Assembly: GCA_037576195.1 (NCBI GenBank) | Contig: CM075103.1 | Location: 30,154,723 to 30,218,722 of the forward strand | Direction of reading: 5' to 3' | Source: Phytoseiulus persimilis | Taxonomy: Eukaryota; Arthropoda; Arachnida; Mesostigmata; Phytoseiidae | Length of the DNA: 64,000 nucleotides | Shown: positions 1-64,000 of the stretch, in pieces | Layout of the letters: each line of letters begins with the position of its first letter | Position numbering within the stretch: the first letter of the stretch is position 1 | The notes under the pieces: generated by a model | Told to the model about the DNA's origin: nothing | Databases searched by the model: none | The model's input: only the letters and a program-made list of their open reading frames with translations | Program-made: the position numbers and the translations under genes

Positions 1-876
1 GCTGGACACTGTCCGCGTATGCTTGCCTCAAGTGCATCAATGCTTCTTCAGTTTGACGTGACTACCGCCCTTCTCGATGGCGATCTGCAGGAACAAATCT
101 GGATGACTCAACCCCCGGGATGGTCAGATGACACCGACCGGGTATGCCTGTTGCACAAAAGTCTATCCGGCCTCGAACAAGCTCCGCGATGCCGGAATCA
201 AAATTCAGACGTTCCACGGAATCTCGACTTCACTCAAAGCAAAGCCGATAACTGCGTATTCTACTGGCTTGGCTCGAATGGCAAACTCCTAATGCTATCC
301 GTAACCGTCGAAGACGGACTAATTGCCTTGATGCACGAGCACTTGATAACAGATACATTCGCCAAACAGGAGATATGCTCCAAGCTCAAGACTTCTCTTC
401 TGAGTCTCTACCTTGGAAATCAGCTTCATTTCGATTCCGACCACAAAGGCTGGCTAAACCAGTACAAGTACACCAATCCTGTGGTCTTACCAACAGCAAC
501 GCCCAGTCTTATTGTCCTCCAGATAGAGTGAGTTCATAGCGGTCACGGACTGCTCAAAGTCCGCTCTCTGGCTTCGAACACTCTTCCAAGACCTACGAAT
601 CACTATTCGTCCACTGATCTTCGTGGACAACAATGGAGCGATGAAGCTCATAGAGAATCCAGTTTCCCACAAGCATACGAAACACATTTCCATCAGATTC
701 TCCTTCAGTCTTCAACCACACGAATGTAAACAAGTCGAATATCGATGTATTCCGACGACAAAGAATCTCAGTGACGGTCTGTCGAAACCGCTTCACAAAC
801 CAATCATCGAGCGTTCTCTTTGTTCAGTCCGCGTCTCCGGGATATTTCCGCTTCGAAGACTGCGATGACGCCGATG
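1..876 (+). pseudogene. copia-superfamily pol remnant (RT to RNase H, then start of env-like ORF)
   Basis: Degenerate second copy of the copia element at 48125-58886. Positions 19-480 encode reverse transcriptase (FDVTTALLDGDLQEQIWMTQ), and 620-830 encode the end of RNase H (VDNNGAMKLIENPV, KPLHKP). The catalytic YVDD box of the better copy (YVDDGL) reads TVEDGL here, so the enzyme is dead. About 430 bp between RT and RNase H is missing compared with 52190-52605. Positions 827-876 match the start of the env-like ORF of the better copy (SVSPxYFRFEDCDDA), so that ORF belongs to the family. The element is cut off by the left window edge, and its 3' side ends at LINE sequence near 880. Confidence 0.9.
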
Positions 877-881
877 GTGCT

Positions 882-992
882 CTGCTCAGGTCGTACTCAT
901 TGAATGCGGGCGTACTCTGGGGCTCAGTACTACCTCCAACTCTCTTTCTGATGCATATCAATGATCTTCTCGTCTTCACCTCGACCCCATCC
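882..992 (+). pseudogene. LINE reverse transcriptase fragment
   Basis: A 37-residue stretch reads GVLWGSVLPPTLFLMHINDL. This is the conserved LINE RT block usually seen as GVPQGSVLSPxLFLxxINDL, upstream of the catalytic F/YADD box. It is only a fragment, fused in frame to the copia remnant on its left, and nothing after it continues the RT. The clade cannot be told from so short a piece. Confidence 0.7.
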
Positions 993-1612
993 ACAGCTCC
1001 GCGGACCAAAGTACGCTTCACGCTGGGTACTCTTCCAAGAAGTCTGGTGGAGCGCCGCTCCTTCATCCCTTTCCATCCTCGATTCTATATAAAGGCGTGC
1101 TGTTCGCTTCATTGGTGATGAGGCCCTGTCCTCCTCTCTCGGAACCTTGTCCTTTCGACGCAAGGTCGCCGACCTCTGTCTATCCTACAGCTGCAGATAC
1201 TTCCATGGAAGATGTTCAACTGAAACATCTTCCCTCCTTCCTCCCTTTTCGACCTTCGTCCGTATAACCAGACGTAGTGTCAAACAACACCCCTATTCTG
1301 TGCAATTATCCACCGATCGTTCGAGAAGAGCTACATACGGGAGCTGGTCACTCTCCTCGTGCCATTTCCGAATGTACTCGTGGAGATCCTACGACTCAAG
1401 TATTTGGAGCAAGAAAACTTGAAACACAGGAAAGGCGGAGAGCATTCGAGAGAAACATCAACATCGAAACAATTTTTCGACATAATGAAGGAATGTTCTC
1501 CATAAATGAAGAAATTGTTACCGGCATTCCTGAGGGAAACAGGGACTCCGTGAAGTCCCCGTCATCAACCAATAAGGATGATTCGCACGAACGTCCAATC
1601 TAAACATATTGT
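993..1612. other. no gene recognised; TATA-like site
   Basis: Open frames here are short and match no family I recognise. CTATATAAAGG at about 1086-1096 resembles a TATA box and could be a relic LTR or element promoter. The frame at 1277-1603 leads into the Helitron helicase and may be its decayed upstream part. Confidence 0.3.
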
Positions 1613-2010
1613 ATGAGCAAAGAGGACTACTATAGATTCATGTGTCAAATAAATGCCGAGCGACGAAAACTCATATTGGAAGTCATACATCGCCTACACG
1701 ATCCAAACCAGGAATCGATCCGAATTTCTCTGACAGGTCCCGCGGGTTGTGAGAAAACATTCACTTTGAACGCTTCAATGGAAACATAAAATCGCTAGAA
1801 TCATCAGCATAATCCAATGAGCAATGCATACATAGCGTCAGCAACAACGGGCGAAGCAGCGTTCGGGATAAACGGAGTAACTGCACATTCCATTGTCTGG
1901 CTCACTCTGTTGCGACAAATGGCTCAAACACCAACGCAGTGCTCCAAACTCTTCGGCATCCAGTGCAAAATGTCAAATGTGTGATCATAGAGGAAGAAAG
2001 TACGTGCAGT
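1613..2010 (+). pseudogene. Helitron Pif1-like helicase fragment
   Basis: From the ATG at 1613 the reading gives SKEDYYRFMCQINAERRK, then ISLTGPAGCEKTFTLN, a Walker A P-loop of Pif1 type. A stop follows. After it, ATTGEAAFGINGVTAHSI is the conserved Pif1 block after the P-loop, and KCVIIEEES (a further frame change) is the Walker B region. Pif1-family helicases of this kind are the C-terminal domain of Helitron RepHel transposases. The third glycine position of GxxGxGKT is E (GPAGCEKT), and stops and frame changes break the gene. No Rep (HUH) domain was found nearby. Confidence 0.8.
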
Positions 2011-2659
2011 CCACTTGTCTCCATTCCATCGACTCACGAACTCACGATCACAAGGGATGAAAGGTGGATACGAAATAAACTTCGGTGGTTTGAGTAGGTT
2101 TGATTCGGTAGGTTTGATCGCATTTGGCGATCTGAAACGATCACCACCGGTTAATGTTACCTCAGTATACAGCGCTGTACAGGGTTCTTTCGGAGGAAGA
2201 GCTGTTCTATGGCTGCGTTTTCACGCGAAACTCACGCCACTGATTTCTTTCATCACTTCCTCGGACTCCTCATCTTATGCGAGAACGTCTCCCAGTCGTT
2301 CCGAAACGTTGAGATGTGGGGTCATATTGTCCATCCGGCTTTCGAGAGAGCTCGGCACATTTCTGTCGATCTCATGTGCGTGGCACGTACGCGTTGGGAG
2401 GTGGAAATTCGAGTGCTTATAAGCTCACTCGGCAAGCAGTTGCGGTTGTTGGCACTCACGGTTTCGGATCGCAATCTTCTTCTCGTTCCGGTGCATCTCC
2501 TAGTTTGGAATCTTCGGGACGCTTCTACCTTTCGCTTTGACCACAGTTTTCGTCCCGCTGTGTTCTTGAAGCATTTCATATGTTTTTGTAAGCGATCGAA
2601 ACGAGAGCCATTTGAGCCGAATCGGACGTAACCGAACTGAGTGTAATCATGAGTGCCAG
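2011..2659. other. no recognised gene
   Basis: A 140-codon open frame (2209-2631, +) and overlapping shorter frames on both strands show no motif I recognise. The stretch probably continues the decayed Helitron or is transposon debris. Confidence 0.3.
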
Positions 2660-3837
2660 TGAGACAGCTGCTTATGAAGACAAGTCGACTTTTACCTGTA
2701 TGAGGTTGACAAGAAAGCCAGGGGCAAGCTCTATTGCCGTCGCATCCGCAGAAGAAGTGACGGCTGTGCTGGAAGAGCCATCGTTTTCAAGGTAAGAGCT
2801 TATTGTTGCTCTCATCGAAACTCGCTCAAACTACGCCTGCAGCCTACCTCGGAGTTTGCTCTGGCATTACCATTTGCTCCGGATTCCTTGAACTCCTGTT
2901 GGAGGTCTCGGGGGTTATCGTCGAGGAGCGAAGTGGCAAACACTGCCATGGGCCAGAAGAAAAAGAGTTCATCCGTCGGACAAGGATGAGAGCGATGCGA
3001 AAGCGGTTTCAGCAAGGCCGTCGAGCAGGGTGCGACAAGTTCACAACGAAGTCCTCTCAACATCCATCATTGGCCTTTGGGCAAATCACGACGCGGAGGA
3101 AATAGGGGCATCGATGCCAGCATTCGAGAACATTCGCAGCACGCTCAAGCTCCCGAGTCCGTCTCCCACCTCCTGAATCGCGAGCGGAGATAGTCCTCAG
3201 CGAAGTTGCCGCACTAAATGCAGTTAAAGAAGTACTCCGTACGGCAGAGCGGAAAGGGTGCCATTTCCACTTCACGCTATGCTGGTGGCGTGAAGTGCAG
3301 CAAGTGGGCCTTGTACCATATTATAGTGACCCCAGTGTGAAGCGGCTCTTACGATGCATATGCACGCTTTCACTCGTTCCGCTGAACTCTGTGGACGATG
3401 CCTGGATCGATATCGACGGTGAAACCCCCGGACCAGAACACCCCGCCTATCAGAAACTGGGATAATTCAAGGACTACGTTATCAAACGTGGCTCGATAAC
3501 CTAGAGGAGTTCCCCAGAAAACTTTGGAATCGTTCTGGCAATTGCGGGCCGTGGACGACCAATCACGTTGAAGGATGGCGTCAAGCATAGAACGGCGTCA
3601 TCCGGAAAAAGCATGTCTATTTTTGAGAAGATTAGCCATCTCAAGCATAGGGACATCCGCTCTGCGAACGATATGATCCTCCTCGATGGCGGGCAGCGGT
3701 GTCCTCCTTCTAGCCAGAAATACAACGATCTCAATCAAAGATACCTCAGATTCGTTCAACAGCTGAAAAAGGACCAGTTGGATCTCAGCGAGTACTTGCA
3801 CAATGTGGCGCGCAACATTCCCTCATTAGAGCTCTGA
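2660..3837 (+). pseudogene. degraded FLYWCH-MULE transposase
   Basis: At 2687-2791 the frame DFYLYEVDKKARGKLYCRRI...CAGRAIVFK resembles a FLYWCH zinc finger and ends at a good 5' splice site (CAAG|GTAAGAG, GT at 2792). In 3210-3420 the reading AERKGCHFHFTLCWWREVQQ, then GLVPYYSDPSVKRLLR and LSLVPLNSVDDAW, matches the conserved block after the second catalytic residue of MULE transposases (C-x-F-H-F, WR-x-VQ-x-x-GL). The C-terminal part (KYNDLNQRYLRFVQQLKKDQ, then EYLHNVARN) runs to the stop at 3837. Several frame breaks lie between. This is a different MULE lineage from the Ulp1-bearing ones in this window. Confidence 0.75.
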
Positions 3838-3863
3838 GCCTCTCGCCCACGATGGTTACCTCC

Positions 3864-4976
3864 CTCGAGCCCGATTCCTCGAGCCCGAATACCGCGAGCC
3901 CGAATAGAGCTCCGCCCAGCGGAGAGCGCGCCGGCTCAGTGAAGCTTCTATGAACGCGCTCCTCTCAGGACAGAGCAGGACCTTGTTGTAGAGAACGAAT
4001 TGAACATATGGCATCGGAACAATGTTGGCCCTGCCGTCTTTTGTCCTGCTGCTGTTCACTGCCCCACGCTTCGGAAATATGATCACACACTCCTTCTCCA
4101 AGTCAGGGTGAACGGATGAGGAAACTGCCCCTTGAGGGCGGAGGGGCAAGAGGGGCAAACGACTTTTCTCATCGCAGTTGCCGGGTGAGCTGGGGAGTCT
4201 TTCGTTCGACGATAGCCCAACTGCTTGAATCACGTTGAATGAAAATATCTCAATCAAAACAAATAAATCATAGTTCTTCAAGTCGAGCTCTCTCTTCCTT
4301 GCGTGATCTCCGAGAGTTCCGCCATCTCGAAGGTTGCTCACAGACATGAGCACTGCTCATTGCTCACCCTATCCGCTCCAAATCAGGCCGGATGAGGCGA
4401 TCGAAGAAGGAAGATGTCGCGAATCACACTGCGCTTCTTTGGAGCTTTCGGAATGTAGCATAGGAATAATCTCCTGGAATACATGCATAGTCCTTATTCA
4501 GAAATTGAGTCCCTCAAGGGGCGTGAAACCTGCTCCTGACTAATCTGGAGCCGCATTGTTGTCGTGGTCGTTCGTCGCACTATCGGCGAACTCTCATTCC
4601 GTCAGTTTTCATGGAGGCAATGACTGATTCTTCATGCAAAATCATTGGCTATCCGAACAATCAGTACCATTCGTCCCTCCTCCGATGCGCTCCCTGGGTG
4701 TGATTGCTCGAGTTCATCCACATGCACTCAGGAGGGCGATGTCACAGAGATGCTCTCCGAACGCTTCTCCGTTCAGAGGGAAGGATAGCGACTCATGCTT
4801 TGAATCAGGCCAAGATGATGTAACCAGAGAACTCCTGGCGGAAGCGACATCGCCCCGCACAGAAGCTTCACTGAGCCGGCGCGCTGTCCGCTGGGCGGAG
4901 CTTTACTCGGGCTCGGGGTATTCGGGCTCGCGGAATCGGGTTCGCGGCAATCGGGTTCGCGGCAATCGGGCTCGAG
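3864..4976. mobile_element. foldback-type element FB1
   Basis: Inverted repeats of about 90 and 115 bp (3864-3951 and 4861-4976) bracket about 900 bp. Outward from the shared inner motif GAAGCTTC each arm reads GAGCCGGCGCGCT, then CGCTGGGCGGAGCT, then a tandem run of a roughly 15-bp unit (ATTCGGGCTCGCGG and variants). There are three units on the left and five on the right. Iterated units in the inverted repeats are typical of foldback elements. The interior holds no recognisable gene. I could not find a convincing target duplication. Confidence 0.7.
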
Positions 4977-5740
4977 GCAAGTCCCCCCCCCCCGATCCGT
5001 CCCCATGCGAGAATCACGGTCGAGCACTCCCAACTTTGCAGCGCACTCCCCTCCAAGTTCTACGGGAGCGAAACAGAATCGGCGTTATTGCGAGACACTC
5101 ACCTCCTCATCAAATGAATTTTCTGATCATCACAAGTCGTAATTTGATCTGGGATTTGCTGGTTGTTTTTCGCGTTGGACGCGTTTCGGATTCTTTTTCC
5201 TCATTCGGCTCATCGGTTCATTGTAGTTTGCTCGTTATGTTTGACAGAATTTGTGACTGAAATGGGGGAATGTCGGAGCGGATCAGGAATCGCCCCTGGC
5301 TGTTTATGGAGCGTTTATCCTGGGTTTCGCTCCACTGATAGTGCGATCAGACGATTGATCGATTCATTGTGCGTGTCATGAGTTCGTTTCATGGTTCGCA
5401 ATCGTAGGAGGTCAAGTAGAGTCTCGTGGTCATACGTGGACGTCAGATCGATCGCTGAATCACCTCCATGGACCTCGGGAACGTATGGTCAGATCGAACC
5501 CCGGCACCACCTTCATCGTCTATTAGGAGGGCGGACAGAAATAATGACCAACTCACGAACAGTCAAACTGACGGACGAAGCGGATTGAATACAGCGATGA
5601 TGAGTATACCATGGGCAATTCAACTCCTCCTCATGGTTTTTACATTGAATGTAGCCCTGGCTCCGACGCCAGTTGGATTCTCACAGTATTTTGCTTCCCT
5701 CGAAACTTGGTGATGCTGGCTGATCCAGCGTTGCAAAATA
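4977..5740. other. no recognised gene
   Basis: No conserved frame, repeat or terminal motif recognised. It begins with a poly-C run at 4983-4992. TA at 5739-5740 is the left target base pair of the mariner element. Confidence 0.4.
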
Positions 5741-6172
5741 TTGGGTAGATGCAAAAGTTCCGGGCCCCTAATTTCAATCGCTCATAACTCCATCCCAGGT
5801 GGCGCAGAACGATAATAAAATATACGAAATGTGCGGAATTCAGTCAGCTTTCAGATGGAATCACGCGATTTTTTCAAAAGCACCGTGCTCGCAAGAGCGA
5901 TTTTACTGAAAGGGTCGAAATTCGAGAAATCGCGGTTTTGCGATTCCGGCGAAACTAAGATTATGACCCCCTGCTTTCTCTTCGGAATCACGAAGTTCGT
6001 CGAAAAATAAGCGGTTCCAGGAAAAATTGGGCATTTCGGCCACGGCAAAGCGGAGATATCGGCTCCCGAAGATCCGATTTTTTGGTGACCTTCTTCCCGC
6101 CAATTGAACGGTCTCACGGATGGGATACGCTGGAAATTCCCTGGAAACGCTCAAAAGCCTCTCGAAAATGTT
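5741..6172 (+). repeat. left long terminal inverted repeat of the mariner element
   Basis: Matches the reverse complement of 10128-10578 over its full length with small gaps. Examples are GGGCCCCTAATTTCAATCGC at the outer part and GGATACGCTGG near the inner boundary. Confidence 0.85.
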
Positions 6173-6447
6173 TCCTCACCACAGAGTGATCGGCATGCCT
6201 TACCGACGATGACTTCGATTGCTCCAGCAGAGAGAACCTGCTGGTTTTCTCACACTATGTCACGTTCTCGAATGTCAGGCTACGAGAAGCGACGCTGGGA
6301 ACGAGAGATATTGGGATTCCATAATCAGTATCGTTCCACTCGTGCGATGACTAACAGGTTCTTCCAACGCGCTCATTGCAGCAGCTGATCTTTCTTTTTT
6401 CCCGTGAAGTTCGTGAAAGTTTCAAAAACTCCAGCCATCATTGCGGA

Positions 6448-7483
6448 ATGGCCAATCGAGATCAACTGATCCGGTACGCAATGCTCTACGAGTTCCTCAA
6501 GGGGAATTCAGCGGCGGAGACGAACTGTCAAATGGAATCCGTGTTCCGTGAAGCCACTCCGCCTCTCTCCACAGTGAAGAGGTGGTTCGCCAGTTTCCGA
6601 GACGGCAATCAGGGCCTGAACGATGAGCCACGATCAGGCCGACCTGTAAAACTGAGTGACGACGAATTGGTTGCCTTCCTCAACGGCAATCCGTCGATAC
6701 CATAACAACCGACGAGATGGCAGAGCATTTCGCCGTGGATACTTCGACAGTGACTAGGCACCTCAAGAAACTCGGGTTCGTCTCAGAGTTAGACGCTTGG
6801 GTCCCGCCCACCTGTCTGATGACAACGGACGTGATCGTTCCAACATCGCCAGGGCCCTGCTTACCGGGCACTCCTTGGAACCGTTCCTGGACAGGCTAGT
6901 CACGGGCGATCAGAAATGGGTTGTATACCAGAATGCCTCGAGGAGGAGATCATGGAGACAGAGAGGCGCGGAAGCCGGCGCCTCCGCGAGAGCAGGACTG
7001 CATCCCAAAAAAGTCCTGTTTTCCGTCTGGTGGGATGTCAAGGAGTCGTTTATTTTGAGCTCCTGTACCCTGGCACGACAATCACGGCGAAGAAGCACTG
7101 TGAGCAGCTGCGAGAACTCGGAGCGACTCTCCCGAGGAAGCGCCCGGTTTTGCTCAATCGCAGGGGCGTTGTCTTCCACCATGACAACGCTCGACCGCAT
7201 ACCGCTCGGGGAACAGAGGATACATTACGGGAATTTGGATGGGAAGTTCTGGAGCACCCGCCATACTCACCGGACATCGCGCCCTCCGACGACCATCTAT
7301 TCCGGTCGCTGCAGAACTCGATGGACGGCACCTCGTTCAATGACGTTCGCGCGGTGAGGTTTCTTTTTGGTTCATTTCTTCGAGATGGTGAAAACGCCAA
7401 AGTTCTTCCGGAGAGGTATTGAGAAACTTCCTGATCGATGGAGAGAAATCGTCGACAGACAGGGCGACTGTATACCCGAATAA
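6448..7483 (+). pseudogene. mariner transposase (irritans/Hsmar1-like), broken
   Basis: DDD transposase of the mariner family. The start at 6448 (MANRDQLIRYAMLYEFLKGN) is followed by the paired helix-turn-helix DNA-binding region, with WFASFRDGNQGLNDEPRSGR as the linker. The catalytic part carries D1 in LVTGDQKWVVY, the HPKKVLFSVWWD block, D2 in FHHDNARPHTA and D3 in the SPDIAPSDDHLF block (usually SPDLAPSDYHLF), giving the DD34D layout. The stop is at about 7481-7483 after QGDCIPE. The gene is split over three frames, with breaks near 6703, 6800 and 7060, so it cannot make an active enzyme. Insertion of the Helitron-like element 7 bp after the stop left the coding part whole. Confidence 0.9.
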
Positions 7484-7489
7484 TCCTTA

Positions 7490-9764
7490 TCCTTACTATA
7501 TATAACCAGCTGGCCTTTGGCCGACTTGGAGGGGTGATTCCGGAACCGATCTGACGATACTTTTCAAAACGTGGAGGGGTGATTCCGGAACCGATCTGAC
7601 CATACTTTTCAAAACGTGGAGGGGTGATTCCGGGACCAATCTGAGCATTACTTTCCAACTCTGGAGGGGTGATTCAGGGACCAATCTGAGCATTACTATC
7701 CAACTCTGGAGGAGTGATTCCGAGACCAATCTGACCATTACTTTCCAACTCTGAAGGGGTGATTCCGATACCAATCTGAGCATTACTTTCCCACTCTGGA
7801 GGGGTGATTCTGGGACCAATCTGACCATTACTTCCCAACTCTGGAGGGGTGATTCCGGGACCAATCTGGGGATTACTTCCCAACTCTGGAGGGGTGATTC
7901 CGAGACCAATTTGACCATTACTCCCCCACTCTGGAGGGGTGATTCTGGGACCAATCTGGGCATTACTTCTCAACTCTGGAGGGGTGATTCCGAGACCAAT
8001 CTGAGCATAACTTTTCAACTTTGGAGGGGTGATTCCGAGACCAATCTGACCAATACTTTCCAACTTTGGAGAGGTGATTCCGGGATTAATCTGACCATTA
8101 CTTCCCAACTCTGGAGGGGTGATTTCGGGACCAATCTGGGCATTACTTCCCAACTCCGGAGGGGTGATTCCGAGACCAATCTGAGCATTACTTTCCCACT
8201 CTGGAGGGGTGATTCTGGGACCAATCTGGGCATTACTTTCCAACTCTGGAGGGGTGACTCCGAAACCAATCTGACCATAACTTTCCAACTCTGGAGGGTG
8301 ACTCCGAGACCAATCTGAGCATAACTTTTCAACTTTGGAGGGGTGATTCCGAGACCAATCTGACCAATACTTTCCAACTTTGGAGAGGTGATTCCGGGAT
8401 TAATCTGACCATTACTTCCCAACTCTGGAGGGGTGATTTCGGGACCAATCTGGGCATTACTTCCCAACTCCGGAGGGGTGATTCTGGGACCAATCTGGGC
8501 ATTACTTTCCAACTCTGGAGGGGTGACTCCGAAACCAATCTGACCATAACTTTCCAACTCTGGAGGGGTGATTCCGAGACCAATCTGAGCATAACTTTTC
8601 AACTTTGGAGGGGTGATTCCGAGACCAATCTGACCAATACTTTCCAACTTTGGAGAGGTGATTCCGGGATTAATCTGACCATTACTTCCCAACTCTGGAG
8701 GGGTGATTTCGGGACCAATCTGGGCATTACTTCCCAACTCCGGAGGGGTGATTCCGAGACCAATCTGAGCATTACTTTCCCACTCTGGAGGGGTGATTCT
8801 GGGACCAATCTGGGCATTACTTTCCAACTCTGGAGGGGTGACTCCGAAACCAATCTGACCATAACTTTCCAACTCTGGAGGGTGACTCCGAGACCAATCT
8901 GACCATTACTTTCCAACTCTTGAGGGCTGATTCCGAGACCAATCTGATGATTACTTCCCAATTCCGGAGGGGTGATTCCGGGACCAATCTGACCATACTT
9001 TCCCAAGTCTGGAGGGGTGATTCCGCGACCAATCTGACCATACTTCTCCGAATCAGGAAGGGTGATCACGAGACCAATCTGACCATTCTTTCTCGAGTCT
9101 GGAGGGGTGATTTCGAGACCAATCTAACCATACTTCTCCGAATCAGGAGCGGTGATCACGAGACCAATCTGACCATACTTTCCCAAGTCTGGAGGGGTGA
9201 TTCGGAGACCAATCGGACCATACTCCTCCGAATCAGGAAGGGTGATCACAACCCCAATCTGATGATTACTTCCCAATTCCGGAGGGGTGATTCCGGGACC
9301 AATCTGACCATACTTTCCCAAGTCTGGAGGGGTGATTCCGAGACCAATCTGATGATTACTTCCCAATTCCGGAGGGGTGATTCCGGGACCAATCTGACCA
9401 TACTTTCCCAAGTCTGGAGGGGTGATTCCGCGACCAATCTGACCATACTTCTCCGAATCAGGAAGGGTGATCACGAGACCAATCTGACCATTCTTTCCCA
9501 AGTCTGGAGGGGTGATCCCGAGACCAATCTGACCATACTTCTCCGAATCAGGAGGGGTGATCACGAGACCAATCTGACCATACTTTTCCAAGTCTGGAGG
9601 GGTGATCCCGAGACCAATCTGACCATACTCCTCCGAATCAGGAAGGGTGATCACAAGACCAATCTGACCATACTTTCAAAAACCATGATGCTGAATGCTG
9701 ACCCAGTGAAGAGAGAGAAAAGTGCCTCGATGCCAGAGAACGCCGTCCAACCGCGGCCGACTGG
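7490..9764 (+). mobile_element. Helitron-like non-autonomous element H1 carrying a 45-bp minisatellite
   Basis: Begins TCCTTACTATATATAACCAG directly after an A (7489) and ends ...CGCGGCCGACTGG directly before a T (9765). A|TC at the 5' end, CTRR|T at the 3' end and no target duplication are the hallmarks of Helitrons. The same two ends, in opposite orientation, bound the second array at 54683-56837. Almost all of the interior is the 45-bp array. The palindrome GGCCTTTGGCC lies near the 5' end (7513-7523). A non-coding 80-bp stretch follows the array (9681-9764). Confidence 0.65.
7528..9680 (+). repeat. 45-bp minisatellite array 1 (about 48 units)
   Basis: Consensus unit begins GGAGGGGTGATTCCGAGACC and continues with AATCTGACCATTACTTTCCA and ACTCT. 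The length is 45 bp with a few 44-bp units (near 8294 and 8878). Because 45 is divisible by three, several frames on both strands stay open for hundreds of codons. These are a by-product of the repeat, not genes. A higher-order repeat of six to seven units occurs at 8011, 8325 and 8595. Units after about 8940 form a second subfamily with CGAATCAGGA / CAAGTCTGGA junctions. Confidence 0.97.
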
Positions 9765-9799
9765 TGGAAAATAAAGTGTTTGTTTCTCAATGATGTCAC

Positions 9800-9880
9800 C
9801 AGGGGCGTACCCAGCTTTTTTTTTGGGGGGGCCAAGGATGTGATGATGATGATGCCGATGATGATGATCATCATCGTCTC
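9800..9880. repeat. hAT-like terminal sequence and GAT microsatellite
   Basis: CAGGGGCGTACCCAGC followed by a T-run and a G-run (9800-9833) has the look of a hAT-type element end (CAGGGGCGTA...). The partner end was not found. It is followed by an imperfect (GAT)n/(ATC)n run (about 9840-9877). Confidence 0.45.
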
Positions 9881-10127
9881 GAGATTTTCATGACGCAATC
9901 AACATGGTTTTCAAACCTGTGAGAATTTTCCTGATAAGACTGAATCTTTGTGGAACTTTTTCGTCCATTAAAGTAGAATACAATCCACCCTTCCCAATAT
10001 TATCGAAGAGTTCCGGGTGCCACCGCAGTGAAATTACTCTTCCGTCGCTGGAGAAGACGAAAATGGATCCGACACTGATTCTAAGGTCACTTCTTGCAAG
10101 GCGAACAACGGTGAAAAGTGTTGAGAG

Positions 10128-10578
10128 GCTGTTTCAAGAGGCTTCTGAGCGTTTCCAGGGGAATACCAGCGTATCCCACTCATGAGACCGTTCAATTGGC
10201 GAAAAAAAGGTCATCAAAAAAATCACAAAAAAATCGACTCTTCGTGAGCCGATATCTCCGCTTTGCCGTGGCCAAAATGCCCGATTTTTTCGAAACCGCT
10301 CATTTTTCGACGAACTTTATGATTCCGAAGAGAAAACAGGGGGTCATAACCTTCCTTTCGGAGAAATGCAAAATCGCGATTTCTCGAATTTCGACCCTTT
10401 CAGTAAAATCGCTCCTGTGAGCACGGTGCTTTTTAAAAAATATCGCGTTCCACCGGTTCCCACCGCAAAGCTGACTGGATTCCGCACATCTCGTGTATTT
10501 TATCACCTTTCTGCGCCTCCTGGGGGCGGAGTTATGAGCGATTGAAATTAGGGGCCCAGAAATTTTGCACCCACCCAA
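10128..10578 (-). repeat. right long terminal inverted repeat of the mariner element
   Basis: Reverse complement of 5741-6172. The outer end TTTTGCACCCACCCAA is followed by the TA target pair at 10579-10580. Confidence 0.85.
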
Positions 10579-10580
10579 TA

Positions 10581-11070
10581 CAATTTTGGACACTTCCACC
10601 GCTCCTAGCAATCCATCATGTGCACCACGACGCGTGGAGGGAATCGATCGGCGATTGTTCCACTGTCTGGAAATGAAGCTCTTCAGAGCCACTGACGGCC
10701 GGCGTCCTCTGTGGTCAACAAGTAATTAACTGAACAAGACGGTTGGGTGATATCACGTATCGGTGCTCCCGAGTCAACTCAATGAGCCTGTATTCGACCC
10801 GGGACCCGCTCTAGTATCGAAGTGGTTTTTCGCAGTGGGTGAGTGTCATTCAATGGAGTCTCACAACCGTACAGATCCACGAAACGAGACGGAAAATACA
10901 TCCCGCCAAACCAGTCCCGACCGCTCTGCTGTTGGGAGAGGACGTTTCCGGGCTCATTCTCCTCGGGCCATGTGTTTCAGGCTCGAATTTTCGGCTGGTT
11001 GGAACTAGACTGCTAAATAAAGACGTGTGCCGTCCGCGGGATCACACTCGCAGAATGCAATACTCGAATA
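10581..11070. other. no recognised gene
   Basis: No family match. The right half probably belongs to the 5' part of the LINE whose endonuclease follows, since open frames run into it (10839-11324), but no conserved block is visible. Confidence 0.35.
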
Positions 11071-11440
11071 TTGAGCTGCCTTTTCTCACCAACAAGAGAC
11101 ACCGAAGAGTTCCTTCAATACATCAAAGACGTCGAGATCACCATCCAAGAGGAGCCAGGGGCAATTCTGCCAGATCGGGAATTCAACGCCAAATCCGTAA
11201 TTTGGGGAAGCTCCCGAAGAACCAGCAGAAGCAGGATACTCGAAGAAATGATAGCGAGACGCGACCTTTATGTGAATCACGATGGGTTCGCACCCACCCT
11301 CCGCCGAATAAGAAAAGATCATGACGATCGAGAAAACTTAATAGATATCACTATTATAACCACCCCTGAAAATATGACAGAATGAACAGTCAAAGAATAT
11401 ATGGCGTCGCACAGCGACCATCAATACACAGGATTTCATC
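11071..11440 (+). pseudogene. LINE endonuclease fragment (APE type)
   Basis: The reading DREFNAKSVIWGSSRRTSRS followed by RILEEMIARRDLYVNHDG matches the C-terminal half of apurinic-like LINE endonucleases (GDFNAKSxxWGS...GRxLxxxxxxxxLxxxNDG). Then come IDITIITTPE and SDHQYTGFH (usually SDHQYI), the catalytic SDH motif, after a stop at 11383. The catalytic D of GDFNAK is E (DREFNAK). The element is truncated on both sides. An R1- or Jockey-like clade is likely, but I cannot decide between them. Confidence 0.75.
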
Positions 11441-11624
11441 ATTTGCATCACTGCACGGGTGTTAACAATCAAGTCAATTATCTTCACCCAAACTGGCTCT
11501 GCGGATCCCGTGGAGGAACGTTCTCTTTTTCCAGCCAGGTTGAAATCAAATACTCTTTCAACTCCTCCAGTCGGTATGTGGCTGCGCGGGCGGAGCCTGG
11601 TGTTTCGGCTTCGACTTCAAGCCA

Positions 11625-11744
11625 GCCATCATCCACGTGAGCTAACGGCACAAAACTCAGGGCCATCATCCAGATGAGCTAACGGCACAAAACTCAGCGC
11701 CATCATCCATGTGAGCTAACGGCACGAAGCTCAGGGCCATCATA
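11625..11744 (+). repeat. 37-bp tandem repeat, three copies plus a partial
   Basis: Unit GCCATCATCCACGTGAGCTA continues ACGGCACAAAACTCAGG. It is repeated at 37-bp spacing with a few substitutions. Confidence 0.9.
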
Positions 11745-11776
11745 CAATTAACGGAATTCTTCGGTTTGGCTCCCGG

Positions 11777-14700
11777 CAGTGGCGTGAATAGGGAGGGGGG
11801 GGCGGTCCGCCCCGGGCGGCACTTTCCGGGGGCGGCATAGTAATTTTTCCCTGTCACGAGTTCCGGCATCAATAAAAAAATTCACGGTTGCGAGAAAGCT
11901 ACGCATCGAGATTTCAATTCAATTTCGTCGTCTTTTAGGACCCCTCTCCCCAAACCGTTGGACTTACGATTCGAGCCAAGGCGTAGAAACCTAGGCAGAG
12001 CCGTTTATTTATAGATTTGCGTGGTGACGTAGCCGTTCGTTTGTTTATCGAGTTGAGAAAGTCAACAAGAAAGTTCAGTTGGGCACGAAACGCGTCAAGG
12101 AAAGCGGTGCCGCATTCCGGAAGAAGCGGAAACTGAGGGAGGAAGAAATGAAGAAACCAAGGGGAAGTTTCCTCAAGTACTTGCATCCACAAGGGGCCAT
12201 GGCTGAAGCTTCCAGTAATGCCAACGCGTCAGCTGCCGGCGATACCCGTAACGCGTCCTCCGAAAATGTCTGTTATACTGCAGACCGAAGTACCAACGAA
12301 CTGGTGTCGAACCCGGTTAGTCCGCAACTCCTTGGCGGCTCAGCAAGGCAAGTGGAATCTGTCGTTAGTGAGGCTCAGAGAGTTGAGCTCAGTGACGGTT
12401 TCCCCGCACAGCCACGGAGTGACCAGGGAGAAGATTCTCCAGTCCGGGAGGTATCGTTCGATTCAGGGCAAGATGTGGCCCAGGACTTTGAGCTCTCACT
12501 TTCGCTGACGGACATCGGTCTTTGGCCCGACAGAATCAGTGAGAAACTCCGAGGTACCCTCGTCCGCCGCGGTATGGTCTCTCTCCAGAACCTGGATTTT
12601 GGTTTCGAGAAAGCGACGCGTCCCGGTGAACAAACTGAAGGGCAAGACCTTCGTCTGACCAAAATTGGTTTTTCCGAAGGAACCAGAATGGCGAGAAAAT
12701 ATTGAGAAATTGGATGGTGTATCCTCCGTCAAAATCTGCCCTCTTCTGCTTCTGCTGTCGGCTCTTCAGTCGGGAAAGTTTTTCCAAATTCAGTTCGGAA
12801 GAAGGTTTCCAAAAATGGTGGAAATTGAACCCGAAAGTTCCGGATCACGAAGCAAGCCCAACTCATCAAGATGCACTCACCAAGTGGGAGGAACTCCGCA
12901 TCAGGTTCGATCGTAACGAGACTATCGGCGAGAAAAGACAGCGGCAGATGAGCTCTGAGTTAGAGAAAAGGAAAGAAATACTTCGTACATTCGTGGATAT
13001 AATCAAGTATCTGGCTCCTCGGAACTTGGCTTTCCGCGGTCATTGTGAGAAAAATATTTACGACGTTGATTTTGACGGTGAGCTCAGCCGAGGAAATTTC
13101 ATCGAGCTCGTCCATCTCATGGCTAAAAGGGATCCCGCGCTCCGCGAGCATCTTGTCAGAGGCCAACTATCGGAGACAAGACGCGTAACCCACCTGTCCA
13201 ACCGTACCCACAACAAGTTCATTGAAAAACTTGGCGAATGTGTTCGAAATCACATCATACAACAGGTGAAAGCAGCGAAATATTACGCAATGATATTCGA
13301 TTGTACTCCAGACATCTCGCACAGGGACCAGACCAGTCAAGTATTGCGATACGTCGTCTTGGAAGGGAAGAACGTCAAGGTTATGGAGTCCTTCGTCGGA
13401 TTTGTTGAAACCAAGAACAAAGACGCGGCTGGCATCACAGCAATGATACTAGCGACTTTGACGATCGATGCTCTCGACCCACAGAATTGCCGAGGCCAGG
13501 CCTACGACAATGCGTCCGTAATGGCTGGTTGTCGTTCTGGAGTCCAAGCTAGGATCAGAGAAGTCAATCCGCGTGCAGAGTTCATCGCTTGTTGCAATCA
13601 TTCGCTGAATCTAGCGGGTCTACACGCGGCTTCAGCATCCGGGAAATCCGCGAGTTTTTTCGCGACGATCGAGGAGCTATTCTGCTTCTTCTCCGGATCT
13701 ACTCATCGTTGGGATGCTCTTACTGCAGCGACGGGCAATGTAAAGCGCGTCATCGATACCCGTTGGAGCGCAAGAGGCGACGCGGTAAGCGCAGTGAAGC
13801 GACAGCTCTCGAAGCTCCTTGAGGTCTTGGATAAACTCTCAGGAGATGATGGAAACCAAGCGACCAGAGGGGATGCTGAGATTATGCACGGTCTCCTTCG
13901 AAATTATCAATTCCTGATATTTCTTAAACTGTGAGAGCCGATCTTGAGAGAGCTCAACGATACGCAGAAATACCTGCAGAAAAAAAGGCTGGACTTGCAC
14001 CAGTGTGTGCTTAGGCTCAAATCCCTGAGTAGCTTCTTTCTCGAGAACCGAGACGAACTCGTCAAGAATGCCATCGTATGCGCACGAAATCACTGCGAGG
14101 AAAACGATATCTCTATTTCTCTGCGTCGAAGAAATTCTCTACTGCCTTTCGACGAAGAATCGGAGCAAGATATTGATAGAAGATTGATATAAGACAGAAG
14201 CAAACGCTGGGATTCCGCTGGACAGGAACTATCCCTTACGGATAATGTTCGCGCCATTTCCCATCCCCCCCCGGTCTCAAATAGAGCCTCTCGAGGCGAG
14301 CCATTATACTGAGAATAAATCAAGATGTCTTTCGGTTATCAAAAAAAAGATATGTCGAGAGCACTGAACAGAATCATTGAGGAAATCGAGTCGCGATTCG
14401 ATCAAGTCCGCAAAATCGCTGGAGATTTCAATGTTTTGAATCCCCGCAATCTCCTCAATAGTGATTATCACTGTGACCTTACAAATCACAAGGAAGACAT
14501 AGACGAAGAGGAATTCAAGATCGAAAGAACTAGACTCCAAAGTTTGATTAATTCTGCCGAGTCTGGAGAGAGGAAACGAATCGTAGACGGAGGCCCACTC
14601 GACCTTCTACATTTCATACAGAAATACGAACTCGGGAATCCACTTGCGAACATCGTGATTCTAACTCGGATCTTCCTGACTATCAGGATCAGCGCTGCGA

Positions 14701-15133
14701 GTTGCGAGCGCAGTTTCTCCAAACTGAAGTTGATAAAAACCTATCTCCGGTCAACCATGGGCGCTCAGCGTCTCAACAGCCTTGCCATCCTCTCAGTCGA
14801 GCACCAGCTGACGAAGAAGCTCGACTTCGAGAGCGTCATCCAAGAGTTCGCGGAGAACAGTAGTACTTTTTCGTAAGCGGAGTCTGTAACGAAAAATAGA
14901 AGGGAAGAGAAAACAAAAAAAAAAGTCTCTCATTGTTCGAGCATCCACGTCGCGAGGGATGGAAACCTTCCCAATAATCAGACCAGGGCTAGTTAGACTT
15001 GAGTTTGCTGACACTGACGAAGCTGCTTCCAAAAATGTGATGCCGATGACGTCAGGGGAAATCAGTGGAGGGGCGGCATTTTCCAAGTCGGGCGGTTCCG
15101 CCCCGGGCGGCACTAGGTAGTTGCACGTCACTG
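11777..15133 (+). mobile_element. hAT element, full length, inactivated
   Basis: The terminal inverted repeats start CAGTGGCGTGAATAGGG on the left and end in the inverse of CAGTGACGTGCAACTACC on the right. Both have the subterminal GC-rich palindrome CGCCCCGGGCGGCAC. The 8-bp target duplication GCTCCCGG is perfect (11769-11776 and 15134-15141), the size expected for hAT. The interior is one transposase gene (12079-14876) with a few inactivating changes. The perfect duplication suggests a fairly recent insertion. Confidence 0.95.
12079..14876 (+). pseudogene. hAT transposase (ZMYM1/TTF-DUF4371 type)
   Basis: Cut-and-paste transposase. 12079-12705 holds a low-complexity, Ser-rich N-terminus and the first part of a TTF-type zinc finger. 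A frame change at about 12700 leads into 12702-13934, with FCFCCRLFSRE (zinc ligands), then the RNase H-like core: IFDCTPDISHRDQ (first Asp), QAYDNASVMAG (second Asp), ACCNHSLNLA (conserved C-x2-H) and TRWSARGDAV. A TGA at 13932 and stops near 14190-14320 break the same frame. The C-terminal hAT dimerisation domain follows (ISAASCERSFSKLKLIKTYL at about 14690-14750), ending at 14876. The encoded domain order is complete, and only point lesions inactivate it. Confidence 0.93.
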
Positions 15134-15141
15134 GCTCCCGG

Positions 15142-16800
15142 CAGAGCCAAGTCGCCGGAATAGCGTTTCGAGCGATCGCCTTCGAGGCGGTCCCTCGCCC
15201 TCTCCTTCCAAAACTCAACAACGGAATGAATGCGCGGGCGAACGTTCGGGTAAATTTTATTTGGTTTAAAAGTGGCAGCTATGAGGAGGAGGATGGAATC
15301 AGGTGCAGAACCCTTCGATCCTCCGGAGATTCAATAGAGGCAATCTAGCTCACATGGACCTGAGTCCGTCCCTCCGCACTGCTGCGAGTGCGCTTGCTGA
15401 CGGTCCGCTCGCTCGCCCGGGCCCTGACGTAACCTCAATCAGCTCATCTGTACCACTCCCGGTGCGCGTGCTGCGCGTCGACTCGCTTCTCTGGGCCCCA
15501 TGCTAACCTCAACCAGTCTCCTACCGTGCTCCGGGTGCCCTTGCTGTGAGCCCGCTCGCATTGCTTCGCTTTCTCGCCCGGGCTTTAACCTAACCTCACC
15601 GAAGCTCCTCGCTCTGTTCCGGGTCCATTCACCTGGACTTTGGCTGCTGTACCCAATCCTCCCACTCTATTTCGAGTCCATCTGCCGGAACCCTGAGTGC
15701 AGTACACCTCTCGGCGCCGGGTCTAGGACATAGGGACGCAAACACGAGGGAAGCGCGCAGACGGATTCGAGGGAGAGGAGCGTCATTGGCAGGTCCAACT
15801 CAAGAAGAAACCCGCGGTATTCGAAAAAGCGAGGGTTCGTTGGAAGCATTCGCTCCGGTACCCTCGGTAAGATGACGGACAGTATGATTCAATGACATAA
15901 TCGATAAGTACTTGAGTGGCATAGCGAACGTATACCTCATTTGTGCCAATATTCATGGGCTCTCGCCTCCCGCAGATTCATCCTTGTCGAAATCCGTTTC
16001 AATTGAAGGAGCGAATAAATTATCGTTTACGATCCAATCTTCACATGAAACTCTTCATTCTCATCGTCTCATATAGCCCCGCGAATTCAATGTTCATGGT
16101 GACCCAGGCCACGGGCAAGAAGAGCCCATCTACTCCCAGGCGCCAGTACTCGTGGCGGGCTCGAACGGCCGGCTCGTTGAGGTGTCACCAGCCCTATTCT
16201 TAATAAGATACAATAAAGGAGATTCAAAATTGTCAAAGAGTTCTCCCTGAGTGGTACCCATAGGTCGCCAAAGCTCTCATCATAACCGGGTCTCACTGGG
16301 ATGGCTTTGCCGCTACTGCCGTTATCTGGAACGGGAGCCGACCGTTAAATCTCCCGAAGAGCACAAGGTTTCGACTCTCGATACATTGGATGAATATCGA
16401 ATCGATCGACTCGAGAGACTCTTCTGAGGTCCATTCACCAAGATAAGATGATTGACCGCGAGAACACCGCAAGTTTCGATGTCGAAAATTTCTTGGGTGA
16501 CTTTTGAAAAGTTCGTTGGAGATCCCGAAGGGCGCCATAATTCTCTATCGAGATCAGAGTCGATGAGACCACTTCTACGAATCCGTGGAAATATAACCCG
16601 TGTAGGGGGTAATATGACTTTATGTGATGGTGCTCGCTTCGGCAACGATTGCACGGGTGATCAATTTTTGCTACGCGATTACTATACTGTGATCATTTCG
16701 GAAACACTCGAACTCGTCTTCTACTGTCCAAATAGAAATCCATTCAAGAAGCTTTTCCTCCCGACTGTAGAAGCATGAGTCGGACTGTGTTCCCTCGTCG
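15142..16800. other. no gene; degenerate GC-rich tandem repeat at 15350-15640
   Basis: Within 15350-15640 a roughly 85-bp motif recurs about three times. Each unit has a GGGCCC/GGGC start, TAACCTCA(A/C)C, then CTCC(G)GGTG and GC-rich tail segments. The last unit contains AACCTAACCT. The rest (15641-16800) holds open frames up to 110 codons on both strands without recognisable motifs. Confidence 0.4.
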
Positions 16801-18386
16801 TTGACGTATTTATCTCATGTCATATTTTATCCACACTTCAAACCCTTCTGTGATTACATGAGATCGTTCTGGCTCAAGATCATAGGTCCAGGTAGCCTCT
16901 CCCTTTATAGAGTGACCACCCGCGCAAATAACGCCGTAGAATCAAGCAATTCACGATTAAAGAGAGATCTTGGACATCAACCGCCGATTTGGAATTTAAT
17001 TCGTAGGTATTCCTGTTGCGTGTATCAAATCCGTGCTCCCTGTTCTCGCGGTTCGAAGTCAATCATGCTACGATTCCCGCTGACCACATATTTGAACCTT
17101 GCGCCTTCCAGCCCTGATTTGCGACACCGCACAGGATGTTTCACAAGACGTTGAGCTTCAAGAAGACGGTCAGATAGTCATCCACACCCGCTCCGTGCCC
17201 TGCAAGTATACCATCATCAACGAGCAGCGGATCACTTCAGCCTGGACGCATATGGAAAGAGGCTTAATGAGCCCACGAGAAGCAGTCGAAAGACTCAAAT
17301 ATAGGGCGGGTGGGGGTGAGTCTAGAGTCTGCAAGCTACTTATGCTAGTTTGCCTGCTCAGATTCTTGAGGCGTTCCTTTTCTCGACTCACAATGCTCAT
17401 AATCAGCAGCCCTTCCAGCGGCAGCGTGTCGCGGAAACCCTCGTCGGCAGGAAGCACTCCCTGGTTCGAACATCGATCGAGCAGAATTCCCTTACTCAGG
17501 TCTTGAAGAACGAGCACTGTCCGACTTGAGCAAAGATCTTGGGGAAGTGGATCAGTGGATGGATCGGCGAGAGGCGTTGGAACAGGATGAAAACGATCTC
17601 ACCCCAACCTGGCATTCACTTCATGACCATAATTACGCCAAACACTCTCAACATCGTGACGCGCTCCGGGATCACCGAGCGGATCCTCAGATTCCGCCCC
17701 TCACAGATCGAATGAACGAGGTGATCTACGAAGCGTTAAGGAGGCCTCCATCTGAAAGACTTGTAGACGCTCACGCATCCAGGCTGGACGTTTATCGCAG
17801 AGACCTGGAAACCCTATTCGATAACAATTGGGTCAACGATACTATCATGAATTCGTACCTGAATCTCATCGTCAACCGGAGCAAAGAGGACGCAAACCTA
17901 CCGAAGGTGCACGCTTTCAGCACTTTATTCCTGTTTCGCTATGGGAAGGGATATGATCATGTTCGTGGATGGACGAACCGAGTTGACATATTCGATCAGG
18001 ACATCCTCCTCGTTCCCGTGCACCAGAATTCGCACTGGAGTATGGCCATAGTCGATGTGAGAAACAAGAAAATCAAATATATGGACTCTTTGGGTCACAG
18101 GAACGACGAATGTCTGATCATGCTGCGGAGGGACTTGTCCGAAGAGCTGAGAGACAAGAAGGGGCTGCGGCTCAGTTCCAATGAATGGGATCTCGCGAAC
18201 ATCGGGAACGTCCCGCAGCAGCAAAACGGTTTCGACTGCGGACCGTTCTCATCAAAATACGCGGATTACGGAGCTCAGGACGCCGACCTCAATTTCACTC
18301 AACTTGACATTCCATATTTCCGTCAGCGAAAGATGTACGAAATCTTGACGCAAGTTATGATCCCGACTGGGTATGGTGAAACCTGA
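16801..18386 (+). pseudogene. MULE transposase 3' half with C-terminal Ulp1 protease (5' truncated)
   Basis: Equivalent to exons 5-7 of the gene at 28716-32016. First exon to 17002: SLYRVTTRANNAVESSNSRL with the catalytic Glu of the MULE DDE set. Intron 17003-17111. Second exon 17112-17315 (DVSQDVELQEDGQIVIHT). Intron 17316-17499. Last exon 17500-18386 encodes a complete C48 peptidase: His in QNSHWSMAIVD, Asp in KYMDSLG, Gln in NVPQQQN, Cys in GFDCGPF. Both introns have GT-AG ends and sit at the same positions and phases (phase 1) as in the intact copy. Exons 1-4 are missing, and the acceptor before the first exon is not visible. Confidence 0.88.
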
Positions 18387-18927
18387 GCTTTTTGAGGATT
18401 GTATCTCTCGGCGACGCTTCATTCACGATTCCGCTCCCGAAAGACATAGGCCAAGGTATCCCTTGATTCTTCCCCATATTCGATCTATCCAAGATTCATA
18501 TTTTTAATTCTTCTTGGAAGCTCTGTGCGTGGTACGAGAGCTCCACATGGTCGGCATATGGACGCAGATGCCTAAACCAAACGCCCCTAAGATGAGGGCT
18601 CTCTTCCCTGCACGCTGCGTATAAGAAGCAGATACCACATTCAAATTGGTTAACGCAATAAATCGAGCTGGATGATTGAGTATTGCTGTACAGACGGGAT
18701 ATTCCACGAATCGTACTCACTCTGACCAACTTGATACATTTGCGTGTTGTCGAATTTTCTGGCCAATACATTTCCCAGAGACCCTACAACACTGGGGGCG
18801 GCAGCTTGACCAGAGCCTCCAACGAACCCTCCATCATTCGGAACGCGACGAGTCTCCTGAAAGCTGGCGCAGCCAATCTTCACTCTTTCCCTCGAAAGTG
18901 CTCGAGGTCCGCCATCTTGCTTGCGTC
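18387..18927. other. no recognised gene
   Basis: Short overlapping frames only. No motif recognised after the Ulp1 stop. Confidence 0.4.
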
Positions 18928-19056
18928 CCTATGACGGGACACGGTCATTCTTTCGAAAAACATGGCGACGCAGGGGAGGGAGAAAGATAGGAGGGCAGCG
19001 AAGAGGTAAACAGCCGGACTGCGCGCTATTCAAAATGTTGAAGGCTCTTGAGAGCC
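18928..19056 (-). repeat. dispersed inverted-arm repeat, copy 1
   Basis: Contains CATTCTTTCGAAAAACATGG and the arm ending GGCTCTTGAGAGCC. It is homologous to the arms at 20105-20260, 24853-25095 and 32874-32993. Only one arm is present here. Confidence 0.75.
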
Positions 19057-20104
19057 GCTCGGGACGGAATCAGGCAATCGGTCAGAAGAGTATTTGCTGC
19101 ACTGTTTAAGCCAACGAAACCAAGGCCCTGAATAATTTGGATTCGCAGGTCGCTTCATTCTTCTCGAGTACTGCTCAACTGTCGACTAGTGAGAACTCAC
19201 ACGAATCTTGATTCTCCACCATCACATACTACATACTGCTCGCGATCTTGTCTTCCGTGGAGTCACATCGAGGTCCAGACTCGCAATGGAACTGGAATTC
19301 GACTACCTCGCTGATAGAATACATCGTATAGGCTCGTGGCTGAAGCATGTCTTGCGATTGAGGAAGTACGCATACACGAAGCTGTGTCTTCGGTATAGCG
19401 TCCCACTCGAGTCAGGTGTTTGACTTGAACCGGAACACTGCCGTGTTCCATCGTTCGACGTTTACCGGTATCCCTCTCCAGGGATGAGTATATATAGGAA
19501 TAAAGGAACATGGTACAGTGGGGAACTGTATCCATCCGTAGTACACACGTTTGTTGATTTGCCGTTATCTCCCTATCAGTTGCAGATCTGTTGTTTCAGA
19601 GTTCTACCGACTATCTAGTGGAAAACTCCATCACTCGCCCAAGGCGGTTACCAGTGAATTGAGCGGAAGAATTTGAGCAGTGGTCGTATTTGAGCGAGAG
19701 TCGAATTTGAGCGGGAGTTGAATTTGAGCGACAGCTTGATTTGAGCGGAGGTCCAATTCGATACGTACGCCCGAGGGCCCTCGCCTAGGTACAGATGTAA
19801 ATATTGGAATCTCATATCTTGTGGGTTATAACCCTTCTCGGAATCAATGGCTTCGCAGGAGTCGAACGTCGACCGGAGCCAACTCTCCATCTCCCACTCG
19901 AACTTAGTGAGCGAGCTGTCGCTGCTTCCCTCCCTAGTCGATAACGCTGCTGAGACGATCTCTCATGTGTAGAGCCAAGGCGGGATGACAAAACATGATG
20001 GATAGCTAGTCAGTCAGTCGATAACTCAATGATACAGCCTGTCCAGACATTTGTGCCACATTAAGCTTCCAAGTACATAGGGTCCTGCGTCGGCTTCCTC
20101 AACG
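19057..20104. other. no gene; 17-bp tandem repeat at 19655-19758
   Basis: No gene recognised. A TATA-like GTATATATAGG lies at about 19487-19497. At 19655-19758 six degenerate copies of a 17-bp unit (GAATTTGAGCGGGAGTT and variants) follow one another. Confidence 0.5.
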
Positions 20105-20260
20105 AATGGCTCTCAAGAGCTTTCAAAATTTCAAATGCAGCGCCCTTAGGCTGTGTTCCGTCTGCTGCTCCTCTCTCCCCTGAGCCTCCATGTTTTTCGA
20201 AAGAATGTCCCAGACCCCCCTATGACCGGGTCTAGGACATTCTTTCTAAAAACATGGCCG
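20105..20260. repeat. dispersed inverted-arm repeat, copy 2 (palindromic)
   Basis: The left arm ends CCATGTTTTTCGAAAGAATG. After a loop containing CCCCCCTATGACCGGGTCTA comes the inverted CATTCTTTCTAAAAACATGG. The left arm begins GGCTCTCAAGAGC and matches the inverted outer arm of copy 1. Confidence 0.8.
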
Positions 20261-22526
20261 TCCATGGCTGTAAGCAAAGCGTCATTGGGAGGTCTTTAAC
20301 GGAGCGACTGTGTCTTATGAGGAGAGGGCAGCCAAGCTGAATGACAGGGAATTTCGACGGCTCTTGGGAGTTGGTGTCTCCGGCACCTGCGCACTCATTG
20401 GATGAGTCTTTTCAGCCAGAGGCGAACTTCAATAACTCATACGGAGCAATCGGAGGATTATTGTGTCCGAATTCCAACACGAGAATTTCAACTCTTTTGA
20501 GACTAGATGCTCTGAGAGCGCTATCGGTGGCGAGCTTGCTTCCGAACACGGATTAATCGCAATATTCAGTCAGCGCGGCTGACACTTCATGGTGCGACGT
20601 TTCGGCGAGTTCACGAGTGGGGTCGACGCGGTCAAGAGATTGGAAGGTTTCGCTGGCTACAGTGGTGATACTCCGACCCAGATCGAAGCATGTGAAGCTG
20701 TTCAGTTGAGCTCGTCTCGTCCAACCGATCCGATGGCGAAGATTTTCGGGCTTCGAATTGATTCGTTTTCTAGATTTTGCGCTGGAACCCCAGCAGGCCG
20801 AGAGAGTCATTCCGAAATACACATCCCGACCGAGCTCCGACTCCATCCACGTGATTTATTCGTCTCGTTAGATTCTTTCTGTTCGAGGCTGCGCGAGAGA
20901 GTGAGAGGTGCCCGTGTTTTTTGCCAATTTCAGGATGCAGTCTGTATGGAGCGATCCTGTCTGCATCTGATCCGGAGAGAAGGAGGCAAAGGATAACAGA
21001 AGCTGTCGAGCGCAGGATAGCGAACCTGACAACTTGCGGCCATCTGCTGGCTGCGGACAGCGATGGGCTGACCGCGTTCAAACTAGTTTTCTGATGCTTT
21101 CGCATTACCAGGAGCTGGGTGGCAGATCTAAACTTTCCATGGAACATGATGTAGACAAGGGGAAAGATTCACGGAGAATGATGCTAGTCACCCGCTCTCC
21201 GACGCAGTAGCGTACCGCAAGGGGGGCGGTCCATCCCGGGCATCAAGGCGACGGAGCCATCAAGTTGAGCCTGCCGCTTTCAAGCAGAGATGAGCAAGAA
21301 TCGGCCTCAAGAATCCGGGTCCGGATCCGGCTACGTCAGAAATTCTGAATGTGACTGAAGCATGACTCGAGTCCGGATTCGATTCCAGATTCGGATGTGG
21401 ATTTCTATGCGGATTCGAATCTAAAACCGAGTCGCGTTCGGACTCAACGAGCGGAGCCGAGTCCCAGAGAAATCAATGAGTCCGGATTTTATTCGGGATA
21501 GTCGAATCCGAAACATCGCTATCTTTGCTTCGTAGTGCCTCTCAGAGAGGAGCGCTCGTGAACTCTGTAAGATATTTCGTCCGTTCGCGACTGCATTCTG
21601 TCACAGTTTTTGAAGAAATTAACGTCTGAAATGAAATCTGCGCTGCCAAATAACTTGGATCGTCTCGTGATAAGTCTGCATGGGGATTGATGCTCGAGAG
21701 CTATTTTTCTCTCCCTCGTGAACTCGCGGTCCCAGAATGTCGGGGCGCAGGCGCACGCCAGATCACGGCTTTCTAAACTCAACATCGGAGGACTCATCAT
21801 TTCTCAGTAGCCGTTCGAGTACCCGTTGAAGGAATTCACCCTCGCTATTTGAGGACACTCGAGTAGACTCATTCAGATCTCGCAGCTTTCACCACTCGAC
21901 GTTATTCACGTTTTGTCCTCAAAAACAGAGCATGGCAGCTTGCAATCAAAACCCAATCGCGGACAGTGAGACATCTCCAGCTTCGGCTGGTCCCTCCATA
22001 GAATTCCGAATCGTTGGGCAATGATTCGGTTGCATAGCGCAAGCTCCCGCTGTTGGCAGTCTCATCAGACCATTGTACTGGCAAATATTCAGAGGAGTGC
22101 AACCCCAGCGACGCGGATCCGTTTTTCGAGAGGTTTGAGAATCTTCTTGGCGCGAAACTCGATTCTGCAGCTACATCCGGATCGAGGTATCGCCGGGAAG
22201 GACGTGAATTCAACCTTTTCGCAGCTATTTGTTTGGCGGAGAGACTGATACACTAGAGAAACCTCTAGAAGACCTACGTGACGTCCACCAGAAGATGAAG
22301 AGTTCCATGCAGCGACAGACGCGATCGGGATTCATCTAGTCATCCATGTTTCAATGATGATATGTACAATATATCTCGTTATATATATCTCACAAACATT
22401 GATCAGCAGCTGTCGCGGGCTATTGGAATCGAAGGAGAATGGACGAGTAGATGTATAGATGCGCGCATGGTTTCCTCAACGGTCGATACAAATGCTTGGA
22501 GTCAACAGCGTCGGATAAAAGTGAAA
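20261..22526. other. no gene; hAT-like end at 21205-21240
   Basis: CAGTAGCGTACCGCAAGGGG and the following GGCGGTCCATCCCGGGC (21205-21240) look like an isolated, mutated end of the hAT family at 11777. At 21300-21500 the motif TCCGGATTCGA and relatives recur irregularly. AT-rich stretches lie at 22360-22395. Open frames up to 135 codons carry no recognised motif. Confidence 0.4.
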
Positions 22527-23504
22527 TCATAGAGCTCCCCGCAGGATTTGCAGTATCATCTGACGCCGCAGACGAGGTATGTCGCTCTGCGTGAAATTCA
22601 TCGGAGCGTACTGAGCCGCACAATCCGCATATCTCAGTGCAAAGACTCCGCAGTCAAAATTGTTCTCTTGTCGAGGAACGCTTTCAATGTGTAACAAAGG
22701 CCATTCCTCGTCAACGAATTGAGCTTTCCTCTTGCTGACCATTTCATACTTCAAGTATTCTCGCAAGATTTCTAGATATTTTTTGTGACGGTAACCCAAG
22801 GAATCCATGCTTTTGATCGATTGCTCCCGAAAATCGATGACCACCATAGACCAATGGAGATCGTGATGTAAGGGAATCAGGATTATATCGTAAGCGAAGA
22901 TGTCGACGTTTTTCGTCCAACGACGAACACCCTCGTAGCCATGACTGATGTAGCAGGGAAAGAAGAAGGTGTTGAAGACATGCACCCTCGGAAGGAGCGC
23001 ACACCGCTCGCTCCGTTTCGCGATTAGGTTCAAGTAAATGTTGATTATTGTATCTGTGAGCCAGTTCTGGCCGGAAAGGGTTTCTAGGTCCTTCCGGCTG
23101 ACTACCTGGTTGGAGACCTCTACAAGAGCTAGATTTGGTTCGGAGTCAAACGCCTCATCAATCGTCTCGAGAATCGAATCAGCGGTCGGCAGATCATACT
23201 GTGCATAGTGTTGGTAAGGACCTGCTGAGTTGATCGGGGTCGCCTTGAGAAAGACGTTTTCGGTGCGGCAACCTACTTTCCTCAGTGGGATTTCGGGGAT
23301 GCTAGGAATGCTCATTCTATCTTCTTCGTCTCCGTCGAAGGGACACGCGGCGTACGCATGATCGCCTGTGTGCGGCAGGATTCCCTCGAATCCTGTTGCG
23401 TAGTTGTGGTCTCCGGAGAAGTTGAGGTGTTCGACTGCGTGGATGAGAGAATTTTGTCCCTGTTCGTCAGAATAGTCCTGATCGTTGACGTTGACAAGCC
23501 CATT
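22527..23504 (-). CDS. Ulp1/SENP-type C48 cysteine protease domain
   Basis: Open frame of 325 codons without its own early ATG; the first ATG is at 23315. It encodes a papain-like SUMO-protease fold. Counting from that ATG, the catalytic residues are His154 (HHDLHWSMVVID), Asp171 (KSMDSLG), Gln216 (VPRQEN) and Cys222 (NNFDCGVFALRYAD). The part upstream of the ATG (HLNFSGDHNYATGFEG, then LPHTGDHAY at about 23440-23370) is homologous to the linker before the Ulp1 domain in the MULE gene at 28716-32016. The protease was therefore derived from, or shares a source with, that MULE. No MULE catalytic core precedes it. A pogo-type HTH frame overlaps its 5' end. All catalytic residues are kept, so the domain may be or may recently have been functional. 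Confidence 0.88.
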   Translation of the reverse strand, partial: NGLVNVNDQDYSDEQGQNSLIHAVEHLNFSGDHNYATGFEGILPHTGDHAYAACPFDGDEEDRMSIPSIPEIPLRKVGCRTENVFLKATPINSAGPYQHYAQYDLPTADSILETIDEAFDSEPNLALVEVSNQVVSRKDLETLSGQNWLTDTIINIYLNLIAKRSERCALLPRVHVFNTFFFPCYISHGYEGVRRWTKNVDIFAYDIILIPLHHDLHWSMVVIDFREQSIKSMDSLGYRHKKYLEILREYLKYEMVSKRKAQFVDEEWPLLHIESVPRQENNFDCGVFALRYADCAAQYAPMNFTQSDIPRLRRQMILQILRGAL

Positions 23505-23623
23505 TCAGAGCCTATATCAACTTGCCTTCGTCCTGCGTCCAGTTTCCTGAGAACCTCTATCTTCGTCTCAAAATCGATAGCTTTCCTCGTTACTTTCGGG
23601 CCAGCCGAAATTTTCGGCTTCAT
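23312..23623 (-). CDS. CENP-B/pogo-type N-terminal helix-turn-helix ORF
   Basis: From the ATG at 23623 the protein starts MKPKISAGPKVTRKAIDFET. It contains KIEVLRKLDAGRRQVDIGSE and GLSTSTIRTILTNRDKIL, the HTH of CENP-B, jerky and pogo/Tigger transposases (usually K-IxxxLexGexqxxIaxxxgvSxSTvsxIlkn+dkI). After the HTH (about 23445) the frame loses similarity and ends in a TGA that overlaps the Ulp1 ATG by the sequence ATGA (23312-23315). The Ulp1 frame lies -1 relative to this one. Upstream at 23930-23979 is a pogo-like terminal repeat. This is therefore the 5' end of a pogo-like element joined to a Ulp1 domain. Confidence 0.8.
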   Translation of the reverse strand: MKPKISAGPKVTRKAIDFETKIEVLRKLDAGRRQVDIGSEMGLSTSTIRTILTNRDKILSSTQSNTSTSPETTTTQQDSRESCRTQAIMRTPRVPSTETKKIE

Positions 23624-23868
23624 CTCCTCCAGATTAACTGGCCTTAGAGGAACTATGTGATCCGCGTAAGGACAGTGCGAAACTATGTATAACGGTCGAT
23701 AGCTGAACGCGAAACGGCGATGACGCTGATTCAGGAGAAAAGGCCCGTGAAATTCGCCCTGATCCAGCAGGAGTCGGTATTGTTCGAATAGGTACAAGAA
23801 AAAACCCATGAAAATCAGCACAAAATAGACTTAAGGCAAGATAATTCATTCTCGGTCCCACATCTCCA

Positions 23869-23906
23869 CATAGAAGCTTGCTCCCACTCCTACTGAAGCT
23901 TCTATG
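23869..23906. repeat. short palindrome with foldback-arm motif
   Basis: CATAGAAGCTT (23869-23879) and AAGCTTCTATG (23896-23906) are exact inverted repeats separated by 16 bp. AGCTTCTATG or a close variant is the same motif that marks the inner edge of the arms of FB1, FB2 and FB3. Confidence 0.7.
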
Positions 23907-23929
23907 ATTTCGACTGGAAAAAAAAACGC

Positions 23930-23979
23930 GTTATAGCGAAACCGCGCCAAACGAGACCGCGTTAAACGAGGTCTCAGTG
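23930..23979 (-). repeat. pogo/Tigger-like terminal inverted repeat
   Basis: On the minus strand it reads CACTGAGACCTCGTTTAACG followed by CGGTCTCGTTTGGCGCGG. This is a pogo-superfamily end with an internally repeated motif, and a TA lies directly outside (23980-23981). It lies about 300 bp upstream of the HTH start at 23623, as expected for a pogo 5' end. The opposite end was not found. Confidence 0.65.
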
Positions 23980-24124
23980 TACTTATCACATGGGACCCAA
24001 TTCCTAGAGCGAGTGGGTTCAACCGATCTCTCGTTTTTTTTTGCCCAGGTTCCAGGGTCATTCTCCAATCCCCCCTTGTCAGGCTCAATTTTCTGGCGAG
24101 CTCTTCCTCCCCGGCTTGATCGGT

Positions 24125-24253
24125 GACGCTTTTCATTGTTATGTGGGGCACGGTCCCGGGCTTCCGTCCGCACCTTGCACATCGGGGGTCGATTTCCTGG
24201 TATTTTGCTCTATGCACTCTGTTCGGGGGTATTCCTGCCCAGGCTGGAGCCAT
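24125..24253 (-). pseudogene. LINE C-terminal zinc-finger fragment
   Basis: The reading MAPAWAGIPPNRVHRAKYQE, then RCARCGRKPGTVPHITMKS, resembles the C-terminal zinc knuckle after the RT of many LINEs (C-x2-C-x7-9-H-x4-C). The last cysteine is Ser here, and nothing of the RT precedes it in frame. Confidence 0.5.
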
Positions 24254-24852
24254 AAGTTCGCTTCCTCGGTCGTCTGTAAACAGCCCAAAAGAGGTGACAG
24301 AGGCTCGGTTTCCCTGAGGAACTATTTAGTATCTTCACCGAGGTGCTCAGCGAGCTCGACTGCCGCCGGACTCTTTCGCTTCAATAGCTTCCAATAATAC
24401 GAGAATCCGGGCCCGTTCGTTGGTAACCCTGATAACTTCCTCCTCAAGGAAACATCCCATGCTCATTTTTGACTTCTGCAATGAACTACTCGTTTATTCG
24501 CAATCGTTCGGATGGAACCTTTCGCTTCCGTAACTTCGAGAGGTTCTCCTTCTGTTTTGTGAATGCAAGACGCCCGCCTCGATATCCAGTGACTTGATCA
24601 GGTCAAGTGCCGCAAAGTATGACGAGAATCCTTTCAGAAGCTCCGAAAGAATCGCTAGGCTGAGATAAATGCTGCCGATATCGTTTTGGCGCTTCTCGCC
24701 TGTATGTGTTGGAGACTTTACCGCCTGGGCACCGGCACCACCGAGTTCAAAGAACCTCCAAGAGTTCCTATTTTCCATCTGAGCTACCCTTTCCTAAGAG
24801 TGAGCAGTCGCCTCACTAAGGACCTCCCGGTGATGATCTGCTTAGAAATGTG
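24254..24852. other. no recognised gene
   Basis: A 94-codon minus-strand frame (24494-24778) and shorter ones show no motif I recognise. Confidence 0.35.
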
Positions 24853-25095
24853 CGCCGCCATGTTTTTAGAAAGAATGACCGTGCCCCCCTATGACCGGCT
24901 ACCTCGGCGCCAGCCAGCACGCCCGCCCTCTCCCATGTTCTCATGTAAACAACGCTCGGTGGACCGGGTCTAGATCATTCTTCCGAAAAACATGGCGGCG
25001 GAGCAGACGGTTTTCAAGGGAGAGGGCGCCGAGGAGGCGTTGGAAACGAACGAAGGTCGCGCGCGGTGTTCGAAGCTATGAAGGTTCTTGAAAGG
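24853..25095. repeat. dispersed inverted-arm repeat, copy 3 (two-armed)
   Basis: GCCGCCATGTTTTTAGAAAG and, about 120 bp on, the inverted CTTCCGAAAAACATGGCGGC. The right arm continues GGAGCAGACGGTTTTCAAGG and ends AAGGTTCTTGAAAGG. It is the reverse complement of copy 4 (32874-32993) over about 120 bp. Confidence 0.85.
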
Positions 25096-25811
25096 TAGCA
25101 GTGGTTTCACCCTACATACAATATTTCCAAGTAGACACGAGGGATTGGAAGTAGATATGTACATTGAATTGGAGAATGAGGGTAAGATTCGGATTCCGGG
25201 AGGGTATGTTCGCCATGTCGTCCGGATAAATCTGGGAAGGAAGATGTCCAGTCGGCCATTCCTGGTCGGTTTCTTTCTCATCGAAATCCCTGATTCGAGC
25301 GTATTGGAGGCAAAGTTTAAGAGCCAGATCGAGCTATACTTGTCGGTACGACCGAGTCGAGGCCTCCTCGCCATCACGTTTGGAGAAAGTTCACGCGGGA
25401 TCCTGCCGACCCTCAGCCCCTGAGTAGTGCGACCCTCCGTTCCTCACCCTTTAGTCAAGGTTTAGTCGGAAAATTTGTCGATCCCAGTGGAATAAGTCGA
25501 CATATCAGCCTCATGTGTTCTGATTCAACATTTTTCCATGTCAGTGTTCCTCCACAGGGTGCTACGGGCTATATTCAAGGGTTCTGTGGCCCCGGCCGAA
25601 TTTATAGGGATTCCCCAGTTCCATAAACGACTCGGAGCCCCATTTGGGACCGTAGAATCGATCTTGCGCTACGTGCTTCCCTCCGCTGATCTTTCCTCAT
25701 ACCGACTCATCCGCAGGATCTCTCCGTATCCGTGAGATCTCGGTGCCGCCAATATTGCTGAGTCTATTTCAACATGAATTCATGATGAGGATGACCAACT
25801 CCAGGGGTCGA
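25096..25811. other. no recognised gene
   Basis: Contains a 111-codon plus-strand frame (25088-25423) rich in hydrophobic residues, of unknown nature. Otherwise nothing seen. Confidence 0.35.
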
Positions 25812-26205
25812 TCTAACAGGTAGTGGAACGATTAGAAGTCGTGGGGCCTGGAGGTAGAGGATAGACGGAACGAAACATTGGGTCACTTGACACCGAGGTA
25901 AACAACCCAAGGAACGTGTACAGTAGAAGCCACTGTGTGGCAGTGAAGTTCATTCGATAATGAGAACTCCCTGTACCCAGGGATGGGTCTGACTCTTCCA
26001 CAATTGGCACAGTTGCAGATGGAATGGACAATACAAAAACACTGGGGGGGGGGTGAACGAGGGTGAACTGTATTTTCGGATCCCATTGAATGACCCAGAC
26101 GTCATGACCTAGGAGAACTGTGAGTGATCTAGGGTGCGTCACCCTCTCGGACGCGTGCGGAATCTGAGCCCGCTCCTAATAGGCTTCTGATTCTGATCTC
26201 CAACA
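25812..26205 (-). repeat. LTR of copia copy C
   Basis: Starts TGTTGGAGATCAGAATC on the minus strand, directly after the polypurine tract. It aligns along its whole length, with gaps, to the LTR at 48125-48594. The exact 3' boundary is uncertain by a few bases. Confidence 0.8.
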
Positions 26206-27790
26206 TCCCCTCTGACTGTCCGTAGATCTGGAGCTGAAGAAGTTTCTGCAAGGCTGCTCCATGCTCCAATCGAACATGGAATATTCCCCCTGGTTTTGAT
26301 ACTTCAAGAGTCCTGGAGATTGATTGACGAGGTTTCGGTGGTTGAGATCGAATGTCCAGGAAGTCGAAGGTCGTTTCCCAATGGTTGATTCAGCTGGGGT
26401 TGTTCCTGGATCCAAATATCTACGGTAGGCCGTGAGCGTGATGACCGCATACTTTCCATGGAAGCGACATGCGAAAATCTGATGGAGTGTTCCTGTACCA
26501 CCATGGATGGAGCCACTCCGGCGCTATTCAATTGAAAGTAGACGGAACGGAATGTGAAATATGACCCTCTCTCTGTGATTTGACTCGAGAATCATGATCC
26601 ATGTGTCTCAGAATGTGCACAACGTTCCACTCTCACAGTAATTATTGCTCCCAGTGAAGATGAAAATATACGGAGGTTCCTGTGTCTTCATTCAGTTGTT
26701 TGAATCCGGGGCTTGAGAGTGCCTGATCCGCATTTCGACGATAAGGCAGAAATCGGTTGATTTTACCCTAGTGGAATTGGATCGGTCGGATGATAGGACT
26801 CCTGGATCTTGGTGAGTTTCGATTCGAACGATATCATCGCCGATGGTGTCACCACGATCAGGTGAGAGGACATTGGTCGACGATTAAACTGCACGTGAGA
26901 CCTGAAGGCCATCTGAGACCCCAGTTCACGCTCTGCGAAGACTGAATCCAGTCCGCGGAAGCCCGATAAAGATGGGCGGTTCCCTGAGCTTCCCGGAAGA
27001 GGATCCGGCGGTGGGAATCAGTGGCACGGGAGCAGAGCCAACCTGAAGGATATGCGCGACCTTCTGCGCCGAGCGTTTGGCAGAGGAAAGCCGAGCCCTT
27101 GGATCAAGTGAAGCGTCCGCCAGGAAGAGACCCTTTCGAAAATTTCATCACATCTTCTACGAGCGGGAGGTCCCCATTCCGCCCGCAGCAGCAGCCCGTC
27201 GCTCCGAGAAGCCAAACTCCAGATCTATCGGAGGCGTGAGTACCGGTAGCGTTCGGGGCCACAGCAGCACGTCGGGCAGAAGGATGGCCGAGGGGAAGGC
27301 CGTCCCCACTGCCCGCCACCGCGGTGAGTTGTCGTCGTGGTGCTGAGTAATTCTGGGTCCGTGTTCCGTGGCGCGGTTTTGTTCGTGTATATATTGGATC
27401 ATAGTGTGAGCTTTCCTTCGTCACTTTCGTCAGCCGAGTCGAAAGCTCCACGCGGAGAGGGCCCCTTGTCGGGGAGCGCGTCCCCAACGATGCAATCGCG
27501 ATCGGAGGAATTATGAGCGTCCATAGAATCAGTGGTCGAAGACTCAGCGTCTTCTCTGTCGAATGAAGCGTACATGCGCCGCATTCTTCGGTGCTTTCGA
27601 CAAGAACCTGACGGCTTTGGTTTTTCCAATCGAGGGACGAGAACCTTGGAAGTACACCCGGACGAAGTCGACACGGTGAGTGAAGCCGATCACATATCCG
27701 GAAATTCTGCGTTGTGTCCATTTGTCGGTATCATTTTCGTTGTAGACAAAACGGGCACTGATTGACCAACTTTCATTCATCAGATCTACA
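25812..27790 (-). mobile_element. internally deleted copia element (copy C)
   Basis: Reading on the minus strand: 27790-27400 matches the integrase C-terminus and linker of the element at 48125 (FVYNENDTDKWTQRRI, then MDAHNSSDRDC and GAFDSADESD). RT, RNase H and env-like parts are missing. 26690-26206 matches the last 500 bp before the 3' LTR (58135-58622), ending in the same purine-rich tract CAGAGGGGA. 26205-25812 is the LTR, starting TGTTGGAGATCAGAATC and containing CGAATGAACTTCACTG as in 48125-48594. The unassigned part 26690-27395 shows no clear match. Confidence 0.8.
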
Positions 27791-28289
27791 CAAGGTTACG
27801 CCGCATGTCGGACATCAGGATTATTTTGCGCTGCAGAGGCAATGTGAAACGAACAAGGGTGGATCTCCTCGGCAACGGCTTCGCTGATTTCTGCCCGGAC
27901 TTTCGATCCTCGATTCTCTCGAGGCCCTGTCGCAGCGACATCATCCCATCTTGGAGCTCTTTTCTTTTGAAGCCCAGAAGTGGGCGAAATCCACGGTCTC
28001 GTCGCTTACTTGCATGAATGTCGATAAGGCGAGGAATTCCTCTGATTTTGCACAAGAAATCATACGCGATGATAATCCTTGTGATGGAAATCTCCTTGGG
28101 GGACAAGGAATGGCACTGAATGACGGAGTGAAGTCCAGTGAGCGGACTTGACGGGAAATCCTGGTTGCGCCGCCACCGCCTCTCGCGCGCAGATGTCAAG
28201 CGCGTCATGTGGTTGGTCCAAGGGGAAGGAGGGGGAGGGGGGATGTTGGAAAAATTTCCGTCACTCTGAAGCTCAGCTGCATGCGCAAT
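27791..28289. other. no recognised gene
   Basis: Only unassigned frames on both strands (the longest is 185 codons, minus, 27786-28343). It could be the upstream part of the MULE element whose gene starts at 28716. Confidence 0.35.
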
Positions 28290-28663
28290 TTCGAACCTGC
28301 TCGTCCTGGAGCCGTTCCGTGATCCGCCGAGGGGGCAGATCATGTGAGATCACGTGCCCGTTTGTAACGATATTCAGCATAACGGTTTTCCGCGGACATC
28401 GTGTTGACTCGTTTTCCCTACAAAAACGGAGGAATGGAGCGAGCGTATGAGATGCTGGTGAGCTGCGACGAAGAATCACAAATCTGCTTCTCCTGGAGCC
28501 GTTTCGCGATCCCCATGGGGTCAGGTCACGTGACATCTCGAGCCCGTTTAAAACGGTACTCAGCATAACGGATTTCCGCGGACATCGTGTGAGCTCGTGT
28601 TCTCTGCGAAAACGGACGAATGGAGCGAGCGAGTGAGAGGCTAGTGAGCTGCGACGGGAAACA
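28290..28663 (+). repeat. 187-bp tandem duplication upstream of the MULE gene
   Basis: Two units with about 187-bp spacing share TCCTGGAGCCGTT, CAGCATAACGG, TTCCGCGGACATCGTGT, GAATGGAGCGAGCG and GTGAGCTGCGACG. Each has an E-box CACGTG (28351-28356 and 28527-28532). The second unit ends about 50 bp before the predicted start codon, so it may be a duplicated promoter or a repeat-rich terminal region of the element. I found no inverted copy downstream of the gene. Confidence 0.8.
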
Positions 28664-28715
28664 GTTCGGGAGAGCAGTGTGATGTGATTTACGTGGGCCG
28701 TATCGCTTTGGTGCC

Positions 28716-31700
28716 ATGGAAGAAACGATGGAATCCGAGTTTTTCTTCTACGTCGACAAATCATCGAACGACGGAACGAAAAACTACATCTGCTGCAAAG
28801 AATACTTCACGTGAGTCCGACAATTCCCCCGCTTCTCTATTTTCTAAGTTGTCGGTACCGACTCGATACCGGCTCGAACATATGCATTCCGTAGAGATGG
28901 GCCGCTGTTTTCCTACGGGTCTCTTAAGAACGACAACTTTGAATTCCGACGGAAGGGTCTTGAGGTCGCATGGAGTGCATTGATCTTCCCGGCGGGCTCC
29001 TGTGGAGACCTCAGCACATTTTTCCCGAGAATTTCTTACTCTTCGGGTCATTCGAGAGGCCCGTAGTGTCGTAGTTACGGGATGTGTATTTGCCGGCGCG
29101 AATGGTCTATCACGAAAAGCATACTAGCAACTGAGTTTTGCTGTTTTGTAACTTCTTGTCTTCCGGCCTCTTGCAGCAGAACCATCAAATGCCCAGTCCG
29201 GGGAAAGATCTCGCTGGAGGGAGAAGTAAGCTACCTGAGAGGGATCCATAATCATGGTCCAGAAGCGAACGGCCACGGCCACCGTATACGAACTACCCGA
29301 GGAAATTGGTTGAGGAAGTTGGAAGCAGACCCAACACTCTCCCCCGGTGAAGCAATATCGGTAGAAGTAGCAGAGTAAGCTTCCTATGCATTTGAAGCAA
29401 TGGCAAACACCATAAAACCGCTTTGATGAACCCCACGTGAAATGCTGAAGGTATTCCGCTCGGCTTCCAGATTGCCTGTGAATGCTGCGATTGAAATTGT
29501 ACCGGTGCAGCACGTGTGCACCGCACGCCGCTACGCAGCAAAAAGTCGTCCACGGAGAGTTGGAAACTTACACGAATTACACACGGCAATGGTGGAACTG
29601 GCGCTCCGGGGCTACACATTAACCCGAGATGGGGATCGAATAATCAGCATACGTTGTCCCACCTACGACAGCCTGGTCCTAACGTCAAAAAGACAGCTCG
29701 ACCTTCTCCGCCTTCCCACGCTCAGAATGGTTCACGCGGATGCCACATATAAGGTGGTACCGCGGAAGCTCGCTAAGCAACTTTTTACCATACACGGTAA
29801 CTGGAATGGTGACCACGTAAGCAGACTCTCGTTCTTCGTCAACTCACGACGTCGCCTCCCACGCCATGAGCGGACGACCTCCTGTTGACATACATATAAA
29901 TATTTATTTCAATCTCGCTAATTTTCCTCCGCAGGTGGGGATGATTGCCTGTGCCCTCATGAAGGAGCAATCACGGGAAGCATACGTGGAAGTTTTCCGC
30001 GCTTTGAAGCGAGAAGCGCCAGGAATCGTCGTGCCCAGCTACATGGGTGATTTCGACAAAGCTATGCGAGCAGCAGTGCGCTCCGAGTTCGCAGGTGCGC
30101 GCATCCACGGATGCCTGTTTCACTACGCGCAATGCTTAGTGAAACACGCAAGCTCGAGCGCAGTTGGTCTAGCATGTCAAATCAGACGCCCGGGACCGGA
30201 GCTCGAGAAATTCCTGGCTTTCGGAGCCCTCCCTTTGCTCCCGGCCAGCGAAATCGAGCATATTTTCAAGCTCTGCGCTGCCGAAGCCCTGGCAGTCAAC
30301 AGTTCCGTAAGCGTCAACCTCAATCAATTAGATTTCTTGATGGACCTCCGCACATTACTGCTCCGGGACCCAGAGCTAGAGAGAGTCATCTTGGTCCGTT
30401 CCATAGTTTCAGCCGTTCATTGAATACGTGAGGCAAGAATGGCTTGAAAACATTGGAGCGGAGAATCTCTCTCTCTACAGGGTTCCTTGCCGCACGAATA
30501 ACGCTGTCGAGTCCAATAATGCTCTCCTTAGCAGGAAGCTCAAACCTCACGGGCCTACCTGGGACCTAATTGGTGCGTAACATTTATCGTTCACATCAGC
30601 TACGATACTGATTTCGACGACTGATAACATGCTTACGGAGGCGCTTGGTGATCAGACTTGACATTTGCAGCTCAGATTTGTCGTCTCTCCCAAGACGTCG
30701 TGGTGAACTGTGAAATCCGACATGGAGGCGTTGTGCATATTCGATCCAAGCCGAACAGAGCAACAAAGCTTAATAATCGCATGTTGAATCTGAATTGGGA
30801 TCTCTTGGACACAGCGCTCATAACCTCTAAGATGTTCGTGGATCGTATGAAATACCGCGTTGGGGGCTGTGAGTATTCTCACCGGAGAAAGCTGGGATGG
30901 AAAATCGAAATGATCCCTCAAAGCTGTTGAGTATATACACTGATACGGCCACCTCACTCGTCTTAACTAACGAGTAGATCGATTATGATTACAGCTGCGT
31001 TGAAACACATCGTGCTCCCACTCAAGGGAACAGAAAACACAGCCTCGAACCGACTGAGAGCGTGGCTCTCGACGGCACACAAAGACCACGATCATGTCCC
31101 AATGTCAACTTTCTTCGGAGACCACAATTACGCACTGGCTTTCGGAGGAACCCTCCAACATACGGGCGATCACGCCTACTCCAAACTTCCGCCGACTCTG
31201 AACTCGGATCACGATTACGTTGAAACGTCTCCTTCAACTGTCCAGCCATTATATCGTACCGAAGACGCTAACGAAGTTCCCCCATGCCCTGAGCGATGGA
31301 ATCAATCGGCGAGCCTGCCGAGTACTGAAAAAATGCTCTCCATGATCGGAGACGCTTTGGGAGAGGACCCGCATCGAATTGTCGTCCAAGTTTCAGACCA
31401 CATCGTCACGAGACGTAACCTGGAAACCCTGGTCGGACACAACCTCTTAGACGATGTAATAATGAATACGTACTTGGCCCTGATAATCAAACGTAACGGA
31501 GGAAATTCGGAGCTTCCTAAAGTGTACGCATTCGACACATTCTTCCTTTTGACCTACGAAACTCACGGATTTGGGAATGTCGCCCGATGGACAGCGGGAA
31601 AAGATATATTCTCGTACGATCTTGTTCTCGTCCCCGTTCACCGTGACCAGCACTGGGCGATGCTCGTAGTCGATATAGGGAACAAGATCATCAAGAGCAT

Positions 31701-32016
31701 GGATTCACTCAACCGGCGCAACCATAAGTCCATGTCGATGCTTCTTGAGTACTTAGCCAAAGAGCTGCGTCACAGAAAAATATGTGACCTCAACTCCAAC
31801 GAGTGGAAACTCATTAGTGACACCAATGTACCTCAGCAAGACAATGGATCGGACTGCGGTGTCTTTGCCCTCATGTACGCGGACTGCTCTGCTCGGAGAG
31901 CCGGGATGACGTTTTCTCAGAGCGATATGCCGTCTGTACGGCGTCGCATGATATTCGAGATCCTGAATTCCTCAGTTCTCCCAACAAGAGGCCCTCAAGC
32001 TTCATTCAAAGAATAA
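28716..32016 (+). CDS. FLYWCH-MULE transposase fused to a Ulp1 protease, seven exons, apparently intact
   Basis: Predicted exons are 28716-28810, 29177-29374, 29471-29816, 29935-30306, 30413-30572, 30671-30868 and 30995-32016. All introns are GT-AG, phases match at every junction, and the total is 796 codons plus stop. Domains: FLYWCH zinc finger about residues 9-65 (YICCKEYF, KCPVRGK, GIHNHGP); MULE transposase with Asp188 (MVHADATYKVV), Asp252 (SYMGDFDKAM), Cys273-x2-His276 (GCLFHYAQ) and Glu370 (NNAVESSN); C48 protease with His676 (DQHWAML), Asp693 (KSMDSLN), Gln737/738 (VPQQDN) and Cys744 (SDCGVFALMYAD). A branch-point-like TTAACTAAC lies in the last intron. MULE transposases move DNA by a DDE reaction. 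The C48 fold cleaves SUMO-like conjugates, though its target here is unknown. All catalytic residues are present. The nearest MULE terminal repeats were not identified. Confidence 0.88.
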
Positions 32017-32873
32017 AACGGAGAGCCTCACTTTTGACTCCCCTCCATCAATCCATTGTGACCGAGTCGAGTGAGGGCGTTACGCGGGGGCTGAAGATTC
32101 GTCAGGGTTTATTTTCAGTTCATGTTCAGGCCGCTTAGGGCGTTCCGGGAAAAGACCCTGAAGTGTTCCTCCATCTTTTCGCTAGCAAGCTCTAGTCCCT
32201 TCCTCGCGAGCTTTACCAATCTTTTCCATACGGCTCTTCCCATACGTATTTTCCCACCGACTCGATAAGCTCTCTCCAAGCCCTTGCCTCACTTCTTATT
32301 ATCCCAGCCCTCGGTTCCCCCGTGCACTCCCGCACAGGGCTATGACAATGTCGTTGCCAGCCGCCCAGTCCTCCAGGTACCTCCTTCGCATTGTGTGACG
32401 GTTGCCCAGAAGCGCCCTTTTTGCTTTGCAGTCCAACTTCATGAGGATGTTGCCCCCTCTATGGCTAACGGCACTCTCCCCAAGCTCTCCCAGGAAACTC
32501 GCGAAGTCAACCAGGGGCCTGTTTGGCAACCCCGTAGCCATCGATCTCCATACAGGTGAAGCCATTGCCCCCGCCCGTCCCCTTTAGTTTCAGCTACCCC
32601 GAATTATTTGTGACCCGGCCTGTCTTGCCCGATGATTAGAGTAAAGAGGCTAGTCTTGAATCTGCTTGTTCAGAACAAACGACGAACTAGAAGTGGAGGT
32701 GTGATCTTTCGGAAAGCAATGAGGTATCAATCGAATGAAGCACCAATCACATGAGATACTTCAGTCCAAGCCATAGTTCATCCTTCCGGAATGATGATTA
32801 CTCAAGGTAGGTTGCTGGCTATGCGCTCGATTGGATGAGTGTCCAACCGTTCTCACCGAGACGCGCGGGCGTA
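32017..32873. other. no recognised gene
   Basis: Includes 88-91 codon frames on both strands at 32284-32565 with no recognised motif. No terminal repeat of the MULE element is evident. Confidence 0.35.
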
Positions 32874-32993
32874 TCTTCAAGAACCTTCGAAATTTCGAAC
32901 GCTGCGCGCGACCCTTGCCTTCTTCAATCGCAGCCTGCCGTACTCTCCCCTGAAAACCGTCTGCTCCGCCGCCATGTTTTTCGGAAGAATGAT
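32874..32993 (+). repeat. dispersed inverted-arm repeat, copy 4
   Basis: Single arm: CTTCAAGAACCTTCGAAATT ... GCGCGCGACC ... CTGAAAACCGTCTGCTCCGC ... CCATGTTTTTCGGAAGAATG. It is the inverse of the right arm of copy 3. Confidence 0.85.
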
Positions 32994-33579
32994 CGTGCCC
33001 CGGTGGACCCAGCTCGCTTCGTTGGTGGCGCCGTTGCGCGCTCCGCCGCCGCGTGCCGGGAGTCAAACCAACTAGCACCCAATTAACGTACCTGTGATTC
33101 AAGCCTTATCATTACGTGATAGAGAGCGTATATAATGAAGAGATGAAGGCAGAGGAAGGGTTACCATCTGCATGCCATTAGTTGAATGTGTACCTTCTGA
33201 CGGTGGAGTCGTCATCGTGGAACGATTTCAAGCCTAGGTGTTGCGCTTTTCGCCACCCACATTGTGTGAAGTGGAAGTTACACCTTTTCATAGTCGCCTC
33301 CTCGAAGGTCTATTTGATGGCCATCAAAGTTGACTGCTCGAAGCGCGAGCGGAAATTCTTCCGATTGAAGCGCATGCCTCTCAGAGTCCCCTGATCTTGC
33401 AAGAATAAGAACATCCTAACATAAGTCTCTCGACTTTTGCTCGTTGAAAAGAAATATGCAAAGGGTATCACTTGCCCCCTGTAGTTGACGTGCAGAGTCT
33501 ACATATAATTGTTGGAAGAGCCGGGGGACAACGTGGGACGTTCCATCCGTGAATATGGCTGTTGCGCCACGAAGAACCA
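32994..33579. other. no recognised gene; TATA-like site
   Basis: GCGTATATAATGAAG at about 33127-33141 resembles a TATA box. No downstream gene was recognised. Confidence 0.35.
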
Positions 33580-34020
33580 TCATTGAATGCGATGAACACC
33601 ACCATCGTTGAAGAGCAAGAAACGCTCGCTCATGGAGCCCCGAGTCCGCATGTCATCGAGTACGATGGTCGCTAGAGACGTCGGTTCTAGTGGACGGACT
33701 GTGGTCCTTTGTCTCCAAAGGACGCTGTCCACATTTTCTTTGGTAGACAGAGCAGATGGGACTTCTTCGATGTTGTGTGTTGCTCCGAGAGCGGAGAAAA
33801 TGCCTGCCAACATTTCTTTATATACCTCTCCGCACGATTTGTCCCGCCTGCTCAGAACGTTTTCCTCCGTCTCGAGAATCGCTGCGCGTGTCATCAGATC
33901 CTGTATGTCAGCTTTGTGAGCGTGGGCGCCAGGCAACTTCTTCACGAGCGGCAGTTTGAGGCTCTTGGGAAGACGAATCGGATTGAGGACTCGGTACAAA
34001 TTCCCCACATAACCCGAGCG
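33580..34020 (-). pseudogene. probable MULE transposase N-terminal fragment
   Basis: A 142-codon frame whose end reads ATIVLDDMRTRGSMSERFLL followed by FNDGG. In FLYWCH-MULE transposases the segment between the zinc finger and the catalytic domain commonly has the form (I/L)P..(L/F)..T..GE.FLLYDSG, which this resembles. The region before it is rich in K, R and A helices. No catalytic core follows. It could also be an exon of an unrelated gene. Confidence 0.4.
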
Positions 34021-34225
34021 GAACTCATGTGGAACTGTTTTGGCTCAAGCACCACGCTTGAGTCATCTGCTCGCGCTTCCCAACAACACCACGTGTGACG
34101 AGCGGCTCCCACGAAAAATCTGAAAAAAAAAGGAGCAAGTTTGAAGAAGTTGAGTGTTGTGACTGAAAGTTAGGAGGCCTCACCAAGAAGACACACCAGC
34201 AGAAATATTGGAGGTATGTCTTCAA

Positions 34226-35291
34226 ATCTTTGCACTGGATGCACCAGCGCCATCCAGGTAACCCTCGAAGCCTCTGGCGAGCAGACATGCCCTGCATGCG
34301 AATGAGTTATGGGCTTACGGAACGAAGTTAGCTCAAAAACCCAAGAAATAGAGAAGCTTAGAGCCAGCCTCTCTAACAGCCCCTCTGTGAGATGCAGGAT
34401 GAGTTAGCCAATCAGCTAACTGTAAACGCAGAACTGGTCAGGGCAAACGCCGACATGGCCACCGCACACGCTAGCGAAATCGAGCGACGCGTAGCGGCAG
34501 AGACAAAAAGTGGAGGAGGCAGCCACGAAAACGACTGTTGGCAGAGCCGAATCCGAGATGGGAACAGCAGAAGAGAAGAAACAGAGCCCTCAATGTGAGT
34601 CCGACACGACATGCACATGTTTGGTCGGAGAAGAAACTTTCGAAGACCTGAAATCAGAGAGATGGCTGGCAGGCCTAATTGGGAAGGACTATGTCCTTAG
34701 AGCAAAACACGGTTTAGGAGAAAAACACCTGGAGATAGTGGAAAAGCTAGTCCGGGAGGGGACGGCAGACACAATGCACGTACTCCTTGATACAGGCCGA
34801 TCAAACCTACGGGACGAGAACTTTCGCACCTGGAAGGTGAGGGATCTGGGCGAGGAAATAATCTTAGCCCTAGAATGCACGATAGCCGATGACAGAGTTG
34901 CTTCGGCGACCTGAATAAACCTCCCCGAAGTAGGGGACATGGTAGCGGCGGCTACCGAGGTCAATAAAATTGTGGAGCAGTGGATCGGAACGAAAGATTG
35001 CACTCAAATAGCCCTCATGAATTTGAGGGGTATTCAAAAACATATTCGACGGCGGACACCTGACAAAACTAGGTGACCAAGGGACGGCAGAAAAGATTGC
35101 CGTCTGCTACGTCGATAGGATGGAACTCGACGAACAGGGAGCAGAAGAGCTCCGAGCCCGAATGAAAAGAACGAGAGCCAAAGCCGTCGAGACAGAAAAA
35201 GTGAACGAGCGGAAGAAGCGGCCGAAAAGCAAGGCCGTGGAATCGCTAGGGCTCCCGCTAGAGACGGGGCTGGGGGAAATGGATGGTTCAT
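34226..35291 (+). pseudogene. LINE ORF1 (5' part)
   Basis: Starts with a zinc-ribbon-like pair CTGCTSAIQVTLEASGEQTC followed by PAC. A coiled-coil stretch follows (KTQEIEKLRASLSN; NAELVRANADMATAHASEIE; RRVAAETK), then a 134-codon frame (34510-34914: ERWLAGLIGKDYVLRAKHGL) and a basic tail (ARMKRTRAKAVETEKVNERK). Stops and frame changes interrupt it. It is the same strand and type as the LINE ORF2 at 45441-48124, from which it is separated by FB2. I read the two as halves of one element. Confidence 0.55.
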
Positions 35292-35630
35292 ACCCGAAAT
35301 TTGTGCCGAAATTTCTTGCACCGGAAACCCGGAGTGCCGAGAAAAAAGCTCGTCGCAACGAAAACCCGTCGGGCCGAAAAAAAATCCCGTAGGGCCGAAA
35401 ACCCCCTCTCTCGTTTCGATGGTCGAGTGGATCCAGTTGAGCTTCTATGCGGAGCACAGGGTCCAAGAGACTGCACTCAGATGAGGAAAAAGAGACCAAG
35501 TCCATGATAATCGTGGAATCTGTGTATCCAAAACGATGCCCGACTTGATCGAGAGCTGAGCTGAGTAAGTTCCTGATCAGTGACATGCCGGGTATGTGAA
35601 GAAAGTCATTTGCGTTGAGGAATTTCCGAA

Positions 35631-36669
35631 CATTAGAAGTTTCACTAAACGCTAGCAAGCTCGACCTCACTGGAGATCCTTTGCTTGGATACTCTGACTT
35701 CGGAGCCCTGGGCCGAAGCTGCGAGATTTTGTGAGGATGAAACCCTTCTCAGCCCAATGGAATTGACCTGCGGAAAAACCGAACGTGAATGGATATATGT
35801 GGCATGTTCAACGAGTGAAATTCATTTGGGAAATATGACCGCTCTGTGGCCCGTTCTAACGCCAGGATTCCATTCGCTCGCCTGACGATGGTCAGGACAT
35901 CTGTTTGGTGGTGATTCTTCCTTATTTTTCCAATTTGGTAGGCGAATCTCGAAAGTTGCGAAGGGATGCACAGGCTCCTGGGAGTACCTCGTCGAGTCGG
36001 CGACGCAGCGGGGACACTGTATGCCGCTTGGAAGATGAAGGTTCTAAGGTCGATTTCCCCGATGCATAAGGAGGTTGAGGCGATTGTTCACGTTCACTAT
36101 TTCTCTCTTCAGAGAAGGTGTAGGATTAACAGCATCAACTAGAATTCGTTGCAGCCTGAGGTTATTTTTTTCCGTCTTGAGGTGCATGATGAGTTCGAAG
36201 ATATTCAAATGAGCACTCTTGACTCTTTTGCTCAGAGAATTGTGTCACCCCTCGAGGTGGTTTGTAGTCCGAATGCCAGTGTTGCTGCTCACGTCCAGAG
36301 AACCAAAATGAGTGAGTAAACTTCTTCGATGACCAGGGAATATTCCAGAGAGGTCTGCAATTCTTTCATGCGACGCGTATAAGAATATTGTTACGTCGAT
36401 TGGTCGAAAGAGATCACAAGCCTCACCCGGAATGGTTCCACAAATCACGTGGGTAAATCAAAGCATTTTCCATCTTTGTGCTTATGAAATACTCTTTGAA
36501 GGTTAACGAGATTATCCGGCGGTTGCTCAGAGCTTTCCATCCTTCCAAATCCATGCTTGCAATATACCGAGGTCTCTGGCAGTCGCCAACGCTCACCGAC
36601 AAGCGGATACAAGATTCAATGGCTTTGTTAGGACGCAGGACGTATATAAGGGGCATCATTTGTCCCTTG
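35631..36669. other. interior of FB2, no recognised gene
   Basis: No conserved frame. GGACGTATATAAGGGGC at about 36636-36652 is TATA-like and lies directly before the TIR element at 36672. Confidence 0.35.
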
Positions 36670-36671
36670 TA

Positions 36672-38604
36672 TAGGGTGACTTTTTTCAGTCGTGAATGTT
36701 CGAGCCCGATCTTGGTTCGACCATGACTTCGTCAATTCTTGGAATATTTTCGAATAGAGAATATCGAGTTGGTCATCGTCATTCGAAATTCAGGCGGATA
36801 TGATGAAAATCCGGGAGATGGTTTTGGAAATGACCCAATTTTTTTCGAGGTCCTCCTAAAAGTTATCGTGAAAACGTCAATATTTATCGGACTCGTGGGG
36901 GTCGCATCCGACGAGCAAAAGGAAGCCGGTCAATCGCCGGAAAACCGATTCAAGTTATCTCATTTCCCCGAGAAATGGCAAGCGATCGTCTCAACCCCTT
37001 TTTGGAGCTTTTTCCGTTGGCCGATCTCAGTTTTCTCGCATGCTCTCTCGCAAATCTTCAGCGAAGCACAATCGAAGGTATCTCCTCTGGCAGAACCTGC
37101 TCAGAAATGGCCGAATCGTCCAAATATTGAGTTGCCGAGTCGATCGGACGATTTTTATTTTTCAATCGATTCTCTGAACCGAGTATATTTTGGCCGGAGA
37201 CGCTCCCGTCATTGCGAATGTGAATCGCCTGTGTTCGTCTGCTTCGAACCATCTCCTGACCCCGATTCCCATCATATCCGCCTGAATTTTGTATGAAAAT
37301 GACCGGCTCGATATTCCAGATGAAAACTTCATTACCAATGTCTGGTAGTATGTGTATGTATGAGGATGCTACCTCTGTGGATCATGTACATCTCAACCAA
37401 TCGAATTCGTCATATCGGGTACATTCATATAAATGATATTGGGAACAAGGGTTTCCACATAAAGAGCAGAGACAATCCTCCGCTGGCTCGTGTCTGTTCT
37501 CCTTTGAGCAGATCACGTGGTGAAAACCATGAGCCGCACCTCTTGTTATCCGATGTCTGTTTCTATAACTGGGCCCTTTCCAGTTTTCGGTGGTCAACGC
37601 TGGGCATTTGAAAATCTCAGGGTCCAATTCTGCTATCTTCTGGTACCATCGTTCAAGGTGTCGCTTGTACGTCGGGGTCTGCGGAAGTTCGTATTTCCTC
37701 ACCAGTTCTTGCGTTAGAAGGGGCGCATCTGCTATGATGTAAACCAGTCTATTCTGTGTTGTGCGATGAAGGCAAAGGGCAGATTTCAGGAAACTCGCTT
37801 TCAGTTTATCGAAGAGTTCCATCTGTGTTTCTGTGATGTTTCTCCAAAATATTTGAATTCCGTATGAGGCTATCGGTGCTATCTTTAGTTCGAATAGTGC
37901 CAATGCTGTGGATATCGATAACTCCTGAGGTTTAGGAATCGCGTAGAACGCCAGTTTGTTGAGACGTTGCTTTACATGTCTCGCGAAATTGATACCCCGA
38001 CTAGTGATCTCTATTCCAAGGTAACAGAAGCTGTTCACCTTTTCGATAGTCATTCCTGACAGTTCGAAGATATCACTCTCGGCCGGGAGTCCTCCCCTCC
38101 CTACTTTCATGAATTTCGTCTTTGCAACATTGATTGTGAGTTTGTTGTCAGCCGAGTAATTTTGCAGGGTCTCCATTGCTTTTTGAAGCTGCCTGCGGCT
38201 ACGTGAGTGAATGACGGCATCGTCTGCGTACAGAATCGTCGATACGAGGTCGTGTTTGCTGCTGATCAGTTTCGGTAGATCGCTAAGAAGTACCGAGAAA
38301 AACAATGGGCTGGAGTTTTCTCCCTGGGCAACTCCTGTAGTCTGTGCAAATTGCGGATGCTCTCCAACTCCGTCGTCGATCATTACTCCTCCTTCTTGTA
38401 GCATTTGGTGGATCAGTCTGAGCATTTTACTTGTTACCCCCGCTTCGGCGAGTTTCCTTAGGATGATGTCCCGCGCGGAAATATCGGCTCGATATTCTTT
38501 ATCGATCACTTTTCCGATTTCAAAAAAGATATTCCAAGAATTGACGATGTTATGCCCACAACAAGATCGGGCTCGAAAATTCCCGACTGAAAAAATCCAC
38601 CCTG
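36672..38604. mobile_element. Tc1/mariner-like TIR element with nested LINE
   Basis: Left end TAGGGTGACTTTTTTCAGTC, right end the inverse of CAGGGTGGATTTTTTCAGTC, both flanked by TA (36670-36671 and 38605-38606). It is the same family as the 382-bp MITE at 48713-49094, from which about 60 bp of each end and the subterminal parts are recognisable. A LINE fragment sits at 37317-38484 between 13-bp duplications. Without it the element is about 750 bp and has no transposase. Its own interior is partly palindromic (36797-36850 against 37240-37290). Confidence 0.85.
37317..38484 (-). pseudogene. LINE reverse transcriptase, 5' truncated, nested
   Basis: The minus-strand frame 37382-38484 encodes the RT palm and thumb: TTGVAQGENSSPLFFSVLLS, catalytic ILYADDAVIHS (38219-38230), then the YLGIEI and ASYGIQIFW blocks. 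It ends in a zinc knuckle CSLCGNPCSQYHLYEC. The frame is open to the C-terminal stop. The insertion is flanked by the exact 13-bp duplication CGGCTCGATATTC (37304-37316 and 38485-38497), and the 5' truncation begins at the RT fingers. No poly-A tail is seen, and the 3' end carries TACATACACATAC on the minus strand. Confidence 0.92.
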
Positions 38605-38941
38605 TATAGCGCATGGAGAGTGTATAATTGTGAGAAACTTGACGGAACAACGCGAAACGTCCCATCCATATAAACGGTTGATGTTTGCGTAAGAATCCAC
38701 AGGCAGTCGCTTCACCCGAAGCCGAGAATTTTGTTGGCGCCTCCGTCATCAAAAAGCACGGACTTGGCACCAGACGCGGTTTGCGTCCAGACTCCTGCGA
38801 CCGACAAAGCAGCTGAATTTTGAGGTATTCGCGACCGTACGGAAGCTCTGTGTTTGTGAAGAATCGTGCAGATATGGTTGAGCGTGGGAAGTGCGGCTCC
38901 TATTTGTTCATCATCGTGATCATCTTGGAGTTCGTCTAAAT
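38605..38941. other. no recognised gene
   Basis: Interior of FB2 between two elements. The last 8 bp (GTCTAAAT, 38934-38941) are the target duplication of the next element. Confidence 0.5.
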
Positions 38942-39156
38942 CAGCGGTTCTCAAAGTGGTCGATATCGACCCCCAGGAGGTCGATGGCCGATCTCCGGTT
39001 TACAGAGGTGATGCGGAGGATAGATTTGACCATACTTCTTGGCGTCCACGTAGGTGGATCCAGGGGTCGACGGTCGAGACCCGGGGGACGGCAGTCCATA
39101 AACTTCGACGAAGTCGCCTAGGGGGTCGATGGGTCAGTGGAGTTTGAGAGCCACTG
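38942..39156. mobile_element. 215-bp non-autonomous hAT element (MITE)
   Basis: Ends CAGCGGTTCTCAAAGTGG and the inverse of CAGTGGCTCTCAAACTCC are typical hAT (Charlie/Buster-like) terminal repeats. An exact 8-bp target duplication GTCTAAAT lies on both sides (38934-38941 and 39157-39164). The interior is non-coding, with repeated GGTCGA motifs. Confidence 0.95.
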
Positions 39157-40494
39157 GTCTAAATGCTCGGCCAAGAATTGCTGATGAACCTGCCGACAAG
39201 AATGATCAGCACGTACCAAAGTTGTTGCCTTCATGTCGTTTATGCCCCTTCGCCGTAACACTTCCGTTCCATTCCCCGCGTGCTTGTGCTCTCCCTTTTT
39301 CTCACAATTGTTGATTCTGGTACCTGCAGGAGATCGACGGGAAACGGATTATTTTCGACGAAAACGCCCGAAAAGAGATTATTCGGAACTTGGAACTGCT
39401 TTGCTTTCCAGATCGGTATTCACGAGCGAACGATCTGGTTTCCTACCTTTTCTATGGTTGCTCTCGCGCCACAGTTCATAGTAGACTTCGAACACATCTA
39501 CAGTACCGTCGTTCTCCGATCGTTTTATCCACTGGGTACAAGAAGTTCCTCACTCTGAAGAGTGATTCACCCCATGAAGACTTCACTTCTTCAATTTCTG
39601 CGTTCGTTTCCTTTTCCGAACGGATTTCACAATGTGACAGGCTATTTTGCGACGCGACTCTCCGCCCAAGTCCGAGTCATCTTATTTTGCGCAGTTCCTC
39701 AACGGACGCCGTCGAATTTCATGAGCCTTCCATTATCCAGCCGTGAAAGTTCACATCCACGTCTAACGACCTTCGCATTCACTCTCTAGCAGTAATTTAA
39801 CAACGAAACTTCGACGGTTGAGGAACATCGTGCTCTAAGGAATCAAATCATCAGTGATGGCGGCTATCCCGCCTTATTTTTCTTCACTTCGTCTTCGCTC
39901 AGTCGTGCTCTCCCCTGAGCGCACTGACGGTCATTTCCAGCTATCTGTCAGGATGGGTCTCTTTTTAGACATGCGTTCAGCTCAGGGCTTCCCAAACTTT
40001 TTCATTCCATCGATCCCTGAGCAATTTTTCTCAGATTGCCACACACCCCCAACCAGCGGGAGCCTCGATCGGATTAAATTCACAATGTACGAGAATTCGA
40101 TCGAAGGTCTCTTCATTGAGCGTGGTTCCGATTCGGTGGAACGTATTTCCAATGAGATGGATGTACTTGATTTGACTAAACCGAATCCTTCAAGTTTGAT
40201 TCTAAACTGCTCACCAGAAGCTGGAGATCGCCGCCTTCAGTGATGGCCATCCTGTTTCTAGTCCTCATTGAGCAACCAAACCTGCTCTCGCCAATATCCC
40301 TGAGGAAGTAAATGATCGCTGAGTTCCATAGGTGATTTTCGGTGCTTGTCGGAACGAATGAATCACTTGTATGGGAACAATGAGCTTCGGGGGAGATGCC
40401 TCTCTTATTGGGCTTGTTCGGTGGCATCGGCTTCTGTTGCGAGGTCTTCGCGCTCCATTTACAATCCCTACGGCTACGGAGTCTATGTAAGTGG
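39157..40494. other. no recognised gene
   Basis: A 129-codon plus-strand frame at 39854-40243 has no recognised motif. CAGGGCTTCCCAAACTTTTT at about 39983-40002 resembles a hAT end, but no partner was found. The last 5 bp AGTGG (40490-40494) are the target duplication of the gypsy element. Confidence 0.45.
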
Positions 40495-40609
40495 TGTTTG
40501 GATGTTCCCGTCATGGAGCAAACGTCCGGCAGTACAATAATAAAGAGGTCAGTCGTACACACGCGATCCAACCGGTGCCTCGTGACTCAGGTAGACTACG
40601 ACTCAAACA
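40495..40609 (+). repeat. gypsy 5' LTR (115 bp)
   Basis: Starts TGTTTGGATGTTCCCG and ends GACTACGACTCAAACA. It contains AATAAA (ACAATAATAAAGAGG), a possible polyadenylation signal. Confidence 0.95.
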
Positions 40610-40738
40610 TGGTGTCAGAAAGTCAAAAGAAAGCCCAGGCTTAGTAGTCGCGAGGGGAGAACAGCCAGCGGGCGCTCGAATAGATTGTGAACTGTTGGGA
40701 CCGACCGAAACACTCCCCACGTCCAGCAAGGTGTCGTT

Positions 40739-43700
40739 ATGGCGGCTGCGACGTTCCCGCCGCCTGAGCCGTTCTCGTTCAGGAATGCCGATTGGGTCTT
40801 ATGGTGTCGTCGATTCGAGCGTTTTCGGTCGGCTAACCAGCTCAAGACGAAGAGCGAAGAAGACCAGATCAACACGTTGATCTACGTAATGGGACCGAGG
40901 GCAGAGAAGGTGTATGAGTCGCTAAAGATGCCCGAGGAAACCACGTATGCGGAGGTCAAGAGGAAGATGACGGAGCATTTCTCAGCAGGGAGAAACCCGA
41001 CCGACGAAATGGAGAACCTGATCACGTGCAGGCAGAAGGAGCAAACGGTGACGCGGTTCTACGAGGAGTTGACAGTCGCGGCCTCGAGAGCAACACTCAA
41101 AGACTTGAAACCTGATGATATAGTGCGCGAGTTGTTCATCATTGGATTGGCCAATAAGAAAATCAGCGACCATCTTCGCTACCGGGTGAGAGAGGATTTG
41201 ACGCTAGAGAAAGCTTTGACCATCGCGCAAGGTATGGAGAAAAGGGCCAAGAAGGAAGCCGGAGAAGCGGAAGAAACCTCCGACTTGGGAGTAGATGCGG
41301 TGCAAAAACTCCGGGGAGCACCGCGCCGTCGCCAGCAGGCCCCGGAGGGCAGGAGCCCGTGCAGAGCTTGTGGTTACCGTGAACACAGGGGACAGTCATG
41401 CCCGGCGGTCAATCAGGAGTGCTCAAGGTGCCGCAGGAAGGGACATTTTGCCGCTGTGTGCAGCTCCGGCCGGCAAAGCGTGTCCGAAGTAGAGTGCTTG
41501 GAAGACCGTGACGCGGAGGCGGACGGTCGTGCTTTGTTCCTGGGAGAGATATCGGTCGACCTATTGATCCGATCGGGCGGAGAGCACCCTGCGCGTTTTG
41601 TCGCTTTGGCGGTTGGGCGGACCGCTGTGAGGTTTAAGGTTGACACGGGAGCAGACGTCACCTGCCTGGATGTTGGTTCTTATGATGGGTTGTGTCCCAA
41701 ACCTTCTTTGGCGGTTTGCCCCGCCAGGCTTCGCTCGCCGAGTGGGTATCTGCATGTGTTTGGAGAGTTCCGAGCGACAGTGCGATTCAAGAAAAACGAG
41801 TACGAGCTTCGAGTGGTGGTGGTGGCGTCTGGGGGATCAAATCTGCTGTGGAGACCGGACGCGGAGCGGATGGGGGTCGTGAGCTATAACCTGGACGAGA
41901 CAACAGAGAAGACAATACTGGAGGAATTCGAGGACTGCTTCGCAGAGTCGGGACTTCTAAAGATAGACCCCATCAGGCTCACGTTGAGGGACAATGCACA
42001 ACCAGTGGCGATACCCACGGCAAGAAACATACCGTTTCCCCAGTTGGAGACTGTTAGAGAAGAGTTGGAGCGAATGGAGAGGTAGGGAGTGATAAGGAGA
42101 GTCACCGAGCCGACGGAGTGGTGCAGCGGCATGGTGGTTGTACCAAAGAAGACAACAGAGGATGGGAAGAAAAGGATCAGAATCTGCGTGGACTATAAGG
42201 CCCTCAATCGTTGCCTGAGGCGGCGCCGATTCTACTTGGATACCCTGGAAGACATTGCACCTAGACTCGCGAGTTCGAGGTTCTTCACGACCTTGGACGC
42301 GGTCAGTGGTTTCTGGCAGAAGCCTCTCCACGAAGACAGCCAGCTTCTGACAACGTTCATGACACCGTTCGGGAGGTTCTGTTTCACACGATTCCCGTTC
42401 GGTATCACCGACAGGAGCGAAATTTTCCAGGAAGTCATGAAGGATATGTTCCGTGAACTGTCCGGTGTTGAGGTGATAATCGATGACCTGTTGATCCATG
42501 CAGCGACAAAGAGTGAGCACGACAGAAGATTGCGTGCGGTCTTAACGAGGATTCGAGAAACGGGACTGAAGCTGAACAGGGAAAAGGCGAAATACGCTCA
42601 AAGCGAGGTGGAATACTTTGGACATTTCATCTCGCCGGACGGATACAGGCCACACCCAGACAAGATAAAAGACCTGCTAGCCATGGAGGCACCGAAAAAC
42701 ATTAGTCAACTGCGGGCCGTAATGGGTATGTTCAACTACCATACAAAATTCTTTCCCCAATTGGCAACCGAGCTGCGGCCTATCTCCTCATTGCTTTCGG
42801 AGAAGAATGCATTCTTGTGGGAAGACACCCAGGAACAGGCGTTCAGGAGGGTGAAACGGCTTATGACGAGTCCGACAATATTGGCATTTTATGACCCGTC
42901 TCTGCCAACGGCGGTCAACGCGGACGCGAGCGGTTACGGGCTTGGGGCTGCGTTGCTACAAAAGCATGAGGCATGCTGGAGACCGGTCGCGTACGCTTCA
43001 AGAGTGTTGAGTCAAACGGAGCAGAGGTATGCACAGATCGAAAAGGAGTGTTTGGCGGCGGTGTGGGCGTGTGAGAAGTTCGAGCGGTATCTTGTTGGCT
43101 TGCCACAGTTCCATTTGAAAACGGATCATAAGCCATTGGTGCCACTGATGACAACAAAGAACTTGGCGGATGCTCCGATCAGATGTCAAAGGATGCTGCT
43201 GCGCCTAATGAGATTCAACGCGACCGTTTCGCACATAGCCGGAACCGACATGATAATGGCGGACGCTTTGTCTCGAGCCCCCAATCCGGAGCAAAACCCG
43301 ACGTCAGACATGGAGAAAGTGACAGAGGAGTACGTGGGAGCGATCGAGGAAGCATTGCCTTGTTCCGGGTTCTTCTTGCAGAGGCTCGCCAGAGAATCGG
43401 TGAGAGACGAAGTGGTCTCGAGGGCGATACAGATGGTCCGGAACGGTTTTCCAAAAGGGAATAAAAAGGTACCTGGAGAATTGGCTGCGCTGATCGGAAA
43501 CAAACAGGAGCTTTCTGTGGTGAACGATGTTTTGTGGTTTCGGCAGCGTTTGGTCATCCCTGTGAGCATGAGACGCGAGATGCTTGGACGACTGCATACG
43601 GGTCACATAGGGATAGAGAAGTCCTTGAAGCGGGCAGAAACTTGCGTTTGGTGGCCGAAAATACGCAAGTCGGTCGGGAGCTTCATCGACGAGTGCAACT

Positions 43701-44656
43701 TCTGTTTGGAAAACAGACCTGCGCAAAGACACGAGCCATTGAAGCCGGTCGAGATACCCAAAGGGCCATGGAAGAAGATCGCGATTGATTTCGGTTTGGA
43801 CAGCTCCAAGAGAAAGTTTGTGGCGATTGTGGACTACTACTCAAAATGGTTGGAGTTGGAACACATGACCACTACCACGGCAGAAGCGCTCATCGGAGTA
43901 ATGAACGGGATTTTCGCTGCTCACGGATACCCGGAGGAAGTCGTGAGCGACCAGGGACCTCCATTCACAAGTGAGACGTGGAGGAAGTATCTCCGCAGCA
44001 GGGAAATTCGACAACGTTTCTCCAGTGCAAATTTCCCTCAGAGTAACGGAGCGGCAGAGAGTGCTATCAAGATAGCAAAACGAATACTGAGACAAAGGGA
44101 TCCAAAAAGTGCGCTATTGGCATACCGTTGCACACCCCATTCGGCGACCGGCTGGGCGCCTTCGCAGCACCTGTACGGTCGGCTGCTCCGTTCTGAGTTG
44201 CCCGTCCCGGAAGATCAGTTGAAGCAGGAGATCGTGGATCCGGCGTTGGCTATGAGACGTGCGACGGAGTTGGCCAAGAAGTTCTATAACAGACATAACG
44301 GAGTACGGCCTTTGCCTCCCTTGGAGGTTGGACAGCCGGTGCGTCTTCAGGATACCGAAGGAAGGTGGACGGTCCGCGGAGAGGTATCCGCAAGGGGAAA
44401 CGACAGATCCTATCAGCTGACTACCGAGGGAGCCACGCTAAACAGGAACAGATTCCATCTAACAGAGGATCGCTTACAAGAGAGATCATCGAGCTCGGAT
44501 GGAGAAGCAGAGATATTCTACAGCGCAGCTGAAGAGTCAGAGAGCAGCGGGTCGGGTGGATCCGGAGAGACCACCATAGCAGAAGAAGCAGAGTGCGGCG
44601 AACGACCGCTACGACGGAAAAGGGAGCCGGCGTGGCTCAAGGAGTTTGTTAGATGA
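40739..44656 (+). pseudogene. gypsy gag-pol polyprotein, one in-frame stop
   Basis: One frame of 1,305 codons interrupted only by TAG at 42083-42085. Gag at the start has two zinc knuckles (CRACGYREHRGQSC, CSRCRRKGHFAAVC). The protease carries VDTGADVT. RT carries LDAVSGFWQ, FPFGITDRSEIFQ and catalytic IIDDLLI. RNase H carries VNADASGYGLG, KECLAAVWA and KTDHKPL. Integrase has an HHCC finger (HTGHIGIEKSL, CNFCLENR) and the DDE triad in IAIDFG, VVSDQGPPF and SNGAAESA. The stop lies between protease and RT, not at a gag/pol border, so a nonsense mutation is more likely than programmed readthrough. The C-terminal tail is acidic and Ser-rich. Confidence 0.95.
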
Positions 44657-44834
44657 CATAAGTAAAGACGCGCCTGGAAACAAACTGGGAGCCGCTGCGG
44701 CATCATCTTAGTATTTGGTACCGATAGTCGGTAGTAATTTTAGATTCCAAAGTGGTCAACTAGAAGAGTTTCCAGGTCGAGGTTAGTGGCTTGTAGCGGT
44801 CTTATCCACTTGCATAAAACGGTAAAAGGGGAGA

Positions 44835-44949
44835 TGTTTGGATGTTCCCGTCATGGAGCAAACGTCCGGCAGTACAATAGTAAAGAGGTCAGTCGTACAC
44901 ACGCGATCCAACCGGTGCCTCGTGACTCAGGTAGACTACGACTCAAACA
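44835..44949 (+). repeat. gypsy 3' LTR (115 bp)
   Basis: Identical to the 5' LTR except position 44880 (G; A at 40540), which turns AATAATAAAG into AATAGTAAAG. Confidence 0.95.
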
Positions 44950-45440
44950 AGTGGAATTCTGGAAGAAGACTGTGACCTTCAGCTGCATCGCGTATCAACC
45001 AAGGGAATTCTACCGAAATCAAGAGCATCTGATGCCGGAAAATCGCGGAAGATCGCGAATCAGCGGAGTGTAGGAGCATGAAGCTCCCCTTCTTAGCTCC
45101 CAAAATATTCCGGCACCATTCGGAGATCAGCTTCCACGCTCATGGAAATTCATTCGGTATCTTCACGCTCGCTGATCAAACCCCCGACGGACCTTCTGAG
45201 CGCGGCTTCCGATACACTCCGGCATCATCCAAGTACACAGTTCCTGTCTTTACGATATACTTGGTTTATTTACGGTCAAGCAAAAGCAGTCTCGCAGACC
45301 CTGTGCTGTGCATAGAAGCTTAGCTCGGTTCGCAACCATCGAAACGAGAGAAAGGGTTTTCGGCCCCACGGGTTTTCGTTGCAACGGGCTTTTTTACGGC
45401 ACTCCGGGTTTTCTGTGCAATAATTTTCGGCACATCGGGA

Positions 45441-48124
45441 AGACACCGAGCGGATACACTCCGCGAGGCCGGGCAAACTCGAGGGGTAGAGGAAGAAGGA
45501 GTCCCCACTACCGAAAGCCGAGGAACCCTCAGTTCGACCAAGCACACGGCCCCTCGAGTAGAGGCGGCCGGTGACGAACCGCCTGCTGAAGGAATTCGCA
45601 AGTCGAGTCGGCCACACAATCGTGACGATAACCGAGAAATGCGAGGGGAAATACACAAGGCAGAACTCGGTCATAGACTACGTGCTATGCAACGCAAACG
45701 CAAATGAAAGCATCACAAGTACGAGCATAGACGAGGAGAGGCTTATAACCCGAATCTCCGACCACAACCTCATATCGACCAGATTCAAAATTGCATCCAA
45801 ACCGAATGGAGCGGAAGAGCAAAAAAGATACACTTTAACATTGGTGGATGGGAAGAAAACGAGCATGACGACGAAAGGGGCGATTTGGTAACTTATTCGA
45901 AGCAGCAAGACGATACCGTACGACTGCCTGGAAGAGAACATTCAAGCAAGCATAGCGACGTGTACAAAAAGGATCAAAATGAAAAATAATCAATACCCGG
46001 TCCAATCCAGAACAGTAGCGATGCTCCACAAGCAAAAGAAAGTGCTTAGCAGAACATGGAGAAAAACGCGGAATGAAGGAAATGAAATAGCGAAGCGAAT
46101 CGCAGCGCAGGACTTCCATGAGATGCAAAAGAAAATAAACGAGGAGGTTGAGAGAGATATCTCACCAACACAAAAAAACTATACGACTACATCATCAGAT
46201 CCCCACGACAACAGCGTGCGAAACTGTTCTGGCAATATACGAAGAAGGAGGAACGAAAAGGTAGAACCTCAACCCGACCAGTGGACGACCTCGGGCAAGA
46301 TGTAGAAGACGCTCAAATGGGGACTCGGAGATATGCAATTCGGCTCCCGGAAGGATAGGCGGGCCGAGGACCGCATCTGCATCCTCACATCGGAGATCGA
46401 AATCGCTAGACAAGAAGGGACAGTGCTCGTAACCTGCTTCCTAGACTGCACGAAAGCATAAGATAGGATCGACAGAGATCGGCTATGGAAGATACTCCTT
46501 GAGAAGCAGATGCCGAAGCCGATCGTTGAGCTAATCAAGCTCCTTTACACGGATAACGGAGTGGGCCCACGATACGGGCAACAACCAATCCAACACAGTA
46601 CCAACGAACACGGGCCTCCGAAGGATGCCCCCTCAGCTCAATACTGTTCATTCTATACATATCCAATCTGGAAGAAAAGCTAGAAAGAACGGGTGTTGGC
46701 TTCCAGGTATGGTTACCTGGAAACATCTCCGACGTCAGACAGAAAAAAGACTTCGCGAAATGCGGAATGCTCTTCGCAGACGACTTAGTGCTCATCCGAC
46801 AATCCAGAAACGAACGGTTACAGGCCGGGAGCTCGAAAACCCGGGAGCTCGGAAAAAAATCCCGGGAGCTCGAAACCCCTCTCCCTCAAATTAGGTTCCG
46901 TTCGATTCCAACGAACCTTCTATGCAGAGCCTTCGAGTTCCCGAATAGGACAGCGAACATACTAGAAGGGACATCCAAGCGTATTTGGGTACCGATTGTA
47001 TCTTAATATCCCTGGGTCACACTGGGAGATATGTGTGGTACCAATCGCGACAACCTCGTGATACTCTTTACTCGTATCAGCTTCTCCACTCTCTACCCAG
47101 AAGGTTCGTTGTGTTCAAATCGGACCCGATCTGGGGAAAAGAGTTTCCGAGATGCCGGGTTTCCAAGCTTCCTGGATTTTTTTCGAGCTGCCGGGTTTTC
47201 GAGCTCCCGGTTGCACACCAAAGGAACTGGAGTACTAGAGGTAGCATCTAAACTCGGAGACGAACTGAGTCTCTGTCAACCCAGGAGAGAGCGCGGTTGT
47301 GAAATTCTCGTGCACGGATGCAGAGCGAACATTCGAGATCCAAAATAGAGATCTATCAATGTTGAAGCATACAAATACCTAGGAATCACTCTATGCAACG
47401 CGCGCTACCTGGAAGAGCAAAAGAAAATTTTGTATACAGGGATTTCAGAGCGGAAAGGGGAAAGGGTGATATAGCAAATGCACGCCAAGTATCTCTGGGA
47501 GTTTAACCGTTACGAAGTCACGAAAATCCAGTGGAAGAGCACAGCGGTTCCCGCACTAACATATGCGAATTCACTCACAGCGATGTCAAAGAAAAAAAGG
47601 AGGTGGCTCGAAACCATACAGCGGGAGGCTGGGAAATGGGCACTAGGACAACCAAACTCCGACATCGCCGCTGAGTTCATAGACGGGGAGCTAGGTTGGT
47701 CAACCTTCGAAGCCAGAGAGACAAAAAAAACAGGTTGACTTACTTGGCAAGAATTAGCGAAATGAGCGAGATCAGGTGGCCAAAAGCTATTCTCACAATG
47801 ACGAGAATCGCAAATACATATATGAACCAGGCTCCAGAAGAGGAGCTTAGGACCAAAAGAAACCCCCGGGTGCGCGGACATAAGGGAACTCCCGAGGAAA
47901 ATCATTCGGGTGTCGCAGACGGCCTACTAAGAATATGGAGACGAAACCATCAAAACCAAGCTCGATGCGACTTGGCGGAGAGGGATTGCAGGGGAGAAAA
48001 CTCTCGAGCGATACAGAGACTACAAGGCGGCGAGAGGAAACATCGAGAACATATACGGCGATACGAGAAGAAGTCGCCTGCTGGCGAACGCCAGAGCGGG
48101 ATGCCTTTAGACATGTTAGCTACC
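45441..48124 (+). pseudogene. LINE ORF2 (endonuclease, RT, C-terminus), decayed
   Basis: 45475-45575 is an Arg/Gly-rich segment, perhaps the ORF1 end. 45571-45891 is the end of an APE endonuclease (RQNSVIDYVLCNANANESI, ISDHNLIS). The RT then begins at about 46320: QFGSRKDRRAEDRICILTSE, then GTVLVTCFLDCTKA, stop, DRIDRDRLWKILLEKQMPK, then the catalytic FADDLVLI at 46773-46784 in another frame. FB3 interrupts the RT after it. The C-terminal part includes WKSTAVPALTYANSLTAMSK and the tail to 48124, where the copia LTR is inserted. Many stops and frame changes. The clade is uncertain. Confidence 0.75.
46820..47222. mobile_element. foldback-type element FB3
   Basis: Inverted arms of about 105 bp (46820-46925 and 47108-47222) are made of iterated GGGAGCTCGAAAACCC / CCGGGAGCTCGG units. 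An inner edge GAACCTTCTATGCAGAG on the left corresponds to AACGAACCTTCTGGGTAG in the right arm. It is inserted in the LINE ORF2 just after the FADD block. CGGTTACAG on the left and CGGTTGCAC on the right may be a decayed 9-bp target duplication. Confidence 0.7.
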
Positions 48125-48594
48125 TGTTGGAGATCAGAATCTGAAGCCTGTCGGGCTCAGATCTCGCACGCGTCTGAGAGCATGACACACTCATATGACT
48201 CACAGTACTCCCAAGTCACGACGTCTGGGAAATGCAACGAAATCGGGATTCCAACCCCGACAGCAGATGTAAGGGACTGATACAGACAGTCCACATAAAA
48301 CCAAGAGTACGGAGTCGGGTTTACAACCCCTCCGACCTACAAACTAGACCATCTGTCAACTTATGTTGAGATGTGACTCATCTGGTGTCTGGACTCTAGA
48401 CCAATCATGGGAGAGCTACGCTCCCCTTCTAGGTATATAAGGACCTTCTTTTTCGAATGAACTTCACTGTGGTACAGAGCCTACTACTCTACACGTCTCT
48501 TGCGTTGTCACTCTTGTTGTCAACTGAGCTAGTGTTCCACACCTTCGATCCTCTACCTTCGAACCCTACGACTTCCAGTCCTATCACGTTATCA
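48125..48594 (+). repeat. 5' LTR of the copia element
   Basis: About 470 bp. Starts TGTTGGAGATCAG and ends near CACGTTATCA. Its first 265 bp match 58623-58886, and the whole matches copy C. It is inserted in the tail of the LINE ORF2. Confidence 0.85.
48434..48440 (+). promoter_or_regulatory. TATA box of the copia LTR
   Basis: TATATAA in the context CTAGGTATATAAGGACC, inside the 5' LTR. It is the expected place for the U3 promoter that drives the element's RNA. Confidence 0.6.
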
Positions 48595-48712
48595 GCCACG
48601 TATTCGCTACGTGACGACACAGCGTGACTTCGCGATCGACTACTGTCGGGTAAGCTGACCTCTACCTACTCACCTAGCTACAGCTCAGCTAAAACAGTTG
48701 CAGTCAGGTATA

Positions 48713-49094
48713 CAGGGTGGCTTTTTTTAGTCGGGAATTTTCGAGCCCGATCTTGTTTTGGCCATAACTTGGTCGAGATAACTTCAAACGGTTTTCCGGC
48801 GAATGACCGGCTTTCTTTTGCGCGTCGAATGCTACCCCCACGAGTCCGATCCGATAAATATTGACGTTTTAACGATAACTTTTAGGAAGACCTCGAAAAA
48901 AAAAGGGTCATTTTCAAAACCATCTCCTGACCGGGATTTTCACCAGATCCTCCTGAATTTTTTTTTATCAAAATGACCGCCTCGATATCCTCTATCGATC
49001 ACTCCTTGATTTTTGAGAAAATTCCAAAAATGGACGAAGTTATGGTCAAAACAAGATCGGGCTCGAAAATTCCCGACTAAAAAAAGCCACCCTG
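48713..49094. mobile_element. 382-bp Tc1/mariner-like MITE
   Basis: Perfect outer repeats CAGGGTGGCTTTTTTTAGTC on the left and the inverse on the right. The inverted repeats extend about 70 bp (CGGGAATTTTCGAGCCCGAT). TA lies on both sides (48711-48712 and 49095-49096). No coding capacity. It sits in the copia leader between LTR and gag and is kin to the element at 36672-38604. Confidence 0.95.
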
Positions 49095-49186
49095 TATTTC
49101 TTCGGCCCATGCAAAGTGCTCCAAAGAACGAAGCTTCGTTTAATCTTGACGATTACGAGCTCCTAGAGTCTCCTGAAGAGAGAGTG

Positions 49187-50457
49187 ATGGCTGACTCCTC
49201 TTCCGCAAGCGGATCTGGTTCAAAATCCAATCATGCATGCAGCATCACATTGGCTGATGATGGCAGAAACTGGCTCGCGTGGTCTTCACTGGTCACCGTG
49301 GTCCTGCAGAACAGCGGTGACGCCTACAAAGTTGTTTCTGGCGATCTTGTCATAACAGCGACCGGCTATCAAGCTGCAAACGCTATGGCCGAAACAATCA
49401 TCCTCAACTCAATCTCCCCCGTTCTGATAGCCGCGTACTTCAGCATTTCCACCCAAGATCTCAATGCGGAAGATCTCTATGAGGCACTAAAGAAGCGTTT
49501 TGCTCAAACAAGCGGTATCGCTCAAGACATAGCTCTTAGCTCGTTCTATAACTTCTGTACAATTCTTCGAAATCTACGACGAAGAGTATAGATAATTTCC
49601 AACAAATTATGCAGCGCATCGCGCTTGCTGGCACGAAGGTGGACGAGAAACAGGCATGCCAGCGTCTCTTGCAGAGCTTACCCTCGTCCTGGGAAGGTCT
49701 TCGTTTGTTCTGGAGTGTTAAAACCGGAACCGATCAGACTCTTTCCAACCTTTACGTTCTTCTCCGTGAAGAAGCAATGCGACGTGAAAACTCCTCCCTG
49801 GCGGATCCGACCGCCTTGTTCTCTCGTCTCTCTATTCGCTCAAATAGACGACCCAACTTCAACAATCGTCCTCAATACGACAATCGTCGTAATCAGAACT
49901 CCTCTTACCGACCTCATTCACGTCCGTCAAATACTTTTCAACGCGCTTCCCGCTTCAATCCTAACTCGTACAACTCCAACTCCAATGCTCGCTACCAGAA
50001 CTCGAATCAAAACCGAAGAGTCGCCTCCAATCCAACTCAGGCTCCACCCGCTAATGCTTGGCGATCAAGCCAACCTCCTCGACCTCGTGTTTCGACCCAG
50101 CCCCCACGCTCTCGCCAGCCACCTCTGAATCAGAGGCGCACCTCTCGTCCAACAGCCTATAGTACTGAGACAATCGATCCCTTCGGATCTGATGTCGAGG
50201 TTCACATTGCCTCTGCTGCGCATAACAATCTTGATTCCTCGGTATGGTTAATCGATTCTGGGGCAACCCACAATATTTGCAATGATTTGGATCTGCAGAG
50301 TGCACATGAAACACTTGGACACGTTAATGAACGCCAAGTTCAGCAATTTTTAGCTCGAGAGGGGATTCCCTTCAAAAGGGACCAGATCACCTGCACTGCC
50401 TGTATTGAAGGAAAACTGAATCGGGCGACGTATCGCTCGAAACCCGATTCAGCTTAA
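49187..50457 (+). pseudogene. copia gag, protease and pre-integrase finger
   Basis: Gag from ATG 49187 (MADSSSASGSGSKSNHACSI) has the copia-type gag region (WLAWSSLVTVVLQNSGDAYK, ALKKRFAQTSG). A frame change at about 49580 leads to QQIMQRIALAGTKVDEKQAC, PSSWEGLR and a Gln/Asn/Arg/Pro-rich nucleocapsid without a clear CCHC knuckle. The protease signature WLIDSGATHNICNDLDL follows at about 50247-50297. The frame then jumps directly to HETLGHVNERQVQQFLAREG and CTACIEGKLNRATY, the pre-integrase zinc finger. About 100 residues of protease are therefore deleted. Confidence 0.88.
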
Positions 50458-50460
50458 CCG

Positions 50461-52993
50461 CGGTCCCTGGGATACATTTCAACCGATCTGTGTGGTCCAA
50501 TGTCAACTCCTGGTCTCAAAGGAGAACGTTACTTTATGAATATGAAAGACACCATGTCTCGTTTCAATCAAATCTTCTTGCTCAAAACCAAAGATCAAGC
50601 TCCCGCTCTCATCTAGCAATTCCTCACTTGGTTTCACACTCAAACCGGTACTCAAGTCAAGGTACACTTCTGTGACCACGGCCTAGAATTCAATAATGCT
50701 CAAGTCAAAGCTTCTCTAGCTTCAATCGGCGCAGAGCTCGTCATGAGCCATCTTGCCTGTTCTCCCCAGAACGGCCGCGCTGAACCTCAAAATCAAACTA
50801 TCACTAAACTTGCTAGAACCATGCTCCTCGATTCAAAACTTCCAAAATTCTTGTGGCTAGAAGCTTGCAGATGCGCCGTTTCTATTCTCAATATCGTAGA
50901 CGTTTGTCCCCCAACAAACAAGTCTCCGTACGAAACTATCTACAAAGTGAAACCGAAGAACTCTCATCTACACCCTTTCGGCTCCCCCTGCTTCATCTAC
51001 AACGAAGGAGAAACTGACAAATGGACACACCGCGGCATCCCCGCGTTTCTGATCGGTTACACCGACCGTGTTGACGGCTTGTGTGTGTATCTCTCAGGTT
51101 TTCCTCCCTCAATTAGGGAAACCAAAGACGTCAGGTTCTTGGGGAAGGCACCAAAGAGTGCAACGCATGTCCCCGGTTAGGGAACCGCCGATGAAGCCAC
51201 TGATTTTATGGACGCGCACGATTCCTCCGATTGCGATAGCATCGTTGAGGACCGGCATCCTGACGAGGAGCCCTTTCCGCCTGGAGCATTTGACTCGGCT
51301 GACGAAAGTGATTCTGAAGCTACGCGCTCGATCACGATACGCCCAATGGAGCCAATGAAATTGAACCTTCGACGCCGTACGAACCTTCGTAAGCCAAAGC
51401 GCTACGAAACAGAGAAGCAGCTAGCAGCGCCCTCTTTACCTGAGCCACAGACTCTTGCACAGGCACTTGCAAGCCCAGAAGCAGAGTACTGTAAAGAAGC
51501 AATGGCTGAGGAAATGGCCGCACTGAAGGCTCATAGTGTTTGGACATTGATCGACCCACCAAAGAACAAGAAACCCGTAACTTGTCGCCGGGTCTCCCGC
51601 TTGAGAACCAATGCTGAAAACGAAATGGACCGTTACCGTGCACGTCTCGTTGTTCGCGGTTATAATCAAATTCCCGGTCAAGAATTTCAGGAGCTCTTTA
51701 GCCCTGTTGTTGTGTTTTGCTTGCCACGAGTGCATCAATGCGTCTAAGACTTCGTCAATTTGACGTAACTACCGCCTTCCTCTATGGCGATCTCCAGGAA
51801 CAAATCTGGATGACTCAACCCCGCGGATGGTCAGATGACACCGGCAGGGTATGCCTGTTGCACAAAAGTCTATACGGGCTCAAACAAGCTCCGCGATGCT
51901 GGAATCAAAAATTGGCAGATGTTCTACGGAATCTCAAGTTCACTCAAAGCCAAGCCGATCACTGCCTATTCTACTGGCACGGCTCGAATGGCGAACTCCT
52001 AATGCTAGCAGTGTACGTCGATGATGGGCTAATCGCCTCGACGCATGAACACTTGATTACAGATACACTTACCAAACTGGGAAAATAATTCAATTTCAAG
52101 ACTTCTCCTCTGAGTATTTTCCTTGGCATTCAGATTCATATCGATTCCGATCACAATATCTGGTTAAACCAGTACAAGTACATCAAAAACATCCTGAAAA
52201 GGTTCAATCTTGAGGAGTCGTCCCGTCTCAATCCCCGCAGACTCGGGAATATACGACATTGAGCCTACAACTGAAACTCGCGCGGAAAATCGACCTTATC
52301 GCCAACTTCTTGGCGCTCTCATGTTCTTATCTATCTACACGCGACCAGATGTCTGTTTCTCCGTGGGTTTCCTAGCTCGCTCCCTTGAGAACTATTCAGA
52401 ACAACACTGGCAGGCAGCACTCAAGATCCTGCGTTACTTGCAGGCGACACCCAACCTGTCAATTGTTTACTCCGGAAGCTCGTCCACTCCGCTAGCTGAA
52501 ACGCTTAAGGCTTAAGCTTTATTCGGACGCCGATTTCGCTGCTTGTAAACAGACCCGACGCTCAGTAAGTGGCTCACTTGTCACACTTGCCGGCGGTCCA
52601 GTCCTGTGGTCCTCCCAACAGCAACGATCAGTCTCACTATCCTCCACCGAGAGCGAGTTCATAGCGGTCACTGACTGCTCAAAGTCTGCTCTCTGGTTTC
52701 GAACACTCTCCCAAGAATTACGAGTCACTATTCGTCCAGTGATCTTCGTGGACAACATTGATGCGATAAAGCTCATAGAGAATCCAGTATTCCACAAGCG
52801 CACAGAACACATTTCCACGAGATTCTTCTTCATTCGTCAACTACACGAACATAAACAAGTCGAATATCGATATATTCCGACGACAGAGAATCTCAGTGAC
52901 GATCTGACGAAACCACTTCACAAACGACTCTTCGAGCGTCTCCGAACACTGATCGGTTTGCGACCATGGCCGCTACCACAATCTTGTTCATAG
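50461..52993 (+). pseudogene. copia integrase, RT and RNase H
   Basis: The integrase core at 50461-51180 is frame-broken at the start. The second catalytic Asp is in FCDHGLEFNN and the Glu in NGRAEPQNQT; the first Asp region is changed. The integrase C-terminal block follows (FLIGYTDRVDGLCVYLSG). A linker holds an acidic DAHDSSDCDS region. RT: HSVWTLIDPPKNKKPV, RLVVRGYNQIPGQEF, FDVTTAFLYGDLQEQIWM and catalytic LAVYVDDGLIAS. RNase H: DADFAACKQTRRSVSGSLVT, SLSSTESEFIAVTDCSK and the end DDLTKPLHKRLFERL, with the stop at 52991. At least four frame changes or stops interrupt it. Confidence 0.92.
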
Positions 52994-53469
52994 TGTTCAC
53001 GCTCTACGTTCTCTCTGTCCAATCCGTGTCTCCGAACTATTTTCGCTTCGAAGACTGCGATGACGCCTGTGTTTCATTAAACATCAGCTGTACAATTAGC
53101 AAGAAACCAACCGGTTTCCAATGCGCCTGCACACGCTCAGCATCGGCATGCCACAATGAGGCATCTGAGTCCGTGGTCTGTCTGAGGCCTCTTCTTCCTG
53201 CTGTGGGTGGCGAACAAATTTGGAGAGAATTCCGGGATCAACACTATCCTGTCCTTCACCCTGTCATCATTGACAACACGTTTCTGCACTATGCTTTCGC
53301 AAGTGCAGGCGCTATACTCGCATTGGGCGTCTTTCTGGGAATCACGGTCCTTTGCATGATCTACGATAGGCGTAGAAACTACCATTCATTTGCGAACCCA
53401 TCGCCAAACCCAGCAGTTGATGGCCCCTGCATGCCAACCACGGAGCTCGTTTCTCAACCCTGGATCTAA
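52966..53469 (+). CDS. env-positioned single-pass membrane protein
   Basis: Intact 167-codon ORF overlapping the pol end by 28 bp in another frame. An N-terminal signal peptide (residues 1-20, MAATTILFIVFTLYVLSVQS) is followed by a short ectodomain with seven cysteines (31, 35, 42, 53, 55, 62, 72) and an N-glycosylation sequon at Asn39. A transmembrane helix at about 110-132 (AGAILALGVFLGITVLCMI) precedes a 35-residue tail starting YDRRRN. The start of this ORF is also present in the remnant at 827-876, so it belongs to the element family. I recognise no known env family. It could be a captured host membrane protein. An intact frame among broken gag-pol frames is notable. Confidence 0.75.
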   Translation: MAATTILFIVFTLYVLSVQSVSPNYFRFEDCDDACVSLNISCTISKKPTGFQCACTRSASACHNEASESVVCLRPLLPAVGGEQIWREFRDQHYPVLHPVIIDNTFLHYAFASAGAILALGVFLGITVLCMIYDRRRNYHSFANPSPNPAVDGPCMPTTELVSQPWI

Positions 53470-53858
53470 CTTATTCGATGCACTTCGTTCCTATTTCACC
53501 CATTCGGTTCTAGCATACAACTTAGGTAGCGCGAACAACTCGGAATGCTGAATTCAATTCTTCCATGGCCCTCCAAACTGCCGTGAATCTGCGACGTATC
53601 CGGAGGAGGCACTAGCTGTGCTGTGCGTGGTTCATCCGCATCTTTTCTCTCTCTGTTTCTCAGAGCACTTCTTCGGCCTCTATTCACTTCTTCCACTTCT
53701 CCCGTGTGATTCCCCTTCGGCATGGCATCAAATCACGGTATTAACTTGATGTACACCTCCAGGTCTCTCGTGTTTTTCCTTGGTTCCTTGGACGCAGTTC
53801 ACCCCGCCCGCTCGCAGTCCGTCGCTTGGTTTCTCCCCAATCCCAACTACCCTGCACT
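53470..53858. other. no recognised gene
   Basis: Between the membrane ORF and the HMG-like ORF. A 65-codon stretch in frame with the next ORF carries no conserved motif. It may hold a promoter or splice acceptor for the downstream ORFs. Confidence 0.35.
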
Positions 53859-54113
53859 ATGCCCAAACAGACACCGTTCTGGTTTCACGTACTGGAACTC
53901 CAGGATTTGCATCGTGTTCCACGCGATGTTGGTCAGAAGGCGTCAGACCGCCTTTGGCCCCAGATAGACGAACAGTCCAGATTCTACTATAGACAGGCAA
54001 TCACGCATGGCTTCAACGAAAAAGCTAAATTACTCCACACCGCGGCACGCCGCGCTAGGCTGACGGCCCCCGCACTTGGGTCGGCAGAATATGCCGAAAC
54101 ACTACTATTATAG
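53859..54113 (+). CDS. HMG-box-like small ORF in the copia element
   Basis: 84 codons from the ATG at 53859 (MPKQTPFWFHVLELQDLHRV). The pattern of aromatic and hydrophobic residues (K-x-PFWFHVLEL...ASDRLWPQIDEQSRFYYRQA) resembles an HMG box, particularly the divergent Maelstrom-type box (xxFxxFxxE...LWxxLxxxxRxxY). HMG boxes bend or bind structured nucleic acid. The stop is followed 11 bp later by the next ORF in another frame, so the two may be one gene joined by splicing or a frame change. The assignment rests on pattern only. Confidence 0.45.
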   Translation: MPKQTPFWFHVLELQDLHRVPRDVGQKASDRLWPQIDEQSRFYYRQAITHGFNEKAKLLHTAARRARLTAPALGSAEYAETLLL

Positions 54114-54124
54114 TAGAGTGCGCC

Positions 54125-54541
54125 GTGAATCAGAGCAGAATCTCTGAGCTCGTACGCAACATTGAATGCCTGCAACAACAACTGCAGACTTCTTCAGAAG
54201 AAATTTCCACAGAACCTGCGCCTGAGAACACGCCGCCTGCGTCCGCGAACCACCTAAATACAAATCCAGACTATCCAGACGAAGAAGTCTACATTCCGTC
54301 CATTCCGACTGGTGCGGATGACCCTGTCGTATCAGAAGAAGCCCGTCAACTTGAGCTCGCTGAGACAGAGATCCGCATGCTCAAGCAAAAGATCTACGAT
54401 CTACGCGTTGAATCAGAGGCTAAACAGCGCCTCTATGATCGAGACACAGGAAACTGGAATGACGGACGCGCATTCTTTCAATAGAAAATCGCTCGCCTCG
54501 AACACGAACTAGAATTACGAGCTGAAAACACAGCTACTCAA
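54125..54541 (+). pseudogene. coiled-coil ORF in the copia element
   Basis: 120 codons starting MNQSRISELVRNIECLQQQL, then a Pro/Glu/Ser/Thr-rich acidic linker, then heptad-like EEARQLELAETEIRMLKQKI. A TAG at 54482 interrupts; beyond it, in frame, KIARLEHELELRAENTATQN continues the coil to a stop at 54551. Its function is unknown. Its place right after the HMG-like ORF suggests one two-domain protein. Confidence 0.5.
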
Positions 54542-54682
54542 AACAAGAATTGAGCTGAAACGCGCTCAACCACTCGACTGACCGGAGTCCAGTTCTAGCA
54601 GTGACAGCGGTTCCGTCTGAACCCCTTCAACGATGTAAAGCATGCTAGGTACCCTCAATCCTGAACAACAGATATAATCACA

Positions 54683-56837
54683 CCAGCCGGCCTTTGGCCG
54701 ACTGGAGTCGGTCGCGCTGCGCGCGGTTGGACGGTGCTCCCTGCCATCGAGGCACTTTTCTCTCCCTCCAGTGGGTCAGCATTCTGATTTTGAAAAATAT
54801 GGTCAGATTGGTCTCGAAATCACCCCTCCAGAGTTGGAAAGTAATGCTTAGATTTACCCCGGAATCACCCCTCCAGAGTTGGGAAGTAATGCTCAGATTG
54901 ACCCCGGAATCACCCCTCCAGAGTTGGAAAGTAATGATCAGATTGGTCTCGGAATCACCCCTCCAGAGTTGGGAAGTAATGCTCAGATTGACCCCGGAAT
55001 CACCCCTCCAGAGTTGGAAAGTAATGCTCAGATTGGTCTCGGAATCACCCCTCCAGAGTTGGGAAGTAATGCTCAGATTGGTCTCGGAATCACTCCTCCA
55101 GAGTTGGAAAGTAATGCTCAGATTGACCCCGGAATCACCCCTCCAGAGTTGAGAAGTAATGCTCAGATTGGTCTCGGAATCACCCCTCCAGAGTTGGAAA
55201 GTAATGCTCAGATTGGTCTCGGAATCACCCCTCCAGAGTTGGGAAGTAATGCTCAGATTGACCCCGGAATCACCCCTCCAGAGTTGGAAAGTAATGCTCA
55301 GATTGGTCTCGGAATCACCCCTCCAGAGTTGGGAAGTAATGCTCAGATTGGTCTCGGAATCACTCCTCCAGAGTTGGAAAGTAATGCTCAGATTGACCCC
55401 GGAATCACCCCTCCAGAGTTGGGAAGTAATGCTCAGATTGGTCTCGGAATCACCCCTCCAGAGTTGGAAAGTAATGCTCAGATTGGTCTCGGAATCACTC
55501 CTCCAGAGTTGGAAAGTAATGCTCAGATTGACCCCGGAATCACCCCTCCAGAGTTGGGAAGTAATGCCCAGATTGACCCCGGAATCACCCCTCCAGAGTT
55601 GGGAAGTAATGCTCAGATTGGTCTCGGAATACCCCTCCAGAGTTGGGAAGTAATGCTCAGATTGACCCCGGAATCACCCCTCCAGAGTTGGAAAGTTATG
55701 CTCAGATTGGTTTCGGAATCACCCCTCCAGAGTTGGAAAGTAATGCTCAGATTGGTCTCGGAATCACCCCTCCAGAGTTGGAAAGTAATGCTCAGATTGG
55801 TCTCGGAATCACCCCTCCAGAGTTGGAAAGTAATGCTCAGATTGGTCTCGGAATCACCCCTCCAGAGTTGGGAAGTAATGCTCAGATTGACCCCGGAATC
55901 ACCCCTCCAGAGTTGGAAAGTAATGCTCAGATTGGTCTCGGAATCACCCCTCCAGAGTTGGGAAGTAATGCTCAGATTGACCCCGGAATCACCCCTCCAG
56001 AGTTGGAAAGTAATGCTCAGATTGACCCCGGAATCACCCCTCCAGAGTTGGGAAGTAATGCTCAGATTGGTCTCTGAATCACCCCTCCAGAGTTGGAAAG
56101 TAATGCTCAGATTGGTCTCGGAATCACCCCTCCAGAGTTGGAAAGTAATGCTCAGATTGGTCTCGGAATCACCCCTCCAGAGTTGGAAAGTGATGCTCAG
56201 ATTGGTCTCGGAATCACCCCTCCAGAGTTGGGAAGTAATGCTCAGATTGACCCCGGAATCACCCCTCCAGAGTTGGAAAGTAATGCTCAGATTGGTCTCG
56301 GAATCACCCCTCCAGAGTTGGGAAGTAATGCTCAGATTGACCCCGGAATCACCCCTCCAGAGTTGGAAAGTAATGCTCAGATTGACCCCGGAATCACCCC
56401 TCCAGAGTTGGAAAGTAATGCTCAGATTGACCCCGGAATCACCCCTCCAGAGTTGGGAAGTAATGCTCAGATTGACCCCGGAATCACCCCTCCAGAGTTG
56501 GGAAGTAATGCTCAGATTGGTCTCGGAATCACCCCTCCAGACTTGAAAAGTAATGGTCAGATCGGTTCCGGAATCACCCCTCCACGTTTTGAAAAGTATG
56601 GTCAGATTGGTTCTAGAATCACCCCTCCACGTTTTGAAAAGTATGGTCAGCTTGGTTCTAGAATCACCCCTCCAGCTTCTGAAAAGTATAGTCAGACTCG
56701 TACCGGAATCACCTCTCCAGACTCGGGAGAGTATGTTCAGATTAGTCCCAGAATCACCTTCATGTCTTTCAGAAAAAGTGCGGACAAACTGACAGACTGA
56801 CAAACTGACAGACTAAGCCGATTGTATATAGTAAGGA
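54683..56837 (-). mobile_element. Helitron-like non-autonomous element H2 carrying a 45-bp minisatellite
   Basis: On the minus strand it begins TCCTTACTATATACAATCG after an A (position 56838) and ends ...GGCCAAAGGCCGGCTGG before a T (position 54682), the same rules as H1. Its 3' part (54687-54795) is homologous to the 3' part of H1 (CCATCGAGGCACTTTTCTC, CAGTGGGTCAGCATTC, GCGGTTGGACGG). A hairpin GGCCAAAGGCC lies just before the terminal CTGG, as in Helitron 3' ends. The direct repeats CAAACTGACAGACTGA near 56790 follow the array. Confidence 0.68.
54790..56765 (-). repeat. 45-bp minisatellite array 2 (about 44 units)
   Basis: Same unit as array 1 in reverse complement: TCACCCCTCCAGAGTTGGAA, AGTAATGCTCAGATTGGTCT, CGGAA. 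Two main unit types alternate irregularly (GGTCTCGG and GACCCCGG). One 44-bp unit near 55626 shifts the frame. Units at the right end are more diverged. Array 2 is much more homogeneous than array 1. Confidence 0.97.
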
Positions 56838-56941
56838 TCCTAAGTTCTCCAAACATATGCATGAACGCCATATATTCAATAAATAAACACAACACAAATT
56901 CCGGCTTGAATTTTTCTTTATTTTGGTTCATCCTACATGGA

Positions 56942-57855
56942 TCACAGCTCTACAAATATATCGTATCCACGACACATAGGAGAAAACACTCCCTGCCCGG
57001 CCCTCACTACGACCTCCTCGGGCTTCTCAACGCGCTGCTCGCGCAGTAGAACGCAGCTCCGGCTCATGACCGAGTAACATAGCAATCGTCCGTCCACTGG
57101 TCGACAAACGAAACTGTTAAGCGAGATCCTACTCGCTTCGCCGCTCTCGCGCACGGCTTCTTCACTACTCGCGAGTGCGGGTGTCTCTGAACCCGTCTTC
57201 GACCCCATGGGTCCTCTAAACCGTGTCTCCACCTTGCTGCTCACGGCCTCCGCCGAGAGCGTGAGCTTCCGAGACACCTCAGTGGTGCCGCTGCTTGTCT
57301 CTGCGGAGTTGTCTGCGCCTGACACCGTCAAACCTACAAAAAGAACAGCACTTTCACCTAACGGCTCCCATAAACTCGGCAGACCCTCGATTACTAATGT
57401 CAGTTTTGTCTCCACTCACCAACTACCAGGATGACGAGAAGCAGAATCCATCGGCACCAAACACAGGTGCACATGTCGGACCATGAAATATCCGAGCACG
57501 GGCGCCCGACACTGCCCTCCCGACGATTTCCAAAAAAGTCGACAGATGTCGATCTCCGTCCGGAAAGGGCACTAGGTCCCCGACGTTCCCGATCGGTGAC
57601 GCCTCTGGCTTCCCTTGCCGGGCGCTCCATTCCGGCACTTGGGGACGTGCCACGCTCCACATCGTCACGCTGGGCAGCACGGCGCTCTTCCTCCGGGTCA
57701 GCGAGACCCAACAGCCGACTCCACATGTCGAGGGGATCGGTCCCTTGATCAACGACGGGTCGGGGGCCCTGGTTGCACTGAATCCCTTCGTCGCTTGCTG
57801 ACTCCTCTGCTGGACTCCTTGGGGCTTCCTCCCGACGACTTCTTGACCCGCTCAA
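56942..57855 (-). CDS. antisense two-exon membrane-protein gene, unidentified
   Basis: Exon 57855-57420, intron 57419-57334 (TTG|GTGAGT ... TTTTTGTAG|GTTTG), exon 57333-56942. The phases agree and the open frame is 275 codons. The N-terminal 130 residues are charged and disordered (Arg/Glu/Ser/Pro). A hydrophobic helix spans the splice junction (CRWILLLVILVV), followed by about 125 residues with cysteines (FVCRPVDGRLLCYS, SPMCRGYDIFVEL). This suggests a single-pass protein with a signal anchor. The first in-frame ATG is at 57726. The frame is open upstream to about 57880, so an upstream exon is possible. An AATAAA on the minus strand lies at about 56914. The family is unknown. Confidence 0.55.
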
Positions 57856-58622
57856 TCCACTGGCTGAGAGCTCCGTTCGATTTTACGATTGCCTTGAACG
57901 CCGCGTTGATCCTGATCCACCCGAACGACTCGATGAGTTCTCCGATGTGCGACTACCGGAACGTAACAGCATCACGAAAAAAAAAACTCAATCTCGCCCA
58001 AGCTCGAAACGAACAGTACTCCGAACTAATTCCGCCCGCCTTTTATCCTATCCGCCTGGGGCGAAATCAACCGACTTTCCCCTCATTCTCGCAACTTGGA
58101 TCAACGACTCTCAGCAACCAAACTGGAAATATTGAGTGAAACCATCGAAAACTCTACGGATTTTCATCTTTAATGAAATAAATCATTACTTGTCTGTGAG
58201 AGGGGAAAACGGTACGAATCTTGAGACACATGGATCATGATTTTCAGGTCGAATCACCAAGAAAAAGGTCATATTCCGCATGGCACTTCCTCAACTTGTA
58301 TTCAAATGCCCCCCAACTGGCTCCACCCATAGTACACTCTCCAGAGAAACTACGTCGAACTTCCTAACTGCGCATGCAGTCTCGATGAAAAACGAACGGT
58401 TGTAGCGTCTACCGACTACCGCGAATATTTGGATTCACGAACAATCCAAACTGAAATAATCACTGTGAAGGATTCACTCGATTTTCTCAAGAAAATTTGA
58501 GCTCGACTGATTCCTCAATCTACATAGCCAGAGGGGATATTCAATGTTCAACCACATTACGGAACTATCCTGCGAATACTTTTTTCAGCTGCGAGATCTT
58601 CGGAGTCGACAGCCAGAGGGGA
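57856..58622. other. 3' region of the copia element
   Basis: Plus-strand frames here (57615-58139) are open but unrecognised. 58135-58622 is shared with copy C (26690-26206 in reverse) and ends in the polypurine tract, so it is the 3' internal region of the LTR element. Confidence 0.6.
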
Positions 58623-58886
58623 TGTTGGAGATCAGAATCTGAAGCCTGTCGGGCTCAGATCCCGCACGCGTCTGAGAGCATGACACATTCAGATGACTCA
58701 CAGTACTCCCAGGTCACGACGTCTGGGAAATGCAACGAAATCGGGGTTCCAATCCCGACAGCCGATGTAAGGGACTGATACAGACAGTCCACATAAAACC
58801 AAGAGTACGGAGTCGGGTTTACAACCCCTCCGACCTACAAACTAGACCATCTGTCAACTAATGTTAAGATGTGACTCATCTAGTGT
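58623..58886 (+). repeat. 3' LTR of the copia element, truncated
   Basis: Starts TGTTGGAGATCAGAATCTGA and follows the 5' LTR to about CTCATCTAGTGTC, then diverges. The part with the TATA box is lost. Confidence 0.8.
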
Positions 58887-59219
58887 CAATTCTCTAGATG
58901 GATAACTCCCGTTTCGGGTCTCCGAGATTGGTTCAGCACTGTTTTATTGATGATCTTGACCTCTCCGTTCTTCGAACACACGCACACTCTACAGTGTCGT
59001 AAGGTGCACACATTTTCTTGGAGAGGAGCTCTATTCTCTCCCTTGAATGCTTTAGACTTGCTTGACTTATACACTCGCAGTAGCGAAATCCGCGACAGTC
59101 CCCGCCGAAGCGGAACCGCTTCTCCGTCATCGAACCGAAGGCGACAAAGGCTAAGAACTATTTCGATGCAGGAAGCCGAAAAACGTCTCGGGGACGGGAG
59201 CGAACAAGTTGCAACTTTG
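58887..59219. other. no recognised gene
   Basis: Open frames on both strands (59 to 127 codons) with no recognised motif. Confidence 0.35.
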
Positions 59220-60620
59220 CGGACGTGATCGTTTTCAACACGAGATTCTCGGTAACTGAGAACTCCCAACTCCGCGGAAAGCTGTCACAATTATCCGAGC
59301 GAAGCCTCATCAGCGGAAAATCCGGTCCGAAGATCAGTCCGGGGAAGACCGCGTTGAATTCCCGGTATCTCCGGTACAGGGACTTCCGGAGTTGCATACT
59401 GGGCGAACTATCGCGTATGTGAGCAGTCCGAACATCCTCGTGCGATGGTGTGTGGACATGAGGAAAGTGGCCACCCCTGCGGCGGCTTTTTCCTGATTCG
59501 GGTTGGACCGGAACGTGTCGAGGAATCCGAGGTCTATTCCGACCGGCTGCTGACCGCCGAATCCTGACAGCGATGTCATGATTGCGGAGAATCTTGCCTT
59601 TTGGTTGGATCGAGACTGAGTTCCTCGAGATCCATATCCGGCGAGAAAGCATGCCAACGTGTCGAGGTAGTCCACGTATCCTGGGATGTTCGCATTGTTG
59701 GTGCACCAGTTTGCGAATATATATATATATCCTGCGGATCCGCAAGATATTCGCGGATCCAGATCCGCAGGATCCACGAGATATTCGCGGATCCGGATCC
59801 GCAAGATCCGCTTTTCGGGAGAGCGTATCATCTGATGAGCATACTCAGGAGGACTGAGATCTGGAATAAGGGGCTGAGAATTTAACAGAAACGAGCTGAC
59901 AGACGTGAAACTTGCTCTCAGCATTCAGCTGGGCACAGCGAATGTGTAAAGAAAATGATCCGCGGAAATGTGATCCAATGATATTTGAGCTGAACCGTCG
60001 GAAGTTATGATACGATCGACTCTGTTCGGCATATTTGGTTCACTCGCCGAACTAGTGACATCTTGTGTGATGGCTCCCGTTAAACGGAGTTCGTACACGG
60101 TTCCGAAATGAGGACTCGACCAGCAAGCATTCCTGGAGATCTTACACATCACCTGCAGCCTCTTGATGTTTCCGTCAACGAGCCGTCCAAGTACTCCATG
60201 GGAGAGCACTGTACGCGGTGGACTCAATCTTCCAGGCGGAAGGTCCACGCATCCGGTGAGATCAAGGAACCGAGCACAGTAAAAGTAGCTGTTAAGTGCG
60301 TCGCACCCGCATGTTAAGGCATCTATTGAGGAATCGCGATGGAATCCTTCAAGAAAACGGGGAATTCTGATGCACTGGCACAGCAACGATGATCTCAGAG
60401 CCGAAAGCAACGACTTGGAGTCAGAGAAAGCTGGAAGCTGCTCGAGGGTAGCATTGGCAGTTTGAGACTGGTTCCCAATTGAGAACAAGAGAATCAGGAC
60501 GTCGAGAAATCTAAAACATCGCGGGATGTTGGGCAGAGTGAAGACTACAACGGACGGCGACTGCTCGTCAAAATCGACTCTAAAACTAGATGGATTTAGA
60601 CTTTGATGATGATCGAGCGT
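59220..60620 (-). CDS. unidentified spliced-looking gene
   Basis: The minus-strand frame is open for about 230 codons from 60620 (after TTTCTAG, a possible acceptor) to 59925, too long for chance. It includes a hydrophobic stretch CFRFLDVLILLFSIGNQSQT that could be a signal peptide or membrane segment, then a cysteine-rich part (SLLCQCIRIPRFLEGF, DALTCGCDALNSYFYC) and KCISR-like NIKRLQVMCKISRNACWSS. A second open stretch (about 59690 to 59390, ACFLAGYGSRGTQSRSNQKA, PVGIDLGFLDTFRSNPNQEK) follows a possible acceptor ATCCCAG|GATACG. Between them lies a GGATCC-rich repeat, probably intronic. Near 59410 the frame shifts to SPSMQLRKSLYRRYREFNAV. I do not recognise the family. Confidence 0.45.
59733..59812. 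repeat. GGATCC-rich tandem palindromic repeat
   Basis: Two 34-36-bp units each contain AGATATTCGCGGATCC and a following GGATCC/GATCCGCA palindrome, preceded by (TA)5. The sequence can fold on itself. Confidence 0.85.
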
Positions 60621-61028
60621 GCCCTAGAAATCTTCCCAGCGATGAACTATGTGCTTCGTCGCCAAGGGTATACCATAAACAGGGCTGATTCCCGTGGTTG
60701 GAGGAGCATCGCAAGCATGCCCTCCCCTTTCAAACGAGCCTTTCTAAATATCTGGGATGACAAGACTACGCTCAGCAATGCCGACAGGATCTTCAAATGC
60801 CTCCTTGATGATCTCCAGGATTCGAGACCCGAGCTAGCTCTCCTTCTCCGAAAGAATTTGATAAGAGAAATCTCTAAGAGGAGCCTACCTATGCCTTCAA
60901 CCTTGAAGGGATGTGTGAACCGAAAGAACTTTCGGATGAAAAGCTCCTCGATGTTATCGCGCAAATCACAGATGCACATGAGCCCGTCGCCCCGCCAGAG
61001 CCCGGTCCCGTTCCACAAATTCCGTTGA
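60603..61028 (+). CDS. unidentified ORF, possible frameshift near its end
   Basis: 141 codons starting MMMIERALEIFPAMNYVLRR, then RAFLNIWDDKTTLSNADRIF and KCLLDDLQDSRPELALLLRK, a helical pattern. From about 60890 another frame reads more protein-like (FNLEGMCEPKELSDEKLLDV, then IAQITDAHEPVAPPEPGPVP) and ends at about 61042. This suggests one base lost or gained. A gag-like or ORF1-like product is possible, but no motif proves it. A 201-codon minus-strand frame overlaps (60647-61252). Confidence 0.35.
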   Translation: MMMIERALEIFPAMNYVLRRQGYTINRADSRGWRSIASMPSPFKRAFLNIWDDKTTLSNADRIFKCLLDDLQDSRPELALLLRKNLIREISKRSLPMPSTLKGCVNRKNFRMKSSSMLSRKSQMHMSPSPRQSPVPFHKFR

Positions 61029-61042
61029 GTCGAGTGAGCCGA

Positions 61043-61740
61043 TGAAAGTCGCTGTTCGCTTCCTGAACTCAGCGTGGACCAAATTTTCCCATGATCGACT
61101 TCAAATTCTGCGCGCCGGAAACTTGCTTTCGAAGGCGCCTGTTTATCCCTCGTTGAACGTTTCACTATATTCTTTATTATTGTCCTCTCTCTCAACGACC
61201 ACACAACACACTCATACGTGCCGCGAGTAGTGTCGTTTCCCCATTCGCTCACGTGGCACGGAAGAACTTGGAATTATCGACATATAGCATGGATAACTTC
61301 AGGGAGCCAAAAGAAACACAAGCTGCGTCTGGCAATACTTCCGGAAGGGCGCTGGGACCGCCAAATGCATCGAGTGCCTTCAGGTAGGCATGCACAGGGT
61401 AGTCAAATTAGGTAGGGAGTTTTGGCTGTTTTTCCGAGCCCAGCAGGCTTTGGCCTGCAAATGTAGCTCATTTATTTGAGTCCAACATGGCGCCTAGCGG
61501 AAACTTCGGCTCGCTGTCAACGAGACCGACGGAGGCTCGGACGAGGCTCCTCTGTCCGGGGCAATACGCGGAATGTGGAATCATGTGCATTATCTCGAAG
61601 GACGATCCGAACCTTGCTATCCTCCGAACGGAGGATCATTGAAGATTTTGGAGTTCTCGGATTTTTATTCCATCACTAGCGTGCTCTTTCTCGTCGTTGA
61701 CAAATCTTGTTGTAGGTACTGAAGAATGGGAGATCCACTA
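61043..61740. other. no recognised gene
   Basis: Nothing recognised. TA at 61739-61740 borders the pogo-like element. Confidence 0.4.
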
Positions 61741-63850
61741 CAGTGAAGTCTCGCTAACTTGTAAAATTCGGGAGCAGTGTTTTGAAATTTTTCCCAAGTT
61801 ATAAATTAGAGAAGACAAAATCATCGGGAGACTGCATGCCGTCTGAAAATAGCGAGATAGGTAGGCTGAATTCGGCAAAGTATTCTTGCATTATATCTTG
61901 AAGAGAGACATGTTCAGATAGATGATTGAAAACACCTGCATGTTATCTCAACCAGTGCAACTCAAATGTTTTCATGTCTTTAATTTATGGACGGACAATC
62001 AGTCAGCAGAATTCATTTCTGGGTTGCCGCGAAATATGAACGGATGTCCGCTTGTTTTTTTTTGTTCAAGCATTCAGCGATGACCTTGTCTCTATATTTG
62101 TGAAAGGCTCTGCTCGCATCGATGTCGATCTCTGCCCGTTGAGAACAGTGATTGATCAACGTCGCGAGAGCTTTGAGAACCTGAGGATCGGTCACGGGCA
62201 CATCGATGTCATCCTCAACCTCGTCTTCAAACACAAACTTCTCATCATCATCATCACTTTCGTTCTCTTCCTCTAAAACAGCATCCTCAACCACGAGGAG
62301 ATTGTTGTCAGCCTCCGCAAACTCTGCGAAGCTTAAGCCGGCCGGGAAGAAATCACGGATGATGATTGGATCAACAACAAGTTCTTCGTCCGATGATTGT
62401 GTGGCTCCGGAGTCGTCGCAACCTGTTAACTCGATGACAGGCAAACATCTCTTGAAACAATTGAAGATGGTTCTCGGCGTTACGTCGTCCCAAGCTTCTT
62501 TGAGGAACCGAATGCCTTGTAAAAGATTCACCTCCTTGAAGTCATTGGATTCAGCTTGCGTCCAATAATGTTCTACAAGTTTTTTCTTGTAAAGCTGCTT
62601 GAGGGTATGTATGATCCCTTGGTCCAACGGCTGCGTTTTCGATGTCGTCTTTGGTGGGAGGAAAAGGATTTTAACTGAGGTGAGATCAAGATCTACATCA
62701 TGACACCTGAAATTGTCCAAGAGTAGGACGACTCGACGCTTCTTCTTCCTGAAGTTTTCATCAAGTTCAAGGAGCCATTCGCCGAAGATATTTGTGTTCA
62801 TCCAAGCTTTGATTTGTGATCTGTATTCACATCCGATTTTCTGCGGCTGGTGATGAGTTTCATTCACTGCAAGCTTTGGAAAACATCGCGGTTGGCGGCT
62901 ACGCCCGATGACCAGCGGCGTAATCTTATCCGTTCCATCGAAATTTGTACAGAGAAGCACAGTGAAGCGATCCTTACTTTGCTCGCCGCCGTGACAGGAT
63001 TCATTCTTGAAGTGCACAGTTCGCTTTGGGAGCATCTTGTAGAAGAACCCCATCTCGTCAGCATTGTAAATATCTCGCGGCATGAACTCGTTCAGTATCA
63101 GTCGGTTCTCTTCGAGCCAATCGTCGACTTCTGCTTGCGATACTTTCGAAGCTTCTCCGCACGCCGTTTTCGTTGATAGCTTATAGCGGTGCTTGAACTC
63201 GACGAGCCACGCATTCGATCCTCTGAACTCTGAGTCGCCGATCTCATTGGCGATCGCCTTCCCTCGCTCTTGAAGCCACTGCCCGGGAATCGGCAATGCG
63301 GGGTTTTTGGATCGAGCGCCTTTGTAGGTTTGGAAGAGTTTCTCCTCGATTGCGCCGTATTTCTCTCGCCGGATGCGTTTCCGATTACTTGCAGGCTTCA
63401 GGGCACGCTGAAAACGGATTTTTGTGGCGTCTCGTTTGATATTGTAGACGGTGGCCTGCGAGATTTTCCATTTCTGCCTGATTTCACAAACGCTGATGTT
63501 GGCGTCCAAATCTCCGATCACTTGAACTCTATCCCGGAGGCTCAAGTTCGTTTGTTTCGACACCCGTCTCATGCGGTACGGCTCCACGCTCATGCTTCTG
63601 GCTCGCAGTGATGCGATCTGGTAGAGACTCGACTGAAATTGCTTTTGAGTGCGAGAACGGTTCCTTCGAAGCAGTCGGTGATCGAAACTTCTTGAGACAG
63701 CTCCAACAGCTGGAATGATCACCTTAGCACTGGCCGCTTACTTTGACGACACGCACGTCAGGAGCGGAAGCGCGCGCATGTGCAAGTCCTCATGCATGGA
63801 CCGATTTGGAACGAATAAGATTGTGAATTAGAGAAACTTCGAAGGAGGAG
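61741..63850 (-). mobile_element. pogo/Tigger-like DNA transposon
   Basis: Left end CAGTGAAGTCTCGCTAACTT directly after TA. The right end is uncertain: inverted relatives of GAAGTCTCGCTAACTTGTAA occur at about 63827-63846, 63926-63946 and 63973-63993, none with a clean CACTG|TA border. The gene 62013-63722 fills most of it. The true right end may lie just outside the window. Confidence 0.75.
62013..63722 (-). CDS. pogo/Tigger-like transposase, intact, with PIP box
   Basis: 569 codons without interruption. The N-terminal HTH (about 52-100: RRVSKQTNLSLRDRVQVIGD, ISQATVYNIKRD) is followed by a second, CENP-B-type HTH (about 120-190: AIEEKLFQTYKGARSKN, FRGSNAWLVEFKHRYKLS). The DDE_1 catalytic domain has Asp222 (YNADEMGFFYK), Asp336 (VVLLLDNFRCH) and Asp367 (TQPLDQGIIHTLK), spacing DD30D as in pogo. 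An acidic stretch at about 487-530 precedes the C-terminus, which reads QADIRSYFA (557-565), a PCNA-interacting PIP box (QxxIxxYF). A PIP box is known for Drosophila pogo. The start may instead be Met44 (63593), close to the HTH. It could be an active transposase or a domesticated one. Confidence 0.95.
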   Translation of the reverse strand: MIIPAVGAVSRSFDHRLLRRNRSRTQKQFQSSLYQIASLRARSMSVEPYRMRRVSKQTNLSLRDRVQVIGDLDANISVCEIRQKWKISQATVYNIKRDATKIRFQRALKPASNRKRIRREKYGAIEEKLFQTYKGARSKNPALPIPGQWLQERGKAIANEIGDSEFRGSNAWLVEFKHRYKLSTKTACGEASKVSQAEVDDWLEENRLILNEFMPRDIYNADEMGFFYKMLPKRTVHFKNESCHGGEQSKDRFTVLLCTNFDGTDKITPLVIGRSRQPRCFPKLAVNETHHQPQKIGCEYRSQIKAWMNTNIFGEWLLELDENFRKKKRRVVLLLDNFRCHDVDLDLTSVKILFLPPKTTSKTQPLDQGIIHTLKQLYKKKLVEHYWTQAESNDFKEVNLLQGIRFLKEAWDDVTPRTIFNCFKRCLPVIELTGCDDSGATQSSDEELVVDPIIIRDFFPAGLSFAEFAEADNNLLVVEDAVLEEENESDDDDEKFVFEDEVEDDIDVPVTDPQVLKALATLINHCSQRAEIDIDASRAFHKYRDKVIAECLNKKKQADIRSYFAATQK

Positions 63851-64000
63851 CCGCGACAGCTCCGAGTTTTTCCGAAATTCGAGAATTCTGGATACCTCCT
63901 TGCTACCAACGAAGAATCTCAAAGTATGATAGCTAACGCGGACTCCAAGTCAGAGGGAACGATTGAGTCGAAGATATAGGATAGCGAAGGCTTCCCGAGC
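63851..64000. other. right edge; possible repeated pogo end motifs
   Basis: Non-coding. Contains GATAGCTAACGCGGACTCC and GATAGCGAAGGCTTCC, both resembling the inverse of the left pogo terminal repeat. Confidence 0.4.

What the first reader, a model, noticed from the sequence alone, without database searches (positions are those of the whole stretch)
22527..23979. Chimera: pogo-type terminal repeat and HTH joined to a MULE-type Ulp1 protease
Going down the minus strand there is a pogo-like end (CACTGAGACCTCG... next to TA), about 300 bp, a CENP-B-type HTH ORF, and then, in the -1 frame, a complete Ulp1 domain preceded by linker sequence found otherwise only in the MULE-Ulp1 gene (SGDHNYATGFEG, HTGDHAY). 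The HTH stop and an in-frame Ulp1 ATG overlap as ATGA. This is either an accidental fusion of two transposons or a new DNA-binding protease (HTH recruits, Ulp1 desumoylates). The catalytic residues are all kept.
Basis: partly seen in the sequence, partly recalled or inferred. Interest (0 to 1): 0.85.

Follow-up and report, generated by a model that had tools for sequence, protein, structure and literature searches.

The report
Internally deleted nested transposon, not chimera
One jumping gene landed inside another in a mite-like genome, and one copy later lost its middle, which left two unrelated gene fragments side by side; this looks like ordinary transposon decay and not a new DNA-binding protease.

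Summary
In detail: a pogo end, a CENP-B-type HTH ORF and a complete Ulp1 domain sit together at 22527-23979 (-), in different frames. The cause can be read base by base. The window holds a 4.66-kb MULE (20228-24887, 9-bp target duplication CCTATGACC). Three near-identical longer copies (about 9.4-9.5 kb, on other large contigs, with other target duplications) keep the two halves 4.84 kb apart. There, a 2.27-kb pogo element with its own TA duplication sits in the 5' part of a MULE that encodes a transposase and Ulp1. Two MULE copies show the empty pogo site, and one pogo copy lies outside the MULE. The window copy lost 4839 bp, from inside the pogo transposase gene to inside the Ulp1 exon, at a GAA microhomology. 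The HTH ORF is 136 residues of the pogo transposase plus 34 out-of-frame residues; the second HTH and the DDE domain are gone. The exact junction occurs once in the 181-Mb assembly, and no other Ulp1 match found has a pogo match within 1 kb. An ordinary deletion derivative of a composite transposon.

The parts
20219..20227 (.). left copy of the 9-bp target site duplication CCTATGACC of the MULE
20228..24887 (-). MULE insertion, 4660 bp, ends GGGTCTAGGACATTCTTTCTAAAAACATGG / GGGGCACGGTCATTCTTTCTAAAAACATGG; internal-deletion derivative of a MULE-plus-pogo composite of about 9.48 kb
22527..23315 (-). ATG-initiated Ulp1 (Peptidase_C48) ORF, 262 aa, SENP1-like; C-terminal part of the MULE's Ulp1 exon
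22527..23420 (-). retained part of the MULE Ulp1 exon, including the linker SGDHNYATGFEG / HTGDHAY; ends at the deletion junction
23418..23420 (.). deletion junction: GAA microhomology; 4839 bp present in L021 are missing here
   Evidence: exact junction found once in the assembly
23312..23824 (-). HTH ORF: counted from 23824, residues 1-136 come from the N-terminus of the 635-aa pogo transposase (CENP-B_N), residues 137-170 are Ulp1-exon DNA read out of frame
23421..23979 (-). retained 5' end (559 bp of about 2271) of the nested pogo element, with its terminal repeat CACTGAGACCTCG
23980..23981 (.). TA target duplication of the pogo insertion (right copy; the left copy lies in the deleted part)
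23982..24887 (-). 5' part of the MULE beyond the pogo insertion
24888..24896 (.). right copy of the 9-bp target site duplication CCTATGACC

Best explanation
A pogo (Tigger/TIGD1-like) transposon inserted at a TA in the 5' part of a MULE that encodes a MULE transposase and a SENP1-like Ulp1 protease (shown by alignment to copies with and without the pogo). The composite then moved as a MULE to several contigs (shown by different target duplications at otherwise near-identical copies; that the MULE transposase did it is inferred). The window copy lost 4839 bp between a GAA in the pogo transposase gene and a GAA in the Ulp1 exon (the deletion is shown; the mechanism, microhomology-mediated or interrupted gap repair after excision, is inferred). 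The result is a non-autonomous element that puts a truncated pogo HTH ORF directly in front of a truncated Ulp1 exon in another frame. It most likely has no joint function; at most its intact-looking MULE ends still let it be mobilised by longer relatives (inferred).
For: With window 22400-24060 as query, bases 1-1021 and 1019-1661 match as two separate pieces at 99-100% on C1, C2 and C4; the whole query matches only at its own place (40 matches shown, 40 of 51 candidates scored). The three stretches are collinear with the window on both sides; in L021, window up to 23420 = L021 up to 2731 and window from 23418 = L021 from 7568. L021 6073-7980(-) is a 635-aa open frame with CENP-B_N, HTH_Tnp_Tc5 and DDE_1; 136 residues of the window HTH ORF equal it except for one. 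L029 and L026 are continuous across the pogo site with a single TA. A 96.8% identical pogo copy between TA and TA lies in L028, outside the MULE. Target duplications: CCTATGACC (window), CCGTGAGAC (C1), GTCAAGATT (C2), 8 of 9 bases matching (C4). The junction 25-mer occurs once in the assembly (exact matches only).
Against: Both ORFs remain open and the Ulp1 catalytic residues are kept, which the accident reading does not need; youth explains it, as the Ulp1 ORF differs from L021 at 3 codons (2 non-synonymous) and from L022 at 5 (3 non-synonymous). No transcript data were available, so expression across the junction is not excluded. Whether the deletion came before or after insertion at this site is not known. 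The C4 copy's target duplication has one mismatch.
Confidence: 0.97

Rival explanations
1. A new two-part DNA-binding SUMO protease: the pogo HTH recruits and Ulp1 desumoylates, as one protein through splicing or frameshift, or as a coupled pair through the ATGA overlap.
For: Both ORFs are open, ATGA overlap, catalytic residues kept.
Against: The junction is a deletion between two elements that longer copies hold apart; it occurs once (exact matches); of 61 Ulp1 matches, 1 has a pogo match within 1 kb, and that is this locus; the HTH ORF ends in 34 out-of-frame residues and lacks the second HTH; the ORFs are in different frames. None of the 120 listed (of 125) Ulp1 relatives shows CENP-B_N and none of the 120 listed (of 1172) pogo relatives shows Peptidase_C48; those searches keep only proteins of 0.55-1.75 times the query length.
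Confidence: 0.01
2. The truncated HTH ORF acts as a trans-acting repressor of pogo (as the KP deletion derivative does for the P element, recalled), with the Ulp1 part irrelevant.
For: A CENP-B_N domain remains, and longer pogo copies exist for it to compete with.
Against: The HTH_Tnp_Tc5 domain of the full transposase is lost; single copy; no expression data.
Confidence: 0.02
3. Assembly artefact: the two halves were joined by misassembly of near-identical copies.
For: The joined halves are 99-100% identical to other copies.
Against: The MULE has a perfect 9-bp target duplication at this site that differs from those of the other copies, and it differs from L021 on both sides of the junction. 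Reads were not available.
Confidence: 0.02

Closest known systems
Internally deleted non-autonomous DNA transposons (Ds, KP-type and the like; class recalled)
   Same: intact-looking ends and target duplication, internal deletion with short microhomology, loss of the transposase
   Different: the deletion runs from a nested second transposon into the outer element's Ulp1 exon, so two unrelated coding fragments abut
MULEs carrying Ulp1 (Kaonashi/KIU MULEs of plants; Mutator elements of hydra and lancelet with Ulp1, per passages of PMC2836005 and PMC13317346)
   Same: MULE transposase domain PF10551 and Peptidase_C48 in one element, here with 9-bp target duplications
   Different: mite-like host; Ulp1 appears to be the last exon of the transposase gene, same strand (by eye), whereas a passage of PMC2528002 gives the Ulp domain of KI-MULEs in reverse orientation
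pogo/Tigger (TIGD1-like) transposons
   Same: TA target, CENP-B_N + HTH_Tnp_Tc5 + DDE_1 in the longer copy; the ten best listed relatives are 50-61% identical, the one of them with a name being TIGD1-like
   Different: nested in a MULE and spread with it; the window copy keeps only 559 bp

Membership tests
MULE (Mutator-like element) | terminal inverted repeats with a target duplication of about 8-10 bp (recalled; lengths of 8-11 bp in passages of PMC6446971) | tested here: met
   CCTATGACC on both sides of 20228-24887, similar repeats at both ends
MULE (Mutator-like element) | MULE transposase domain | tested here: met
   met in the longer copy L021 (PF10551, 28.7 bits against a cut-off of 27.6, E 1.9e-6); in the window copy this part is deleted
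pogo (Tc1/mariner superfamily) | TA target duplication, CENP-B-type HTH and DDE_1 | tested here: met
   L021 5858-8128 with TA on both sides, single TA in L029 and L026; PF04218, PF03221, PF03184
pogo (Tc1/mariner superfamily) | complete element in the window copy | tested here: not met
   559 of about 2271 bp kept; DDE_1 and HTH_Tnp_Tc5 not found in the window ORF
Ulp1/SENP protease (C48) | catalytic domain with His, Asp, Gln, Cys | tested here: met
   PF02902 positions 1-208 of 217 and alignment to SENP1 2ckg; residue roles recalled; activity not tested
new HTH-Ulp1 fusion protein | one open frame or conserved recurrence | tested here: not met
   different frames, found once
new HTH-Ulp1 fusion protein | transcript across the junction | not testable with these tools
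   no RNA data held

The most novel reading that the evidence does not exclude
The deletion derivative is expressed from the pogo or MULE 5' end as one mRNA that gives a short pogo-end-binding protein and, by reinitiation at ATGA, an untethered SENP1-like protease, so that one defective element interferes with both parent transposons.
Probability: 0.02. Interest if true: 0.5.

Novelty: new member of a known kind. Interest (0 to 1): 0.12.

Why it matters
It removes a false lead (an apparent new domain pairing) and gives a clean example of how nested transposons plus one deletion can place unrelated coding fragments next to each other. The composite itself, a pogo carried along by an Ulp1-bearing MULE in what is probably a mite, is a modest addition to MULE biology.

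Tried and rejected
Rejected: a functional HTH-Ulp1 pair (found once, different frames, deletion junction). Other places match only parts of the query at 67-97%; of these I looked at those in L024-L029. COX1, tried for naming the organism, gave no match (0 of 1 genome, 8 of 14 control genomes ring). L006 gave no usable reading frame for the trees: a 34-residue wrong frame was used, so it was dropped, as were three fish SENP3 rows on a very long branch. The comparison of the Ulp1 ORF with L023 runs out of register after an in-frame length difference and was not used. Papers: PMC13359780 (outline with abstract, and a term search: Ulp1, peptidase, mite and nested 0 times), PMC6446971 (term passages; Ulp1, peptidase and C48 0 times), PMC13317346, PMC2528002 and PMC2836005 (term passages); all others only as search listings. 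I make no claim that MULE-Ulp1 elements of mites are absent from print.

Full report
What is there. On the minus strand the window has, from 23979 downwards, a pogo-type end next to TA, an HTH ORF (23824-23312) and an Ulp1 ORF (23315-22527, or 23504-22527 from stop to stop). Pfam finds CENP-B_N in the first and Peptidase_C48 in the second. The Ulp1 part aligns over residues 63-259 with SENP1 (2ckg) and keeps His, Asp, Gln and Cys (the roles of the residues are recalled). The two ORFs are in different frames.

Where it comes from. The window lies at C3:30154723-30218722 of a 181-Mb assembly in 127 contigs. A DNA search with window 22400-24060 over that assembly returned the whole query only at its own place; on C1, C2 and C4 bases 1-1021 and 1019-1661 match at 99-100% as two pieces some kilobases apart; the other matches are partial, at 67-97% (40 of 51 candidates scored). 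The stretches fetched around the three (L021, L022, L023) are collinear with the window on both sides, and L022 and L023 agree with L021 over 9036 bases at 99.8% and 99.4%. In L021 the breakpoints are 2731 and 7568, so that 4839 bp are missing from the window, with GAA at both breakpoints and once at the junction. A 25-base pattern over the junction occurs once in the assembly, exact matches only.

The pogo half. In L021 the pogo region holds a 635-aa open frame (6073-7980, minus) with CENP-B_N, HTH_Tnp_Tc5 and DDE_1. 136 residues of the window HTH ORF (counted from 23824) equal it with one substitution; the last 34 are Ulp1-exon DNA in another frame. The ten best listed relatives are 50-61% identical, and the one of them with a name is TIGD1-like (120 of 1172 listed). 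The element spans L021 5858-8128 (2271 bp, counted from what print), with TA on both sides and ends CACCTTTACCTCGCTTAACGC / CACTGAGACCTCGTTTAACGC. L028 holds a 96.8% identical copy between TA and TA, away from the MULE. L029 and L026, two MULE copies, are continuous across the site with a single TA. So the pogo was inserted into the MULE.

The MULE half. The window element runs from 20228 to 24887 with CCTATGACC on both sides. The C1, C2 and C4 copies have CCGTGAGAC, GTCAAGATT and, with one mismatch in nine, TATTACCTA. Different target duplications with the pogo at the same inner site show that the composite spread after the pogo had entered. The C1 copy is about 9.48 kb long, and the ends printed give about 9.4-9.5 kb for the other two. 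The MULE transposase domain (PF10551, little above its cut-off) is in L021 3337-4011 (minus), upstream of the Ulp1 exon on the same strand. Comparison by eye with MULE copies at window 17.1-18.4 and 29.4-32.0 kb suggests GT-AG introns and Ulp1 as the last exon of the same gene (inferred).

Is the pairing repeated? Among 61 Ulp1 matches and 74 pogo matches (69 of 322 candidates scored, so a lower bound), pairs on the same strand less than 4 kb apart are the window (321 bp) and the three composites (3.7 kb; in C4 the pogo is in two pieces, 3.7 and 3.9 kb away); one opposite-strand pair lies 2.0 kb apart. None of the 120 listed of 125 Ulp1 relatives shows CENP-B_N, and none of the 120 listed of 1172 pogo relatives shows Peptidase_C48, among the precomputed domains.

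How it works. Shown: nested insertion, spread of the composite, deletion. Inferred: the MULE transposase did the spreading; the deletion arose by microhomology-mediated repair, possibly interrupted gap repair after excision; the remnant could still be moved in trans because its ends look intact. Not shown: any expression, and any splice junction. The Ulp1 ORF differs from L021 at 3 codons (2 non-synonymous) and from L022 at 5 (3 non-synonymous), so the open frames are explained by youth and say nothing about selection.

Known or new. Ulp1 in Mutator elements is in print for plants and for hydra and lancelet (passages of PMC13317346, and PMC2836005). Internally deleted and nested transposons are a familiar class (recalled). 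The host is probably a phytoseiid or related mite: the product of the C3:1845542 Ulp1 gene (L002) is 86.0% identical over 215 residues to a protein of Galendromus occidentalis, and the best hit of the L001 gene is from Tropilaelaps mercedesae (48% over 99% of the query). The species itself was not identified. The finding is an ordinary deletion derivative and scores low.

Noticed in passing
window 18927-20228; C1:43256787-43258055; C2:6152164-6155885: MULE insertions lie directly against the ends of other MULEs. In the window and on C1 the two neighbours have overlapping target duplications shifted by 1-2 bp (CCCTATGAC / CCTATGACC; CCCCGTGAG / CCGTGAGAC), as if the same target next to an existing end were used again. 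On C2 three copies abut, but matching flanks were seen for only one of them.
   Followed up: partly
L021 1838-4405 (-); window 17096-18386 and 29430-32016 (+): MULE transposase and SENP1-like Ulp1 look like one spliced gene with Ulp1 as last exon (by eye). In a midpoint-rooted tree of 20 rows with weak support these Ulp1 domains fall near a mite SENP1-like paralog (L002, Galendromus), which hints at capture from, or donation to, the host.
   Followed up: partly
L021, L022, L023: A pogo element inside a MULE has spread with it in three near-identical copies of about 9.4-9.5 kb; in 2 of the 3 the pogo transposase frame is uninterrupted over 634-635 aa.
   Followed up: yes
G000 C4:25856123-25934494: A cluster of 11 Ulp1 matches, ten of them in opposite-strand pairs about 2.7 kb apart.
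   Followed up: no
L029 3512-7853: A retroelement that looks gypsy-like by eye interrupts the MULE copy at C1:8.54 Mb (no domain search was run on it).
   Followed up: no
window 62013-63722 (-); 40739-44656 (+): Another pogo-type transposase (DDE_1, E 1.2e-41), and a gypsy-type pol (reverse transcriptase, RNase H, integrase) after an ORF with a gag match below its cut-off.
   Followed up: no
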